Shown: positions 1-64,000 of the stretch, in pieces
Position numbering within the stretch: the stretch's first letter is position 1
Layout: each line of letters opens with the position of its first letter
From: Colwellia psychrerythraea 34H
GTDB lineage: Bacteria; Pseudomonadota; Gammaproteobacteria; Enterobacterales; Alteromonadaceae
Reading direction: 5' to 3'
Assembly (NCBI RefSeq): GCF_000012325.1
Contig: NC_003910.7
Span: 2,976,001 to 3,040,000, forward strand
Length of the DNA stretch: 64,000 nt
Position numbers and translations under genes: made by a program
The notes under the pieces: model-generated
Seen by the model: only the letters and a program-made list of their open reading frames with translations
Told to the model about the DNA's origin: nothing
The model's database searches: none

Positions 1-2977
1 ATAAAGATTTCGAGGTGGTTAACTGTCCTCTGTTAAGCTGTTGAGCTGCTTTTTTCTCATTATGGCGTTGATCAGCTACAGTAAACTCAGCTTCACTCAA
101 CTCTCGTTGACTATTAATACTTTCTCTTAATAAAACAGAGTCTTGCATATCTTCACCTGTAATACCCAGTTCAACAAAGTGAGTAACGCGTAACGAATAA
201 TCTTGTATTAAATCGTTCTCTTGTTGCGTTAATTGGCTTTTTATCTGGGTAACTTGATTTTGTTGATGAACAACTTGCTGCTTTAACAACCCGAGGTCAT
301 TTACAAGACTATCAAGCTGAGTTTTAGCCGCTTGGTGAGTCGTCACGGTTTGCTGATAATCAGCGCCCTGCTTACTCAATGATTCAAGCCACTTTTCATC
401 AATACAAATGACTAGCTTCCGCGCTTGTTCTTGTTCCAGATTTTGTTCCTGGTCTTGCTCCTTTATTTTCTCATTTACGCCACCAAGAGGCAGTGTTATT
501 TCAGTCGTTTTAATGTCAGCTAACAACTGAGCATTCAGCTCCAAAAACGCCTGTTGTTTCAAGCGTAATTCTTCAGTAAACTTTTGTTTTGAACCTTGTT
601 GATTCTTACCTTGTTCTTCCAATAGTTGTAGCTGATTAAATAGCGTCGACAACTGCTTTTCACAATGGCTAATTTGCTCACTGTTTTGTTGCTGGTTCTG
701 GCTATTTTCTTGCAGTGACGTTTGCAATAAAAGTAACTCTTCAAGCTGCCCAAACACCATCGTTAGCTGATGATTAATTGACTGTTCAACATCAACATTT
801 TGTAATGAAAATGACTGTTCATTTTGGCTTAATAAAACGTACTGATTAATATTTAGCGATTGCCAGTTTTGCGCTAAATTGCTTTGTTCGCTTGTTATGC
901 CTTGCAAACGATTTGTCTGCATTTCAAGTTGCGCAGTTAAATTTGCTTGAACGCCATTTAGCTCTTTACCTTGCTTTTCAAGTTGCGCTCGCTCAAGTGT
1001 TAATTGGCTTAAACGCTGTTGATGTTCGTCACTGTCAAGGGATCGATATTCATTAATCGCAGGGTGATCTGTTGAACCACACAATGGGCAAGACTCTTCA
1101 GGCTGAAGTTTTGCTCTATGTTCACTCAGCGCCATAATAGTTTGCTGCTGAGCAAGTAAGGTTTCTACATCTTTTTTCTGCTGTTGAGTAGCGCTATAAC
1201 GTTGACGAAGTTTTACCAGCGCTTGCTCAGTGATAACCAGCTGTTGCTTGTCTTGACTCTGCTGCGCAGATAACCCCTGTTGCTCTTGTGTAAGGACATG
1301 AAAACGCTGCGCCAACTGTTGTGCTTGTTTTAAAGCAAGTTGCTGATTTTGACGGTCTAGAATCGCTTGATTGAGCATGCCACCGGTTAACTCGTTAACG
1401 ACACCTTCACCTTTATCATTATTTCCAGTACTAGTGGAAGTACTAGTAACCCTACTTGATAGGATCGCCTGAGCTGCTTGGCTATGCTGAATTAGCTGCT
1501 GTGTTTTTTCACCCATCAGCTGTTTACGGCTATTCAGTTGCTTTAACTCATCTTCACTTTGCGTGATCTGAAGTTGTTGCTCTTGTTGTCGAGTTTGCAA
1601 GGTTAATAACGCTTTTTCGGTATTGTCTTGCTCGTTAACTAACGCCACAACATTAGCTTGTAGTTGACTTAACTGCTGATATTGGTTTTGCCATAAAGGC
1701 AATTTTTCTGGCAATTTTGCTAACGCCTGCCCTTGCGATAAATACGCTTGTTGCTGTTGAACAGTCTCTTGTGCTTTTTGATGCTCTGCTTCTAAGGCAG
1801 TCAACGCATTAGCATTCACACCAAGTGTTTCGCTTTGTTCGGCTATGGTGTTTTTTGTTTCGGTTAATGCATTTTGTTGGTGGGTAATGTTATGGTCAAG
1901 TGGTTGAATTTTATCATGCAATACTTGCTCAATTACTTTGCGTTGTGCTTCAGCCTCAACATGACGATTTTTTAGTAGCGTTAACGCTTCATCACTCACA
2001 ACAATATCTTGGTCAAGTATCGCCAATTGTTCTGTTTGACTAGTTACTTGTTGTAAGGTTTGCTGGTATTGCTCACGATAATGTACCATCTTTTCGTACG
2101 GTGCTTTAATCGGCTCAGCTAAAGACGACAGCGTCAGTAAATCAAGATCTTGTTTTGCGGCTAACTCTTTCTTTTCTATTTCAAGTAGTTGTGTTTTCGC
2201 TGCATGCTGGTTTTGTTCATTGACCGAAAAATTAGTGCACCAGGCTTTAACTTGTTGCGCTTGTTGTAATTGCGCGTTTACCGTTTTCTCTTGTTCGGTA
2301 ATTTCTGTTAATTGTTGCTCAAGCGCCTTTACTTGCTCATCATCAAGCAAAGAAACACCTTGGCTTTGCGCTTGTAAAAGTTTTAGCGCTTCACTGGCAC
2401 TGCGATGATTATCAAAAACTTGCTTAGATATGTCGCCATATATTTCAGTACCGGTAAGCTGCTCTAATAATTGCGCACGGTCATTCGGTTGTGATGTTAA
2501 AAAGGCAGCAAACTCTCCCTGAGATAGCATCATAGATTTGGTAAAACGTGAGAAGTTAAGCCCTGTTAACTCACTAATATCACTACGCACCATTTTAAGC
2601 TTATCAGACACTATGGTGCCATCGAGTTTAGCTAACTCTGCAACAGGCTCTAATAAGTTACCATCAAGTTTATTACGGGCGCGTTTTTGACTCCAAAAAG
2701 CTCTATAACCTTGACCTCTCACTTCAAACTCAACTTCAGCCATACAATGGCTGGTGTGGCGAGTCATTAACTGATTCTGTTTTTTAGACACAGTTAAACG
2801 CGGTGTTTGATGATAAAGCGCTAAACAAATGGCATCGAGTATAGTGGTTTTACCTGCGCCAGTAGGACCGGTAATAGCAAATAAACCATTGTTATCAAAA
2901 GGAGCTTCACTAAAATCTATTTTCCAACTGCCTTTGAGTGAATTGATGTTCTCAAAGCGTAAACTTAATATTCTCAT
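1..2977 (-). CDS. sbcC: Exonuclease subunit SbcC, C-terminus beyond left edge
   Basis: ATPase subunit of the SbcCD (Rad50/Mre11-like) nuclease, which opens DNA hairpins and processes blocked double-strand ends in the cytoplasm. About 992 residues are visible and the frame stays open to the left edge. The N-terminus [16 protein letters not shown] is followed by a Walker A of the form GPTGAGKTT near residue 40. Long Gln/Leu-rich heptad stretches form the coiled coil, and a zinc-hook motif CPLCG sits at about 1075-1090. The ABC signature and Walker B of the C-terminal half lie outside the window. The start overlaps the sbcD stop as ATGA, so the two genes are translationally coupled. Very Gln-rich coiled coil, otherwise ordinary. 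Confidence 0.95.
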
Positions 2978-4494
2978 GAATTGTGTTGCTCTAGTGATTC
3001 AGGCGTCATACTGTCTTTTTCAGCGATAGCACTGTCTTTTTCGGTGATAACACTGTCTTTTTCAGCTTCTGTGCTCTCTTCTTCTGATAAAGCACTTTGC
3101 GATGTCGACTCTGCCTGGGCTGATGAACTAGTAATTAGCGCTTTATCCGCATCACTTTTTTGATTCGCAATAGAAGCGGCTTGTTTCATTTCCACCGACA
3201 GTTCTGTAAATAATTGTGTTAACCGTGTTTTACGTGCGACTTCTTCATCCGTTTGCCATTCAAGTTGAGATAAGCGTGAATCGAAGACTTCTGTTAACGA
3301 TAACTCACTCAAGGTGCTGTTATCTTGCTGCGATAATTGCGCTTGTCGTCGTTGACGCGCCTTTTTACATCGACGAACCAATAACACTTCAAAAGGCATA
3401 TCAACGGCTAGTTCAGTGACTCGCTGCGATAAATCACTTAAGTGATCACCATTATCAATTTCAATATCAAGCCAAGCCTTAACACTCGCAGGAAACTTTT
3501 CCGCTACTTGGCGTTCTTCAAATGCGACCAGTGTTTCTTGAAGTGAAGTTTCAAGCTCATCTACCGATGTTTTCACCATGTATAGTGGTTGGAAACACGG
3601 CACAATAAGCGCTTCAACTTGATTAAGTTTCCCTGACGTAAACTCAACCATCAGCACTCGTTTATCTTGCTTGGCTTCATCAAAACTTAACGCAATAGGC
3701 GAGCCGCAATAACGAATATGTTCTGATTTCGCCACCTGTTGTGCTCTGTGAATATGGCCAAGAGCAATATAGTCGGCTGGGGGAAAGGCACTGGCTGGAA
3801 AAGCTTCTAACGAGCCAATATAAATATCTCTTACGGAATCACTTTTACTGTCATTTATTGATACGCCAAGCGCCGTTAAATGCCCGGTTGCTATAATGGG
3901 TAAGGCAATGCCCTCCGTTTTTTCAAACGCGTCAGCTTGCTTGCGTGCCTGTTGATATAAATACTGATAATGATCGCTAATCGCTTGTTGTAAACTTTGC
4001 TGCTTATCACTTGCCGACTGCCCTGCTCGACTTCTGATCACATCACGCGGACGAACAAAAGGAATGGCGCAAATAATGGCTGTGGTTTTCCCATCAGCAT
4101 CATGTAATGGAAAAACCTGTTTTGAAAGTGCCTTCTCTTCAAGCTCATCTTCACTCAATGACGCAGGTATTACCTGCGTAATAACACGGGTAGACAAGCT
4201 TGCCAATACGGCTTGTGACTCAGACAACATAGCGACAGAATCATGATTTCCGGCCAAAATAATGAGCTGGCATTGGGTCACATGGAGCTTGGCAATAAAA
4301 TCAAAGTACATTTCACGGGCATAACTTGGCGGTGTTGAGGTATCAAAAATATCACCCGCTACAATAATCGCATCAATGTTATGCAGAGTAACTTGAGCTA
4401 ATAACCAGGTAAGAAATTGTTGATGTTCATTGGCGCGGCTTTTGCCGTAAAAATATTGGCCAAGATGCCAATCTGAGGTATGAATAATGCGCAT
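2974..4494 (-). CDS. sbcD: Exonuclease subunit SbcD
   Basis: Nuclease subunit of SbcCD, a Mn-dependent calcineurin-like phosphoesterase of the Mre11 family. The metallophosphatase motifs appear in order: HTSDWHLG at the N-terminus, AGDIFDT, LAGNHDS, then a histidine-rich GHIHRAQ motif near residue 245. At 506 residues it is about 100 longer than the E. coli protein. The extra length is an acidic, Ser/Glu-rich C-terminal tail with a threefold short repeat containing EKDS, probably disordered. It lies directly upstream of sbcC with a 4-base overlap and forms an operon with it. Confidence 0.95.
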
Positions 4495-4639
4495 AAAAAC
4501 GGTAAGAGACTGTGCAATGGAGAATTATCCGTTAGTTTACCTGAACAGGTAAACTAAGTGTAGTAACGGATATGTTATCTGTTTTTTGTTAGATTAATTT
4601 CAACGCACAAGTAATTAGGTTAAATAGTTTTAAGCATCA

Positions 4640-5512
4640 TTATTTGCTGTATGCGTTAACGAACTCTAGAAATGCTCTATCTGCTAACGACAAATAGCCA
4701 TTTTTCCGCCAAGCCATAGCAATATTTAGATGTACAGGCTCTTCGAATGGAATAGCAACGACGCCGTTTTCATGCTCAGTAACTAGTTCAAGCAAGGCTG
4801 ATATCGAAAAATCATGTCGCACTATGTTTAACATCATTGGCAACAAATTTGTTTCGAAGGATATCTTCGGCTTGAAATGATATTTTTCACAAATTTCGTC
4901 AATAAATTCCCGATGGAAATATCCCGCTTTAAACATCACCAAATCTTCTTTAAAGAAGTCTTCAAATTTTATGTAGGGTTGTGAAGCCAGAGGGTGCCGT
5001 TCACTCACTACTGCGACCATTTGCGAGGTAACCAAATGCTCGGTTTCAAGTCGCTGAGGCACATCTTCGTTATGTATAACACCTAAGTCTAATTCACCAT
5101 CTAACAGCATTTGGCGAATGGATTGTGTTCCTGCTTCAATGATGGTGAGCTTAAGATTGGGGTACTTTCGTTTGAATGCCATTAATATTTCAGGGAAAAA
5201 GTATGACCCTAACATGCTAGGAACGCCGAGTTTTACTTCGCCTTTTTCAAAACCCTTTAATTCAGCCATCGCGATATTAGCATCACTTATTTGCTGAAGA
5301 ATTAGACGAGCATGCACAAGTAATACTTCACCTTCATGAGTCAGTGTTACTTTGCGTTCATTGCGATGAAATAACGGCAGGTCTAGTTGCTGTTCTAATT
5401 TTTTGATAGCAACACTCAATGCCGGCTGCGCAATATGTAACTGTTCAGCAGCGCGAGTAAAGTTTTTTGTTTCTACAAGTTTGACAAAGTACGTCAGTAA
5501 CCGTGTATTCAT
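4640..5512 (-). CDS. LysR-family transcriptional regulator
   Basis: A 290-residue LysR-type regulator. The N-terminal winged helix-turn-helix is clear (residues 1-60, with FTRAAEQLHIAQPALS as the recognition region), followed by a LysR substrate-binding domain from about residue 90. It is transcribed divergently from the MFS exporter at 5640, with 127 bp between the starts. By the usual LysR arrangement it probably controls that transporter and itself. The inducer cannot be told from the sequence. Confidence 0.9.
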   Translation of the reverse strand: MNTRLLTYFVKLVETKNFTRAAEQLHIAQPALSVAIKKLEQQLDLPLFHRNERKVTLTHEGEVLLVHARLILQQISDANIAMAELKGFEKGEVKLGVPSMLGSYFFPEILMAFKRKYPNLKLTIIEAGTQSIRQMLLDGELDLGVIHNEDVPQRLETEHLVTSQMVAVVSERHPLASQPYIKFEDFFKEDLVMFKAGYFHREFIDEICEKYHFKPKISFETNLLPMMLNIVRHDFSISALLELVTEHENGVVAIPFEEPVHLNIAMAWRKNGYLSLADRAFLEFVNAYSK

Positions 5513-5639
5513 AGCTATAACCTTTAGTTATCGTAGTCATAGTTATTATATACTTTAATTATTAAATTAATATTGCTACTGTTTTATTAATTCATCTAAT
5601 AGTGCATGTTATTAAACAGTACTTTCCGAGCTCGTCACC
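5513..5639. promoter_or_regulatory. Divergent promoter region, LysR/MFS
   Basis: A 127-bp AT-rich gap between two divergent starts, where LysR regulators normally bind T-N11-A sites. It is rich in TTATTA/TAATAA words. I cannot single out one operator or one pair of promoter boxes with confidence. Confidence 0.4.
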
Positions 5640-6869
5640 ATGATTGAAATAAAAACCTCCGCCTACCGCCGTGCAAGTTTTGCGTTAGCGTTAGGATCTT
5701 TCCTCGTATTTTGTAATTTATACATGTTCCAGCCTATGTTGCCCCTGATGGCTGAAAAATTTAACGCCAGTGCCATTGAAATAAACTGGCTACTAGCGTC
5801 ATGTACCTTCACCTTAGCGCTGACGTTGGTGCCATGGGCTATCGGCTCAGAAATATTTGGTCGTCGTAACGTGATGATGCTAAGCCTTTTCTTATTGCCC
5901 TTTGCTGGCTTGGCAATGTTGCTAACAGATTCATTGTTGATGTTAACCCTAGTTCGCGGGGTAATGGGCATCTCTATTGCTGGCTTTGCAGCGGTTGCTG
6001 TGGCCTACATGGCTGAAGAGTTTACCCCGAAAGCACTAATGCTTGCCGTTGGCAGTTATATTAGTGCCAACTCTTTAGGCGGGATCACGGGTCGGTTGTA
6101 CGGCGGTTTTATCACTGAATATTGGGGATGGGAAATTGCGGTGATTGGTATGGCTGTTGCCAGCTTATTGGGTGCAGTTTTAGTGAACAGACTGTTGCCT
6201 GAGCAACTATATTTTACGCAAAAGAAAGGACAATTCCGTAGCCATAACAGACAAGTGGTCTGTCACTTAAAACAAAAAAAATTATGGTTGGCTATGCTGA
6301 TAGGTGGATTGAATTTTGCAATATTCGTTAACCTCTACACAGTCATGGGATTTCGTCTTGTCGCAGCACCCTATTCATTGTCAATCAGCTTAACGTCGAT
6401 GATATTTTTGTGTTATCTCAGCGGTACTATTACAGCAAAGATCAGTGGTCGTTGGAGCCAAGTATACAGTCCGATCAAAGGCATGCTTTTAGGGACAACC
6501 GTCAGTGCGTTAGGTATGTGGGTTGCCGCATATGATTCACTATACACTATGCTGATCGGTCTATTACTTATTAGCTCTGGCTCTTTTTTCACCCACTCAC
6601 TTGCGTATGCATGGGTGAGTCAAAAAGCAGAAACCGCTAAAGCAACAGCAACTGCGTTATATCTTGTGCACTATTACGTTGGCGGTAGTCTGGGTGGCTT
6701 TTACTTAATTGCCTGTTGGCAATATGGCACATGGAATGGCGTTCTCGCTGGTGGCATGGTGATTTATGGTTTGATTTATCTGCTTTGTTGGCTTTTACAG
6801 CGCTGTACAGTGTCTCAACGTAAAGAAGATGAAATATTAGCGTTAAAAGAAACAAATCCTGTCGTTTAA
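5640..6869 (+). CDS. MFS transporter, YnfM-like
   Basis: A 409-residue inner-membrane major facilitator with about 12 hydrophobic segments. The cytoplasmic loop between helices 2 and 3 carries GSEIFGRRNV, the usual MFS motif A position (normally G-x-L-x-D-R-x-G-R-[KR]), and the second half starts after a basic loop near residue 200. The overall pattern resembles E. coli YnfM, a putative drug or arabinose exporter. Substrate unknown. It is divergent from a LysR gene that probably regulates it, and is followed 38 bp later by a strong stem-loop terminator. Confidence 0.85.
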   Translation: MIEIKTSAYRRASFALALGSFLVFCNLYMFQPMLPLMAEKFNASAIEINWLLASCTFTLALTLVPWAIGSEIFGRRNVMMLSLFLLPFAGLAMLLTDSLLMLTLVRGVMGISIAGFAAVAVAYMAEEFTPKALMLAVGSYISANSLGGITGRLYGGFITEYWGWEIAVIGMAVASLLGAVLVNRLLPEQLYFTQKKGQFRSHNRQVVCHLKQKKLWLAMLIGGLNFAIFVNLYTVMGFRLVAAPYSLSISLTSMIFLCYLSGTITAKISGRWSQVYSPIKGMLLGTTVSALGMWVAAYDSLYTMLIGLLLISSGSFFTHSLAYAWVSQKAETAKATATALYLVHYYVGGSLGGFYLIACWQYGTWNGVLAGGMVIYGLIYLLCWLLQRCTVSQRKEDEILALKETNPVV

Positions 6870-6907
6870 CTCATGGTTTAACTAGTTGCTTAACTAATTT
6901 CATCATA

Positions 6908-6945
6908 AAAAAAGAGAATAACATTAAACTGTTATTCTCTTTTTT
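6908..6945. terminator. Bidirectional Rho-independent terminator
   Basis: A 16-bp perfect inverted repeat (AAAAAAGAGAATAACA and its complement) with a 6-base loop, flanked by A-run and T-run so it works on both strands. It lies between the convergent MFS gene and the secreted-protein gene at 6972-7538. Confidence 0.9.
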
Positions 6946-6971
6946 AGTTCACTTCATGACACAGCAATTAA

Positions 6972-7538
6972 TTAACGAATTTCTAAATCAGGTAACCAAC
7001 GTTGTACCCGTTCTATTTCATCTCGTAAGTCTTCAGAATAAAAAGGCGTCTCTAAATCTTCAGGCGGTGCTGAAAGTAAGTTAAGGTCTATCGCTTGTGC
7101 TTCACCCAAAATAACGCCTTCTTTTATCGTCATCGAATAATAAACACCATTCCAGAAGTTAGCCCCAAACTCATTGTTTTTCTTGAACATAAAGAGTAAG
7201 TCGTGCTCTAACCAACGTAAATCGTCCCGTGTTACAGTACGAGGCTGCGCATAGGGATATCGGATATGACACCAGAGTTCAGGTCCTTCTAAACATTTCA
7301 TCTCTTTCATCGATAAAAAATAATCTTTAAAACGAGTATGATCAATATGTAATTGATACTTAATTTTATCTGATGAAGGTAAAAACTCGATATTGCCAAT
7401 AGCTATACGCTGACCATCTTTAGCGATTAAATTTATTGTTTTGGTGCCACTTAAGGTCGAGGCACTATAACTGACGGGTGAAACGAACGTAGCCAGTATC
7501 AATACACTCGTGACAAAAGTTCTAATTATTGTGAACAT
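6972..7538 (-). CDS. Secreted protein of unknown function
   Basis: 188 residues. A typical Sec signal peptide (charged MFTIIR start, hydrophobic core, then VSYSAS) predicts cleavage near residue 25 and export to the periplasm. The mature part has two cysteines close together (MKCLEGPELWC), which may form a disulfide, and a short acidic C-terminal region. I do not recognise the family. It stands alone between the MFS terminator and the AzlCD exporter genes, so the context suggests no function. Confidence 0.75.
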   Translation of the reverse strand: MFTIIRTFVTSVLILATFVSPVSYSASTLSGTKTINLIAKDGQRIAIGNIEFLPSSDKIKYQLHIDHTRFKDYFLSMKEMKCLEGPELWCHIRYPYAQPRTVTRDDLRWLEHDLLFMFKKNNEFGANFWNGVYYSMTIKEGVILGEAQAIDLNLLSAPPEDLETPFYSEDLRDEIERVQRWLPDLEIR

Positions 7539-7669
7539 CTAAATACTCCTAGTTGGCATTATATTGCTTAACTAAGCTTACCTATTAGAGAAATTAAGTC
7601 CATGACACTTAAGTAGGGTTTTTGCTCACTGTAAGAGATTTCCTATCCCGCTTCATCTCCCTAACTAAG

Positions 7670-7990
7670 TTAGAAAAACAGCTTTAATGCGCCAAAAATT
7701 CCCATACCAAAAATTACGATGGCCAGCGTATTTTTTATTTTCAGGCTAAAGATTACCGTGGTAACTCCGGCGATTAAAAAAGGGCTGGTAATAAAATCAC
7801 CATTAGATTCTTGATGTCCAAGAAAAACAATCGGGACCCACATCGCTGTTAATACAGAAGGCGCGGTATAACTAAGTAAGCGTTTTACTTTTGGTCCAAG
7901 TTCAAACGGTACTGAGGTTGAGAAAAAGAAGTATCGACAGGTAAAAGTAATACATGTCATGCCGAGTAAGGCTAACCAAAAATCATTCAT
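7670..7990 (-). CDS. azlD: Branched-chain amino acid exporter small subunit, AzlD family
   Basis: A small membrane protein of about 106 residues with four hydrophobic segments, matching AzlD, which acts with AzlC to export branched-chain amino acids or analogues. It begins MNDFWLALLGM; this ATG at 7990 overlaps the end of azlC, so the pair is translationally coupled. An ATG nine bases upstream (7999) is also possible. The CRYFFF stretch near residue 18 and SYTAPSVLTAMWVP are family-like. Confidence 0.85.
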   Translation of the reverse strand: MNDFWLALLGMTCITFTCRYFFFSTSVPFELGPKVKRLLSYTAPSVLTAMWVPIVFLGHQESNGDFITSPFLIAGVTTVIFSLKIKNTLAIVIFGMGIFGALKLFF

Positions 7991-8711
7991 TAATAACACT
8001 CTTTTCTTTTGTTAAATAGCCACAAAACATACCTATAAAGGTGGCTGCGATGAGCGCATATTCCTTCATAAATATTGAAAGTACAATCGCACTTACACCA
8101 CTACTGATAACGGATATCAAGGTCGATCTATTCTTGATTGTCGGAATAACTATCGCAATGAAGGTTGCCGCTATCGCAAATTCCAACCCTAAATGTTCAA
8201 GGTTTGGGATATGTTGGCCAGCAACAATGCCTGTAAAAGTTGCAACGTTCCAAAATACATAAAAAGTAATACCAGAGCTGAGTGCGTAAACAGCACTAAA
8301 TTTTTTATGCTTCGCCATATAAGCACAGGTTACCGCAAACATTTCATCGGTAAGAAAAAAGGCAATACTGCAACGAAGACCTAATGAGCTTTTTCTGACA
8401 TGCTCTCGAAAAACAGCGGAATAAAGCAAATGTCTGGAACTTATAACAAAGGTTGAGGAAAACATCGAAGATAAAGAACCAACTGCGCCCATCATAGTTA
8501 ATGCGGCAAGTTGAGCTGCGCCCGCAAAAATTAACAATGACATAAGTTGCGCTTGTAACGGGGTTAAACCGACAGTGATTGCTAATGAGCCACACAGAAT
8601 TCCCCAAGGCACCACAGCGAGTGAAAGCGGGAATATATCAACGATGGCTTGATACATAATTTTAAAATCACTAGGGGTAGATCCCTCAGCAATAGCTGTT
8701 CTACTTGGCAT
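7983..8711 (-). CDS. azlC: Branched-chain amino acid exporter large subunit, AzlC family
   Basis: A 242-residue inner-membrane protein with about seven hydrophobic segments. The family signature FAGAAQLAAL (residues 62-71) and SSRHLLYS are clear marks of AzlC. With AzlD it forms an exporter for branched-chain amino acids such as valine, or toxic analogues. The AraC-type regulator is 47 bp upstream in the same direction and is a likely member or controller of the same unit. Confidence 0.9.
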   Translation of the reverse strand: MPSRTAIAEGSTPSDFKIMYQAIVDIFPLSLAVVPWGILCGSLAITVGLTPLQAQLMSLLIFAGAAQLAALTMMGAVGSLSSMFSSTFVISSRHLLYSAVFREHVRKSSLGLRCSIAFFLTDEMFAVTCAYMAKHKKFSAVYALSSGITFYVFWNVATFTGIVAGQHIPNLEHLGLEFAIAATFIAIVIPTIKNRSTLISVISSGVSAIVLSIFMKEYALIAATFIGMFCGYLTKEKSVINE

Positions 8712-8758
8712 TAACGCTCTCCTTCAATATTTTGAAAGAGTTTACAGGGGAATCGTTT

Positions 8759-9610
8759 TTAGTTCTTGTACAAAACTGCTTGTTTTTGAAACTTACTAGG
8801 GGAAGTACCTAAGGCTTTTTTAAAGTGTCTATTGAAATGGCTTTGATCATGAAAGCCACAATCACTCGCCACCATAACGGGTTTAACCCCCGCTTTTAGT
8901 AACGTTTTTGCTTTCTTTAATCTGGCCTGTATCTGGTAGCTATGCGGGGCAAGATCGAACATTTTTTTGAATTGTCTAATAAAGTGGTATTGACTTAAAC
9001 CCGCAATTATCGCCAATTGTTTCAACGATATATCTTCAGCGGGATAACTATCTAAATACTCTTTTACCCGTAGCAGTTTTGCTTTGCTGCCTGAAATATC
9101 TTTTGGCACATGGCGAAGTGATGAATGCCTTAAGGTTAACCTTAACATCAAGCTATACATGATAGTTTCTGTTAGTAGCTGCGAAGCATTGTTATCTACT
9201 TGATTAAATAACAGTCTTAATTGATCTGTTAATAGCGGATCGTTAATCACAGAAGAACCAAAATATGGCGCAAATTTTCCCTTGTCATAGAGGTCGTTAC
9301 TGATATTTTCAAAATGTTCAGGCAAAGGATACATGGCACGATATTGCCAGCCACCCGATGAAGCAGATTCACCCGTGTGTACATCGTCGGCATTAACCAA
9401 AATAATAGAGTTTGTATCAGCGGTATGAATTTCACCACTACGGTAAAAGCGTTGTGCGCCCTTTTCAATCACACCAATCGTGTAACCTTCGTGCACATGT
9501 TTAGAGAACGCTTGACCTTTATAATCGGCGCGAACCATTTCAACGCCACCATAGGCATTGGCAAGGGTAAAGTCGGCTTTTTCCTGTGTTTTATTATCCA
9601 TAGCTAGCAA
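8759..9610 (-). CDS. AraC-family transcriptional regulator
   Basis: 283 residues: an N-terminal cupin-like AraC ligand-binding domain (HVHEGYTIGVIEKG) and a C-terminal double helix-turn-helix, with LAIIAGLSQYHFIRQFKK in the first HTH and CGFHDQSHFNRHFKKALG in the second. Such AraC proteins often sit beside AzlCD exporters and respond to the exported compound. An alternative ATG lies at 9601. Its upstream region holds a cluster of short imperfect repeats (9706-9785). Confidence 0.9.
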   Translation of the reverse strand: MLAMDNKTQEKADFTLANAYGGVEMVRADYKGQAFSKHVHEGYTIGVIEKGAQRFYRSGEIHTADTNSIILVNADDVHTGESASSGGWQYRAMYPLPEHFENISNDLYDKGKFAPYFGSSVINDPLLTDQLRLLFNQVDNNASQLLTETIMYSLMLRLTLRHSSLRHVPKDISGSKAKLLRVKEYLDSYPAEDISLKQLAIIAGLSQYHFIRQFKKMFDLAPHSYQIQARLKKAKTLLKAGVKPVMVASDCGFHDQSHFNRHFKKALGTSPSKFQKQAVLYKN

Positions 9611-9705
9611 TTAAATTTCATTCTAAAAAAATAGTACAATATTGCTGTTGTTGATCACAGCTATTTGCACCTTTTATCAAGTTTAATGAACCCTCTAATT
9701 TCCTT

Positions 9706-9785
9706 GAAGCTGAGAGTCGAAGCTGAATTTAAAACTTGAACGACGAAGCTGACTTACGAAACTGATTTACGAAGCTAACTCACGG
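9706..9785. repeat. Cluster of short imperfect direct repeats
   Basis: Five or six imperfect copies of a unit like ACGAAGCTGACTT (variants GAAGCTGA, ACGAAACTGA, ACGAAGCTAA), the last three spaced about 14 bp apart. The cluster lies between the araC-type gene and the unknown gene at 9787. It could be operator-like repeats or replication-slippage debris. Confidence 0.55.
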
Positions 9786-9786
9786 A

Positions 9787-10104
9787 CTAATGAATTGTCC
9801 TTTTTTGAATATCCCATATACTTCCTTTCCAATTAGAAATAGTGCCAGACGCTTCACAGGTGTCGCAATGCCATTCAATTATATTTATTGAGCTACATGA
9901 TGCTTCAATACTTCCCTCACATGACAGTTCAGTCCCTCGGGTATTACAATTTAAATCAACGTCAATGAGTGGCTGTTCGATATTCTCAGAAACCGATAAC
10001 ACTATCTTAGTCAGAAAGTTGAATACCGTTTTTGCCTGTTCCGTAAGCGCTAGTACCTCGCCCTTTTCGTCAAGAAACTGTTTAAAATCTACTTTTAATG
10101 CCAT
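9787..10104 (-). CDS. Unknown protein, 105 aa, next to IS element
   Basis: A small, probably cytoplasmic protein with no signal peptide and five cysteines, two of them as CDTC near residue 80, which could bind metal. I do not recognise the family. The ATG is only 11 bp from the inner edge of an IS3-type element. Rejoining the flanks across the insertion gives AAGGAC about 10 bases before this ATG, so the IS appears to have separated the gene from its ribosome-binding site. It may now be poorly expressed. It may be the last cassette of the neighbouring array or a resident gene at the array boundary. Confidence 0.55.
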   Translation of the reverse strand: MALKVDFKQFLDEKGEVLALTEQAKTVFNFLTKIVLSVSENIEQPLIDVDLNCNTRGTELSCEGSIEASCSSINIIEWHCDTCEASGTISNWKGSIWDIQKRTIH

Positions 10105-10148
10105 CTATTTTTTGTGATCTTCCCCCGATAAAGTGGACACCATCCACT

Positions 10149-11036
10149 TTAATTCACCGCCAATTCAAACTCAGCAGGTGTTTTATATCCTAAACTTGAA
10201 TGCAATCGTTGTCTATTGTAAAAATAGTTCATGTAACCTTTTAATTTTGAATGTAATTTATCAGTAGTCGCGAAGACATTCCCTCTGATTAAATCAGCTT
10301 TTAATGAATGAAAAAATGATTCAACTTCAGCATTATCAGTACAACAACCTGGACGGTTCATACTCGCCGTAATGTTATGTTTAACTAAGAACTGCTGCAC
10401 TACATGTGCTCGATATTCAGCGCCTCTGTCAGTATGAAATAACAAGGGTTGTGTCGGTTTACGCTTCTTTATTGCTAGCTGCAGCGCTTTCAGTGTCAGC
10501 GCTGTTGATTTGTTCTGACCAAAAGCCCAACCAATGATACGACGTGAAAATAAATCTAATACAACGGCTAAGTAATACCAGCGCGATCCTACTTTCAGGT
10601 ACGTAATATCTCCCGACCATTGCTGATTGATAGCATCAGGCTTACTTATGTTTTTACGATTGTTTTTGATCGCTTTATAAAAGAACTTCACCTTAGCTGG
10701 CCTGCTATAAGTCTTGAGCGCTCTAGCGCGTAAGCCATTTTCTCGCATCAACCGTGCAACACGCTTCTCACTCGTTGTAATACCTTCACGCTTTAATGCA
10801 TGAAATACGCGTGGGCTGCCGTAGGTTTGATGATTGTTATTAAAGACTTGTTTGATATTTAAAAGTAAATCCGCATCATTAATAGCACGCATTGAACGTG
10901 GACGTCGTCGCCATGCATAAAAGCCACTACGAGAGACATCAAGCCATGAGCAAAGGTATTTAACACCTAAGGCTTCTTTGTGTTTTTCGATGAATCCAAA
11001 TCGCTCTGATGGACTTCCGCCAGATACCGTTGCCAC
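10149..11036 (-). CDS. IS3-family transposase OrfB (DDE integrase core)
   Basis: 295 residues counted from a GTG. It contains an HTH_21-type region (SRSGFYAWRRRP) and an rve integrase core with all three catalytic acids: D in WSGDITYL, D in FHTDRGAEY and E in NAEVESFFHSLK. It is normally made as the OrfAB fusion. The slippery run A-AAA-AAG at about 11038-11044 on the minus strand joins the orfA frame (LLKK) to VATVSGG. Intact, so the element could still be active. Confidence 0.92.
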   Translation of the reverse strand: MATVSGGSPSERFGFIEKHKEALGVKYLCSWLDVSRSGFYAWRRRPRSMRAINDADLLLNIKQVFNNNHQTYGSPRVFHALKREGITTSEKRVARLMRENGLRARALKTYSRPAKVKFFYKAIKNNRKNISKPDAINQQWSGDITYLKVGSRWYYLAVVLDLFSRRIIGWAFGQNKSTALTLKALQLAIKKRKPTQPLLFHTDRGAEYRAHVVQQFLVKHNITASMNRPGCCTDNAEVESFFHSLKADLIRGNVFATTDKLHSKLKGYMNYFYNRQRLHSSLGYKTPAEFELAVN

Positions 11037-11341
11037 TTTTTTAGTAAATCATTTTCCATTTTTAAACGGTCGTTTTCTTTTTGCAGCTGTTTAATTTTAT
11101 TTAGTTCTTTCTTTGTGGGGATTTTACTCATGAGTTCACTATTGCTCTGATAGTGTTGGTTTTTTTTAAACTTCCCTTCTCGGTATTCTTTACGCCAACG
11201 GCTTAGCATTAACGGGTGAATATCCAACGCTTGAGCAACATCCTTAGATAACATGTCGTTTCGTAAGCTTAGCTCGACAGCTTTAATTTTGAAATTAACA
11301 GGGTAAAACCACGTCTTTTTAGGTTGGGTATATCTAGGCAT
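10967..11341 (-). CDS. IS3-family transposase OrfA (HTH)
   Basis: 124 residues. The HTH_Tnp_1 / transposase_8 domain is visible (LRNDMLSKDVAQALDIHPLMLSRWRKEY), followed by a leucine-zipper-like coil (LNKIKQLQKENDRLKMENDLLKK). OrfA overlaps orfB by 70 bp, and the slippery A6G heptamer lies in the overlap. It binds the terminal repeats as part of OrfAB. Confidence 0.9.
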   Translation of the reverse strand: MPRYTQPKKTWFYPVNFKIKAVELSLRNDMLSKDVAQALDIHPLMLSRWRKEYREGKFKKNQHYQSNSELMSKIPTKKELNKIKQLQKENDRLKMENDLLKKWQRYLAEVHQSDLDSSKNTKKP

Positions 11342-11393
11342 TTTAGCCTCCTCAATGTTATGAGGAGGTGTCCACTAAAACGGGGGAACTTCA

Positions 11394-11423
11394 TTGTCCT
11401 TGTTAAAACGCTTGTTATAGAGC
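11394..11423 (-). other. Half attC-like site (R''-L''), array end
   Basis: On the minus strand the sequence CTATAACAAGCG followed by TTTTAACAAGGAC matches the R''-L'' half of an integron attC and the other sites in this array. The central palindrome and the L'-R' half are missing: the IS3 element abuts at 11393, and beyond it the 105-aa gene begins at once. It is a truncated site, or the outer limit of the cassette array. Confidence 0.6.
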
Positions 11424-11502
11424 AGACTCACTCGACATTGCTATTTTTCATTATAATACCCTACCAGCTAAATACACGGATTTAAAAGGTCTTAAAAATA
11501 CC

Positions 11503-12264
11503 ATGGATATCAATGGAAAATGTATCTTATCAACAGCAGATGAGCACGGCCCGATTTATGTGTACCAAACAAAGACCAGCCGAATTCTCAGCTTTGATGG
11601 GAAAATATATCAAAGTTGCATGAAACTCAATAACATTAATGGATTACATCTCGGCTACACCCAAGCAATGATGGCGGGTTTATTATTTATCCCCACAGTA
11701 AAAACAGCCACCGTCATAGGATTAGGTGCAGGCTCTATGGCAAAGAACCTGCTCAGTAGTTTCTCAAAACTGAACGTACACGCGATTGAGTACCGTGAAG
11801 CAGTCGCTAAAACCGCAAAAGAATATTTTTACTTGCCCGACACTGACCGCCTCTTTATTCATATAGACAATGCTGTGAACTACATGAAAAATACCGTTAT
11901 TAAAAGCGACATTATATTTTCAGATCTATACAACTCACAAGGCATGGAACCGAAACAAATACAATTATCCTATTTGCGTGATTGTAAAAATGCACTCAAC
12001 AAACACGGTGTCCTCGTGCTCAATATCTGCCATACGACACTTAACTTACGAGAAGAGTTAGATGAATTACTCGCGTTCGAATTTGAAAATCAACTACTCT
12101 GTTTCGAAGTAGACAGTGGAAACACGATCGTACTCGCATTCAAAAACGACATCCCTTCGATAAATAGAGAAGAACTACTTACTAGAGGTCAATGCTTGCA
12201 AGAGCAAATGAACATTCCGATAGAACGTTATGCCGAATTACTGTGGGATACACAAAGTTCATGA
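11503..12264 (+). CDS. Spermidine-synthase-like methyltransferase-fold protein
   Basis: 253 residues with a Rossmann fold of the polyamine synthase/SAM-methyltransferase type. The nucleotide-binding loop is VIGLGAGSMAKNL (about residues 72-84), then IEYREAV (acidic residue after strand 2), and IIFSDLYNSQGMEP, the position of the synthase catalytic Asp. It resembles the SpeE-like proteins found without SpeD; whether it makes polyamines is unknown. It faces against the cassette array. A TATAAT-like element at 11452-11457 could supply its own promoter, which an inverted cassette gene would need. Confidence 0.75.
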   Translation: MDINGKCILSTADEHGPIYVYQTKTSRILSFDGKIYQSCMKLNNINGLHLGYTQAMMAGLLFIPTVKTATVIGLGAGSMAKNLLSSFSKLNVHAIEYREAVAKTAKEYFYLPDTDRLFIHIDNAVNYMKNTVIKSDIIFSDLYNSQGMEPKQIQLSYLRDCKNALNKHGVLVLNICHTTLNLREELDELLAFEFENQLLCFEVDSGNTIVLAFKNDIPSINREELLTRGQCLQEQMNIPIERYAELLWDTQSS

Positions 12265-12271
12265 GGATGTT

Positions 12272-12372
12272 CATAGTTAAGGCCTCATTAAGAGGCTAAA
12301 ATTCTGGGCTAAAATGGAGAGGAGTGAAACAGGCAGTTGTTTTTAGTCCTGCTTTAAGACTTGTTAGCCATT
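12272..12372 (-). other. attC site G (after ecsC-like gene)
   Basis: Minus strand: R'' AATGGCTAAC then L'' with GGAC (12346-12372), a central self-complementary region (ACTGCC and TTAGCC parts), and L'-R' GCCTCTTAATGAGGCCTTAAC (12272-12296). The R' GTT is degenerate (CTT). The TAA stop of the EcsC-like gene lies inside the R'' box, typical of tightly packed cassettes. Confidence 0.65.
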
Positions 12373-13155
12373 TTTAGGTAATGCATCATATGCGTCTTTG
12401 ACTACTTCATATCCATATACACGTTCTAATTTTCTAACAATAAAATGACCTCTAGCCATGTCTTGAAAGTGATCAATAAATAAAGTATTTATGATTGCGC
12501 CGCCAGCTGCACCAATAGCAGGAACGGCTTGTGCAGCTGCTTTTTGAGTAACTTGAACACCAAACTTTTCAGCGATTTTAGCAATTAATTTAATTAAAAT
12601 AGGAGCTGCTTCATCGGTAATACCTTTTTTTAGAATAAATTCTGCTGCTTCAGCAACTGACTTTGCTAGTGCTGCTCTTATCGCAAAATACCCTGACTCA
12701 CTCCCATCATCTAGATCACTTGGCCCTCCCAATGCAAACACCTCTAAACAAGCCATTTGAGTTTCAGGTGTTGTAATCGATTCACCTTCGCTACGAGCAA
12801 TATCAGCTATAGAACGCAACATTATTGATGTTGAAATCGGTAGTTCAACAGCTATTGCCGCCAAGCCAAAGAAACCACCGACACCACCACTAACTGCAAC
12901 TCCCAACTTATGCCAAATATTAGACGATCCTTCTCCAGGAATATCTTTCATCGTAAATATCGCAGCATCAGATGCCTTAATTAGAGATTTCTCTGTCACT
13001 TTAGCTATATTTTTACTCCAATCATCAGGAAGTAAATCTAAACCTTTTTCAATAGGAGTACCTATAAGGTTAGTTATTTTTGCAGCAAGTCCTGGGTTCT
13101 CTAATAAAGATTTTGCAACTAAAAGCTCTTTTTCATGTAACTCAGAAATTTTCAA
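12364..13155 (-). CDS. EcsC-family protein
   Basis: 263 residues matching the EcsC family pattern: LLENPGLAAKITNLIGTPIEKGLDLLP near the N-terminus, a Gly/Ala-rich central hydrophobic stretch (GGVGGFFGLAAIAVELP) with the conserved TSIMLRSIADIARSEGE, then a C-terminal hydrophobic region (AVPAIGAAGGAIINTLFIDHFQDMARGHF). EcsC proteins are membrane-associated with poorly known function, and are found in accessory and some defence-related contexts. It is one cassette of the array; its stop codon overlaps attC site G, and attC site F precedes it. Confidence 0.8.
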   Translation of the reverse strand: MKISELHEKELLVAKSLLENPGLAAKITNLIGTPIEKGLDLLPDDWSKNIAKVTEKSLIKASDAAIFTMKDIPGEGSSNIWHKLGVAVSGGVGGFFGLAAIAVELPISTSIMLRSIADIARSEGESITTPETQMACLEVFALGGPSDLDDGSESGYFAIRAALAKSVAEAAEFILKKGITDEAAPILIKLIAKIAEKFGVQVTQKAAAQAVPAIGAAGGAIINTLFIDHFQDMARGHFIVRKLERVYGYEVVKDAYDALPKNG

Positions 13156-13164
13156 GTAACCCCC

Positions 13165-13274
13165 TTAATGGTTACGCCCATTTAAGGGGCAAAATAGAGT
13201 TGGCTATAATAGGTGAACGGAGTGAACAACAAAGCCAACTGTAAATTTACCCTCTTGAGCGCCCTGTTGTGTGC
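13165..13274 (-). other. attC site F (after ICMT-like gene)
   Basis: Minus strand: R'' GCACACAAC, L'' with CAAGAGGGTA (13248-13274), central ACAGTTGGCT paired with AGCCAACTCT, then L'-R' TTTGCCCCTTAAATGGGCG followed by TAACC (13165-13190). The R' box appears to have lost one T. The central palindrome is nearly identical to the other sites. Confidence 0.75.
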
Positions 13275-13285
13275 TATTTATCAAC

Positions 13286-13912
13286 TTATACCCAACGTCG
13301 CACCTTTGATGCATAAGCAGCATACTCTATAGGAAATTTTTTAGATAAATGTATCTCTTCTTCTAAGGTCTGACTGTTTAGCGTGTATAAACCAATAGTT
13401 AAACATACCAATGAAAAAATAGAAGGCATAGCGAAGAAAAAACCTAGTTGCGCAACTGCTATACAAACAAACATTGGGTTACGTGAAAATTGATAAGCCC
13501 CACTTGTAATAACTCTGGCTGGTCCAGAAGGATCAATACCAGAACGCCATTCTTTTCCTAAACTATAATGAATTAATGCAGTTGAGAGGAAGCCAACCGT
13601 TAATAATATTAACCCTAGTGTTATAACTGATGGTAACTCCAGGATATTGATCATACCCAAATAATTATCAATATTAGGGTAAAACAGTCTAAATAAACAT
13701 ACCATCCATATAGAGATACGGAAAAAACGAAAGGCAATATGGTTCCACCAAGTCTTGCAAAACGGTTTTCCTGAAAACACCAATGATTTACCATTCTGTC
13801 GTTTCTTGTTAATCAATCTAAAAGTATAAAATGTTGCGACGATTGAATAGAAAACAGCTAAGTATATCTTAGTAAACTCGATAATTTCTGACGCATTAAA
13901 ACCTAAAACCAT
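13286..13912 (-). CDS. Isoprenylcysteine carboxyl methyltransferase-like membrane protein
   Basis: 208 residues with about five membrane segments and the C-terminal signature of the ICMT/PEMT family: HYSLGKEWRSGI, then GPARVITSGAYQFSRNPMF, and a C-terminal EEEIHLSKKFPIEYAAY motif. Bacterial members are SAM-dependent methyltransferases of unknown substrate. The ATG at 13912 follows a purine-rich GAAGAAGAG stretch. It is a single-gene cassette flanked by attC sites E and F. Confidence 0.85.
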   Translation of the reverse strand: MVLGFNASEIIEFTKIYLAVFYSIVATFYTFRLINKKRQNGKSLVFSGKPFCKTWWNHIAFRFFRISIWMVCLFRLFYPNIDNYLGMINILELPSVITLGLILLTVGFLSTALIHYSLGKEWRSGIDPSGPARVITSGAYQFSRNPMFVCIAVAQLGFFFAMPSIFSLVCLTIGLYTLNSQTLEEEIHLSKKFPIEYAAYASKVRRWV

Positions 13913-13978
13913 AATTCTCTTCTTCGTAATACCTGAGTACCAATATATTCAGTAATACATTCTGCGTATGACGTATTT

Positions 13979-14105
13979 GTACATAACACCGTAATAAGCG
14001 CAGTAATAAGCGCAGTAATAAGTGGCGCGAAATGGTTGGCTATATATTGTGAAGGGAAACAAAGCCAATTGTTTTTTTTCCGTTTCAAGCGCTGGTTATA
14101 CGTAC
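13979..14105 (-). other. attC site E with triplicated 12-mer
   Basis: Minus strand: R''-L'' GTACGTATAACCAGCG then TTGAAACGGA (14079-14105), central AATTGGCT paired with AGCCAACC, L'-R' ending GGTGTTATGTAC (13979-13990). Between L' and R' lies a run of the unit GCGCTTATTACT (about three copies), lengthening the site to 127 bp. R'' is nearly complementary to the start of its own cassette (GTTACACGTAC at 14424-14434). Confidence 0.8.
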
Positions 14106-14407
14106 TATTTATTTATGTGTTTTTTAAGCGATTCGTCAAGTGCCTTTTGTTGATTTTCTTGTTCTCTTTTACATCTGTTTTTTTCATACTCATATGGGTG
14201 ATTACAATTTTTGTCCGCACCTAATCCGATTAGTAAGCTATTTTCTCTTTCCTTACATTTCATCTCTTGAGACGGCTCCATATTTATACATAAAGATTCT
14301 TTATTACTGACATCAGAATCCCCATAATCTTCTGCGCTATAAGTGCTACACCCATTTATCAAAATAAGAATAGCTGCTGAGAATATTAACTTAAATTTTA
14401 AATTCAT
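14105..14407 (-). CDS. Small lipoprotein of unknown function
   Basis: 100 residues with a lipoprotein signal peptide: MNLKFK, hydrophobic core, then a lipobox ending LINGC at residue 20. The mature part is charged and contains four further cysteines (LCIN, MKCKER, KNCNHP, NRCKRE), possibly disulfide-bonded in the periplasm, and a Lys/Gln/Glu-rich C-terminus. I do not recognise the family. It fills a whole short cassette: R' GTTACACGTAC at 14434 before it and R'' GTACGTATAAC at 14105 after it. Confidence 0.7.
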   Translation of the reverse strand: MNLKFKLIFSAAILILINGCSTYSAEDYGDSDVSNKESLCINMEPSQEMKCKERENSLLIGLGADKNCNHPYEYEKNRCKREQENQQKALDESLKKHINK

Positions 14408-14423
14408 GTTCGAACCCTTTTTT

Positions 14424-14508
14424 GTACGTGTAACTCCCTAATGATGGGCAAATTATAGTTACATCCAATTGAATGATTAACTCGTTACTATCCATAGTTT
14501 AATTAACC
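14424..14508 (-). other. Degenerate attC site D
   Basis: Minus strand: probable R''-L'' GGTTAATTAAAC then TATGGA (14491-14508), and a clear L'-R' half TTTGCCCATCATTAGGGA then GTTACACGTAC (14424-14452). It lacks the AGTTGGCT palindrome of the other sites. R'' resembles the complement of the R' that starts the same cassette (GTTAATTAGTGCC at 15694-15706), which supports it. Confidence 0.5.
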
Positions 14509-14877
14509 ACCTACCCTGAGAAAAACAAAACAGCTTATTATAGAGATTTCTCAGTAATGTCTATCTCATAAAAATAATTCAATAGGCATTAATATCACAC
14601 AATTTCAAAGCTTTATAAACTGAAAAAGATTAATTTATCTCTTAACTTGGATATTACTGAGATGTATCAGTAAAACGGCAATTAAAGTACACCGGAGAAA
14701 ATAAAGGAACACTAGCAAAGTTCTCTAAAGCAAATTGAAAATTATCAACTTTTACTGTAGCTTGAATAACCTAACATGGCTTAAAACTATAAAGCATAGC
14801 CATGTAACACATGAGCAGTCATCTAATTTGCTATGTAATCACGTAACCTTAACGACATTAATCAATGAGACTTAAAA
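14509..14877. other. Non-coding stretch upstream of GST-like gene
   Basis: 369 bp of AT-rich sequence inside an inverted-gene cassette. It must carry the promoter of the GST-like gene. I see no convincing gene. A weak GAGACTT precedes the ATG at 14878. Confidence 0.4.
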
Positions 14878-15546
14878 ATGATCAAGCTTTATGAATTAGC
14901 AGGCAAAAACAATCTAGTATTTAGCCCTTATTGTTGGCGTGTACGCCTAGCATTATTGCACAAGCAAGTAGAGTTCTCCGGCGTTGATACTGCGTTTACA
15001 GAGATACAAAACATCTCTAATGGTGAATTTAAAGCTGTGCCGGTGTTACATGATGGAAACTTCGCGCTTAATGAATCTTTTGACATTGTTGAATATTTAG
15101 AAGAAAAATATCCATTAAAACCCTCATTATTTAATTCCAATGAAGGTAAAGCCTTAGCTAAGTTTATTGAAACTTGGGCAAACACCTTACATGGCGATAT
15201 AGCGAAAATGGCCATTGCAGATATTCATGATTGTTTGCAGGAAAAAGATAAAGGTTACTTTAAAACATCACGTGAGAAGTTTTTCGGTAACAACTTGGAA
15301 TCAATACAGTCGGAAAATCATGAAACGGCTAAAGTAAATCTACTAAGCAAGCTCAGTATTTTAGATACTTACTTAACTAAGTCAGAGTTTATCAGTGGCT
15401 CTACTCCCTTATATGCTGATTTTATAGTTTTCGGAACGTTAAAATGGCTTATTGAAACTAGCCAAGTATTCCAAGTGTCACATTTCAGTGAGCATGTTGA
15501 AAAATGGTTTCTAAAAATCAATCAAATGTATTGCGGTGAGACATAA
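14878..15546 (+). CDS. Glutathione S-transferase-like protein
   Basis: 222 residues. The N-terminal thioredoxin-like GST domain (residues 1-80) has SPYCWRVRLAL in the active-site position, the cis-proline motif KAVPVLHDG and the glutathione-binding NESFDIVEYLEEKYP. A helical C-terminal domain follows, with LYADFIVFGTLKWL as the N-capping region. It is closest in pattern to the beta-etherase/zeta-like groups. Probably cytosolic; substrate unknown. It faces against the array and lies alone in a 1.3-kb cassette between attC sites C and D. Confidence 0.85.
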   Translation: MIKLYELAGKNNLVFSPYCWRVRLALLHKQVEFSGVDTAFTEIQNISNGEFKAVPVLHDGNFALNESFDIVEYLEEKYPLKPSLFNSNEGKALAKFIETWANTLHGDIAKMAIADIHDCLQEKDKGYFKTSREKFFGNNLESIQSENHETAKVNLLSKLSILDTYLTKSEFISGSTPLYADFIVFGTLKWLIETSQVFQVSHFSEHVEKWFLKINQMYCGET

Positions 15547-15693
15547 CATATTCATTGTTTACATGCCGCAAGAAACTGCCTCTAAATAACCGTTGATTAT
15601 AAACTCCATGATAATGGTGAACAAAATGTTAATGGTTTAAGTGATAGGATTTATGTCATTCGACATGAACTCAATTTGCTAGATTAGAAAAAT

Positions 15694-15786
15694 GGCACTA
15701 ATTAACGGGCAAATGATTGTTGGCTAATATTTGAAACGAAGCGGAATCAGCCAACTGTTATTTGTCCTTATTAATTAGCTTATACC
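15694..15786 (-). other. attC site C (after small secreted-protein gene)
   Basis: Minus strand: R'' GGTATAAGCTAATTAAT, L'' AAGGAC (15764-15786), central AACAGTTGGCTG paired with TTAGCCAACAATC, then L'-R' TTTGCCCGTTAATTAGTGCC (15694-15713). About 93 bp and well formed. Confidence 0.75.
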
Positions 15787-16080
15787 TCAATTGAGCTCAT
15801 AATTAACAAAGTTATTCCATTCTTCTATAGCATCATCTGCTGCTTGAGCATGTTTTTTAGCCGCTCTATTTTGTTCATCTATGAAATCTTGAATACAACT
15901 TTTAAACATATCTACATCATTATTAAAGTTATCTAATTCCCATTGAGAATTAAACTGATAAGGTTTAATAGGCTTGGAGCATGAATGGCTTGGAGTAAAC
16001 ATATCCGATAGGACAGGCATTGAAATAGTTAAAGCTAGAATACTTGCTATGAATACTTTCTGTTTGAACTTCACGCTCAA
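15787..16080 (-). CDS. Small secreted protein of unknown function
   Basis: 97 residues. A Sec signal peptide (MSVKFKQKVFIASILALTIS, cleavage probably after PVLS) is followed by a short acidic, helix-prone mature part with two cysteines that may form a disulfide. I do not recognise the family. It is a one-gene cassette; the stop codon directly abuts the R'' box of attC site C. Confidence 0.65.
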   Translation of the reverse strand: MSVKFKQKVFIASILALTISMPVLSDMFTPSHSCSKPIKPYQFNSQWELDNFNNDVDMFKSCIQDFIDEQNRAAKKHAQAADDAIEEWNNFVNYELN

Positions 16081-16090
16081 TCTCCATTTT

Positions 16091-16195
16091 GGGTTATAAC
16101 GCCTAAATAACAGGCTAAGTAATGGTTGTCTAAAATTGTATAGCGAAACGTAGCCAACTGTTGTTTGTCCGTTTGAATGCCTTATTTAGCCCTTA
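16091..16195 (-). other. attC site B (after PHP/SMC-type gene)
   Basis: Minus strand: R'' GGGCTAAATAAGGC, L'' TTCAAACGGA (16168-16192), central AACAGTTGGCTACG with an imperfect partner ACAACCATT, then L'-R' with CCTGTTATTTAGGCGTTATAAC (16098-16119) running into CCC (16091). The R'' resembles the complement of the R' starting its own cassette (GTTATTAAGCCC at 18882-18893). Confidence 0.8.
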
Positions 16196-18847
16196 CTAAA
16201 AGCCATATTTTTCTTTTCTTCTATTAAATGCGTCCTCGCCACCCTCAAGAATTTTGGCAGCAAGATTTTGAATATTTGGCTGATCTATTGAGCCTTGATT
16301 CTGAATAGGCAAAGTTGCATTTTCATTCGTTGACTCCAAAACTCCAATCCACTCAGCGTCACCAAAAACAGGTATGTTTGCGTTATGAGTAGCAAAAATA
16401 AACTGTCTAGTTAGTTTGGCATCTCGCACCTGAGTAACAATTCGCTCTGCTATAAATGCGTTGTCGAGATTATCTTCAGGTTGATCTAAAAGTAGAGGAT
16501 CTTGGTTATCAAGTAAGAGCATGTGCAATAATGCTGTACACTGTTGACCTGTTGATAATGAATCAAGTTTTTTATATAAAGGCTCATCATTACTCGAAAC
16601 ATTCAACTCAATGCTAACCAAATCATCGATCTTAAACTCTTCAATTTCCATTATTTGTTTATTGCTGATTTTTGATAATCTATCAGCGGTAGTGGAAGTC
16701 ATCCCCCAATCTTTCTCTAATAAAGCAGCCTGTCCTTTCTTGATAGTCTCTGCTAATAGAGGGGCCGAGAACTCCTCTACTCCTTTCATCCAAGAAAGTC
16801 TTCCCTCAGCGACATCAGATAAACGATAGCTTACGATGAGTTTTATTAATCCAAGTCTGTTTTTTTCTGCTGAGTAATTTACCTTTATATTGCCCTTTAA
16901 TTTTCTATTCAGCCTTTTTACGCCCTTTTCAAAGGCGGTAGCTCGGTTGGTTTTTTTCTCGGACAACTCAGCCAGCAGTGCCTTTCTTGTAGCTATTTCT
17001 TTGTCCAGTTTACCTTGTTCATTTACAAGTTCCGCACGTTTGGGTTTTAATCTCTCGATATTTTTAATTAGATCCCGATATTGTTCACCAATTTGTTTTC
17101 CAGTTAAACCTTCAACAGGAGCCAATTTTTTAAACTCTTTAGTGATAGAGTCTTCTTGTTTCTCTATGCTTTCTTGAAGTTCTTTATCAAGTAGTTCTAT
17201 CTTCTGCTGAGAACTGTCTGAATCAAGTTCCATTTTTTCAATAGATAGATTGATGTTATCTTTTAATTCAACTAAGGCTAATTTAGCATTTTCAAATATT
17301 GTTTTATCGGGAAATTCCTTAATCGACTCTTCGGTAATAAAGTCAGCGCATGGGATAGATTCAGAAAACTCTTTTAGTGCTTCCTTTAACGTTTCCATCT
17401 TTCCTGAAACAGTTTTGAAGGTACTTCTTTCCGACTCAACGATTGGTAATAGTTTCAATTGCTGGTCTATTCCAAGCTCTTTATACCTATTTTCATCTTC
17501 CTCGTGAGCCTTCAAGTCTTCCACATCAGATTCCATGCTAGAGACACTAGATGTTAAATCAGATATATTATTTCTTGTTGTAACTAACGACTCTTTAACT
17601 GTTGAAATACCTGACTCTTGCTCAATTTTATCTGTATTTAGAAATCGCTCTACTACTTTTAGTTGTTCACTTGATTCTTTGGCGATTTCATGAATTTCAT
17701 TTTGACCAAAGATTTCAATATCAGGTAATAAGTCTCTAGGAGAAAAAGTAGAAACAGATCCGCTTTCATCTTTTACTATCGGGGATTCACCATAGCGTCT
17801 TGATATTTTATATAATTTTCCATGTTTTACTGCTGATTTGACAGTCAATTCAGCGAACCCTGAACCAAGATTCTGCTTTATAACTTTAAGGTGCTGTGCT
17901 TTTGTTTCTTTACTAATAGGTTCAATATTTAACACATAACGAATTGACTCTATTAAAGTCGATTTACCTGTTCCTCTACCGCCTATTAAAGCATTTAAAT
18001 GCTCGGAATAGTTGATATGAATTCCATCGAGAAACCCACCAACAAACCTAACAGCCTCTATTCTAGAGTAATATTTCTCTTTAATATCAGAGTTGAGGCG
18101 AACACGAGATTCAGAATCTGAAAACGCTAGTTTAAATGAGGAAAAACAAGGTTTTGTCATTTTCACCAAGCAAGTCGCATTTTCTTTTCTTAATGTTTCA
18201 GGATCTTCGATATCTTTAGCATTTATAATCGCAATATTTTTTTCACGCATATAATCAGGATTTTTATTTAGAAGGATCTGGTGATTTGCTTGATCACCTT
18301 GCTCTTTAAGGGCTTCTAATGAAGTAGGTATTTGTGCAGCATGTAAATTCGGGTTTTTCCAAATGTTGTTTAATTTTTGTTTTAAAACCCCGCTGTCATC
18401 TGTGCAATGTGCAGCGTACACAAAGCCACCTTTATCTATAACGGTTGACAGAATAAAGTCTGCACTTTTAGTTGATGGATTTGTGCCGTTAGAAGTATCT
18501 ATGTCAAACTCATATAAATAATTATTTAAAGTTTGAAGACTTGTATCTTCTGGGTATAAACAAACTAAATGTATTTTCTCGCTAGATGCAATTTCAAACC
18601 CTGGAAAGACGATGACTCCTTGAGCATTAAAGGTTTCTTTGATTTTCACAACAGAATCAACATTACCATGATCGGCTATTCCTACAACTTTTATTGATTC
18701 CTCAAGGCAGACTTCTAATAGTCTCTGATTGTAGTCATCTTCTGAAATATCCTGATTTTTCCCTCGGTACTGTATATAACTTGCAGGGTTTACTTGTAAT
18801 GCGCACTTCCAGAATTTTGCCCTAGTATGCTCAACAGCAATATTCAT
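16196..18847 (-). CDS. Degenerate-PHP domain fused to SMC/ABC-type ATPase, probable defence protein
   Basis: About 883 residues from the ATG at 18847, which has AAGGA 7 bases upstream. Longer readings to 18952 merely translate the attC site. Residues 1-250 form a PHP-phosphoesterase-like domain: IADHGNVDS, FPGFEIASSEKIHL and AAHC are kept, but the first metal motif HxH is changed (ALQVNP). A Walker A GGRGTGKST follows near residue 293, a long coiled coil, the signature LSTGQQ, Walker B LLLDQPEDNLDN and H-loop ATHNAN. This pattern is that of SMC-like ATPases such as the TrlF family, often seen in defence islands. The degenerate PHP suggests nucleotide or nucleic-acid sensing, or altered catalysis. 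Not an operon partner but the next cassette after a TIR-like gene. Confidence 0.8.
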   Translation of the reverse strand: MNIAVEHTRAKFWKCALQVNPASYIQYRGKNQDISEDDYNQRLLEVCLEESIKVVGIADHGNVDSVVKIKETFNAQGVIVFPGFEIASSEKIHLVCLYPEDTSLQTLNNYLYEFDIDTSNGTNPSTKSADFILSTVIDKGGFVYAAHCTDDSGVLKQKLNNIWKNPNLHAAQIPTSLEALKEQGDQANHQILLNKNPDYMREKNIAIINAKDIEDPETLRKENATCLVKMTKPCFSSFKLAFSDSESRVRLNSDIKEKYYSRIEAVRFVGGFLDGIHINYSEHLNALIGGRGTGKSTLIESIRYVLNIEPISKETKAQHLKVIKQNLGSGFAELTVKSAVKHGKLYKISRRYGESPIVKDESGSVSTFSPRDLLPDIEIFGQNEIHEIAKESSEQLKVVERFLNTDKIEQESGISTVKESLVTTRNNISDLTSSVSSMESDVEDLKAHEEDENRYKELGIDQQLKLLPIVESERSTFKTVSGKMETLKEALKEFSESIPCADFITEESIKEFPDKTIFENAKLALVELKDNINLSIEKMELDSDSSQQKIELLDKELQESIEKQEDSITKEFKKLAPVEGLTGKQIGEQYRDLIKNIERLKPKRAELVNEQGKLDKEIATRKALLAELSEKKTNRATAFEKGVKRLNRKLKGNIKVNYSAEKNRLGLIKLIVSYRLSDVAEGRLSWMKGVEEFSAPLLAETIKKGQAALLEKDWGMTSTTADRLSKISNKQIMEIEEFKIDDLVSIELNVSSNDEPLYKKLDSLSTGQQCTALLHMLLLDNQDPLLLDQPEDNLDNAFIAERIVTQVRDAKLTRQFIFATHNANIPVFGDAEWIGVLESTNENATLPIQNQGSIDQPNIQNLAAKILEGGEDAFNRRKEKYGF

Positions 18848-18878
18848 ATATTCATCCTTAAATTTAACACCGAAGCTA

Positions 18879-18989
18879 GCAGGGCTTAATAACGCCGCGA
18901 TAAGCGGAATATTACTGTTGGCTACAATGTTTGAGGCACGAAAAACAGCCAACTGTAAATTTTCCGTTTGATTGCCTTGTTAGCTGTAC
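18879..18989 (-). other. attC site A (after TIR-like gene)
   Basis: Minus strand: R'' GTACAGCTAAC, L'' ATCAAACGGA (18963-18989), central TTACAGTTGGCTG paired with TAGCCAACAGTAA, L' TCCGCTTATCGCGGC, R' GTTATTAAGC (18884-18907). R'' is the exact 11-base complement of GTTAGCTGTAC at the start of the same cassette (19862-19872), as expected for a mobile cassette. Confidence 0.88.
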
Positions 18990-19000
18990 TTTACACCGAG

Positions 19001-19843
19001 CTATTTTTTTGGTGCTTGTTGTACATACCCATAGCTTTGTTGAGGTATTGGAGCAAACAATTTAGCAATGGTGTCTTCATATTTTAAGCAAATATCGACG
19101 CCATAATCAGTTAAACGATAAGTAAAATATTCATTGCCATTAAAGTCGCTTCCATTCTCTTTCTGAATTAAGCCAATTCTTTGCAGTTTAACTACAGCAA
19201 GATTTAGGGTTGGTGTCGGAATATGCTGTTGAATTTTATTAGGTAAGTCCCAGCTTATACAGCCTTCGACATCGTTATTGTAACTTTCTAGCAATGAACC
19301 CAAGATTATAAGATCATTTTCTGATACGTCACTTAATACATTATTAACATCAAGCTTTTGAACTTTAGGTGTACTAATCTCTTTGAACACACCTTTATTA
19401 TTCATTTCCCTTTTTATTTGCGTTGAAGCATAGGTTAATGATGATGTTAAGTTATCATCGGAACGATTGGGATCATAATCTGTTGGCGTTATACCGAGTA
19501 AATCACTTGGGAAATGTAGCTCTACATCACGAGGCTTTATAATAAAGCATCTTTCTTTACCGATAGAACCAATAAACAAACCAAGCTCAAAGAGTACATT
19601 ATCTCGTACAACATACTGTTCCCTTGACCGCATAATAGCCAAGTCATCAGGAGAAAATATAAAAGCTGAAAAATCTACTGATTTAGACTTTAAAATAAGA
19701 TCATCTAACGTATTACTTGATAAGTTAAATGTACCACTACGCCATATAGTAACTTCAGCATCAAACTCTAAATTTTCAGCTATTGCGTCAGCTATAGGTA
19801 AACTCTCTACTGAGGAGCCTATGAATATTCTCGGTTTACTCAT
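19001..19843 (-). CDS. TIR-like nucleotide-binding protein (PF10137/CAP12-type), probable defence effector
   Basis: 280 residues from the ATG at 19843 (MSKPRIFIGSS); an in-frame ATG at 19861 abuts the recombination box and is less likely. Residues 4-135 match the TIR-like domain: FIGSSVES, VTIWRSGTF, DFSAFIFSPDD, and the catalytic-type VRDNVLFELGLFIG with Glu, then KERCFIIKP and LPSDLLG. Such domains hydrolyse NAD or bind nucleotides in Pycsar/CBASS-like antiphage systems. Residues about 170-270 form a winged-helix-like domain (LAVVKLQRIGLI, YRLTDYG). First cassette of the array. No cyclase gene is adjacent, so how it would be activated is open. Confidence 0.82.
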   Translation of the reverse strand: MSKPRIFIGSSVESLPIADAIAENLEFDAEVTIWRSGTFNLSSNTLDDLILKSKSVDFSAFIFSPDDLAIMRSREQYVVRDNVLFELGLFIGSIGKERCFIIKPRDVELHFPSDLLGITPTDYDPNRSDDNLTSSLTYASTQIKREMNNKGVFKEISTPKVQKLDVNNVLSDVSENDLIILGSLLESYNNDVEGCISWDLPNKIQQHIPTPTLNLAVVKLQRIGLIQKENGSDFNGNEYFTYRLTDYGVDICLKYEDTIAKLFAPIPQQSYGYVQQAPKK

Positions 19844-19861
19844 TTGTGACCAAATCTCCAT

Positions 19862-19872
19862 GTACAGCTAAC
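19862..19872 (-). other. Cassette-array start: R' core site, possibly attI-like
   Basis: Minus-strand GTTAGCTGTAC, the 5' recombination box of the first cassette. The bases before it (AATAAACT) lack the L' box of an attC and look more like the end of an attI (compare the AAACAAAGTTAG end of attI1). It could also be a secondary insertion site. Confidence 0.6.
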
Positions 19873-20201
19873 AGTTTATTATGAGGAAACTACCTTCTTT
19901 CTAGAAGATGGGATAAATCGTCCATAATTTATATTAGCAAGAGGTTACTTGATTGTTATAGATAGATCAACGAGTTAAAAATCATGGGCTAAGTGGTTGA
20001 TGTATGAAAAAAGGTGATTTCCCTGCTTTTTTGTAGAAAGAAGAAACTGTATCAATAAACGGTTTAATTTAAACTAGAAATAAGACTGTTTTGATATTAA
20101 AAATTATTTTTTTAAAACGAAATAGACTAATTAATTTACCTAAACCAACTCTATTTTGTACTCTACCTCACTCTTGTTATTTAATTTTTTATCATTATAA
20201 A
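19873..20201. other. Non-coding stretch upstream of the cassette array
   Basis: 329 bp of AT-rich sequence between the array start and the RND pump terminator. No integrase gene or other credible ORF is present. It should hold the promoter of the first cassettes; I cannot assign boxes firmly. Confidence 0.5.
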
Positions 20202-20225
20202 AAAGGGTAACTTGCGTTACCCTTT
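20202..20225 (-). terminator. Rho-independent terminator of the RND operon
   Basis: Stem AAAGGGTAAC / GTTACCCTTT with a 4-base loop, followed on the minus strand by a T-run. The same stem and loop sequence recurs at 26848-26877. Confidence 0.88.
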
Positions 20226-20236
20226 AGCTTAATAAA

Positions 20237-23200
20237 TTATCCTCTAAGATCTTTGATTTTGGCTTTTGAGAACCAAGCATATAAAACCGGTAATACAAAT
20301 AAGGTAAGTAATGTCGCGGTAACCAAACCGCCAACAATCACACTCGCCAGAGGTCGTTGAATTTCAGCGCCAACACCATTGGACATCAGCATTGGGATCA
20401 AACCTAACGCAGAAGTAATGGCGGTCATTAATACTGGACGTAAACGAGATACTGCCCCGTCAAAAACAGCTTTTGAGGTATCTAAACCATCTTTTACCAG
20501 CTGGTTAATGCTTTCTACCATTACTACACCATTAAGCACGGCGACACCAAATAGGGTGATAAAGCCGACTGAACTTGGTACTGACAAGTATTGACCTGAA
20601 ATATACAGTGAGAAAATACCACCAATAACAGCTAACGGTACATTCACTAAAATAAGCATCGCTTGACCAACAGAGCCAAAGGCAAAGTAAAGTAGTAAGG
20701 CAATTAACGCTAATGATAGAGGCACCACTACTGCTAGTCGCTGCTGGGCGCGTTGTTGGTTTTCAAACTGACCTCCGATCACTACAGAATAACCTGCAGG
20801 TAAGTCTACTTTGCTATCAATAACTGCGCGAATATCGCTAACAACACTCCCCATGTCTCGACCTTGAACATTGGCTTGAATTACCACGCGTCGCTGTACA
20901 TCATCACGGCGCACTTGTGGTGGGCCGGATTCAAAACTGACGGTAGCAATATCGCCTAAACGTACCCAAGCACCTGTAGGTGATTGTATTCTAAGGTCTG
21001 CAATAGCTTCTTGGTTATCACGGTATTTTTCTTCAATGCGAACATAAATATCGTAACGTTCATTACCATTGATTATTTGGCCAGCGCTAACGCCACCAAT
21101 ACCATTTTTAACCACTTCCATGACATCACCAACCGACAAACCAAAACGTGACAATTGCTGTCTTTTCGGTTTAATCACTAACTGTGCTTCACCAGCGATT
21201 TGCTCTAAAGCCACATCTCGCGCGCCATCAATTTGTTTGATTGCCGCTTCAATTTCTTGACCTTTGCTCGCCAGCATATCCAATTCTGGTCCAAACAATT
21301 TAATGGCAAGTTGCGCTTTAACACCTGACAGTAATTCATCAACGCGTGTCGCTATGGGTTGTGAAAAGTTAAGTAATAACCCTGGGAATTGTTCAAGTTC
21401 CTCTTCCATTAAACCTTGTAACTCAACACGGTTTTCGGCACTAGACCATTGTGAAACAGGTTTTAAACCAATGTATATTTCGATGTTATTGACTGGCTCA
21501 GGATCACCGCCAATTTCAGCACGACCAATTCGACTTAGGGTATATTCTACTTCTGGGAACTCCATTAACTTTTGTTCAAGGATAGGTGCAACCGATAAAG
21601 CTGTTTCTAAACTTGCTGATGGCGCTAATGTTGCTCTTAAGTTAATAGTGCCCTCTTCTAATTCTGGTACAAATTCAGTCCCTATTTGTGGTATTAAAGA
21701 TGCTGCTCCTACGAGTAACAACAATGAAGCAATAATGACTACTTTCGTGTGTTTCATCGCGGCTTTGAGGCCTTTGCGATACAGCTTATCTAATGGTTTT
21801 AAGACAAAACTTTCTTTTTCTTTAACACCTTTTTTGAACATAAAAGTTGCTAAGGCTGGTACCACGAACAGTGCCACTAAAATAGCTGAAATAACCGCTA
21901 AAATAATACTGATAGCCATCGGCTGGAACAGTTTAGCTTCCACCCCTTCAAAGCTAAATAACGGGGTAAAGACCACTAAAATAATAGAGGCAGCAAAAAA
22001 TACCGGACGTGCGACTTCTTTCCCTGCTTCTTTTAATCGTAGAGGAATACCCTCTTCATCGTGTTCAACATCATGGGGATCAGCATCTGTGCCTAACGTT
22101 CTCGCTTGAGCATTTTTATAATGTGTTGAATCTGGTCTATTTAGATGTTTGAACATGTTTTCAACCATCACAACAGAGCCATCAACCAACATACCAATAG
22201 CAACGGCGATACCACCTAATGACATTAAGTTTGCCGATAAACCCATCCAAGACATCACCATTAAGGCAATAGCGATTGAAATAGGAATTGAAATTAACAC
22301 TAAAAAGGTTGCGCGCAAGTTCATTAAAAACAGTGCAAGTACGATAGCGATAAATATAAATGCGAGCGCTAATGCTTCTACTACGGTATCAACCGCTTTA
22401 GTAATTAAATCTGCTTGGTCGTAGAAAGGTTCAAAACGTACCCCTTCAGGTAGTGCTTGGTTGATCATAGGAATACGTGCATTGATACCGTCAATTGTTG
22501 CTTTAGTATTTGCGCCCATTCGTTTCAATACTATGCCTGAAACCACTTCACCTAAGTTTTCAATGTTACCTTGTGCATCTCTGCGCGTCATAGTAACCGC
22601 GCCTTGGCGTATTTCACTACCTAATGCAACGTTAGCCACATCATCGATAGTCACCACAGTACCATCAACCGTTTTAACCGGTACTTGTCTGATATCAGCT
22701 AAACCTGCTTCGCCACTATTAAACCAACCTGTGCCACGAATAACTAACTGCTCTTGCCCACGGTTCATGTACCAACCGCCAACATTGGCATTATTGTTAT
22801 CGAGTGCGGTAACAATATCGTCTTGCGTTAATTCATATGACAATAATTTACTGGGTTCAATGTTGACCTGATACTGTCTGACATTGCCGCCAAAAGATAA
22901 GACGTCGGTAACACCATCTACTGGCATAACCAATAACTTTACTATCCAATCGTTCAAACTTCTTAAGGTCATAGAATCATAACCAGAATCTTTATCTGCA
23001 ATTAACAAATACTGAAAAACTTGACCCAAACCTGAGGTGTTTGGTCCCATTGCTGGTGTGCCCACGCCTTGAGGAATTAACTCTTTTGCCGCTTGTAAAC
23101 GCTCAAATACTAACTGGCGAGCAAAGTAGATATCTGTACCTTCTTTAAAGACAACAGTAACACCCGATAAACCCGTTTTTGAAATAGAGCGTACTTGCTC

Positions 23201-23437
23201 TACATCAGGCAACGCATACATTACCGCTTCAATGGGATAGGTTATTAACTGCTCTACTTCTTCTGCTGCCAAGCCCGGTGCTTCTGTGTTTACCGCTACT
23301 TGAACATTTGTTACATCAGGAAAAGCATCTAAATTTAGTTTTGGGATCACCATAATAGAAGCTGCCATCGTGGCAATCAGGGCGATAATTACTAAGAGTC
23401 GATTATTGATCGACCAATCAATCATTTTATTAAACAT
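20237..23437 (-). CDS. Heavy-metal efflux RND pump, CzcA/CusA family
   Basis: 1066 residues, the usual length of an HME-RND inner-membrane pump that drives metal cations out by proton exchange. N-terminal MIDWSINNRLLVIIALIATM, porter-domain motif TEAPGLAAEEVEQLITYPIE, and TM4 motif AIGMLVDGSVVMVEN with the proton-relay Asp and Glu. A large second periplasmic loop and C-terminal TM11-12 (GFITLFGVAVLNGVVMVE) complete the fold. The substrate could be Co/Zn/Cd or Cu/Ag: the TM4 motif is CusA-like, but the adaptor is His-rich as in CzcB. It is the last gene of a three-gene operon, 14 bp after the adaptor. Confidence 0.93.
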   Translation of the reverse strand: MFNKMIDWSINNRLLVIIALIATMAASIMVIPKLNLDAFPDVTNVQVAVNTEAPGLAAEEVEQLITYPIEAVMYALPDVEQVRSISKTGLSGVTVVFKEGTDIYFARQLVFERLQAAKELIPQGVGTPAMGPNTSGLGQVFQYLLIADKDSGYDSMTLRSLNDWIVKLLVMPVDGVTDVLSFGGNVRQYQVNIEPSKLLSYELTQDDIVTALDNNNANVGGWYMNRGQEQLVIRGTGWFNSGEAGLADIRQVPVKTVDGTVVTIDDVANVALGSEIRQGAVTMTRRDAQGNIENLGEVVSGIVLKRMGANTKATIDGINARIPMINQALPEGVRFEPFYDQADLITKAVDTVVEALALAFIFIAIVLALFLMNLRATFLVLISIPISIAIALMVMSWMGLSANLMSLGGIAVAIGMLVDGSVVMVENMFKHLNRPDSTHYKNAQARTLGTDADPHDVEHDEEGIPLRLKEAGKEVARPVFFAASIILVVFTPLFSFEGVEAKLFQPMAISIILAVISAILVALFVVPALATFMFKKGVKEKESFVLKPLDKLYRKGLKAAMKHTKVVIIASLLLLVGAASLIPQIGTEFVPELEEGTINLRATLAPSASLETALSVAPILEQKLMEFPEVEYTLSRIGRAEIGGDPEPVNNIEIYIGLKPVSQWSSAENRVELQGLMEEELEQFPGLLLNFSQPIATRVDELLSGVKAQLAIKLFGPELDMLASKGQEIEAAIKQIDGARDVALEQIAGEAQLVIKPKRQQLSRFGLSVGDVMEVVKNGIGGVSAGQIINGNERYDIYVRIEEKYRDNQEAIADLRIQSPTGAWVRLGDIATVSFESGPPQVRRDDVQRRVVIQANVQGRDMGSVVSDIRAVIDSKVDLPAGYSVVIGGQFENQQRAQQRLAVVVPLSLALIALLLYFAFGSVGQAMLILVNVPLAVIGGIFSLYISGQYLSVPSSVGFITLFGVAVLNGVVMVESINQLVKDGLDTSKAVFDGAVSRLRPVLMTAITSALGLIPMLMSNGVGAEIQRPLASVIVGGLVTATLLTLFVLPVLYAWFSKAKIKDLRG

Positions 23438-23451
23438 AATCTTATTCCTCC

Positions 23452-24798
23452 CTAATGGCCATGCGGATCAAATCCGCCTTTTGCTATTTCTGACGCAACA
23501 AAAAATGCACCTTTTGTCACCACGCGGGTATTAGGCGCGATACCGATAATTTGACGGTAATTACCTAATGGCTGGCCTAATTCAACTTCAACCGCTTTAA
23601 ATTCACCTGGGTGGTCTTCAACAAATACTGTCCAATCACCATCTGCACCGCGCATTAATGCCGTTTCTGGCACTGCTATTACCGGACTTTTGGTATCAAA
23701 CTGAAAATTAACATTAACAAACATGCCTGAATGCAAACTGTCGTCAGTATTTTCAACAGACAATCTTACAATTCGGGTACGGGTACTTGGGTCAATGGTA
23801 TGGGCTTCTTGAATGACCTTAGCCACGTGTATTTGCCCGGCAAACTCAACTTTTGCTATGGTGCCAATAGGAAGACTTAACTTTTTATTTGGCGAAACAC
23901 GCGCTTCAACCCACAAGTCTTTTTCATCTGCCAATACCATGATTTTTTCACCTGCAGGAACGCGCTGCCCTTGAGAAAAATCATCACTTAAGACCACACC
24001 AGAACGCTGAGCCACTAAGGTATATTCGCCGAGGTTTGAAGAGTTGTTTTTTACAATATCTTTAATGGCTGCTTTGGTTAAACCAAAGGCAGTTAATCGA
24101 CCATAAGCAGAGATATAATCTGTTTCACTGGCTAACAGACGGCTTTCGCTAACCGTGCCAAGACCCAACTTTTTAGTGCGCTGCCAATCACTGTATGCAA
24201 CACGATATTGTGCTTGTGCTTCAGCCATTGATTCACTAAATAATGTAACCAAAGCCTGACCCTTAGTAACATGTTCACCCAAAATGGCATGACGACTGAT
24301 CACTACCGATTCAGTACGTGGGGAGACAATATAGCTGGTATAACCGTTCGCTTTTATTTCTCCTGGTGCATAGACACTTTTAGCGAATATTGCCGGCTTT
24401 AAGCTAGTCACTTTGATATTGGCGAGTGCCATTTTTTCAGGACTAAAACTTATGCCTTCTTCATGCTCTGCTTCAGTCGTTGCTTTAGTTGCTGTTTCAC
24501 TACCATGGTCATGACCGTGATCAGATTTTTCCTCAGTCGCATGATCGTCTTTGCTGTCATCACTACCGTGTTCATGACCACTTTTATCAAGTACGTTTTC
24601 ACTTTCAGCGTCATGATCATGGTCAGTTTTTATTTCGATTGATTGCTCTACCGACGCCGCATTTACTAGCGCGGCATCCTTGTATGATAATGCAGTGGTT
24701 GAAGCGATAGCTAAGCCGATAAATAAACTGCTTAAAGTAATGAGTTTCATTTTTTTAGAAACTTTATTGCTGGTAATATTCGTCATTATATTTTTCAT
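23452..24798 (-). CDS. Metal efflux membrane-fusion protein, CzcB-like
   Basis: 448 residues. An N-terminal membrane anchor or signal (about residues 15-40) precedes a long His/Asp-rich stretch (DHDHD, HEHGSDD, SDHGHDHGSE; residues 55-100) that probably binds divalent metal. The adaptor core follows: barrel-sandwich start VYAPGEIKANGYTSYIVSP, a hairpin, then VVLSDDFSQGQRVPAGEKIMVLADEKDLWVEA-type beta-barrel segments. It links the RND pump to the outer-membrane factor. The His-rich region favours Zn/Co/Cd or Ni over other drugs. Confidence 0.9.
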   Translation of the reverse strand: MKNIMTNITSNKVSKKMKLITLSSLFIGLAIASTTALSYKDAALVNAASVEQSIEIKTDHDHDAESENVLDKSGHEHGSDDSKDDHATEEKSDHGHDHGSETATKATTEAEHEEGISFSPEKMALANIKVTSLKPAIFAKSVYAPGEIKANGYTSYIVSPRTESVVISRHAILGEHVTKGQALVTLFSESMAEAQAQYRVAYSDWQRTKKLGLGTVSESRLLASETDYISAYGRLTAFGLTKAAIKDIVKNNSSNLGEYTLVAQRSGVVLSDDFSQGQRVPAGEKIMVLADEKDLWVEARVSPNKKLSLPIGTIAKVEFAGQIHVAKVIQEAHTIDPSTRTRIVRLSVENTDDSLHSGMFVNVNFQFDTKSPVIAVPETALMRGADGDWTVFVEDHPGEFKAVEVELGQPLGNYRQIIGIAPNTRVVTKGAFFVASEIAKGGFDPHGH

Positions 24799-24861
24799 TT
24801 TTTAATTCCAAATTCTGTAACAACTTACGCTTATCGAGCAGCGTAAAGTGAGATAATAGGT

Positions 24862-26100
24862 TTAGTTTAATAGCTTGGTTGCCACACTTAATTGACCTAC
24901 ATCGAGTAGCCATTGCACTTCGCTTATTTTGAACTGGGCTTGTAATTCAATACCCGCGTATAAACCTTCCGCTCTTTGTTGCAATGCCAATAAATAATCC
25001 GAGGTATTTAAATCACCTACTTGCCATTGTTTTTGCAATAACTGTGCGCTGTGTTCGCCGCGCCCTTTCATTAACTGCTGCCAACGGCCAAGGTATTTTT
25101 TATTAGAGATTAGAGAGGCGGTACTTGCCTGTATTAAATACTTTTGTTTGCGCATTACTGAACGAAAACTTGCCTCGGCAGCGTTAGCTTGTTGGTTTTC
25201 AGCTTTGGCATTGGCTTGGTAATCATTACGAATATTGAGTGGCATGGAAAAAGTGACTCCGATGACATTATCGACATCATTTTTTCCGGCACTTATTCCA
25301 ATGGTAGGGTCGGCTTTGGTTTCAAGCATGGCGTATTGAGCTTTACTTTTTTGCATCTGCCATAGTGCTTGAGAAGCTAATACTTGCGGGTGCTGCGTTA
25401 ACCACTGCTCAGCTACTTGAAAGTTTGTAACGCCCAAGCCCTGCTCTGGATATACTTGCGTATCAGGACGCCAATCAGGCAATAACTCATTAACTTGAGC
25501 TTGCGCTTGGGTTAATTGTGCTTGTATTTGGGCCGTTTTATTGAGTAATTGCGACAAATTTAAGAAGGTTAACTCAGCTTCAACTTGACCAAGATCACCC
25601 GCTTTCTGCCTCTTAGTCACAATTTTAAGTAAGATCTCTAATTGTTGTTCTTGTTCAAACGCAAGTGATGACTTATCCATGGCAAGTTGCCAATTAATAA
25701 GTGCTGTTAAGGCTTGTGCTTTTTTTTGCGCTATCGCATAAGTGAATTGTTTACTGGCCGCCGTTAATATTTTATCGCCAATGGCAGCATTAACAGCCTG
25801 CTTATCCCACAAATCAATTGTTTGGCTAATACCAATATTGTAATTATTGCCGTCACCTTCGCGCTCATAACCTGTAGATAGTTCGGGGTTGTAAAGTGGT
25901 AACTTACTGCCCTGTGCTTTGGAAAATTCAGCATTCATGAGCTCACGTGCTGAGACAATATCAGGGTGTTTATTGATTTGTTGATCAAGCCATTCACTTG
26001 ATAACGTTGACTTGGCAAAAGCAAAGCAACTAACAGATAAACTTGCTGAGAAGCCTATAATTAATGCGACTCCAGCAGATTTTGCTGAGAAATATTTCAT
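24862..26100 (-). CDS. Outer-membrane efflux factor, CzcC/TolC family
   Basis: 412 residues with a signal peptide (cleavage near SFAFAKS) and two OEP repeats of the TolC type: NPELSTGYEREGDGNNYNIGISQTIDLWDK in the first and ISAGKNDVDNVIGVTFSMPLNIRND in the second. It makes the outer-membrane channel of the metal efflux complex. First gene of the czcCBA-like operon, 63 bp before the adaptor gene. Confidence 0.88.
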   Translation of the reverse strand: MKYFSAKSAGVALIIGFSASLSVSCFAFAKSTLSSEWLDQQINKHPDIVSARELMNAEFSKAQGSKLPLYNPELSTGYEREGDGNNYNIGISQTIDLWDKQAVNAAIGDKILTAASKQFTYAIAQKKAQALTALINWQLAMDKSSLAFEQEQQLEILLKIVTKRQKAGDLGQVEAELTFLNLSQLLNKTAQIQAQLTQAQAQVNELLPDWRPDTQVYPEQGLGVTNFQVAEQWLTQHPQVLASQALWQMQKSKAQYAMLETKADPTIGISAGKNDVDNVIGVTFSMPLNIRNDYQANAKAENQQANAAEASFRSVMRKQKYLIQASTASLISNKKYLGRWQQLMKGRGEHSAQLLQKQWQVGDLNTSDYLLALQQRAEGLYAGIELQAQFKISEVQWLLDVGQLSVATKLLN

Positions 26101-26154
26101 AATAATCTCTTAATTTAACATGCATATGTAGTTGGCTCAGGAGTTCATTAATTT

Positions 26155-26231
26155 CGTCATCTTCGAAGTGTCTAGTCGAAGATCCATTGTCTGGCGTTTT
26201 GGATTCCCGACAAGACATCTCGGGAATGACG
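26155..26231. repeat. REP-like double-hairpin element, 77 bp
   Basis: Outer inverted repeats CGTCAT/ATGACG and ATCCA/TGGAT enclose two hairpins: CTTCGA-9 nt-TCGAAG (26161-26181) and TCCCGA-9 nt-TCGGGA (26205-26225). The second half has the GGATTCCCG / CGGGAATGACG words of dispersed palindromes common in gammaproteobacterial genomes. Located upstream of the metal-efflux operon. Confidence 0.8.
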
Positions 26232-26386
26232 GTATTGTCTCTTTCCTGATTGATCTACATAGGCATGTAATTTAATAATAAAATGCCGTAACTAAACCAA
26301 GATAAACCCACTAGGCTGACTTAAATTAAATTAAGCTAAGTGCTAGTTAAGAATAAATTTGTTACGGAGTTAGTTTTAAAATTAAA

Positions 26387-26734
26387 TTAAACGATTGGGG
26401 GGCGTACAGGTTCTTCTGTGAAGACTTTATCTAAATGATCAGTATAAAAATATTGATTGGTGATGATAAATTCAGGAGTGGGTAGTGTCGATTTATTAGT
26501 GGCAACCCACTGAGTGTGAGCGCCTTGACAGTGACCACAATGATGGCAATCTTTAATATTATGCTCGGTGTCAGATGATTCATCGAGAAGTTCGACATCA
26601 TCACTATCATGGGAATGTTCTGTTTGAATATGTTGAGAATCGACTACATGACTTTCATTTGAATCAGCCACAGCAGCATATGATTGCAATGCAATCAATA
26701 ATACTAGTACTAAGCCAATCCAAGTGTTTTTCAT
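26387..26734 (-). CDS. His-rich periplasmic protein, likely metal-binding
   Basis: 115 residues with a signal peptide (MKNTWIGLVLVLLIALQSYA, cleavage near AVA). The mature protein has a His/Asp-rich stretch (TEHSHDSDDVE) and a compact HNIKDCHHCGHCQGAH cluster with three Cys and several His, suited to binding Zn or a similar metal. The C-terminus ends EEPVRPPIV. Small proteins of this kind (CzcI-like) often precede czcCBA operons, which fits here: same strand, 286 bp upstream of the outer-membrane factor gene. Role as sensor or chaperone is inferred. Confidence 0.7.
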   Translation of the reverse strand: MKNTWIGLVLVLLIALQSYAAVADSNESHVVDSQHIQTEHSHDSDDVELLDESSDTEHNIKDCHHCGHCQGAHTQWVATNKSTLPTPEFIITNQYFYTDHLDKVFTEEPVRPPIV

Positions 26735-26847
26735 CTGTAACGTATGCTCTACTATTAAAAATGTAAGAATATTCGACGCTTATGCTAATCAATAAAGTTA
26801 AGCCCGTCAATAAAGTTGATCGCTATCGTTACACTTTATAACAAGCA

Positions 26848-26877
26848 AAAAAAGGGTAACTTGCGTTACCCTTTTTT
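26848..26877. terminator. Terminator, same stem as at 20202
   Basis: A 13-bp stem (AAAAAAGGGTAAC and its complement) with a 4-base loop and T-runs on both strands, so potentially bidirectional. It lies between the subtilase gene and the His-rich protein gene, upstream of the latter's start region. Confidence 0.85.
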
Positions 26878-26972
26878 AATATTTTGATTACCAATGATTT
26901 AAATCAACAGTTTTAAATCATTTATTAGATCAGTTATTAAATCATTCTATTAACTGAAATTATCTTATCAAA

Positions 26973-29342
26973 TTATTCTGGTGTCGCTTGTAAGTTAAGC
27001 GTTAAACCCGATGCTGCTGAATAGCCGTAGATATCAATGTACCAAGTGCCACTCGCAGGTGCGGTAAAGTTACAACTTTCATCATTGCCATTTTTATAAG
27101 GACGACAATCGTAAGTAGACGTTGTTGATTGCTTACCTTGCGTTACATATAAATCTGCATCACCTGAACCACCTGACAGTGTTACCGCTAAATCAGCATA
27201 ACCTTCTGCTAAGTCTAGGGTGTAACGCGTCCATGATCTTCTAGCAACAGTAACATCGTTCACTGTGCTATCAATTGGATTAACAGTGTCACCGCCACCA
27301 GTGCTAGGCTCAGTAAAACTACCTGTTAAAGTAACATCGGCAAAGTCACTATATGCTTTAAGTTTCACATAATATGTGCCACCTTCTTGCGTGCTTGCAC
27401 ATGATTCAACATTACCTGATTTGTATGGACGACAGTCGTAAACACTGTCTGTTGGCTCTGCACCAAACTTCACATATAAATCTGAATCACCTGTACCACC
27501 AGAAGTAGCAAAGTTGATATCAGTTGCGCCAGCAGGTACTTGCATAGTGAAGACTAATTCGTTACCTGTAGAAGCAGCTAAACCGTTTTTAACAACACCA
27601 TTTTCAAGGACAGTATCATCTGGTGTTGTACCGCCACCACCTGATCCACTTCCATCACAACCATTAGCAGCAATATAGTCAATAGCATCTTTAGTTTGGG
27701 CTAAACCGTAACCAAATTTAACATCACGTCCTGTCGCGCCAAGATCTTGTGCAGTAGCGTTAAGTACACTACGTATTTCAACGTTAGTACAGGTTGGATG
27801 ATGACTCCAAACTAGCGCAGCAACACCTGCAACATGTGGAGACGCCATTGAAGTACCACTCATTTTACCGTAGTTACCAGCGCCAATATTTACTGTAGTG
27901 CTTAAACCAATGTTCGCTAACATTGCTGCGCCATCGGTATCAGATACGGTAACACTAGGAATACTCGTTGCGTTTGTATCGCCTAAAGTGCCACCGAAGC
28001 TGCCAGCTGCATTGTTATATAAAATTGCACCTACACCACCGCTGTCTTGACAGGCTTTAACTTTATCGTGAAAAGAAATATTACCTCGTTGAATTAAACA
28101 AACACTACCGCTAGCGCCTGAATCAATTGCTTCACCCGTAGCAAAGTCATATAAAGAGCCTGTAGCATTGCCTTGGTTTTCCATGGCATTGGCCGAATAA
28201 GCCGAGCCTGAAACTGACACTTCAACCACTGATCCTAATCCTTCTGGGTAAGTTGAATAAACATCAACACCTGGACCTGATATTTCAACTTGGCTGTTTT
28301 TCTGAGAAAAATCAGCTAATACTTTAGCGCTATCTATAGCGGCTACTGACATTACTGAGTCGTACGATGCTGGATAGCTTTCTACATCGGTAGGACTAGT
28401 TGCAACACCATCATTACCCGCTGCTGCGATAAGCAATACACCTGCATCATAAGCGGCCTGAATGCCATTTTTCTCACTAACACTTGAACCCGTTCCACCT
28501 AAACTCATGTTAATAACATCTGAGCCAGCAGTTACACATTTATTAATCGCGCTAACTAAGTCAGAAGAATAACCCCAACCTGCTTCATTAAAGACTTTGA
28601 TAATATGTAAATTAGGATCGGTTCCGATAACACCTCGAACACCAATACCATTATTCAGTGCTGCAATAGTTCCTGCTACGTGAGTGCCGTGCGGCCCACC
28701 GTGATCAAACCAATTGCCTGTTCCGCTATCACTAGTACCGGTAATGGTGCCGCCTTGTGCGCCCATATCTTCATGAGGTAAGTTTAAACCTGAGTCAATA
28801 ACGCAGATTTTTTTACCACCAGAGTTAGCTGATGCAACAGTATCATCTACTTGGTCAGCTTGAACCATACCAATACCATAAGGTACGGTTTGAGCCATAA
28901 AACGACGTTGTAAATCTTCTTCTATGTATTCAACATTATCATCGACCGCTAAGCTCATTACATCTGATGTAGTTAGTTCAGCGCTGATCATATTGATGTC
29001 TGGGTATTCGCCTTTAACTTTAGCGCCCATTTTATTTAATTTTGTCTTAACTGCCGCTAGACGAGCAAAAGCTGTAGGGCTTGCCATATCGCTAACACCT
29101 GCAGCGTTATTCATAACACTTTGGTTACCTGATTGAGAATCACCCGATTGCTTATATTTGATAATAAAACGCTTTGGTAAAGGTGAGCTAGCGACTGCAG
29201 ATAATAAATTATCTGTGGTTTGTACTCCGACGGGTTGTGCTGCATGAAGCGCCGACGATATTGATAGTGACAGAACACTTATTGTAGTGAGTACTACCGT
29301 TTTATTTGTTGCTAATTTAAGCCATTTTTTATTATTTGACAT
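26973..29342 (-). CDS. Secreted subtilisin-like serine protease (S8) with PA and two PPC domains
   Basis: 789 residues. Signal peptide to about residue 34; inhibitor I9 propeptide about 55-146; peptidase S8 domain with the catalytic triad D183 (VIDSG), H218 (HGTHVAG) and S498 (GTSMASPHVAG). A PA domain is inserted at roughly 375-485 (CLIQRGNISFHDKV). Two bacterial pre-peptidase C-terminal domains follow (about 590-680 and 700-789), each with a conserved DLYV and YDCRPYKSGN / NGNDESC motif. It is probably an extracellular alkaline-type protease for protein scavenging, common in marine Alteromonadales. A long intact monocistronic gene. Confidence 0.95.
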   Translation of the reverse strand: MSNNKKWLKLATNKTVVLTTISVLSLSISSALHAAQPVGVQTTDNLLSAVASSPLPKRFIIKYKQSGDSQSGNQSVMNNAAGVSDMASPTAFARLAAVKTKLNKMGAKVKGEYPDINMISAELTTSDVMSLAVDDNVEYIEEDLQRRFMAQTVPYGIGMVQADQVDDTVASANSGGKKICVIDSGLNLPHEDMGAQGGTITGTSDSGTGNWFDHGGPHGTHVAGTIAALNNGIGVRGVIGTDPNLHIIKVFNEAGWGYSSDLVSAINKCVTAGSDVINMSLGGTGSSVSEKNGIQAAYDAGVLLIAAAGNDGVATSPTDVESYPASYDSVMSVAAIDSAKVLADFSQKNSQVEISGPGVDVYSTYPEGLGSVVEVSVSGSAYSANAMENQGNATGSLYDFATGEAIDSGASGSVCLIQRGNISFHDKVKACQDSGGVGAILYNNAAGSFGGTLGDTNATSIPSVTVSDTDGAAMLANIGLSTTVNIGAGNYGKMSGTSMASPHVAGVAALVWSHHPTCTNVEIRSVLNATAQDLGATGRDVKFGYGLAQTKDAIDYIAANGCDGSGSGGGGTTPDDTVLENGVVKNGLAASTGNELVFTMQVPAGATDINFATSGGTGDSDLYVKFGAEPTDSVYDCRPYKSGNVESCASTQEGGTYYVKLKAYSDFADVTLTGSFTEPSTGGGDTVNPIDSTVNDVTVARRSWTRYTLDLAEGYADLAVTLSGGSGDADLYVTQGKQSTTSTYDCRPYKNGNDESCNFTAPASGTWYIDIYGYSAASGLTLNLQATPE

Positions 29343-29551
29343 GTTTGTTTCCTAGTACGTTAATTATGATTATTGATTTTTTTATACAAATTCAGTACAC
29401 AATGATTTTCATCAAAGCCATAAAAATATAACACCAACCCTACAATTGTTGCAATAGTGTTAACAGATCTTTATTTTGATGTTAAATAATTAATGAAAAA
29501 GTGAAAGCAACATGTCATTATCCCTCTGGATAATATTTTAAAGGATCTCTT

Positions 29552-30247
29552 ATGAGCCAATTTATTGGTGTGTTTAACAATGCCCTATCCGATGAACTCT
29601 GCGACAAACTCATGCAAGGCCATCAAAAAAGTAATAAAGTCGTTAGTGGTCGAGTTGGTAGCGGTGTGAATACAGACCTAAAAGATAGTCATGATGTCAC
29701 TATGGTTGATAAAGAGTGGCAAGCACTGCAACTTGAACTTGTAAATGCCAGCTATCCCCATGTAAAAGCTTATTTAACTGAGCATTATATGGCATTAATT
29801 TCAGCACTGAATCCAACGGTGACAGATCCAGAAACAGGCATGCCTGCTTCAGTGACTAAAGAGAACTTTGACCGTTTAGGCACCGCTTATCTAGACCAAC
29901 TGATCCAGTACGTTTTTTGCTACGACAACTTTACTGTTCAACAATATGAGCAAGGGGTTGGTGGTTATCATTACTGGCATTCAGAAATTTTTCCGCAACT
30001 GCCGCACAATAAACCACTACACAGAGTCTTAGCCTTTTTGTATTACTTAAATGATGTCGAAGAAGGTGGCGAAACTGAATTTCATTATCAAGGAATAAAA
30101 GTTAAACCTAAAAAAGGTTCTTTAGTTATTTTTCCTGCGGGTTTTACTCATACACATAAAGGTCATATTCCACTTTCTGACGAGAAATATGTAGTCACTT
30201 CATGGTTAATGTATAACAAAGCTGAACAGCTCTACGGTAAGAAGTAA
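29552..30247 (+). CDS. 2-oxoglutarate/Fe(II)-dependent oxygenase, prolyl-4-hydroxylase-like
   Basis: 231 residues. The double-stranded beta-helix motifs are visible: GYHYWHSE (iron ligands, here H-x-E rather than the usual H-x-D), RVLAFLYYLNDVEEGGETEFHY, then KKGSLVIFPAGFTHTHKGH with the distal His and the 2-OG-binding basic residue in EKYVVTSWL. Cytosolic; it probably hydroxylates a protein or small molecule. AAGGA lies 10 bases before the ATG. It converges on the PqqD/ATP-grasp operon but is on the other strand, so a link to that pathway is only possible. Confidence 0.85.
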   Translation: MSQFIGVFNNALSDELCDKLMQGHQKSNKVVSGRVGSGVNTDLKDSHDVTMVDKEWQALQLELVNASYPHVKAYLTEHYMALISALNPTVTDPETGMPASVTKENFDRLGTAYLDQLIQYVFCYDNFTVQQYEQGVGGYHYWHSEIFPQLPHNKPLHRVLAFLYYLNDVEEGGETEFHYQGIKVKPKKGSLVIFPAGFTHTHKGHIPLSDEKYVVTSWLMYNKAEQLYGKK

Positions 30248-30414
30248 TATTGTCTAGCGCGTATAGTTGCTCCGCTTAGGTTACCTAAAAGCAATAATTC
30301 GCTTAACTTAACTATTAGTCGGTTATTTGCTTTGTCAGAGGAAAGCTAACCATAGAGCGGGTCTACACTCCAGTAGAGTTTCAATCATCAGATTAAATAT
30401 TCTCAATAAAATAT

Positions 30415-31305
30415 TCAATCTTTGTTTTGCTCACTTAAGTTGTTATTTAAAAACTCTCGTACAGCTGCTTGTGCATCAAGGTGTGCTTGTTTGTTATAAC
30501 CAACACGGACACTTCCCCAGGGCTGTTGCTTTGATTCTCGCCGAACATTATTTAATAACTGGTAGCGCTGTTGTTGATCATCAAAATTATGATACGCCCC
30601 AGTAAACGTCCATAATTGCTGTTGTGAATCAGCTTTACTGTTATTTAATAGTTGCTGACAATGAATTGGTTGAGTCCATTCATCGTCTTGACCCATCAAA
30701 ATGCGTACAGGTACATTAGCTTTATATTGTTTACCCGACATTAGGTACTGTTGGTACTGCCAACAGCTCGGATAAAATGCGATGCCAGCACTGTAACCTT
30801 GCTTTTTTGTAGCAAAATTCTGCTCTAATACTTTTAATGTTATGGCACCGCCATAAGACCAGCCGAATAAAACAATGTTGTCTGGATTTACTTCACTAAG
30901 TGATTGTAAATAATTTAGTGCTACCAAAGCATCTTTAGGTCTTCGTTGGTTAAACTGTTGCCATATTTTGTCATCGGCTGTACAAATATCTTTGATACCT
31001 AAGTAACTAAAGCTATCTACAATCAATGTTGTATAACCCCATTCATTCAGGGTTTTGCTCCACTGATGGTGTTTATTTGAAACTCCATAACAGCCATGTA
31101 GTAAAACAGCAGCAGGATGGGGTCCAACTCCTTTAGCGTGCATTAAGGTAGCTGACATCGAATATTTATCTTCCGAGTCAGTGTTCGACAACAAGATAAC
31201 TTTTCCCTGCTGATTTTCAGGCAACTGCAATAATATCAGCGCTATAACCGCCATACAGATAGCGAGAAACACGATTAGTTTTAACTTGGTCAGGATAGTT
31301 GTCAT
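30415..31305 (-). CDS. Alpha/beta hydrolase, dienelactone-hydrolase family, membrane-anchored
   Basis: About 296 residues. An N-terminal hydrophobic anchor (LIVFLAICMAVIALILLQL) places the catalytic part outside the membrane. The fold markers are LLHGCYGVS (oxyanion region), the nucleophile elbow GWSYGGA, the acid region MGQDDEWT and a late His (GAYHNFD). The start is the ATG at 31305, which overlaps the stop of the previous gene as ATGA; an ATG at 31314 is also possible. Last gene of the PqqD/ATP-grasp operon, where it could hydrolyse or release the product. Confidence 0.8.
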   Translation of the reverse strand: MTTILTKLKLIVFLAICMAVIALILLQLPENQQGKVILLSNTDSEDKYSMSATLMHAKGVGPHPAAVLLHGCYGVSNKHHQWSKTLNEWGYTTLIVDSFSYLGIKDICTADDKIWQQFNQRRPKDALVALNYLQSLSEVNPDNIVLFGWSYGGAITLKVLEQNFATKKQGYSAGIAFYPSCWQYQQYLMSGKQYKANVPVRILMGQDDEWTQPIHCQQLLNNSKADSQQQLWTFTGAYHNFDDQQQRYQLLNNVRRESKQQPWGSVRVGYNKQAHLDAQAAVREFLNNNLSEQNKD

Positions 31306-32951
31306 TTTTTCCATTTACAGCCCCACTTCAACGGATGGAGTAGATTTATGAACCCATTAATCTCTGCTAGCCAGTGCGCGATGTCACCTGTGAGCTGTAC
31401 ATCTTTTTCTTCTACGAAATAACCAAAGGGTATTGTACCGATAAAAATAATGGGTATTTTATTAGCGTTGGCGTTTTCGATAATCATCGACACTACGGGG
31501 GTTATTGTAGGTACACCAATCACCAACAAACAGCCACATTCCATCATATTTTTTTGCAAGGCTTGGTAACATTCTGAGTCAATATTTTCATCTGCAGCCA
31601 GAATTTGTGGCTTTAATAACCCCGAACAATGTTGACAATGAAGATCGCGTTGTGACCACAGAGGTATAGGAGGCCACGCTTGCTGCTTCGCGCAATCAAG
31701 GCAATATAACCTTTTTATTGAACCATAACATTCGTAAACCGGATGCTGTTCGGTATTAAAAAGGCTATCAACTGTTTCAGTAAATAACCCCGATAAATAA
31801 TGGTTCAACAAATAATCGAGTTGTTCATCAATGTTATTTTTGTTAATTGTCAACGCTTGCTGATAATAGTCATAGGATGCTTTCCAGTAGAGATAACGGC
31901 AACGTTTCGATGCTTTAAATTCAGCCAAAGTATAACTAGTGATTGGGACTTTGGGATCTAACCATTGCCCGGAGGGATAATCTGGTAGTGTTCCTTTACG
32001 TATTCCTGAGCCCGTAATAGCCACACATTGTTTAGCCCTTAAGCGATTGATTAGCATTAGCTTAAATGTTCTCCAAAGCTCGCTTTGTAGTAAGTTATGA
32101 TTTATATATTGTCTGTACAAACTTAGTGTTATCAAGCTGCTCATGATAAAGGGGATTAACAGAGGCGCACTTAACTGCTCTAATCCAGTGATAAACCAGA
32201 AATACCAAATAATCCATGCTAACAGCGCATTAAATGTTGCCGCTAAGCTAGCTAACCTAGCATGTTTTAAAAATAGCGTTTTTATCGAGAAGTAAGCCAG
32301 CACTAAGTTAATTGCCCATAAGTCGACCAAAGCATATAAATTTAATCCCGTTAACCATTGAGCTACGAGGCCACCTGTTAAGCTGATCCCAAGGGTTTGT
32401 AACGTGGCTAGCGGATATTGATACGCCATAGCAGACACCACGAGAATTATCGCAACTTCTCTGCTATATGTTTGCAAGACAGGCTCAGCCGCCCCTGTAA
32501 ATAAAAGATGGTTTGTATCGAAGGAAAACAATGAAATGGTGAATACCATGACCAAAATACTAACCATAGCGGGAAGAGACAATATTGGCAGTTGCTTTGG
32601 AATGAGCAAAGCGCGTAATCGAAATTCAATCAACAGGCAAATTAGCAATGTAACAAGAAACAAGCACAATCCCATGATGCTAAATATAGAGTCGCCCCAA
32701 TACATACCGACTATTGCGCCGTTATAACCTGCGATGCCAAGCCTCCATTCTTGCACAGTGTAATCTTTAATGACGAGGCTTAAGCTATTGTTAATTAATA
32801 CACCTAGCAGAGCCGCAACAGCCGACCATACAGCAACCATGGCAATGGCTAAAAAAATTAATAGACCAGACGTTTTTCGGTCTAAAAAGGCAAGTTGGGC
32901 GAATGACCTGCATTGAACGGTAAAATGATTGTTAAAATTGACATTTATCAT
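31302..32951 (-). CDS. Fusion: urea-transporter-like membrane domain plus degenerate Sir2-like domain
   Basis: About 549 residues from the ATG at 32951 (longer starts overlap the upstream gene further). Residues 1-300 hold about ten membrane segments and urea-transporter-family features: FLDRKTSGLLIFLAIAM, AALLGVLI, GIAGYNGAIVGMYWG and a second repeat with LLFTGAAEP and GLNLYALVD. Residues about 315-540 resemble a sirtuin: AITGSGI (usual GAGIS), LPDYPSG, FTETVDSLF (usual TQNIDGLH), ECYGSIKRLYC (the catalytic HG is YG), a four-Cys zinc ribbon CLDC...CQHC, then VIGVPTITP and IIFIGTIPF. Loss of the catalytic His suggests NAD(-like) binding without deacylation. Middle of the operon; function unknown. 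Confidence 0.72.
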   Translation of the reverse strand: MINVNFNNHFTVQCRSFAQLAFLDRKTSGLLIFLAIAMVAVWSAVAALLGVLINNSLSLVIKDYTVQEWRLGIAGYNGAIVGMYWGDSIFSIMGLCLFLVTLLICLLIEFRLRALLIPKQLPILSLPAMVSILVMVFTISLFSFDTNHLLFTGAAEPVLQTYSREVAIILVVSAMAYQYPLATLQTLGISLTGGLVAQWLTGLNLYALVDLWAINLVLAYFSIKTLFLKHARLASLAATFNALLAWIIWYFWFITGLEQLSAPLLIPFIMSSLITLSLYRQYINHNLLQSELWRTFKLMLINRLRAKQCVAITGSGIRKGTLPDYPSGQWLDPKVPITSYTLAEFKASKRCRYLYWKASYDYYQQALTINKNNIDEQLDYLLNHYLSGLFTETVDSLFNTEQHPVYECYGSIKRLYCLDCAKQQAWPPIPLWSQRDLHCQHCSGLLKPQILAADENIDSECYQALQKNMMECGCLLVIGVPTITPVVSMIIENANANKIPIIFIGTIPFGYFVEEKDVQLTGDIAHWLAEINGFINLLHPLKWGCKWKK

Positions 32952-34317
32952 CACGCAGTCGGCCTGGTAATAGATCAAGCGCAAATATATCTTTGTAAGT
33001 CTCGGCACGTCTTATAAGTTCTGGCCCATGCTCACCTAATAATATGGTCGCGGGTCTGGGTTGAATAAACTGATTCGACTGAGTATGGCAATATGCACCA
33101 ACATTACCGATACTGAGATGATCGCCGACATTTAATGCAGGCATCAATATTTGCTCACGCAATCTATCACTTTGCATACACAAAGGACCAAAGATATCGA
33201 CTGGCTTTAATAACCCTCTTTCTTCGCTTTTCGTTGCGGCAACTGTCTTTATTTGATGATTGTAGTAACAAACGGTAGGAACCAGATTAACCCCTGCATC
33301 AATAATAACCGCGTTTCGACCTCCAACTATTTCTTTCTTTGCAATGACGGTGCTTAAGAGTTGTGTCGAGGCATCGACTATCGCTCGTCCAGGCTCTAGT
33401 ATCAATGTTGGGTTATTTCCAAACAACTCACTATGTTTACGTAATTGCCCGAAAATATGTTCCGCATAAGGTAGCAAGTAATCATTATTTGCACGTTGAC
33501 TGCCTCCGGGTAAGTCATACTCAGGTCTAAGCGTATTGGCCGAAGGAAAGCCCCCACCAATATCTATACTCGTCGGGTTGAGCCCTATTTCTCGTGCTTG
33601 TTTTGCTAATTCTATGAGCTTTTCGACGGCATTGGCATAAAGTTCATGGACCAAAACAAAGGTACCCACATGACAGTGGAAGCCTTCAAATTGTAGTTTT
33701 TTATTGCGAGCGATTTTTTTCAGCGCATTTAAACTTTCTCCATTTTCATTGTTAAAGCCAAACTTGGTCCATGGGTTGGTGCCATAACGAAAATTCACTC
33801 GAATAGCCACTCTAGCAGGGGTAATGAGCTCCTCAGAAATTCTGTCTATGTGTTCTAGTTCATTGAAATTATCAATGTTTACTAACGCCCCCTCGCTAAG
33901 TGCCAATTTCAGTTCTGACTGAGTTTTATGGGGCCCGTTAAATATAATATCTTTGCCCGGGATACCCAAGGTGCGTGCTAACTCATATTCCATGCCAGAA
34001 ACTACTTCAGCTTGGGCACCTTCTTGACGAAGAATGGCGCAAACTGCTGGTAAGTAATTAGTTTTTATGGAATATGCCACTTTGGTTTTAACGTGTTCAT
34101 CACTAAAACTGCGTTTGAAGTTTTTAAAATCTTGACGTAATCTTTGTTCTGAAACTACATAAAGTGGAGAGCCAAACTTTTGCAATAACCCAACAGTATC
34201 CAGAGTTAAGGGTTCATCTGCTGCTACCGTTATATTATGGAGTTGGTGTTTCTCCAAAGCCAAAAATGGCAAAACCTCTATAATTGGCCGATGATAGGGT
34301 TTAAGTGCAATTGTCAT
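32932..34317 (-). CDS. PLP-dependent decarboxylase, DapDC/ODC fold type III
   Basis: About 461 residues from the ATG at 34317, 4 bases after the previous stop and preceded by AAGGA; upstream in-frame ATGs are within the ATP-grasp gene. Alanine-racemase-type TIM barrel: PLP lysine in AYSIKTNY, HCHVGT, IDIGGGFPSAN (phosphate loop) and EPGRAIVD. The C-terminal barrel has GPLCMQSD (catalytic Cys) and NVGAYCHTQSN. These are features of diaminopimelate/ornithine-type decarboxylases. It is not the housekeeping lysA in context; it probably decarboxylates an amino acid or a ligated product of the adjacent ATP-grasp enzyme. Confidence 0.85.
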   Translation of the reverse strand: MTIALKPYHRPIIEVLPFLALEKHQLHNITVAADEPLTLDTVGLLQKFGSPLYVVSEQRLRQDFKNFKRSFSDEHVKTKVAYSIKTNYLPAVCAILRQEGAQAEVVSGMEYELARTLGIPGKDIIFNGPHKTQSELKLALSEGALVNIDNFNELEHIDRISEELITPARVAIRVNFRYGTNPWTKFGFNNENGESLNALKKIARNKKLQFEGFHCHVGTFVLVHELYANAVEKLIELAKQAREIGLNPTSIDIGGGFPSANTLRPEYDLPGGSQRANNDYLLPYAEHIFGQLRKHSELFGNNPTLILEPGRAIVDASTQLLSTVIAKKEIVGGRNAVIIDAGVNLVPTVCYYNHQIKTVAATKSEERGLLKPVDIFGPLCMQSDRLREQILMPALNVGDHLSIGNVGAYCHTQSNQFIQPRPATILLGEHGPELIRRAETYKDIFALDLLPGRLRDDKCQF

Positions 34318-34321
34318 GATA

Positions 34322-36526
34322 TCAATTTTCCTTAATTTGGTCTGAAGCAATTCGATTATGATGTAGATATCCCTTGGTCGAAAAAGAGGCTAACTGATAA
34401 GGCTGTAAACGTAGTTCAGTAGAACTTCTTACAAATACCAGATTTGTTTTGTCTGGTTCAGGGATGATTTCTTCACCTAGTGCGGTATGGACAGCCTGTT
34501 GGGGATGGTTCGATCCTAGTGTTGCTGAGTAATAGATCCAGCCAGTAAAACGTGGATTGATCTCGATAAGATAAAAACGGTCTAGGATCTCGTCTCTAAT
34601 GAATTCGCCCTCTACCGGCCCAACCCATTTGATCTCTTTTAAGAAGCGGGCAAAGGCTGCTTCTAATTCTACTTGTGGCAAACGCATGGCTCGCCAGGTG
34701 CTGCCCTTGGGGCATAAACTCAATTTTTTTACCGTTAGCATCGTTAGCGGTTCGTGCCGATGGTTACATACGGTAGCCACTGCAAAACTTGGCCCGCTGA
34801 TCATTGGCTGAATCAAGACTTCTTTCATTCCATCATAATAGAGTGTGTGCCATGCAGCTTTTGCCTGACTTTCATCAATGACTGACACACAAAATGAGAT
34901 AGGTCCTTTTACCACGGCAGGTAAGCCGACTTTTTTAACGGCTGCTAATACTTCATCTTCATTACGGGCACTAATAGTTTCAGGTATTATAAAGCCCTGT
35001 TGATCCGCCTCATAAATGCCACTAAATAGTTGTGTTTTACTGCGTTTTTCAAAACTATCGAGGTTGGGTAATAAAGTATGAACGCCCATTCTTTTTAGCT
35101 CATCGGCAAATTTAATAAAAAAGGGTATTTCGCCATCTAAACAAGGAATCAACACATCGATGGGCTGCATTTGAATAATTTTTTTAAAACGCTCGAATAA
35201 GGTATTTTCATTTTCTGTTATAGGTAACTGAAAACAAACATCAAACAACTCTTTGTTATAAGCCCCAGAATCAAAGGTGCCATAACATAGACCAATTAAA
35301 TGCAAGTCGTCAGAAGCACTGCGCAACGCTCTGGCAACGCCAATACCCGAATTAACAAGATCAAAACTACTGGTTCCGGTAACCGCGACACGCAGTCCGC
35401 CTCCATTAGTTATTGGTTTATTGTTGTTATTACTTGGTAATTGACAGTTATTCATTTCTGTCATATTTATGTGGCCATGACGATCCAGATGTTGCATGTC
35501 ATCGAGTCGCACTACGTCTTCTGTGATACTACGAACTAACAACGGGGCCTCATTTGAACGATTTAATGGGACTATCGTTTCATCAACCTCAGGTTCAGTT
35601 AATAGTTTCAGTAGTTCTACGGCTAAGTTTTTATTGGCCCAATGAGCCAGCATACACCAATCAGGGAGACAGGATTTGACGCCTTCTAAAAAGTAAATTG
35701 AACCACCAGTTGGGTGGATTAAATCTAAAGTTATAGGTCCCTGAGCACCTAGCTTTTTGATGATTTCCAGTCCTTGCGCCTCTAAATCTGGGCTATCTAT
35801 GATGCTGCTGCAAACCGAATGACCATTACTATTTATAGCCAGTTTTCTACATGAGAGGTTTTCAATGCGCTCACCATCTTGATTAATGAGGCAAACCAGC
35901 GAATAAGCTTCACCGGCAATACGCGCCTGTAGTAGTACTCCTGAGCGTCTATCTCGCTCAAGCACCGCAGATGAAAAACGTAATACCTGTTCGGCGTTAT
36001 GGGCAATTAATTCCAACTCTGCCCCTTTGACTAGCACAGGATAACCAAGATGATCGGCATAATGTGCGACTTCATGCAAATGGTGGGCAATTAAACTGTG
36101 AGGGTATGCGATATGATTTTGGTGTAGATAAGAAGCTAAGGTAAGTGGACTCAACTGAGCCATTTTATCGGCATTGGGTACCAGTGTGTTTATGCCATTT
36201 TTATGTAGTCGATCTGCTAGTCTTGCCGTGGCAGCAATATCTTGTTCTAAACACGGGATAAAAGCATTAAATCCTAGTTTGTTTTGTGCATTGATTAAGC
36301 TTAAATAAAACGCTTCATCTCCTTTAAGAGGGCTTTGGATTCGTGTCACTGTATCAACTATTCCGGGTTGCCAAGCTCCGGTCATAGCGGAATCATCAAC
36401 CAGAGCATCAATAATAAGTGGTCCCTGCCAACCTGCACGTAATGCACGAGCAACACTGGCTCCTGCATGTGGAATATCAAGACCACCAAAACCAGAAATG
36501 GCGACTCGAGTATTAGAAGTTTTCAT
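34322..36526 (-). CDS. Tandem ATP-grasp protein, CarB-like double module
   Basis: About 734 residues from the ATG at 36526, which has AGGA 8 bases upstream and overlaps the PqqD gene by 14 bases. Two pre-ATP-grasp plus ATP-grasp modules: module 1 (about 1-330) begins RVAISGFGGLD, module 2 (about 375-720) begins RVAVTGTSSFDLVNSGIGVARAL. Module 2 keeps the metal-binding YLIEINPRFTGW. Module 1 has YFLEGVKSCLPDW at that place and so is probably inactive or structural. ATP-grasp enzymes join carboxylates to amines through acyl phosphates, so this is the likely ligase of the pathway. Confidence 0.85.
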   Translation of the reverse strand: MKTSNTRVAISGFGGLDIPHAGASVARALRAGWQGPLIIDALVDDSAMTGAWQPGIVDTVTRIQSPLKGDEAFYLSLINAQNKLGFNAFIPCLEQDIAATARLADRLHKNGINTLVPNADKMAQLSPLTLASYLHQNHIAYPHSLIAHHLHEVAHYADHLGYPVLVKGAELELIAHNAEQVLRFSSAVLERDRRSGVLLQARIAGEAYSLVCLINQDGERIENLSCRKLAINSNGHSVCSSIIDSPDLEAQGLEIIKKLGAQGPITLDLIHPTGGSIYFLEGVKSCLPDWCMLAHWANKNLAVELLKLLTEPEVDETIVPLNRSNEAPLLVRSITEDVVRLDDMQHLDRHGHINMTEMNNCQLPSNNNNKPITNGGGLRVAVTGTSSFDLVNSGIGVARALRSASDDLHLIGLCYGTFDSGAYNKELFDVCFQLPITENENTLFERFKKIIQMQPIDVLIPCLDGEIPFFIKFADELKRMGVHTLLPNLDSFEKRSKTQLFSGIYEADQQGFIIPETISARNEDEVLAAVKKVGLPAVVKGPISFCVSVIDESQAKAAWHTLYYDGMKEVLIQPMISGPSFAVATVCNHRHEPLTMLTVKKLSLCPKGSTWRAMRLPQVELEAAFARFLKEIKWVGPVEGEFIRDEILDRFYLIEINPRFTGWIYYSATLGSNHPQQAVHTALGEEIIPEPDKTNLVFVRSSTELRLQPYQLASFSTKGYLHHNRIASDQIKEN

Positions 36527-36821
36527 AAACAAATCCTGTGCCACTGAGTTGTTGAATGAAAAGTAGTGCATCTTGTCTGGCTTCTATAACCGACACATCG
36601 AATCGACTGGTCAATGCATCAGCTAGTTGGTCGCAAGTGGTGCCATTTTGTAAAGCGACCAACAATACCCCTGCACTGTCATTACAGGTACAAATAGCTC
36701 CGCTGCGGTTGTCTATCAATACCCACTCATTTTCCTCTAGACCGGGTTCTAGAGAAACCCAAGAACGAAGCGCAAATTGTTGAGGAATGGTAATCTGCTC
36801 TCTATTGGTAAAACTATTCAT
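36513..36821 (-). CDS. PqqD-like (RRE-fold) protein
   Basis: 102 residues with the PqqD pattern: WVLIDNRSGAICTCNDSAGVLL, then TTCDQLADALTSRFDVS and ARQDALLFIQQLSGTGFV. PqqD-type domains bind precursor peptides in RiPP pathways and hand them to modifying enzymes. A good ribosome-binding site AGGGAAAG precedes the ATG. First gene of the five-gene operon. No PqqA, PqqE or radical SAM gene is in the window, so this is not a PQQ cluster. Confidence 0.85.
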   Translation of the reverse strand: MNSFTNREQITIPQQFALRSWVSLEPGLEENEWVLIDNRSGAICTCNDSAGVLLVALQNGTTCDQLADALTSRFDVSVIEARQDALLFIQQLSGTGFVYENF

Positions 36822-36876
36822 AATACTTTCCCTTTTGTACCTGAAATGTATAACTATTTATTTTTATTCAAAATGT

Positions 36877-36903
36877 AACTGTTGTTTTGTCCTTGTTTAG
36901 TCA
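36877..36903 (-). other. Orphan attC-like half-site
   Basis: Minus strand TGACTAAACAAGGAC then AAAACAACAGTT, close to the R''-L''-central part of array site C (AATAAGGACAAATAACAGTT). No L'-R' half follows before the PqqD gene. It may be a decayed attC or chance similarity. Confidence 0.35.
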
Positions 36904-36914
36904 CCCACTAAGGA

Positions 36915-37250
36915 TTAGCCATAATCAACGAGATAATGGTCTATCTCTGGGTAAATATCTCGAGGTATTGATAGCTTTATGAGGGCACTTACACATTTAA
37001 ACGATGAAAGTGAGATAACAAACCAGAGGCAAAAGGATCGATAACAATCTAAAAAGGATAAGTACATTTTAAAATTTGCTAATGAAGAATTGCCTGATTT
37101 ATGAAGATATAAACCAATTGGCGACGGCATATTGAATTGAAGGCATAGGAAATGATAAAAAACGATTAAAAGGTTGGTTTTTCTCTGTGGCATAAATTGC
37201 GCCACTGATAATGCTGATTGATAACAGGTGGTGAGAAAATATTGACTCAT
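36915..37250 (-). CDS. Doubtful small ORF upstream of the PqqD operon
   Basis: 111 residues beginning MSQYFLTTCYQ with GGGGG 7 bases before the ATG. Composition is odd: rich in Ser, Leu, Phe, Tyr and Cys, no clear domain, no obvious signal peptide. It is the only ORF of this size just before the PqqD-like gene on the same strand, so it could be a precursor peptide or a chance ORF. An overlapping frame (37099-37296) is open too, which lowers confidence. Confidence 0.3.
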   Translation of the reverse strand: MSQYFLTTCYQSALSVAQFMPQRKTNLLIVFYHFLCLQFNMPSPIGLYLHKSGNSSLANFKMYLSFLDCYRSFCLWFVISLSSFKCVSALIKLSIPRDIYPEIDHYLVDYG

Positions 37251-37936
37251 AATGATACCCCCGAAGTATGAAAATTAATCCATATTTACCCCTCAAACAG
37301 CGATATACATTGGCAAAGTAAATATTTTTTACTAATTTACAAAAAGTTTAGCCTATAAGAGCATTTTTGCAATTGATTGAATTAGTCAGTTAAGGGTATA
37401 TTTTAAAGGATATTCACAATGTTCTGATTAATATTATTTTTAATATATTCAATATAAACAAAAGCTTTTTTAATTTTCATTAGCTGTAAATCGTACAATT
37501 AAACGCATAATTCAAGCCAAGAATTATTTAGATAATTTAACTATCTATTGAGTGGTATACCTCTTTTTAGTGAAAACAGGTTACCGGAACAGCCTTTATT
37601 CAATGCCTTTTTCTGTGGTTTTATATCCCTTACCAATTGAGATACATGGTGCAGAATCCTTTGAATTATTTCAATTCAAAGGATTCCAATAAAATAATGG
37701 TAATAGCTATAAACATGTTATGACTTTAAATACTTTAACCCTTTTGATGTAAATCAATTGATCATTACTAAATTAGCTATAAGCGAATGATATTGGTAAT
37801 ATTACTAATGCTGTATTACTTTTAAAGTAGTAACGCTTTTATGTTCAATTATCCTCAAATAAAATTTATTTTAATTTTACCTTTTTGAGATAAAAACTAT
37901 TGAACACACTCACCTAGTTTAAGGAATAGTTTTTCT
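37251..37936. other. Long AT-rich intergenic region
   Basis: 686 bp without a credible gene apart from the tail of a doubtful overlapping frame. It should hold the promoters of the PqqD operon (minus) and of the GGDEF gene (plus). A ribosome-binding AAGGAA lies about 11 bases before the ATG at 37937. No terminator or RNA gene is evident. Confidence 0.5.
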
Positions 37937-39202
37937 ATGCAAACAGCAAAAAATCCTCAGAAAAGCAAAGAACTTTATGCCGCTATTTCACTGATATTTT
38001 TATCTTTACTCATCTTAGTACTACTATTTCTCAACATTGATAAGCATAAGGTAATCAATTTAAATGCTGCAGATATTAAGGTTGTGGATGACCGTGAAGT
38101 GCTGGGTGCATCGGTTGCAAAAGTAGTAAAAACCAATCATGGTCTTGAATTTACCTGCCAAATAACAAAATCTCATCTAGCTCAGCCTTATTGTGAATTA
38201 ATCATAAATCTACAAGATTTAAGCAAACAATCCCCCTTTACTGGTTTAGACTTATCTAATTATGAGCAAATCGGCTTATGGATTAAACATAATCACCCTA
38301 CACAACCGGGTACTCGTATTGAGTTACGTAACTTTAATACTAATTATTCTGTAAAAGGAAACGAAACAATATTAAAACCCAATAGCGTAGAGTATTTAGA
38401 AGCATACGTTACTAACCCTATTTGGTTAAAATCATCTGATTTTTCTATCCCCCGATGGTGGAATAACAGCCATAATTTAACGCTAAATAATGGTGGTACT
38501 GATTTTTCAAATATTTATTCCATTGCCATAACACCCACCTTGCAAGTTCAGCCAGGGAAATATGAGTTAACCGTTGAACGCATTGAATTAAAAGGCAAGT
38601 ATATTGGCACAACAACACTTGTTGCCGTTCTAATTATGTTATGGAGCATAGCGTTGGGCTATGTTATTCGACGCTTAGTGCCAGCTAAAAAACTAGAGGT
38701 TGAAATACCTGAACAAGCGAGTCATACCATTGAATTTGGTGCCATGAGTTGCCCGCTAACAGGTGCACTAAATCGCATTGGATTACGAAAATGTTTTGAT
38801 CAATTGGCGCCTACTGATCTACAAAAATTAAGCATTATCTTCCTCAATATCGATTATTTTGAGGACCTTTATCCAAATTATGGTCATAAAACAGCAGATA
38901 AAATTCTACAGCAGTTTGTCAATGAAGTTGATAATACCTGTCGCTCTAGTGATACGGTAGCTCGATGGAATTCAGAAGAGTTTTTATTAGTATGCCCAGA
39001 CACTGAATTATCTCAAGCGATTGATGTTGCGGATAAAATAAGAGCAAGAATACAGAAAGCCACCTGGCCAAATGATATTAAAATAACCTGTAGTTCCGCT
39101 GTCGCACAAATGTATGATGAAGATCTTAATGATTTAATTACCCGTGCAAATAAAGCGCTGTATAAGGCAAAAAATACCGGCAGTAACAAAACAGCAGCTT
39201 AA
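37937..39202 (+). CDS. Membrane GGDEF-domain protein, variant active site
   Basis: 421 residues: a TM helix at about 15-33, a periplasmic beta-rich domain at about 40-215 (resembling carbohydrate-binding jelly rolls), a second TM at about 222-245, and a cytoplasmic GGDEF domain from about 265. The domain start CPLTGALNRIGL and the inhibitory RSSD motif are present, but the active-site loop is NSEEF in place of GGDEF. It may therefore be a weak cyclase or a c-di-GMP/GTP-binding sensor. Monocistronic. Confidence 0.85.
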   Translation: MQTAKNPQKSKELYAAISLIFLSLLILVLLFLNIDKHKVINLNAADIKVVDDREVLGASVAKVVKTNHGLEFTCQITKSHLAQPYCELIINLQDLSKQSPFTGLDLSNYEQIGLWIKHNHPTQPGTRIELRNFNTNYSVKGNETILKPNSVEYLEAYVTNPIWLKSSDFSIPRWWNNSHNLTLNNGGTDFSNIYSIAITPTLQVQPGKYELTVERIELKGKYIGTTTLVAVLIMLWSIALGYVIRRLVPAKKLEVEIPEQASHTIEFGAMSCPLTGALNRIGLRKCFDQLAPTDLQKLSIIFLNIDYFEDLYPNYGHKTADKILQQFVNEVDNTCRSSDTVARWNSEEFLLVCPDTELSQAIDVADKIRARIQKATWPNDIKITCSSAVAQMYDEDLNDLITRANKALYKAKNTGSNKTAA

Positions 39203-39222
39203 ATCATTTCTTATGGGAGTAA

Positions 39223-39254
39223 CCACTAATACCTACCGTTGTAAGTATTAGTGG
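39223..39254. terminator. Stem-loop between convergent genes
   Basis: A 10-bp perfect stem CCACTAATAC / GTATTAGTGG with a 12-base loop, without a strong T-run, overlapping the last codons of the downstream minus-strand gene. A possible weak terminator. Confidence 0.5.
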
Positions 39255-40444
39255 TACAACAGGTAAGGTTTGCGTTTTTGCTTAAAATCGATAATTCCCG
39301 CTCGCCAACTTAATCTAATCTGCTCTGCACTTTTTCCTGCCATAATGGCTTTCCTTAATTTATCCGTACCCGCCAATTTATCCATAAATTTTGGACTATT
39401 AAAGAAAGTAACCTCTCTCTCTGCAAAGGCTTTATACCAGCTCAAAATATAACGCAAATTTAAACCATGACTAACAACCTGGCGAAGGTCCTCTCCTTGT
39501 ACCCTTATATTCATGAATTTAGGTTTACTCGCCGTTCCTGGCATTGAAACGGGGGTAAAATTAAAGCCGCCAATATGTATATTTTCATGACCGATCACCT
39601 GAAATGGAAAAGGCGTTCCTCGGCCAATGCTAACAGGTGTTGCTTCAAAAAAGGCTAATGAGGGGTATAAAGCAATTGAATGCGCATTTGGCAAGTTAGG
39701 ACTTGGTTTTATTGGTAAACTATAAGGGTAATTTCTTTGATAATATTGTACTTTATGAACGGTAAGAGAAAGCTCTTTTTCACTTGTTAACCACCCTTCT
39801 CCTTTAATCATAAGCGCAAGCTCAGCCACAGTCATTCCGTGTAATAAAGGGATTGGATGCATGCCTACGAATGAACGAAACTCTTCTTCAAGTATCGGGC
39901 CATCAACAAAGGCGCCATTAGGGTTAGGCCTATCTAACACCATGAATTCAACTCCCGCATCAGCCGCGGCTTCCATCATATAATGCATAGTACTGATGTA
40001 AGTGTAAAAACGGACTCCAACGTCTTGAATATCAAAAATGATAACATCAAGATTTTTCATCGTACTTAACGATGGCTTACGGTTTTTACCATAGAGAGAA
40101 ACAAGCGGTATGCCCGTTTTAGTATCAATACTTGAATCAAATTTTTCACCCGCATCACGATTTCCACGAAAGCCATGTTCGGGTGCAAAGATCATCTTAA
40201 TATCTATATCGTTCTTCAACAATACATCCACTAAATGTTCGTCAAAGACTTTAGATGTTTGATTGACTACTAACGCGACATTTTTTCCCTTTAGCTGGGG
40301 AAGATACTGCTCAACTTGCTCCGCGCCAACAATTATATTGTGTTCTACCGGTTTGCTAGTATTAGCACTAACAGGCAAGATAAAAGAACATGCATAAAAG
40401 CTAAGGAATAAGATAATTACTTTGATAGGATTAACTAATTTCAT
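39248..40444 (-). CDS. namZ: Exo-beta-N-acetylmuramidase, DUF1343 / NamZ family
   Basis: 398 residues with a signal peptide (cleavage near VSANTSK). Family motifs: NQTSK, FAPEHGFRGNRDAGEKF, FDIQDVGVRFYTYISTMHYMMEAAA, VLDRPNPNG and GRGTPFPFQVIGHE. DUF1343 members related to B. subtilis NamZ (YbbC) remove MurNAc from the non-reducing end of peptidoglycan fragments. It is followed at once, 10 bp away and on the same strand order, by murQ upstream, which fits MurNAc recycling. Assignment of the exact activity rests on family and context. Confidence 0.85.
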   Translation of the reverse strand: MKLVNPIKVIILFLSFYACSFILPVSANTSKPVEHNIIVGAEQVEQYLPQLKGKNVALVVNQTSKVFDEHLVDVLLKNDIDIKMIFAPEHGFRGNRDAGEKFDSSIDTKTGIPLVSLYGKNRKPSLSTMKNLDVIIFDIQDVGVRFYTYISTMHYMMEAAADAGVEFMVLDRPNPNGAFVDGPILEEEFRSFVGMHPIPLLHGMTVAELALMIKGEGWLTSEKELSLTVHKVQYYQRNYPYSLPIKPSPNLPNAHSIALYPSLAFFEATPVSIGRGTPFPFQVIGHENIHIGGFNFTPVSMPGTASKPKFMNIRVQGEDLRQVVSHGLNLRYILSWYKAFAEREVTFFNSPKFMDKLAGTDKLRKAIMAGKSAEQIRLSWRAGIIDFKQKRKPYLLYH

Positions 40445-40454
40445 AGACGTTACA

Positions 40455-41381
40455 TTAACAGCCTTGTTGCTCTACCGCTTTACGTAAAAAGCCTTTATTA
40501 GAAGCTAACGCAGCTTTTGCTTGAGTGCTATCTAAGCCCGTTAAGACCATTAAGCTGGCTAATTTTGTTTGATTATTTGCTTGGGCTAGTGCCATTTCTG
40601 CTGTATCAAAATCACATTCTGTCGCCTGCATCACAATACGGACAGCACGTGCATAAAGCTTCTTATTACTGGCATTCACATCAATCATAAGATTTTGATA
40701 ACTTTTGCCACTGCGGATCATGCTGGCAGTACTAAGCATATTCAAAATGAGTTTTTGTGCCGTGCCTGACTTCATTCGGGTGGATCCAGTTAATACTTCT
40801 GCGCCAACGACAGCACAAATATTAATATCACAGTTTTGTGCATAACTGCTATTAGCGCTACAACTAACACCTATCACTTTAGCGCCTTGTTCTCTGGCAA
40901 AAGCCATTCCTGATATCACATACGGCGTTCGACCACTGGCAGCTATACCCACTACAATATCTTTACTCGATAAGTTAATCGCTTTCAAATCATCAATTGC
41001 CAGTTGTCTATTGTCTTCAGCACCTTCAACTGCCTTATACATAGCGCCAGCACCGCCCGCAAGAATACCTATAACTTGCTCACTCGATACACTGAATGTA
41101 GGTGGGCACTCAACCGCATCAAGTACGCCTAACCGTCCACTAGTCCCCGCACCGATATAAATTAATCGACCACCACAAGCAAAAGCGTCAACAATAAGAT
41201 CAACCCCTTGGGATATTTCAGGTAGTAACAGCCCAACAATTGAAGCAACCTTTTGATCTTCTGTGTTTATTTTTTTAAGTACGCCAAGTGAATCAAGCAA
41301 GTCTATATCTAGCGTGTTAGGGTTTTGTCCTTCTGTTGTTATATTTTTAAGCTCATTAACTAACTTTGCTTGCGTGTTCAT
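40455..41381 (-). CDS. murQ: N-acetylmuramic acid 6-phosphate etherase
   Basis: 308 residues. SIS-domain lyase that splits MurNAc-6-phosphate to GlcNAc-6-phosphate and D-lactate during cell-wall recycling. The signature [20 protein letters not shown] is present, as are the phosphosugar-binding AASGRTPYV and the [18 protein letters not shown] motif. It lies directly upstream of the namZ-like gene in one operon. No MurK/AnmK kinase is in the window. Confidence 0.95.
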
Positions 41382-41581
41382 GAAATTCTCTCGTTATGGT
41401 TACTAGGATCTTGTTTTAAATATAATCGCTTGACCATAAAATCAAGGATTAAGCTAAGGCCCGCAATATTGATCATGGTACACGGATAACTTATAATAAA
41501 TAGAAAAATTAACGACATTTATTTCGTTGCCTTAATTTTACTTTCCTCCACTATTCATCAGTAAAACATTAGAATTATCAC

Positions 41582-42664
41582 ATGAGTTATACTTCCAGAC
41601 TGACACAAGCCATTATCAACTTAGACGCTCTCGTTAAAAATTATCAATATCTTGATAATCTTGCAAGTAACAGCAATACCATTGCCGTTCTCAAAGCTGA
41701 TGCTTATGGCCATGATGCCAGTAAAGTAGCTCACGCTTTAAGTTCAGAAGTTAAAGTATTTGCGGTTGCTTTTATTGATGAAGCGCTAGCGCTTCGTGAT
41801 GCTGGCATTAAAAACACGGTACTCATTCTTGAAGGTCCTTTTAACGAAAGTGACTTTGAGATAGCGTTAGAAAATAATTTTGCTTTAATGCTGCACAGTA
41901 ATTATCAACTAGAGTGGCTAAAATCAATAACCCCTGAATTTTCTGGTGAACTTTGGCTAAAAGTCGATACGGGAATGAACCGTTTAGGATTCCAAGTTGA
42001 GCAAATTGACAACGTTATGTCGCAATTATCAGCTCAACAAATAAATAACTTGGTATTATGTTCACATTTTGCCACAGCTGACCAAATTGATTGTGCTAGA
42101 CCTGCCAAGCAACTCGCTAAATTAAAGGCATTAGTTGCAAAACATGGTTGTAAATATAGTATGGCCAACTCTGCAGGTATTTTGAACTGGCCCGAAAGTC
42201 ATGGTCATTACAATCGATTAGGCTTAGCACTTTATGGTGCATCCCCTATAGGTGATAGTCCCAAAAGCCAACCACTCATCCCCGCTATGACATTACAAGC
42301 TAATATTATTGCAATACATACAGTGAACGTTGGTGAATCAGTAGGTTATGGCAACAATTGGCAAGCTGAACGAGAAACGAAACTAGCAACAGTAGCTATT
42401 GGTTATGCTGATGGTTATCCTCGCAACGCTAAATCAGGTACACCTGTATTTATTAATGGCGCTCAGGCACCTCTCGTTGGCCGTGTTTCAATGGATATGA
42501 TCACTGTAGATATTACAGATTTAAAGCATACTGCAATCGGAGATACTGTTGAGTTATGGGGCAAAAATTTAAGTATTGATATCGTTGCACAAAACAGCGA
42601 TACCATTAATTATGAATTATTAACTCGAGTGTCTAAACGCGTACCCAGAGTTTTTACCGGTTAA
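41582..42664 (+). CDS. alr: Alanine racemase
   Basis: 360 residues. Makes D-alanine for peptidoglycan with PLP as cofactor. PLP lysine K38 lies in AVLKADAYGHD; the second catalytic residue is Tyr in AIGYADGYPR near residue 261. HFATAD, RLGLALYGASP and VGRVSMDMITVD are further family motifs. Divergent from murQ, and just before queE, which converges on it. Length is typical. Confidence 0.95.
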   Translation: MSYTSRLTQAIINLDALVKNYQYLDNLASNSNTIAVLKADAYGHDASKVAHALSSEVKVFAVAFIDEALALRDAGIKNTVLILEGPFNESDFEIALENNFALMLHSNYQLEWLKSITPEFSGELWLKVDTGMNRLGFQVEQIDNVMSQLSAQQINNLVLCSHFATADQIDCARPAKQLAKLKALVAKHGCKYSMANSAGILNWPESHGHYNRLGLALYGASPIGDSPKSQPLIPAMTLQANIIAIHTVNVGESVGYGNNWQAERETKLATVAIGYADGYPRNAKSGTPVFINGAQAPLVGRVSMDMITVDITDLKHTAIGDTVELWGKNLSIDIVAQNSDTINYELLTRVSKRVPRVFTG

Positions 42665-42683
42665 CTAAGCGACCCAGTTTCCT

Positions 42684-43352
42684 TTATTCGATACCAATAT
42701 ATTTGTGAACTTGCACCGATAAGCGCCAATTGTTAGCTATACATGTTGCTATTGCTAACTCGGTTGCGCGCTTCTTTTGGCTAATTGGTTGTAGATATAC
42801 CGGGGTATTTTCAACCTGATGCATTGCCAATAGCTCTTTTAAATCATCTACATTTTGCTCTGTAGCAACGGGGTGCTTTATTTCATTAGCACGTGACATA
42901 GCGCTTGCTAAAATATCATAACCACCGCGCATCTTGATTTTAGGAGATACGGTTACCCAGCATTTTTCTGTGGTAATAATTTCAAAGGTACCAGATGTTT
43001 CAATTTGCGTGCTATAACCTAGGTCTTCAAAGGTTTCACAAAGTGGCGTTAGGTCAACCATACAAGGTTCACCGCCAGTGATAACAATATGCTTTGCTTT
43101 AAAATGCTTTTCCTTCACTAACGCTAGAATATCTTCAGCCGAAAAATTAGCCCACTGAGAAGTCTCAGCTTTTTTAGCTAACATAATGTCAGGGCTGACT
43201 TGGTCGTCTAGTTCTATATCCCAAGTATGTTTAGTATCACACCACGAACATCCGACAGGACAACCTTGTAGTCGAATGAAAATTGACGGCTGGCCCGTGA
43301 AGGAGCCCTCCCCTTGAATGGTTTCAAAAAGCTCATTAATTTTATAGTTCAT
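42684..43352 (-). CDS. queE: 7-carboxy-7-deazaguanine synthase
   Basis: 222 residues, the size of the E. coli-type enzyme. Radical SAM protein that converts carboxytetrahydropterin to CDG in the queuosine pathway. Motifs: FETIQGEGSFTGQPS, the cluster-binding CPVGCSWCDTKHTW, VITGGEPCM and PISQKK. It is divergent from queC, with 135 bp between them; I see no convincing preQ1 riboswitch there. Confidence 0.95.
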   Translation of the reverse strand: MNYKINELFETIQGEGSFTGQPSIFIRLQGCPVGCSWCDTKHTWDIELDDQVSPDIMLAKKAETSQWANFSAEDILALVKEKHFKAKHIVITGGEPCMVDLTPLCETFEDLGYSTQIETSGTFEIITTEKCWVTVSPKIKMRGGYDILASAMSRANEIKHPVATEQNVDDLKELLAMHQVENTPVYLQPISQKKRATELAIATCIANNWRLSVQVHKYIGIE

Positions 43353-43487
43353 GGGTGTTATGGTTTTCTCTTCTGCAATGTGGTTTATTTTATGTGGTAT
43401 TCACTTTCTGCTTTAGCCTGTTACTTATTTCAAGTAAAATAACAGTTGTTTATTATTATACCTTAGATCAATTAAGAGAGCTTTCAA

Positions 43488-44144
43488 ATGGCTGAAAAAG
43501 TTGTTGTTATTTATTCTGGTGGCATGGATTCCTTTACTGTATTAAACCGTGCTAAAAAAGACGGAAAAGAAGTCTTTGCTTTGTCCTTTGATTATGGCCA
43601 ACGCCACGTAAAAGAGTTGGAGTGCGCTAGCATTGTTTGTAAAGAGTTAGCGGTTAACCATAAGGTAATCGACATTTCAGCAATCAATCAATTACTTGCT
43701 GGCTCTTCATTAACAGATGACATTGATATTCCTGAAGGTCATTACGAAGCAGAAAGTATGAAGTCAACTGTGGTGCCTAACCGTAACATGATTTTACTTT
43801 CGTTAGCCGTAGCTTATGCTGTATCGGTTGGAGCAGAGCAGGTTTATTATGGTGCTCATTCGGGCGATCATGCTATTTACCCAGACTGTCGTCCTGAATT
43901 CGTTGAAAAAATGAATGATGTTTGTAAAATTGCAAATTATGAAAGTGTTGAAATATTTAGTCCTTATTTAAGCGTCGATAAAACAGCGATCCTTGCTGAT
44001 GGTATAAAAATGGGGCTAGATTATAGTAATACTTGGACCTGTTATAACGGTCGAGAGAAAGCATGTGGGAAATGCGGTTCGTGCCAAGAGCGCTTAGAAG
44101 CTTTTGAAGAAAACAATGCCACTGACCCAATCCCATACGAATAA
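43488..44144 (+). CDS. queC: 7-cyano-7-deazaguanine synthase
   Basis: 218 residues. ATP-dependent enzyme forming preQ0 from CDG and ammonia. The PP-loop SGGMDS is at residues 10-15, and the zinc site near the C-terminus reads [32 protein letters not shown] is a family signature. Divergent partner of queE. Downstream hairpins probably end the transcript. Confidence 0.95.
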
Positions 44145-44562
44145 AGAACGTTGAACTAATTTCAGGTAGAGTAAATTACAAAAATGAAACTCTGCCTGAA
44201 ACAAAGTTAGGTGCACATATTGCGACTATCTTTGAATCAGAGTCAAACTACATCAGCTATTTTATCAGCTATATTTAGTAGAACTTTGCTGATAAGTTAG
44301 CAATTGATGAAGAGACGTGTCATCGAAGTTTTACACGATTCAGACGAGGAAATCATCACGAGAGGTTCCTCCACAGCGGCAATTCGGACAAAATCCTCTT
44401 TTATTCTATTTTGTGAACCATTTAACATAATGTTTTAAATAGCATATCTAACTATAGATTATTATCTTTCCATTATTTACTTTTAAGACAAAAATTTTAT
44501 AACCGTTAGGTCGCTTTAGCTCTAAACTTAGAAGGTGTTCAATGAATAATTGAGGATGTCTT
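44145..44562. other. Intergenic region with two hairpins
   Basis: 418 bp without a gene. It contains an inverted repeat TTTCAGGTAGAGT / ACTCTGCCTGAAA (44160-44201, one G-T pair), a likely queC terminator without a strong T-run, and a second stem TTATCAGC / GCTGATAA near 44262-44298. A sequence at 44300-44400 is less AT-rich than its flanks; no RNA family recognised. Confidence 0.5.
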
Positions 44563-44775
44563 ATGAGTGCGACTTGGAAGTATCAAGCACGACTTTTAAA
44601 GCAGATGATTGACTCAAATAATGAAACTCAGGCCCACCTTTATATGGAACGGCTATTATTGTTTCCTGTCGATATTCAAGATCAAATAATAGAAGAGATA
44701 AGCCACCTTCCACACTGTAGTAGTGACGCGATTGCTAATATTCTCGGTCATTATTCAATACAAGAGCTGAAATAA
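44563..44775 (+). CDS. Small protein of unknown function, 70 aa
   Basis: Begins MSATWKYQARLLKQMIDSN after a good GAGGA ribosome-binding site 7 bases before the ATG. Mostly helix-forming, probably cytosolic; two His/Cys residues near LPHCSS. I do not recognise the family. It stands alone and converges on uvrB. The clear ribosome-binding site and balanced composition argue that it is real. Confidence 0.6.
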   Translation: MSATWKYQARLLKQMIDSNNETQAHLYMERLLLFPVDIQDQIIEEISHLPHCSSDAIANILGHYSIQELK

Positions 44776-44945
44776 TCTGAATTCTATTTAAATAACCTGA
44801 ACTTTGGAGAAACGGTACTTACTCAACATTCCTCTTTATGCGATTCTCATCGTTAAAACATCGATAAATAGCCAGCTATTCATTAACGCTTTGCCTTGAG
44901 AATCAAATAAAATGAAACCTTGATTGGATATTTAGCTAGTTCAAG

Positions 44946-46967
44946 TTAAGTAGATAGTTGCTGTATTCGTAATTTTGCTATCTTATCGCGCATAGCAGCA
45001 GCTTGTTCAAATTCTAAATTCTGCGCATGCCCCTGCATTAGCTTTTCAAGCTCAACTATTTTAGTGTCAATTTGTGACGTGGTTAATAGAGGTTCTTCCG
45101 CCTGCTGGTTAATATGATAATTTGTATTAGCTTCTGCAACTTTATCAAGTGACTTAGCATCACTATAACTTCCCACGCCCATAACATCGGTAATTCTTCT
45201 AACAACGCCTTGGGGGGTAATATTGTTGTCTAAATTGTACTGGTGTTGCTTCACTCTACGTCGTTCTGTTTCATCAATAGCACGTCGCATAGAGCCCGTA
45301 ATTCTATCTCCATACAGTATTGCTCGACCATTGAGATTACGCGCAGCTCGGCCAATCGTTTGAATCAAAGAACGATCGGAACGTAAAAAGCCCTCTTTAT
45401 CCGCATCTAAAATTGCCACTAAAGATACTTCTGGCATATCTAAACCTTCACGAAGTAAATTTATACCCACTAAAACATCAAATTTACCTAGTCTAAAGTC
45501 TCTTATAATTTCTACCCGTTCAACCGTATCAACATCTGAATGCAAATAGCGCGCTTTAATGCCATGGTCATACAAGTAATCCGTTAAATCTTCGGCCATA
45601 CGTTTAGTTAATGTTGTGGCTAAGACCCTTTCGTCAAGCGGTAGTCGTTTATTTATCTCTGATAATAAATCATCAACTTGTGTTTCAACCGGTCTAACTT
45701 CGATTTCTGGGTCAAGTAAACCTGTCGGTCTAACCACTTGTTCCGCAATATCGCTACCACATTTCTCTAATTCAAATTTGCTTGGTGTGGCCGAGACATA
45801 AATTGTTTGTGGAGAGATCGCTTCAAACTCTTCAAACTTCATTGGCCTATTATCTAAAGCGGACGGTAGTCTAAAGCCATATTCCACCAAGTTTTCTTTA
45901 CGCGATCTATCTCCTTTATACATAGCGCCAATTTGTGGCACGGTAACATGAGATTCATCAATAATAAGTAAACCATCATCAGGTAAATAATCGAATAAGG
46001 TTGGTGGTGCTCCTCCCTCTTCTCTCCCTGATAAATAGCGAGAATAGTTCTCGATACCAGAGCAATAACCAAGTTCAGTCATCATTTCAATATCAAACTG
46101 GGTTCGTTGAGTAAGGCGCTGTTCCTCGACTAATTTATTATTATCTTTGAGTTGTTGTGACCTATGCTTCAGCTCTATTTTAATTTTATCTACTGCTGCT
46201 ATGATTTTCTCTTTAGGCGTAGCGTAGTGTGTCTTTGGGTATACTGTTACCCGATCCAGTGTTCTTTCAACTTGTCCTGTTAGCGGATCAAATTGACTTA
46301 TCCGCTCTATTTCTTCATCAAATAGCTCTACACGTAAAGCCAGGCGGTCAGATTCAGCAGGAAAAATATCAATAACATCACCGCGCACTCGATAAGTGGC
46401 ACGCGCAAAAGCAACATCATTACGAGTATATTGTAGTTCAGCGAGACGACGTAAAATATCGCGTTGATTTATAATGTCACCTCGACTGATATGTAACATC
46501 ATTTTTAAATAGGAGTCAGGATCACCTAAACCATAAATAGCCGACACAGAAGCAATAATAATCACGTCTCGGCGCTCTAAAAGTGCCTTAGTAGCCGATA
46601 GCCGCATTTGCTCGATATGTTCATTAACTGAAGCATCTTTCTCTATGAAAGTATCTGTCGTTGGCACGTAAGCTTCAGGCTGATAATAATCATAATATGA
46701 AACAAAGTATTCAACGGCATTATCTGGGAAAAATTCCTTCATTTCACCATACAATTGCGCCGCCAACGTTTTGTTGGGCGCTAACATCATGGTAGGTCGA
46801 TTAAGCTTTTCAATCACATTGGCAATGGTATAAGTTTTACCTGAGCCGGTTACACCTAAAAGCGTTTGATGGGCTAAACCCGACTCAATACCTTCTAACA
46901 GTTGCTTTATCGCTGTTGGTTGATCACCACTAGGAGTATATTCAGAGCAAATAGTTAATTTTTTCAT
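44946..46967 (-). CDS. uvrB: Excinuclease ABC subunit B
   Basis: 673 residues. DNA-damage verification helicase of the UvrABC nucleotide-excision-repair system. Walker A GVTGSGKT near residue 40; beta-hairpin region [19 protein letters not shown] as the DEAD-like box; helicase motif [12 protein letters not shown]-terminal UVR domain ([26 protein letters not shown]) that meets UvrC. The start overlaps the stop of the MATE gene as ATGA, so it is in an operon with it. No SOS box is evident. Confidence 0.97.
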
Positions 46968-48352
46968 ACCACTTGCTCCGGTGAAGCTGACTCATTATGA
47001 ATAAACTCTTTGCTAAATAATCGGTAAGAAATCATGGCCATTAATACATTGCCAAGCAAAGCACCGGCAAATAAACCCGCTAAGCCGTAAAACAAACTAC
47101 CTACATAGGCTAATGGTAAATAACAAACAAATAATCGTATGACACTTAACCCCAAAGCAATCATTGGCTTATGCAAAGCATTAAATGATGAGTTAGTTAA
47201 TATGATAATGCCTTGTAAACCATACCCTAGTGGGAGTATCCAAATAAAGAGTTTAATTAAATCGGCAACTTCAGTCTCTTTGGTAAAAACACTTGCGATC
47301 CAATTTGCGCATAGAGCTAATATAATATAAATGACTATTTGCCAGACTAGGATAAACTTTATTGCAACTTTGTAAGCCGTTTCGACGCGATGTAATTGAC
47401 CCGCTCCAAAATTTTGGCTAATAAATGGAGGTAAAGTCATCGATAAGGCTAGTACTATCAAACAAGCTATTGATTCAAGTCTTGAGCCAACACCAAAGGC
47501 TGCTACAGCTGCTTCACCATAAGAAGCCACTATTGCAGTCATAATTGCGGCAGCTAAGGGGGTTAACATATTTGCGCTTGCAGCAGGCAGACCTATTTTT
47601 AAGATATCTTTACAGGCAACAATCAGCTCTTTTATAGGCAGCATAGTTGTATGAATAAGATCGTGCTTTTTAGTTAAAATGTACAATACGAAACCTAAAC
47701 CAAAAATCCACGAAATTAATGTGGCAATTGCTGCACCTTGTATACCCATCGCTGGGATTGGCCCGAATCCAAAAATAAAAATAGGGTCAAGTATGGCGTT
47801 AATCAGTCCGGCACTCCCCATTATCATACTGGGTGTTTTAGTATCTCCTGATGCACGTAATACTGCATTGCCTATCATAGGACCAATTAGACACACACTT
47901 CCGATATACCAAATATCCATATATTCATGAATTAAAGGCAATAAAGATGGCTGGGCACCAAGTAAAGTAAATAATGGATCGGTAATGAAATAACCCACTG
48001 TGGATAAACACGCAACTATAATTGCGGCTAAATACAATGCAGCTGTTGCCGCATTTTTTGCAGACTTTGTATCTTTTTTCCCTAAATACTTAGCGATAAC
48101 TGCAGAGGTTCCTATACCTAAACCAATAGTTAAACTAATTACAGTGAAGGTAACAGGGAATGTGAAACTGATAGCTGCGAGGGGTTGTGTCCCGAGAAGT
48201 CCAACAAAAAATGTATCTATTAAGTTGAATGTCATCAAAAGCACCATGCCATATATCATTGGAATGGTCATACGCTTTAAAGTATTAGCAACAGGATCTT
48301 CGAGTAGATTAACTCGTTTTTTATTAGGTGTAACAGTATTAGTTTTGGTCAT
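46964..48352 (-). CDS. MATE-family multidrug efflux transporter
   Basis: 462 residues with about 12 membrane segments and two homologous halves. Pattern: [33 protein letters not shown] in the first half and [36 protein letters not shown] in the second. Na+- or H+-driven exporter of cationic compounds. Inner membrane. Upstream of, and overlapping, uvrB; a drug exporter coupled to a repair gene is unusual but may only be chance arrangement. Confidence 0.9.
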
Positions 48353-48930
48353 TTAATATTTTCAGTGATTCTATGAGTCTGTCAGGGTAAATAATATGTA
48401 GCAGTACATTGTAAAAGATTAACTAACTTTTACCTAGTGTAGATTTATCCTATCCCCCCCCCTTTATCAAAAACGTTGTTTGCTTAATGCCATAATAATA
48501 AATACGTAACATATTCCTGTATTGAGGTGTCATAACTAAAAGAACCTCAAACTTATACAATTGGGATATCAAGGAATAATAAAACACAAGTAATATAGTT
48601 AAAAAATGAGGTGGTTAAAAATCAATCTAATTATTAAATAAAGTACACAACCACCATAAGTTATTGAAATTAAATAGATTAAAAACATTGTAGTTTTTTA
48701 TTGACTTGTAGCCAAGCCAATCAAACCGTCTTAGCAACGTAAACTTACACTTTAGTCCACATAGTTATCCACAGGAATCGTGGATAACTAAGTATTTACA
48801 CTATTATCAGGCTAAAAAATTACCAAGTTATCAAGGAGTACAAAAAACCGTCTAATAGTGGTGTAAAAGAACCTATTCTGAACACATCTTCAACAAACAA
48901 TATTTATTTCAATAATTTATTATTTTTGTG
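48353..48930. other. Intergenic region before the tRNA-Asn cluster
   Basis: 578 bp with no credible gene. It holds a run of nine C at 48454-48462, probable MATE-gene promoter sequence at its left, and the DnaA-box palindrome described separately. Confidence 0.5.
48763..48789. promoter_or_regulatory. Inverted pair of DnaA boxes
   Basis: AGTTATCCAC - 7 bases - GTGGATAACT is a perfect 10-bp inverted repeat. The left arm includes a perfect DnaA box TTATCCACA (48765-48773), and the right arm is one base off on the other strand. It may bind DnaA; role unknown. Confidence 0.6.
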
Positions 48931-48959
48931 TTGACACATAGGCCACAGGTCTTTATTAT
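48931..48959 (+). promoter_or_regulatory. Strong promoter of the tRNA-Asn operon
   Basis: -35 TTGACA at 48931-48936, a 17-bp spacer, -10 TATTAT at 48954-48959, followed by a GC-rich CTGCCCC discriminator typical of stringently controlled stable-RNA promoters. It is 32 bp upstream of the first tRNA. Confidence 0.88.
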
Positions 48960-48991
48960 TCTGCCCCGTTAGCCACTGAGGTTAACGCGAT

Positions 48992-49067
48992 TCCCCAATA
49001 GCTCAGTTGGTAGAGCGATGGACTGTTAATCCATGTGTCACTGGTTCGAGCCCAGTTTGGGGAGCCA
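48992..49067 (+). tRNA. tRNA-Asn (GTT), copy 1
   Basis: 76 nt including encoded CCA. Acceptor stem TCCCCAA pairs with TTGGGGA; D-arm GCTCAGTTGGTAGAGC; anticodon loop CTGTTAA with anticodon GTT; T-loop GGTTCGAGCC. Closely like E. coli tRNA-Asn. First of four identical copies in one transcript. Confidence 0.97.
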
Positions 49068-49107
49068 CATTCAACTTCATTAATAAACAGAAGTTAAAAA
49101 AGTTTAT

Positions 49108-49183
49108 TCCCCAATAGCTCAGTTGGTAGAGCGATGGACTGTTAATCCATGTGTCACTGGTTCGAGCCCAGTTTGGGGAGCCA
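49108..49183 (+). tRNA. tRNA-Asn (GTT), copy 2
   Basis: Identical to copy 1, 116 bp downstream. The 40-bp spacer contains an AACTTC/GAAGTT hairpin that also repeats between the other copies, a possible processing signal. Confidence 0.97.
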
Positions 49184-49223
49184 CATTCAACTTCATTAAT
49201 AAACAGAAGTTAAAAAAGTTTAT

Positions 49224-49299
49224 TCCCCAATAGCTCAGTTGGTAGAGCGATGGACTGTTAATCCATGTGTCACTGGTTCGAGCCCAGTTTGGGGAGCCA
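49224..49299 (+). tRNA. tRNA-Asn (GTT), copy 3
   Basis: Identical to copies 1 and 2, same 116-bp period and same spacer, showing recent tandem amplification or gene conversion. Confidence 0.97.
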
Positions 49300-49339
49300 C
49301 ATTCAACTTCATTAATAAACAGAAGTTAAAAAAGTTTAT

Positions 49340-49415
49340 TCCCCAATAGCTCAGTTGGTAGAGCGATGGACTGTTAATCCATGTGTCACTGGTTCGAGCC
49401 CAGTTTGGGGAGCCA
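49340..49415 (+). tRNA. tRNA-Asn (GTT), copy 4
   Basis: Identical to the other copies. It is followed at 49431 by a terminator that ends the tRNA transcript. Confidence 0.97.
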
Positions 49416-49430
49416 CATTAAAATGTGAAA

Positions 49431-49460
49431 CGAAACCTGCTATATGCAGGTTTTTTTTCG
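49431..49460 (+). terminator. tRNA operon terminator
   Basis: Stem AAACCTGC / GCAGGTTT with a TATAT loop followed by a T-run, just after tRNA-Asn copy 4. Confidence 0.9.
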
Positions 49461-49513
49461 TCTGAAGAAAAGTTATCTCTATAGTAGAGCTACTTGATTC
49501 TTTAGTAGTATTA

Positions 49514-49595
49514 TCGGCAAAGCGATGGACTGTACTCTCTTTAACTCGGCATGTGTCACTGGTTCGAGTCATTCTATATAATGAGCTGGGAGCCA
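49514..49595 (+). pseudogene. Broken tRNA-Asn-like sequence, copy 1
   Basis: Keeps GGCAAAGCGATGGACTGT, ATGTGTCACTGGTTCGAG and GGGAGCCA of tRNA-Asn, but the anticodon region is replaced by about 17 nt and the T-arm 3' side by a CATTCTATATAATG hairpin. It cannot fold as a normal tRNA. Confidence 0.75.
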
Positions 49596-49610
49596 CATTA
49601 AAATGTGAAA

Positions 49611-49640
49611 CGAAACCTGCTATATGCAGGTTTTTTTTCG
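49611..49640 (+). terminator. Second copy of the tRNA terminator
   Basis: Identical to the terminator at 49431-49460, carried by the second 180-bp unit. Confidence 0.85.
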
Positions 49641-49693
49641 TCTGAAGAAAAGTTATCTCTATAGTAGAGCTACTTGATTCTTTAGTAGTATTA

Positions 49694-49775
49694 TCGGCAA
49701 AGCGATGGACTGTACTCTCTTTAACTCGGCATGTGTCACTGGTTCGAGTCATTCTATATAATGAGCTGGGAGCCA
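49694..49775 (+). pseudogene. Broken tRNA-Asn-like sequence, copy 2
   Basis: Identical to copy 1 (49514-49595), 180 bp downstream. Same altered anticodon and T-arm segments. Confidence 0.75.
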
Positions 49776-49850
49776 CATTAAAGTGTAATGACACCATTCA
49801 TCAATCAATAGCCACTCCCCTATCGATAACAGACTAAATGACAGACATAA

Positions 49851-49878
49851 AAAAACCTAACGAACTCGTTAGGTTTTT
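49851..49878. terminator. Terminator downstream of clpA
   Basis: Stem AAAAACCTAACGA / TCGTTAGGTTTTT, with T-runs on both strands. It ends clpA on the minus strand. Confidence 0.88.
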
Positions 49879-49898
49879 AATCGGTTACCTTTGAATTA

Positions 49899-52157
49899 TT
49901 ATTTCGCAGTAATCAATTCTTGCTTATTTTCAAAATTAAAGACTAATTTATCTTTTTTAACATCGACCTTAGCAGTACCGCCATGGGTCAATTCACCAAA
50001 GAGCAACTCATTTGCTAGTGTTTTCTTCAAGTGCTCTTGTATTAAGCGAGCCATCGGTCTTGCTCCCATGGCTTTATCATAACCATTTTCAGCTAACCAT
50101 TGTTTAGCTTGCTTGGTTAATTCAAGTGAAACGCCTTTATCATCAAGCTGAGCCTGCAATTCGACAATAAATTTATCTACTACTTGATGAATAACAATGT
50201 TGTCTAAATGATTAAACCAAACAATGTTGTCTAAACGGTTTCTAAACTCAGGTGAAAAGACTTTATTTATTTCACTTAATGCATCGAGGCTATGATCTTG
50301 CTGTTTAAAGCCGATAGATTGGCGTACCGTTTCTTGTACCCCTGCATTAGTTGTTAACACCAGAATAATGTTTCTAAAGTCGGCTTTTCGACCATTATTA
50401 TCGGTTAGTGTACCGTGATCCATCACTTGCAATAGAATGTTATAAACATCTTCATGAGCTTTTTCTATTTCATCTAATAAGACGACCGCATGAGGATGCT
50501 TTATAACCCCATCAGTTAGTAAACCACCCTGCTCATAACCTACATATCCAGGGGGAGCACCAATAAGACGACTAACAGCATGTTTCTCCATATATTCTGA
50601 CATATCAAAACGTAACAACTCTATGCCCAATATTTTAGCTAACTGTTGTGTTATCTCTGTTTTACCAACACCTGTAGGACCGGCAAATAAGAAAGAGCCT
50701 ACTGGTTTTTCTTCACTACCTAGCCCTGCTCGAGATAACCGAATAACAGACGAAAGCTCATCAACAGCTTGATCTTGACCAAACACAACAAGTTTCAAGT
50801 TTCGGTCTAGATTTTTAAGTCCATCTTTTTCAGTAAGTGATACTGACTTTTCAGGAATCCTCGCCATTTTTGCAACAATGCTTTCGATATCGGTATTATT
50901 AATAACTTTCTTACGTTTATTAGGTGCAACAAGTTGTTGCTTAGCACCCGCTTCATCAATGACATCAATGGCTTTATCAGGAAGAAATCTTTCATTAATA
51001 TATTTAGCTGACAACTGAGCTGCTGCATGTAAGGCTTTATTAGTATAACGAATGCCATGATGGCTTTCATATTTCTCTTTTAAACCTTGCAGTATTTTAG
51101 TGGTATCAGCAACACTCGGCTCCGCAATATCAATTTTTTGAAAACGACGGGCTAAGGCTCGGTCTTTTTCAAAAACACTTTGATACTCTTGGTATGTCGT
51201 CGAACCTAAGCAGCGAATTTTCCCAGCTGACAATAACGGTTTAAGCAGGTTAGAAGCATCCATCATACCGCCAGAAGCCGCACCGGCACCTATAATAGTA
51301 TGAATTTCATCAATAAATAACACAGCATTCTTATCTGCTTCTAGCTCTTTTAATAATGATTTAAAACGTTTTTCAAAATCGCCTCTATATTTAGTACCTG
51401 CGAGTAATGCCCCCATATCTAGAGAATAAATGGTCGCATCAGCTAAAAACTCAGGCACTTCTTTATTGACAATTAAATTAGCTAAACCTTCAGCAATAGC
51501 CGTTTTACCCACACCAGCCTCACCAACAAACAGCGGATTGTTTTTTCTACGTCGACTCAACACCTGTAAAGTACGTTCAAGTTCATCGTCACGACCAATT
51601 AAAGGATCAATATTACCTTTTATCGCTTCTTCATTAAGGTTTACCGAAAAGTTATCAATGGTACGCGGTTCTTCTTCGCTTTGCTGTTCCCCATCCAAAG
51701 TATGTGGGGAATGTTCATCATCAATTTTTGCAATACCGTGAGAAATATAATTAACAATATCTAAACGACTAATATCAGATTTTTTCAAGATATAAGCGGC
51801 TTGTGATTCTTGTTCGCTAAAAATTGCCACTAATACATTTGAGCCGCTGACTTCATTTTTACCTGATGATTGCACATGAAATACAGCGCGTTGTAATACC
51901 CGTTGAAAGCCTAACGTAGGTTGAGTTTCACGCTCATGTTCACTTACAGGAATCGTAGGTGTTGTTTCGCTGATAAAGTCTAATAAACTTTTGCGAAGTT
52001 TTGTTAAATCCGCTCCGCAAGCACCAAGTGCTTCGATCGCTGAGGGATTATCTAATAGGGCCAACAATAAATGTTCAACAGTCATAAATTCATGGCGAGA
52101 TTCTTTAGCTTGGCGAAAGGCTAAATTAAGTGATACTTCTAAGTCTTTGTTTAGCAT
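49899..52157 (-). CDS. clpA: ATP-dependent Clp protease ATP-binding subunit ClpA
   Basis: 752 residues, close to E. coli ClpA. Hsp100 unfoldase that feeds proteins to ClpP. N-domain with LEVSLNLAFRQAKESRHEFMTVEHLLLALL; two AAA+ modules with Walker A GEAGVGKT and GPTGVGKT, Walker B FIDEIH and LLDEIEKA. The ClpP-binding loop region (IGF) reads SIGFKQQ. It follows clpS by 20 bp in one operon. Confidence 0.97.
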   Translation of the reverse strand: MLNKDLEVSLNLAFRQAKESRHEFMTVEHLLLALLDNPSAIEALGACGADLTKLRKSLLDFISETTPTIPVSEHERETQPTLGFQRVLQRAVFHVQSSGKNEVSGSNVLVAIFSEQESQAAYILKKSDISRLDIVNYISHGIAKIDDEHSPHTLDGEQQSEEEPRTIDNFSVNLNEEAIKGNIDPLIGRDDELERTLQVLSRRRKNNPLFVGEAGVGKTAIAEGLANLIVNKEVPEFLADATIYSLDMGALLAGTKYRGDFEKRFKSLLKELEADKNAVLFIDEIHTIIGAGAASGGMMDASNLLKPLLSAGKIRCLGSTTYQEYQSVFEKDRALARRFQKIDIAEPSVADTTKILQGLKEKYESHHGIRYTNKALHAAAQLSAKYINERFLPDKAIDVIDEAGAKQQLVAPNKRKKVINNTDIESIVAKMARIPEKSVSLTEKDGLKNLDRNLKLVVFGQDQAVDELSSVIRLSRAGLGSEEKPVGSFLFAGPTGVGKTEITQQLAKILGIELLRFDMSEYMEKHAVSRLIGAPPGYVGYEQGGLLTDGVIKHPHAVVLLDEIEKAHEDVYNILLQVMDHGTLTDNNGRKADFRNIILVLTTNAGVQETVRQSIGFKQQDHSLDALSEINKVFSPEFRNRLDNIVWFNHLDNIVIHQVVDKFIVELQAQLDDKGVSLELTKQAKQWLAENGYDKAMGARPMARLIQEHLKKTLANELLFGELTHGGTAKVDVKKDKLVFNFENKQELITAK

Positions 52158-52177
52158 AACTACTCCAATTTATAACT

Positions 52178-52498
52178 TTAGGCTTTTGTCATCACACACT
52201 TAAGAGGGTGCTGATTTTCAAAAGCGTACTGGACAACCTGTTCTACTTTTGTTTCTGCTATTTCAGCAGTATATGTGCCACAAAGGGCTTTTCCTTTATA
52301 ATGAATGGTTAACATTATATCTGTTGCTTGCTCTTCACTTTTATTAAAAAAGTTACACAAGACGTCTACAACAAAATCCATTGGGGTGTAGTCATCATTA
52401 AGTAAAAAAACATAGTATTTAGCCGGCTCTTCTATTTGCTCTTTAACTGACTCTTCTACAATGCCTTCGGTGTCAAATAACTCTTTCCAGTTGCTCAT
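52178..52498 (-). CDS. clpS: ClpS adaptor protein
   Basis: 106 residues. N-end-rule adaptor that binds N-degron proteins and docks on ClpA. The core [20 protein letters not shown] and [19 protein letters not shown] motifs hold the N-degron pocket residues. Operon with clpA and divergent from cspD, the order also seen in E. coli. Confidence 0.96.
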
Positions 52499-52751
52499 AT
52501 ATTTATCTTAGTCTCTACTTTTTACTTTTGCTGTAACTTTTCGTGCAATTAAGCTTAAAATAATTAAAAAAAAACAGCTTTTAAACTTGACAAATTTATT
52601 AATTTATCTACGATTCTATAGGTGGCTAATTTTTAGTCGCTTAGTCTGTTGTCTATGCACTTACTTATATTTACCTACTCTTTTAAAGCATGGTACCAAA
52701 ATATAAGTAAAACATAATTGAATACTAAAGGATATAGAAGGAAGTTGAAGT

Positions 52752-52970
52752 ATGGCACACGGTACAGTTAAATGGTTTAATAATGCGAAAGGTTTTGGCT
52801 TTATTCGCCCGGATAGTGGCGGAGAAGATATTTTCGCACACTATTCAACTATTGAGATGGATGGATATCGAACATTAAAAGCAGGACAGGATGTCGATTA
52901 CGAACTAAATGATGGCCCTAAAGGTCATCATGCAGCAAGTATCAAATTAGCTGATGGCGAACTAGAATAA
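52752..52970 (+). CDS. cspD: Cold-shock-like protein CspD
   Basis: 72 residues. RNA/ssDNA-binding OB fold with RNP1 GFGFIRP and RNP2 DIFAHYS; MAHGTVKWFNNAKGFGFI start. Position divergent from clpS and the FAHYSTIEMDGYRTLKAGQ segment identify it as CspD, in E. coli an inhibitor of replication in stationary phase. It could instead serve cold adaptation here. GAAGGAAG upstream of the ATG is its ribosome-binding site; a strong terminator follows. Confidence 0.92.
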   Translation: MAHGTVKWFNNAKGFGFIRPDSGGEDIFAHYSTIEMDGYRTLKAGQDVDYELNDGPKGHHAASIKLADGELE

Positions 52971-52996
52971 ATATAAAATGTTACGCTAATAAGATA

Positions 52997-53026
52997 AAAA
53001 AACACAGCTATTAAGCTGTGTTTTTT
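52997..53026. terminator. Terminator between cspD and icd
   Basis: Stem AAAAAACACAGC / GCTGTGTTTTTT with a 6-base loop and T-runs on both strands; serves both convergent genes. Confidence 0.9.
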
Positions 53027-53061
53027 ATTGGATGATTTTCGATAGTATATGTGATCAATAT

Positions 53062-54312
53062 TTACATATGATCAATAATACAATCTCCAAACGCTGAACA
53101 AGAGACTAACGTCGCATCATCCATAAGGCGCTCAAAATCATAGGTTACTGTTTTCGCTTTGATTGCTCCTGACATCCCTTTAAGCAATAAATCAGCCGCT
53201 TCAAGCCAGCCCATATGTCTTAACATCATTTCTGCAGAAAGAATTACAGAACCAGGATTTACTTTATTTTTACCGGCATATTTAGGAGCTGTTCCATGAG
53301 TTGCTTCAAATACAGCAACTTCGTCGCCTAAATTAGCTCCAGGAGCAATACCAATACCACCAACTTGAGCAGCAAGAGCATCAGATAGGTAATCACCATT
53401 TAAGTTTAAAGTGGCGATAACACTATATTCAGCAGGACGTAACAAGATTTGCTGTAACATGGCATCAGCAATAACATCCTTGATGATAATCTCATTACCT
53501 GTATTTGGGTTTGTAAGCGTACTCCAAGGTCCGCCATCAATCAAACTTGCGCCAAATTCATCACGAGCAAGCTCATAACCCCAATCTTTAAAAGCGCCCT
53601 CTGTGAATTTCATAATATTACCTTTATGAACCAGAGTTACCGAGTCTTTATCATTATCAATTGCGTATTGAATCGCTTGTCTTACTAAACGTTGACTTCC
53701 TTCTTTTGATACTGGCTTTATACCGATACCACAGTTATCAGTAAAACGGATATTACTAGCACCCATTTCTTCAGTTAAGAATTCAATCACCGCTTTCGCT
53801 TTATCACTACCCGCTTTATATTCTATGCCAGCATAGATATCTTCGGTATTTTCACGAAAGATGACCATATCAACTTCAGAAGGTCTTTTTACTGGACTTG
53901 GAACACCAGTAAACCATTGAACAGGACGTTGACAGACGTAAAGATCAAGCATTTGTCTTATTGCAACATTTAAAGAACTCATGCCACCACCTACGGGTGT
54001 AGTTAGAGGTCCTTTAATAGAAACTTTATATTCTTGTAATATGGCAAGTGTTTCTTCAGGAAGCCACGTTTCACTATCATACATTTTAGTCGCTTTTTCA
54101 CCCGCATAGACTTCCATCCACGCAATTTCTCTTTCGCCGGCATACGCTTTAGCAACTGCTGCATTCACAACTTTTAGCATTGGGGGTGTTACATCAACAC
54201 CAATGCCATCACCTTCAATAAAAGGGATTATCGGATTATTTGGTACTGATAACTTACCATCAACAAAGGTAATTTTATCTCCGGTAGTGGGGATGATGAT
54301 TTGATTAGTCAT
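53062..54312 (-). CDS. icd: NADP-dependent isocitrate dehydrogenase, dimeric type
   Basis: 416 residues, the same length as E. coli Icd. Oxidative decarboxylation of isocitrate to 2-oxoglutarate in the TCA cycle. The phosphorylation-site serine lies in [15 protein letters not shown] (substrate loop); [25 protein letters not shown] and [16 protein letters not shown] are family motifs. It lies 241 bp downstream of the monomeric enzyme on the same strand, as reported for Colwellia maris icdI/icdII. Confidence 0.96.
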
Positions 54313-54553
54313 AGGGCGAGCTCCACATTAAACAAGTATAAAAAGGTTATTTTACTAAAATAATTCAAAAAAGGATAAGGCACTAATCACTATTTAGTGA
54401 TACCTATTATCATTACAATGAATAAACATAAATTAGACTTAAATATAATAATAAAGATAATCAAAAACTAAACATTATATTTTAGCTTTTGATTAATATA
54501 GTGCTATTTACTAGCACCTTAACTACATATTTATTTTAAAGCAATAAATTGAC

Positions 54554-56845
<2,292 letters not shown>

Positions 56846-56967
56846 TTAATGCATATTCACCCAAGCTAAAATTTATTTTTTGCGCGCACATAGTATAGTA
56901 ATTCAAAGCGTATTAATATAGCCAGGCAGAAAGGCATCACATATTTTAAAGGAAAATTAGTCTACAA

Positions 56968-57573
56968 ATGAATCAAAGCAAAGGCTATACAAGACATACC
57001 GCTAAAAAGCAGCGAAAGGTACGACCACTTGATGAAAAGCAGATAGTCGTGCTTTTTAACAAACCGTTTGACGTGCTTTGTCAATTTACCGATGAGAACA
57101 ACCGTCGTACATTAAAAGATTTCATTACCATACCAGGTATATATGCCGCAGGAAGATTAGATAGAGATAGTGAAGGCTTATTGTTACTTACCAATGATGG
57201 AAAATTACAACATCAGATTGCCAATCCAGTTAAGAAAACAGAAAAAACGTACTGGGTACAAATTGAAGGGGCGCCTTCAGAACAAGATTTAGCAAAATTA
57301 CGTCAAGGTGTCGAATTAAAGGATGGTATGACTAAACCGGCTAAAGTTGCCATTATGCTCGAACCTAACGTTTGGCCACGTAACCCTCCTATAAGAGAGC
57401 GTGCCAGTATCCCAACGACTTGGCTAGAAATTACCATAACAGAAGGTCGTAATAGACAAGTTAGACGGATGACAGCAAATATAGGCTTCCCTACCCTGCG
57501 ACTCATTAGATATCGTATTGGTAACTGGACATTAGACAATATTAATAATGGGGAATATAAAGTTGAGCAGTAA
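56968..57573 (+). CDS. rluE: 23S rRNA pseudouridine synthase RluE
   Basis: 201 residues. Makes pseudouridine 2457 in 23S rRNA. Catalytic Asp in [17 protein letters not shown]; family motif [24 protein letters not shown]. It lacks an S4 domain, like E. coli RluE. First gene of the rluE-nudJ-mnmA-hflD-purB block; overlaps nudJ. Confidence 0.93.
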
Positions 57574-58075
57574 CAACAGCGCCCTCACATCTGATCCTAA
57601 TATATCTAATGAAAACGACCATGGTATAAATCAATTTAAACCCAATACAACTGTTGCTGCCGTTATCCATTACGGTGGTAAATTTTTGTTTGTTGAAGAA
57701 CATGAAAAGTGTCGAGTCGTTTTTAATCAACCTGCTGGGCATTTAGAAGAAAATGAAAGTCTTACTGCAGCCATAAAGCGAGAAGTACTAGAAGAAACAG
57801 GATTACGAGTAGAACCCGATTTTTTATGCGGTATTTATTATTTTCACCGACCTGATCTTAAGCTATATTTTTTACGTTTTTGTTTTGTTGTTGAGTTAGA
57901 GCAATGGCTAAAAGGCCAACCACAAGACGATGAAATCATTGACACTCATTGGCTTACTCTTGAACAAATAAAAGAAAAGAGTGCTCAATTACGTAGTCCT
58001 ATGGTGTTAGAGTGCGTCGAAGATTACTTAGCTGGCAATAAAATTCCGTTATCGCAGCTAAAATCTAATCTTTAA
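57548..58075 (+). CDS. nudJ: NUDIX hydrolase NudJ (thiamine/nucleotide pyrophosphatase)
   Basis: 175 residues by the ATG at 57548. A TTG at 57563, in frame and 8 bases after GGGGA, is a plausible better start. The Nudix box lies at [22 protein letters not shown] (key residues G, E, R-E-x-x-E-E-x-G). Hydrolyses nucleoside di/triphosphates and thiamine pyrophosphates in E. coli. It overlaps rluE and precedes mnmA, the usual gene order. Confidence 0.88.
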
Positions 58076-58161
58076 TCTATATCCTACTAGTTGTGCATGT
58101 TATAATTTTTCGCCTCTTATTTCAGTACACTTACTTTTAATAAATCTATTGGTCAAAACAC

Positions 58162-59289
58162 ATGTTAACAGCCTCAAATACTAAAGCCCCAGAACAAACC
58201 AAAGTCATTGTTGGTATGTCTGGAGGTGTCGACTCTTCTGTCTCTGCTTATTTGCTTAAAGAGCAAGGTTATCAAGTAGAGGGTTTGTTTATGAAAAATT
58301 GGGAAGAGGATGATACTGATGAGTATTGTGCTGCATCCCAAGATTTAGAAGATGCGCAGGCTATTTGTGACAAATTAGATATCAAATTACATACTATCAA
58401 CTTTGCTACTGAATATTGGGACAATGTTTTCGAATACTTCCTTGCTGAGTATAAAGCTGGACGTACACCCAACCCTGACATCATGTGTAATAAAGAAATA
58501 AAGTTCAAAGCATTTTTAGAGTTTGCTTGTGAAGATTTAGGTGCAGATTACATAGCCACAGGACATTATGTTCAGCGTGAGCTACGCGATAATTCATGGA
58601 AAATGATACGAGGTCTTGATAATAACAAAGACCAAAGTTATTTTCTCTACACACTCGACGAAGCACAGTTAGCGCACACTTTATTTCCTGTCGGCCATAT
58701 TGAAAAGCCTGAAGTACGTGCTATTGCAGAAAAAGCTGGATTAATCACCCATAACAAAAAAGACAGTACTGGCATTTGCTTTATCGGTGAACGTAAGTTT
58801 AAAGACTTTTTAGGTCAATATTTACCTGCTCAGCCCGGTATTATTGAATCAGCAGAAGGTGTTGCTGTCGGTCATCATGATGGGCTTATGTATCATACTT
58901 TAGGGCAACGCAAGGGTCTACGCATTGGCGGTTTAGCTGATGCAGGTGAAGAGCCTTGGTATGTTGTTGAAAAGGATTTATTACGCAACGTACTGATTGT
59001 TGGACAAGGGCATAACCACCCTCGCCTATTTTCTAAAGGCCTAATTGCCAATCAATTACATTGGGTTGATAGAAAAGCACTAACATCTAGCATTCAATGC
59101 ACAGTGAAAACTCGTTATCGTCAAGAAGATGTTTCCTGCACTGTTACTCCTATAACCGACTCTGCTACCGAAGAATATCAAATAGACTTTACTGAGCAAC
59201 AAAGTTCAGTGACTCCTGGACAGTCCGTTGTATTTTATAAAGATGATGTCTGTTTAGGCGGTGGTATTATTGATACCCTTATTCGCTAA
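58162..59289 (+). CDS. mnmA: tRNA-specific 2-thiouridylase
   Basis: 375 residues. Adds sulfur to U34 of Lys, Glu and Gln tRNAs. PP-loop MSGGVDSSV; catalytic cysteines in [12 protein letters not shown] and [20 protein letters not shown] and [13 protein letters not shown] motifs. Typical size. Followed by hflD. Confidence 0.96.
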
Positions 59290-59352
59290 CTTATAGGCAT
59301 TGCCTAAGCCAAGCCCATCTAATGACTAGATAAACTAAATACTAGAGAAAAA

Positions 59353-59988
59353 ATGAAAGATCAAACAATTACCTTTGCCGCTATTTGCCAAGTAGCTTAT
59401 CAAGTACAACAAGTATCCCGTACAGGTCAAATCACTGATGAAGAATTCAGTGTTTTATTACAAAGTATCATTGAAACTTCGCCAGTAAATACCTTAGCGG
59501 TTTATGGTGGTGAGATCGATAATATCAAGACAGGACTTGAGCTCTTAATCAACCACTTAGGCAATGATAATGGTACAAGTAGTGCAAAAAAGCACAAAGA
59601 TCCCGAATTAACTCGCTATATCATTAGCTTAATAAATCTAGAAAGACGTCTTGCTAAACAGCCTAAACAGCTTAATGCTCTCGGTGAGCGTATCAACGCA
59701 ATCGAGCGGCAACTTGAGCACTACACACTGACCAGTGACACTTTAACGGCGAGCTTTGCTAGTATTTATAGCGATATTATTAGCCCGCTAGGTCATAAAA
59801 TCCAGGTCACTGGCGAGCCAAGCATTTTAAAGCAAAATGTAAACCAATATAAAATTAGAGCCTTACTATTAGCGGGTATACGTGCAGCCGTATTATGGCG
59901 ACAAGTCGGCGGTAAAAGACGCCACATATTACTCAGTCGTAAGAAAATAGTCGACTCCGCAAAAGAATTACTTAAATCTATTCGATAA
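59353..59988 (+). CDS. hflD: Lysogenization regulator HflD homologue
   Basis: 211 residues, all-helical. It matches HflD, a membrane-associated protein that in E. coli binds lambda CII and sits between mnmA and purB. Motifs: FAAICQVAYQVQQVSRTG near the start and IRALLLAGIRAAVLWRQVGGKRRHILLSR near the end. The cellular role outside lambda is unclear. Confidence 0.92.
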   Translation: MKDQTITFAAICQVAYQVQQVSRTGQITDEEFSVLLQSIIETSPVNTLAVYGGEIDNIKTGLELLINHLGNDNGTSSAKKHKDPELTRYIISLINLERRLAKQPKQLNALGERINAIERQLEHYTLTSDTLTASFASIYSDIISPLGHKIQVTGEPSILKQNVNQYKIRALLLAGIRAAVLWRQVGGKRRHILLSRKKIVDSAKELLKSIR

Positions 59989-60043
59989 AATTTAAACACT
60001 ATTTAACTCTTAAATTAAGCCGATTAATTAAAGAGAATATTAA

Positions 60044-61432
<1,389 letters not shown>

Positions 61433-61456
61433 TCTTTTCTTTCATGTTTTGACTAT

Positions 61457-61485
61457 AAAAAAAGAAGGCTCTGCCTTCTTTTTTT
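61457..61485. terminator. purB terminator
   Basis: Stem AAAAAAAGAAGGC / GCCTTCTTTTTTT with a 3-base loop; flanking T-runs on both strands. Confidence 0.9.
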
Positions 61486-61606
61486 ATTTCTAGACTTCCT
61501 TATAAAGTTATAGAGTTGTTTCTATGCATAGATGTAAAAAATTCATGCTAAAGCAACATATGCTATACGAATAAAGATAAGTCTATCTAAAACCACTTAA
61601 TGTGAT

Positions 61607-62014
61607 TTATTTTGATTGCCACAATGACTCATCATTAAATAACTTATACAAACCATCAGCACGACCAATTAATAAATGAGCAAATTTATTTTGTTCTTCA
61701 TTCTTCGCTTGTAATAAGTTTTCAGCTTGCATTTGCCACTTTAAGGAAAAATGTCTTAATGCTTCACGAGCATTAGGAGCAACATCAACACCGCTGTGAT
61801 CGCTAGGTAAGTCTCCACATAAAACCCAAAACTTATTACCGTCTATTGATGTTAACTTCCACAATGCTAATATCGGTACTAAATAACGACTCTCATCAAC
61901 CTGAACACTCTGTGTAACAACACCTTTCTCGGCTAGGTATTTAGTAGCAACTTGATATTGCGTTTTTATCCATTGCTGTTGCTGCGCTTCTGTCATTTGT
62001 ACTGCTTCGGTCAT
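61607..62014 (-). CDS. Conserved small protein, DUF4826-like
   Basis: 135 residues, cytosolic. Pattern: QQQWIKTQYQVATKYLAEKGVV, then SRYLVPILALWKL and FWVLCGDLPSDHSG, then REALRHFSLKWQMQA. I think this is the DUF4826 family of gammaproteobacteria, from memory of its W-rich pattern; function unknown. It stands alone, convergent with purB and divergent from the leucine-dehydrogenase-like gene. Confidence 0.7.
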   Translation of the reverse strand: MTEAVQMTEAQQQQWIKTQYQVATKYLAEKGVVTQSVQVDESRYLVPILALWKLTSIDGNKFWVLCGDLPSDHSGVDVAPNAREALRHFSLKWQMQAENLLQAKNEEQNKFAHLLIGRADGLYKLFNDESLWQSK

Positions 62015-62243
62015 TTTAATTCTCAGTTATTCGAATTTATCTTAGATTAGTTATTTATAGCATAACGCTGTTTGTCACGATAAATTTGCATGTTGTAGCT
62101 TTTCGCTTACAGCTTGCGTCCTAAGTGTAAATTGTTAATTTTATCAGTAACTAGCTTGAGTATTTTCTAGGTGCTATCGTTCCTTAACAACATTACAACA
62201 CATTTAAATTGCCTTTTCTAGCAAGAAAGAATGGAGAAAAACA

Positions 62244-63281
62244 ATGGCTTTATTTGATTTACCCGATTTTGACGACCACGAGCAAGTGGTTTATTGCAGC
62301 GATGAAGCAAGTGGTCTTAAGGCTATAATTGCCGTACATAGTACCAAGCTTGGAGCAGCTGTAGGTGGCTGTAGAATGTGGGATTACGCTGACGATGATG
62401 AAGCCCTGGTTGATGTTTTACGATTATCTAAAGGTATGACGTATAAAAATGCTATGGCTGGTCTTAGCATGGGTGGAGGAAAGTCTGTCATTATTGGTGA
62501 TGCTAAAAAACTAAAATCTAAAGCGTTATTCAAAGCCTTTGGTGAAGCATTAAATAGACTAAATGGACGTTATTTAAGTGCAGAAGATGTCAATATTACT
62601 ACCAGTGATATTGACATCACAAACAGTGTTACCCCGTTTGTAACAGGCACAGAAGGCAAAAGTGGTAACCCCGCACCTTTTACCGCGCTTGGAACTTTCC
62701 TCGGTATCAAAGCGTCAGTAAAACATAAACTTAATCGTGATGATCTAACCGGTCTCAAAGTCGCCATTCAAGGCTTAGGTAGCGTAGGTTATCAATTATG
62801 TGAGCACCTGCACAAAGCTGGGGCAGAACTTGTTATCACTGACATCAATCAAACAGCTTTAGATATGGCTGCTACTGAATTTAATGCCACCATAGTTGGC
62901 TTAGATGAAATATACGATCAAGACGTCGATATCTATGCCCCATGCGCTCTTGGTGCCACTATTAATGATGATACGCTTAGCCGTTTAAAGGCAGTAATTA
63001 TCGCAGGTTGTGCGAATAACCAATTAGCCGAGCCTCGCCATGATCAAGCTTTGTTAGAGCGCGGTATATTATACGCACCCGATTATGTGATTAATGCCGG
63101 AGGTATCATTAATATTTCGTTTGAAAATAATTATGATCATGAAAAAGCGACCGAAAAGGTTGGCGATATTTATCACACTTTATTAGATATTTACGCTAAA
63201 GCTGACGCTCAAGCAAGACCTACTGGTATCATTGCTGATGAAATGGCGCGAGAAATAATTGAAAAAGGTGGCAAGGATTAG
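62244..63281 (+). CDS. Leucine dehydrogenase family (Glu/Leu/Phe/Val dehydrogenase)
   Basis: 345 residues. NAD-dependent oxidative deamination of a branched-chain amino acid, probably leucine or valine. Substrate motif LGAAVGGCRMW, catalytic lysine in MGGGKSVI, AEDVNITTSD, and the NAD-binding QGLGSVGYQLCEHL (GxGxxG). A GGAG ribosome-binding site is in place 9 bases before the ATG. Exact substrate cannot be told apart from close relatives. Confidence 0.9.
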   Translation: MALFDLPDFDDHEQVVYCSDEASGLKAIIAVHSTKLGAAVGGCRMWDYADDDEALVDVLRLSKGMTYKNAMAGLSMGGGKSVIIGDAKKLKSKALFKAFGEALNRLNGRYLSAEDVNITTSDIDITNSVTPFVTGTEGKSGNPAPFTALGTFLGIKASVKHKLNRDDLTGLKVAIQGLGSVGYQLCEHLHKAGAELVITDINQTALDMAATEFNATIVGLDEIYDQDVDIYAPCALGATINDDTLSRLKAVIIAGCANNQLAEPRHDQALLERGILYAPDYVINAGGIINISFENNYDHEKATEKVGDIYHTLLDIYAKADAQARPTGIIADEMAREIIEKGGKD

Positions 63282-63325
63282 GTCGCATTATTAAGGCTTA
63301 TTATCTTTGATGTAAAAATGGATAT

Positions 63326-63354
63326 AAAAAAACCAGCACTAAGCTGGTTTTTTT
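63326..63354. terminator. Bidirectional terminator between ldh-like gene and purC
   Basis: Stem AAAAAAACCAGC / GCTGGTTTTTTT with a 5-base loop; T-runs on both strands. Confidence 0.9.
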
Positions 63355-63375
63355 ATTAATTAAATTAGCTAAAAA

Positions 63376-64000
63376 CTAATCAATTAACTGATACTGCTCA
63401 CGCAAAATGGCAATAATTTCAGCTTTAGGATTATCAGATAAAACAATTTTATTACCGGTAATTTTTTCTGCTATATCGGTATAAGTTTTTGATACATCCA
63501 TCAGCACTGATAGCGGAAGTTTATTGTCACGTGCTAATGCTTCACGCTCACTCATACGATCTTTGTTTAATAAAATATCAGCATCCGGAAAATGGTTTAA
63601 TAGTAACTGTCGGAAACCTTCTTTGGAGTTTTCAACAACCTTACCTGCTCGGTATTGCTCGCCATCCCATATTCGTGAAGAATCAGGCGTACCTACTTCA
63701 TCCATATAAATCAGTTTGTCATCGCCATTAACATCTTTGACATAGCCAAACTCAAACTTTGTATCAACAAACACTTGGTCTATTTTTGATAAAGCGGTAG
63801 AGATAACATCAAAACCTTCAGTAAGCAGTTTTTCATACCGTGCAATATCATCGACTGATTTAAAGTTAAACGCTTCAAAATTATCTTCAATGTTTTTACG
63901 GGTAATATTTACATCATCAACCGCTGGTACACCGGGAATACCTTCTAATATACCTTTAGTAGAAGGTGTTTGTAATAGTGAAGTTAACTTACTATCTTTC
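63376..64000 (-). CDS. purC: SAICAR synthase, N-terminus beyond right edge
   Basis: C-terminal 207 or so residues; the frame stays open to the right edge. Purine-synthesis enzyme joining CAIR and aspartate. Recognised by [49 protein letters not shown] and [17 protein letters not shown]. This is the long form (about 367 aa) of Vibrio and Shewanella rather than the short E. coli type. A GTG at 63774 is an internal Val, not a start. Confidence 0.95.

Follow-up and report, generated by a model that had tools for sequence, protein, structure and literature searches.

A conserved PqqD, ATP-grasp, decarboxylase and urea-transporter-type cassette in Colwellia psychrerythraea 34H with a probable role in making and transporting a small modified amino-acid compound

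A five-gene operon in a 64,000-nucleotide window of the Colwellia psychrerythraea 34H genome (NC_003910.7, positions 2,976,001 to 3,040,000) probably serves to produce and transport a small modified amino-acid compound. Sequence comparison identifies it as a Colwellia example of type II, one of two forms of a conserved cassette that encodes a PqqD-fold protein, an ATP-grasp protein, a FigC-like decarboxylase and a membrane protein in which a urea-transporter-type (UT) domain is fused to a second domain. By the same comparison, the cassette is spread over several classes of Pseudomonadota, and its gene order is preserved across many unrelated bacteria. The best model, to which a probability of a little under 0.4 was given, is a small-molecule unit in which ATP-grasp ligation would be followed by decarboxylation of the conjugate and by release and passage of the product by the UT fusion.

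Operon layout

The operon comprised five minus-strand genes, transcribed from 36821 to 30415 (window coordinates), with overlapping or near-abutting open reading frames (ORFs):

36513..36821, minus strand: PqqD-fold protein, 102 aa, gene 1 of the operon (Pfam PqqD, E = 1.2e-11)
34322..36526 (ORF reaches 36571), minus strand: double ATP-grasp protein, likely 734 aa (domain searches, residue check, dN/dS 0.08-0.11)
32932..34317 (ORF reaches 34350), minus strand: fold III (alanine-racemase-fold) PLP decarboxylase, FigC/FslC-like (domain and PDB profile searches)
31302..32951 (ORF reaches 33008), minus strand: membrane protein, UT-type domain fused to Sir2, 549 aa (domain searches, dN/dS 0.13-0.15)
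30415..31314, minus strand: dienelactone-hydrolase-like hydrolase, last gene (Pfam DLH, E = 7.7e-19; dN/dS 0.17-0.28)

The start sites of the ATP-grasp, decarboxylase and UT-Sir2 genes are likely ones, inferred from homologue lengths and alignments; homologues of the double ATP-grasp and UT-Sir2 proteins also measured 734 and 549 aa, respectively. With these starts, three junctions overlapped, by 14, 20 and 13 bases, and the remaining one left a gap of 4 bases, in agreement with an earlier note on this DNA, which had proposed one operon of five genes overlapping or 4 bases apart. Gene order was identical in three other Colwellia loci (L008-L010), and dN/dS against these ranged from 0.03 to 0.28 over all five genes, indicating purifying selection among the four Colwellia genomes; shared order and constraint together place the operon beyond chance. 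The ORF at 36915-37250 (P0006), considered as a sixth gene, showed dN/dS of 0.47-0.75 and uneven length, and is probably not a protein gene.

Profile searches recovered the PqqD, ATP-grasp, fold III PLP decarboxylase, UT, Sir2 and hydrolase assignments of the earlier note, whose DapDC-fold enzyme, the third protein, needs the correction that it is not a diaminopimelate decarboxylase (see below). They also bore out its remark on radical SAM and known RiPP enzymes, none of which was present among the five proteins. A defence system was rejected as a candidate, as none of the five had a PADLOC match at E <= 0.01. Scans returned 17 promoter-like sites (24.1 in shuffles) and 7 terminator-like sites (6.3 in shuffles), counts close to or under those of shuffles and hence without signal, and Rfam matches upstream of the operon were all below gathering scores.

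Recurrence of the cassette

Among 57 loci picked via the ATP-grasp gene alone, the decarboxylase gene was found at most 300 bases downstream of it in every one, and a PqqD match at most 300 bases upstream in 55, the remaining two being interrupted by contig ends. In 49 of the 57 loci, a UT fusion came no more than 2500 bases further downstream. Four others (L041, L056, L110 and L115) had no UT gene downstream despite sufficient room, so the chemistry does not depend on this protein. The terminal hydrolase was restricted to the four Colwellia loci of the 57 and therefore falls outside the conserved core; the anchored hydrolase proposed earlier as part of the system is indeed present, but as a local addition. 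Its N-terminal hydrophobic stretch, recognized by eye, was read as a membrane anchor.

Two forms were distinguished by the domain fused to UT. In single ATP-grasp loci, the partner was of the M23 type in 43 cases (type I), with the M23 motif in 41 of these 43, and in all six double ATP-grasp loci with a visible UT gene it was Sir2 (type II). The Sir2/double ATP-grasp pairing may stem from one evolutionary event, the underlying tree having been used for the type II clade only and carrying long-branch warnings, some on type II rows. Beyond the core, only TPR clusters, barrel clusters and one mixed, unannotated 12-locus cluster recurred in more than four loci. An asparagine-synthase-type gene lay downstream in just two loci (L058 and L061). 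Some neighbours were annotated, and these included one NodU-like carbamoyltransferase gene, at L057.

The decarboxylase family was also present in Aquificota, and one phage carried part of the cassette. Named phages gave no match to the phage ATP-grasp gene, and 11 of their records held distant decarboxylases (25-28% identity). A plasmid search (61 records) yielded partial matches of about 22-26% identity among the 20 matches listed, and a second plasmid search nothing at E <= 1e-40. Wider genome sampling around two matches (1 and 9 genomes) recovered the starting genome alone both times. Three weak ATP-grasp matches (G022, G028, G039) had E values of about 1e-4. Full-text literature searches aimed at the gene combination, with the 2009 amidoligase survey by Iyer et al. 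outside their coverage, found no description of it, in line with the earlier statement that no known pathway was matched.

Residues of the cassette proteins

Against PDB profiles, the decarboxylase scored highest with FslC/FigC (338 bits), followed by diaminopimelate decarboxylases (up to 255 bits), D-Orn/D-Lys decarboxylase (195 bits), BtrK (160 bits) and ornithine decarboxylases (about 102 bits). By profile score, its nearest solved relative is therefore the N-citrylornithine decarboxylase FigC/FslC. FigC residues T327, Y331, M355 and Y383, as given in the available part of PMC7857480, aligned with T359, Y363, M392 and Y420 of the cassette enzyme. The citrate contacts H357 and R387, which that part reports as docking predictions, were replaced by Ile/Ser and Gln in cassette enzymes, which speaks against N-citrylornithine decarboxylase activity, and the score against NCBIfam NF041039 (N-citrylornithine decarboxylase) was 225 bits, under the cutoff of 500. 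The proximity to FigC among solved structures, a Met beside the catalytic Cys and Thr/Tyr on the specificity helix place the enzyme in the FigC/FslC-type 'clade 2', an assignment made from bit scores and aligned residues. A GP/GS-x-CM[NQ] motif was shared by 50 of 51 full-length cassette enzymes, and distal-pocket positions were neutral across the family (Asn/Gln/Thr/Trp/Tyr). The enzyme class is read from the sequence, and its substrate is inferred.

In the double ATP-grasp protein, the first half has lost catalytic residues in Colwellia, where the ExN motif is gone. Across 22 aligned rows, the N-half carried ExN in ten, DxN in two and neither in ten, including the three Colwellia-type rows. 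The C-half retained [ED]xN in all 22 rows and possessed both the lysine and the [ED]xN residues expected of an ATP-grasp ligase, which we take to bind phosphate and metal, respectively. It also matched 'carbamoyl phosphate synthase-like' models, every one below cutoff.

The Colwellia UT domain scored 56.9 bits (Pfam cutoff 25) over profile positions 3-137 of 292 only, whereas the three type I proteins tested gave full-length matches of 178-209 bits; given this divergence, passage through the Colwellia domain is uncertain. Predictions of membrane segments for the UT fusion varied from 7 to 10, and loop charges suggest that the M23 or Sir2 domain is cytoplasmic. The Colwellia Sir2 domain retained its four zinc cysteines. 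At all four Colwellia loci, Tyr replaced the catalytic His and Glu-Thr replaced the Gln-Asn motif, residues presumed here to be catalytic in sirtuin deacylases, and both were intact at L077 and L078.

Reaction order, alternatives and known systems

In the proposed order, the ATP-grasp C-half would activate a carboxylate and join it to an amino acid as an amide, and the PqqD protein may dock or present the acceptor. The FigC-like PLP enzyme would next act on the conjugated amino acid and remove its alpha-carboxylate, so that an amine remains whose distal end is neutral and amide-like. The hydrolase domain joined to UT, M23 or Sir2 according to type, might then cleave an amide bond to release or edit the product, and the UT-type membrane domain could let this small product through. 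As the Colwellia Sir2 site looks dead, one may speculate that the added hydrolase replaces that step, or that the Sir2 domain now only binds. Ligation, decarboxylation and transport had been proposed before, and the general idea fits the conserved core. Whether the cassette defines an undescribed class of metabolite systems is more doubtful: it would combine PqqD-guided ATP-grasp ligation, decarboxylation while conjugated, interchangeable M23 or NAD-dependent Sir2 release in a channel protein and export via a urea-channel-type pore, across several Pseudomonadota classes and partly phage-borne. As a recurring unit, the cassette makes its order of reactions open to testing and ties urea-channel domains to biosynthesis, and its M23 and Sir2 partners provide a handle on which bond gets cut. 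Defining the product would give a named metabolite to Mariprofundaceae, Magnetococcales and cold-sea Colwellia.

A RiPP-like or scaffold-peptide pathway was considered somewhat unlikely. On this reading, PqqD would be a genuine RiPP recognition element, and the ATP-grasp protein would attach an amino acid to a peptide whose gene lies elsewhere; the attached residue would be the target of the decarboxylase, and the product would be set free by M23 or Sir2. Leader-peptide binding by PqqD-family domains (available part of PMC12710340), a lasso-peptide PqqD match (E = 4.7e-10) and the carrier- or peptide-bound substrates of the same decarboxylase clade (an aminoacyl carrier protein for BtrK, microcin C for MccE; PMC7857480, in the part available) are consistent with it. 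That match was below cutoff, as were all scores against the five curated PqqD models listed. Moreover, 1933 ORFs of 20-120 aa, taken from both strands over 4-6 kb on each side of 24 of the 57 loci, formed no cluster in more than two loci at E < 1e-3, in a BLAST comparison that is insensitive for very short peptides and does not reach a remote precursor. A RiPP with a local precursor was accordingly left unsupported, and the peptide substrate envisaged in the earlier note gained no support from this test, weak as it is for very short peptides. The PqqD protein was 255-276 aa long in 22 of the 57 loci, and the additional part of the one tested (L044) matched TetR_N, which also allows a regulatory role.

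The neutral distal pocket, the sub-cutoff carbamoyl phosphate synthase-like matches and the full-length type I UT domains would also suit a product of nitrogen or polyamine metabolism that is an amide or a derivative of urea, with the decarboxylase acting on a free neutral-ended amino acid (e.g. citrulline- or glutamine-like) and UT moving the urea- or amide-like product. This was judged quite unlikely: with so few clusters recurring beyond the core, no urea or polyamine partner stood out among neighbours, some of which were annotated, and the FigC-type clade lies outside polyamine metabolism according to the available part of PMC7857480. Coupling of an amino acid to citrate before decarboxylation, as in a rhizoferrin-type siderophore pathway, is suggested by the kinship with FigC/FslC but very unlikely, given the replacement of the predicted citrate contacts and the lack of an NIS synthetase or receptor among the five operon proteins. 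Most improbable was a place in lysine or peptidoglycan metabolism, where the enzyme would be a second diaminopimelate decarboxylase alongside an ATP-grasp ligase, joined in type I by a peptidoglycan peptidase of the M23 type. The fold and the database names point that way (the family counted 4660 proteins at E <= 1e-90 among 8000 candidates scored, and the 120 entries listed were named 'diaminopimelate decarboxylase' or 'alanine racemase' only), and M23 proteins are usually peptidoglycan endopeptidases. The 51 full-length cassette enzymes differ from what these names say: the C-[ED]-[ST]-x-D motif of diaminopimelate decarboxylases occurred in none of them but in the genome's own LysA, and the arginine that binds diaminopimelate was replaced by Thr. 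Against TIGR01048 (LysA; cutoff 297.9 bits), the cassette enzyme scored 251 bits and the separate LysA 482. On motif, score and the separate LysA together, a diaminopimelate decarboxylase of the lysine pathway was rejected.

The small-molecule unit preferred here resembles several known systems in part. In butirosin biosynthesis, BtrJ is the ATP-grasp ligase. BtrK and BtrI of the same pathway offer a similar sequence of carrier ligation followed by decarboxylation of the carrier-bound amino acid by an enzyme of the same fold (PMC7857480, in the part available); BtrK is however more distant than FigC, and the cassette has PqqD in place of an acyl carrier protein. In the Francisella rhizoferrin pathway (FigA/FigC, or FslA/FslC), a ligase links an amino acid with a partner, and the resulting conjugate is the substrate of a decarboxylase with the alanine-racemase fold, as described in the same available part of PMC7857480. 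That ligase is an NIS synthetase, whereas the cassette employs an ATP-grasp protein, lacks the predicted FigC citrate contacts and adds a PqqD protein and a UT fusion, for which no counterpart was seen in that part of the source. MccE, the microcin C decarboxylase, belongs to the same clade and takes a peptide-linked group as its substrate (PMC7857480, likewise in part), but no peptide gene was found among small ORFs near the cassette at 24 loci. The PqqD-family RiPP recognition elements (lasso, PQQ, GeoRSP, HPr-rel-A) share the PqqD fold; the operon described here has no radical SAM gene, and the small-ORF comparison revealed no precursor peptide in its vicinity. Finally, the UT urea transporters (Pfam PF03253) share the UT domain, at full length in three type I fusions and about half-length in type II, whereas in the cassette this domain is fused to M23 or Sir2 and encoded within a biosynthetic run.

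Organization and selection of the operon in Colwellia

The genome of C. psychrerythraea 34H is a single contig of 5,373,180 bases. The five genes that the earlier note had described as overlapping or lying 4 bases apart were confirmed on the minus strand of the window; with the likely starts, the junctions are overlaps of 14, 20 and 13 bases and one 4-base gap. Three of these starts, chosen from homologue lengths and alignments, lie inside the longest ORF.

Features of the operon in the window
36821 to 30415, minus: operon of five genes (ORF calls)
34322-36526, minus: ATP-grasp gene, likely start
32932-34317, minus: decarboxylase gene, likely start
31302-32951, minus: gene fusing a urea-transporter-type (UT) domain to Sir2, likely start

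An identical five-gene order was found in three other Colwellia loci (L008, L009, L010). A full-length ATP-grasp match was present in 3 of the 37 genomes of the genus searched, own genome counted, and the operon is thus patchy in the genus. With the window copy of each gene as reference, the Colwellia copies gave the following dN/dS values: pqqD, 0.03-0.05; ATP-grasp gene, 0.08-0.11; decarboxylase gene, about 0.04; UT-Sir2 gene, 0.13-0.15; hydrolase gene, 0.17-0.28. An upstream ORF (36915-37250) was rejected as probably non-coding (dN/dS 0.47-0.75).

Around the operon, a 2OG-Fe(II) oxygenase gene (29552-30247, plus strand) converges on its end, and an opposite-strand ORF of 231 aa likewise adjoins it in L008-L010. 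The next gene, at 37937, is GGDEF-like by eye; the stretch separating it from the operon holds a perfect inverted repeat (37654-37686; arms of 14 bases, loop of 5). Elsewhere in the window, a CAP12/Pycsar-type TIR protein (19001-19861, minus strand; Pfam E 3.1e-33) adjoins an ATPase of 918 aa whose PADLOC matches are Ppl- and AriA-like, both within 16196-19861 (minus strand), a possible anti-phage pair. Four tandem tRNA-Asn genes (48992-49415, plus strand) are evenly spaced by 116 bases.

Recurrence of the cassette across 57 loci

Three sets of genomes were searched at E <= 1e-30 with an alignment built from the double ATP-grasp protein: 398 from the window's phylum, 385 from the class of genome G094 (taken as Alphaproteobacteria because GcrA genes are present in G094) and 274 from the class to which the window belongs. 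They yielded 37, 4 and 11 matching genomes respectively, the first and last of these counts including the own genome. All matching places outside the own genome were taken (52 loci; 20 + 15 + 17), and the 57 were completed by the window, L008-L010 from Colwellia and a single phage locus. As the ATP-grasp gene was the sole selection criterion, the neighbouring genes serve as a test.

The decarboxylase gene lay at most 300 bases downstream of the ATP-grasp gene, on the same strand, in all 57 loci; its product was shorter than 440 aa in six, where the phage copy is short and the others are cut by a contig end or fragmented. In 55/57 loci a PqqD match occurred at most 300 bases upstream; the one in L087 is a stub of 45 residues where the contig stops, and both exceptions (L111, L116) have a contig end at that place. 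A UT fusion followed within 2500 bases in 49/57 loci, counting L104, whose match is weak, partial and next to a contig end. Eight loci lacked one downstream: four were cut short (L023, L059, L079, L114) and four had room (L041, L056, L110, L115); L114 carries a UT-M23 gene upstream instead.

Same-strand gene runs also contained a TPR protein cluster in 31 loci, which may combine unrelated repeat proteins as it was built by BLAST, and a barrel-like BLAST cluster in 27. The hydrolase cluster was confined to the four Colwellia loci. The PqqD protein was 255-276 aa long in 22/57 loci, and in the one long protein tested (L044) the added part matches TetR_N. Individual loci carried further genes downstream of the cassette: a second UT domain with TPR repeats (L061:2072-3643, L058:1397-3319), a tyrosinase-type gene (L082:3429-4988) and a NodU-like carbamoyltransferase gene (L057:13128-14963).

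The tailed-phage contig IMGVR_UViG_3300047160_011268 (65,709 bases) encodes abutting PqqD, ATP-grasp and decarboxylase genes without a UT gene (3444-5922), as well as DNA polymerase, helicase, primase, and major head and internal virion proteins. This contig, with the handles L041 and L093, supplied the sole viral locus in two IMG/VR scans. The phage ATP-grasp gene had no match among 50,697 phage records, where the decarboxylase found distant matches only (11 records).

Two cassette types and degenerate domains

Most loci are of type I: their ATP-grasp domain is single, and their UT-M23 fusion has about 720 residues. The double ATP-grasp protein occurred in seven loci; six of these show the UT gene, which is UT-Sir2 in every case (type II: window, L008-L010, L077, L078). 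An M23-type motif (THx(4-9)AxDF, PHxHxxxQ or both) was found in 41 of the 43 other UT loci, the remaining two (L103, L104) being cut by contig ends. Since the decarboxylases of type II group in a single supported clade (99/99, in a tree carrying long-branch warnings), the Sir2/double-ATP-grasp pairing may be a single event rather than repeated evidence.

In the Colwellia Sir2 domain the catalytic His is replaced by Tyr and the Gln-Asn motif by Glu-Thr, with four cysteines retained; the motifs are intact in L077 and L078. Among 22 double ATP-grasp proteins, the C-terminal half retained [ED]xN in all, and the N-terminal half had ExN in 10, DxN in 2 and neither motif in the remaining 10, which include the three Colwellia-type rows. 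Both degenerate Colwellia domains are under purifying selection (dN/dS about 0.11-0.16 for Sir2, 0.10-0.12 for the ATP-grasp N-half), which argues that they are retained for some role.

Three type I fusions tested matched the whole UT model (178-209 bits), and three type II fusions about half of it (42-63 bits). In all eight type II and 12/28 type I proteins listed, the final predicted membrane segment is followed by two to seven Lys/Arg, which weakly suggests a cytoplasmic C-terminal domain, as the predicted segments vary from 7 to 10. A NAD-dependent Sir2 would require this location; an M23 domain there would be unusual.

Decarboxylase pocket, proposed mechanism and known chemistry

Scored against solved structures, a profile of 14 cassette decarboxylases matched the FslC/FigC N-citrylornithine decarboxylase best (338 bits), ahead of the best diaminopimelate decarboxylase (255), D-ornithine/D-lysine decarboxylase (195), BtrK (160) and ornithine decarboxylases (about 102). 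Among 51 full-length cassette enzymes, W.[RK]FGF was conserved in 49, CM[NQ] in 50, GAY..TQ in 50 and a permissive specificity-helix pattern in 51, and a pattern search found the motif of LysA (diaminopimelate decarboxylase) in none. The own-genome LysA scored 482 bits, above its cutoff, and the cassette signature was absent from the three checked of four other decarboxylase matches in that genome. A profile search assigned 4660 proteins to the family (E <= 1e-90, among 8000 candidates scored); names among the 120 matches listed include Mariprofundaceae, Magnetococcales, Persephonella, Aquificae and Desulfofervidaceae. All seven listed members inspected carried the signature; two are Aquificota according to their names (P0205, P0227), and another is from Desulfofervidaceae.

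The FigC pocket has been described, with docking predictions for the citrate contacts (PMC7857480). In the alignment, FigC T327, Y331, M355 and Y383 (hand-counted from C354) correspond to cassette T359, Y363, M392 and Y420; Ile/Ser takes the place of H357 and Gln that of R387, and Thr replaces the arginine that binds diaminopimelate. Given these replacements, the pocket seems suited to neither citrate nor diaminopimelate, and its far end appears neutral.

Most likely, the ATP-grasp enzyme would join an amino acid through an amide bond to an acceptor presented by PqqD, the FigC-like enzyme would decarboxylate the conjugate, and the UT fusion would provide release and passage of the product. Gene order, protein families, residue losses and selection are the observed part of this model. 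An asparagine-synthase-type gene downstream of the cassette in two loci (L058, L061) lends weak support to amide chemistry. More speculatively, the apparently dead Sir2 domain and the added hydrolase of Colwellia may be linked.

Full-text searches over mainly open papers, aimed at the PqqD/ATP-grasp/decarboxylase/UT combination or at the decarboxylase, yielded no description of the combination. The chemistry resembles that of FigA/FigC, in which amino-acid ligation is followed by decarboxylation of the conjugate, and that of BtrJ/BtrK. Chemistry of this kind is known; the novelty lies at the system level and would rise if the proposed release through the channel is true.
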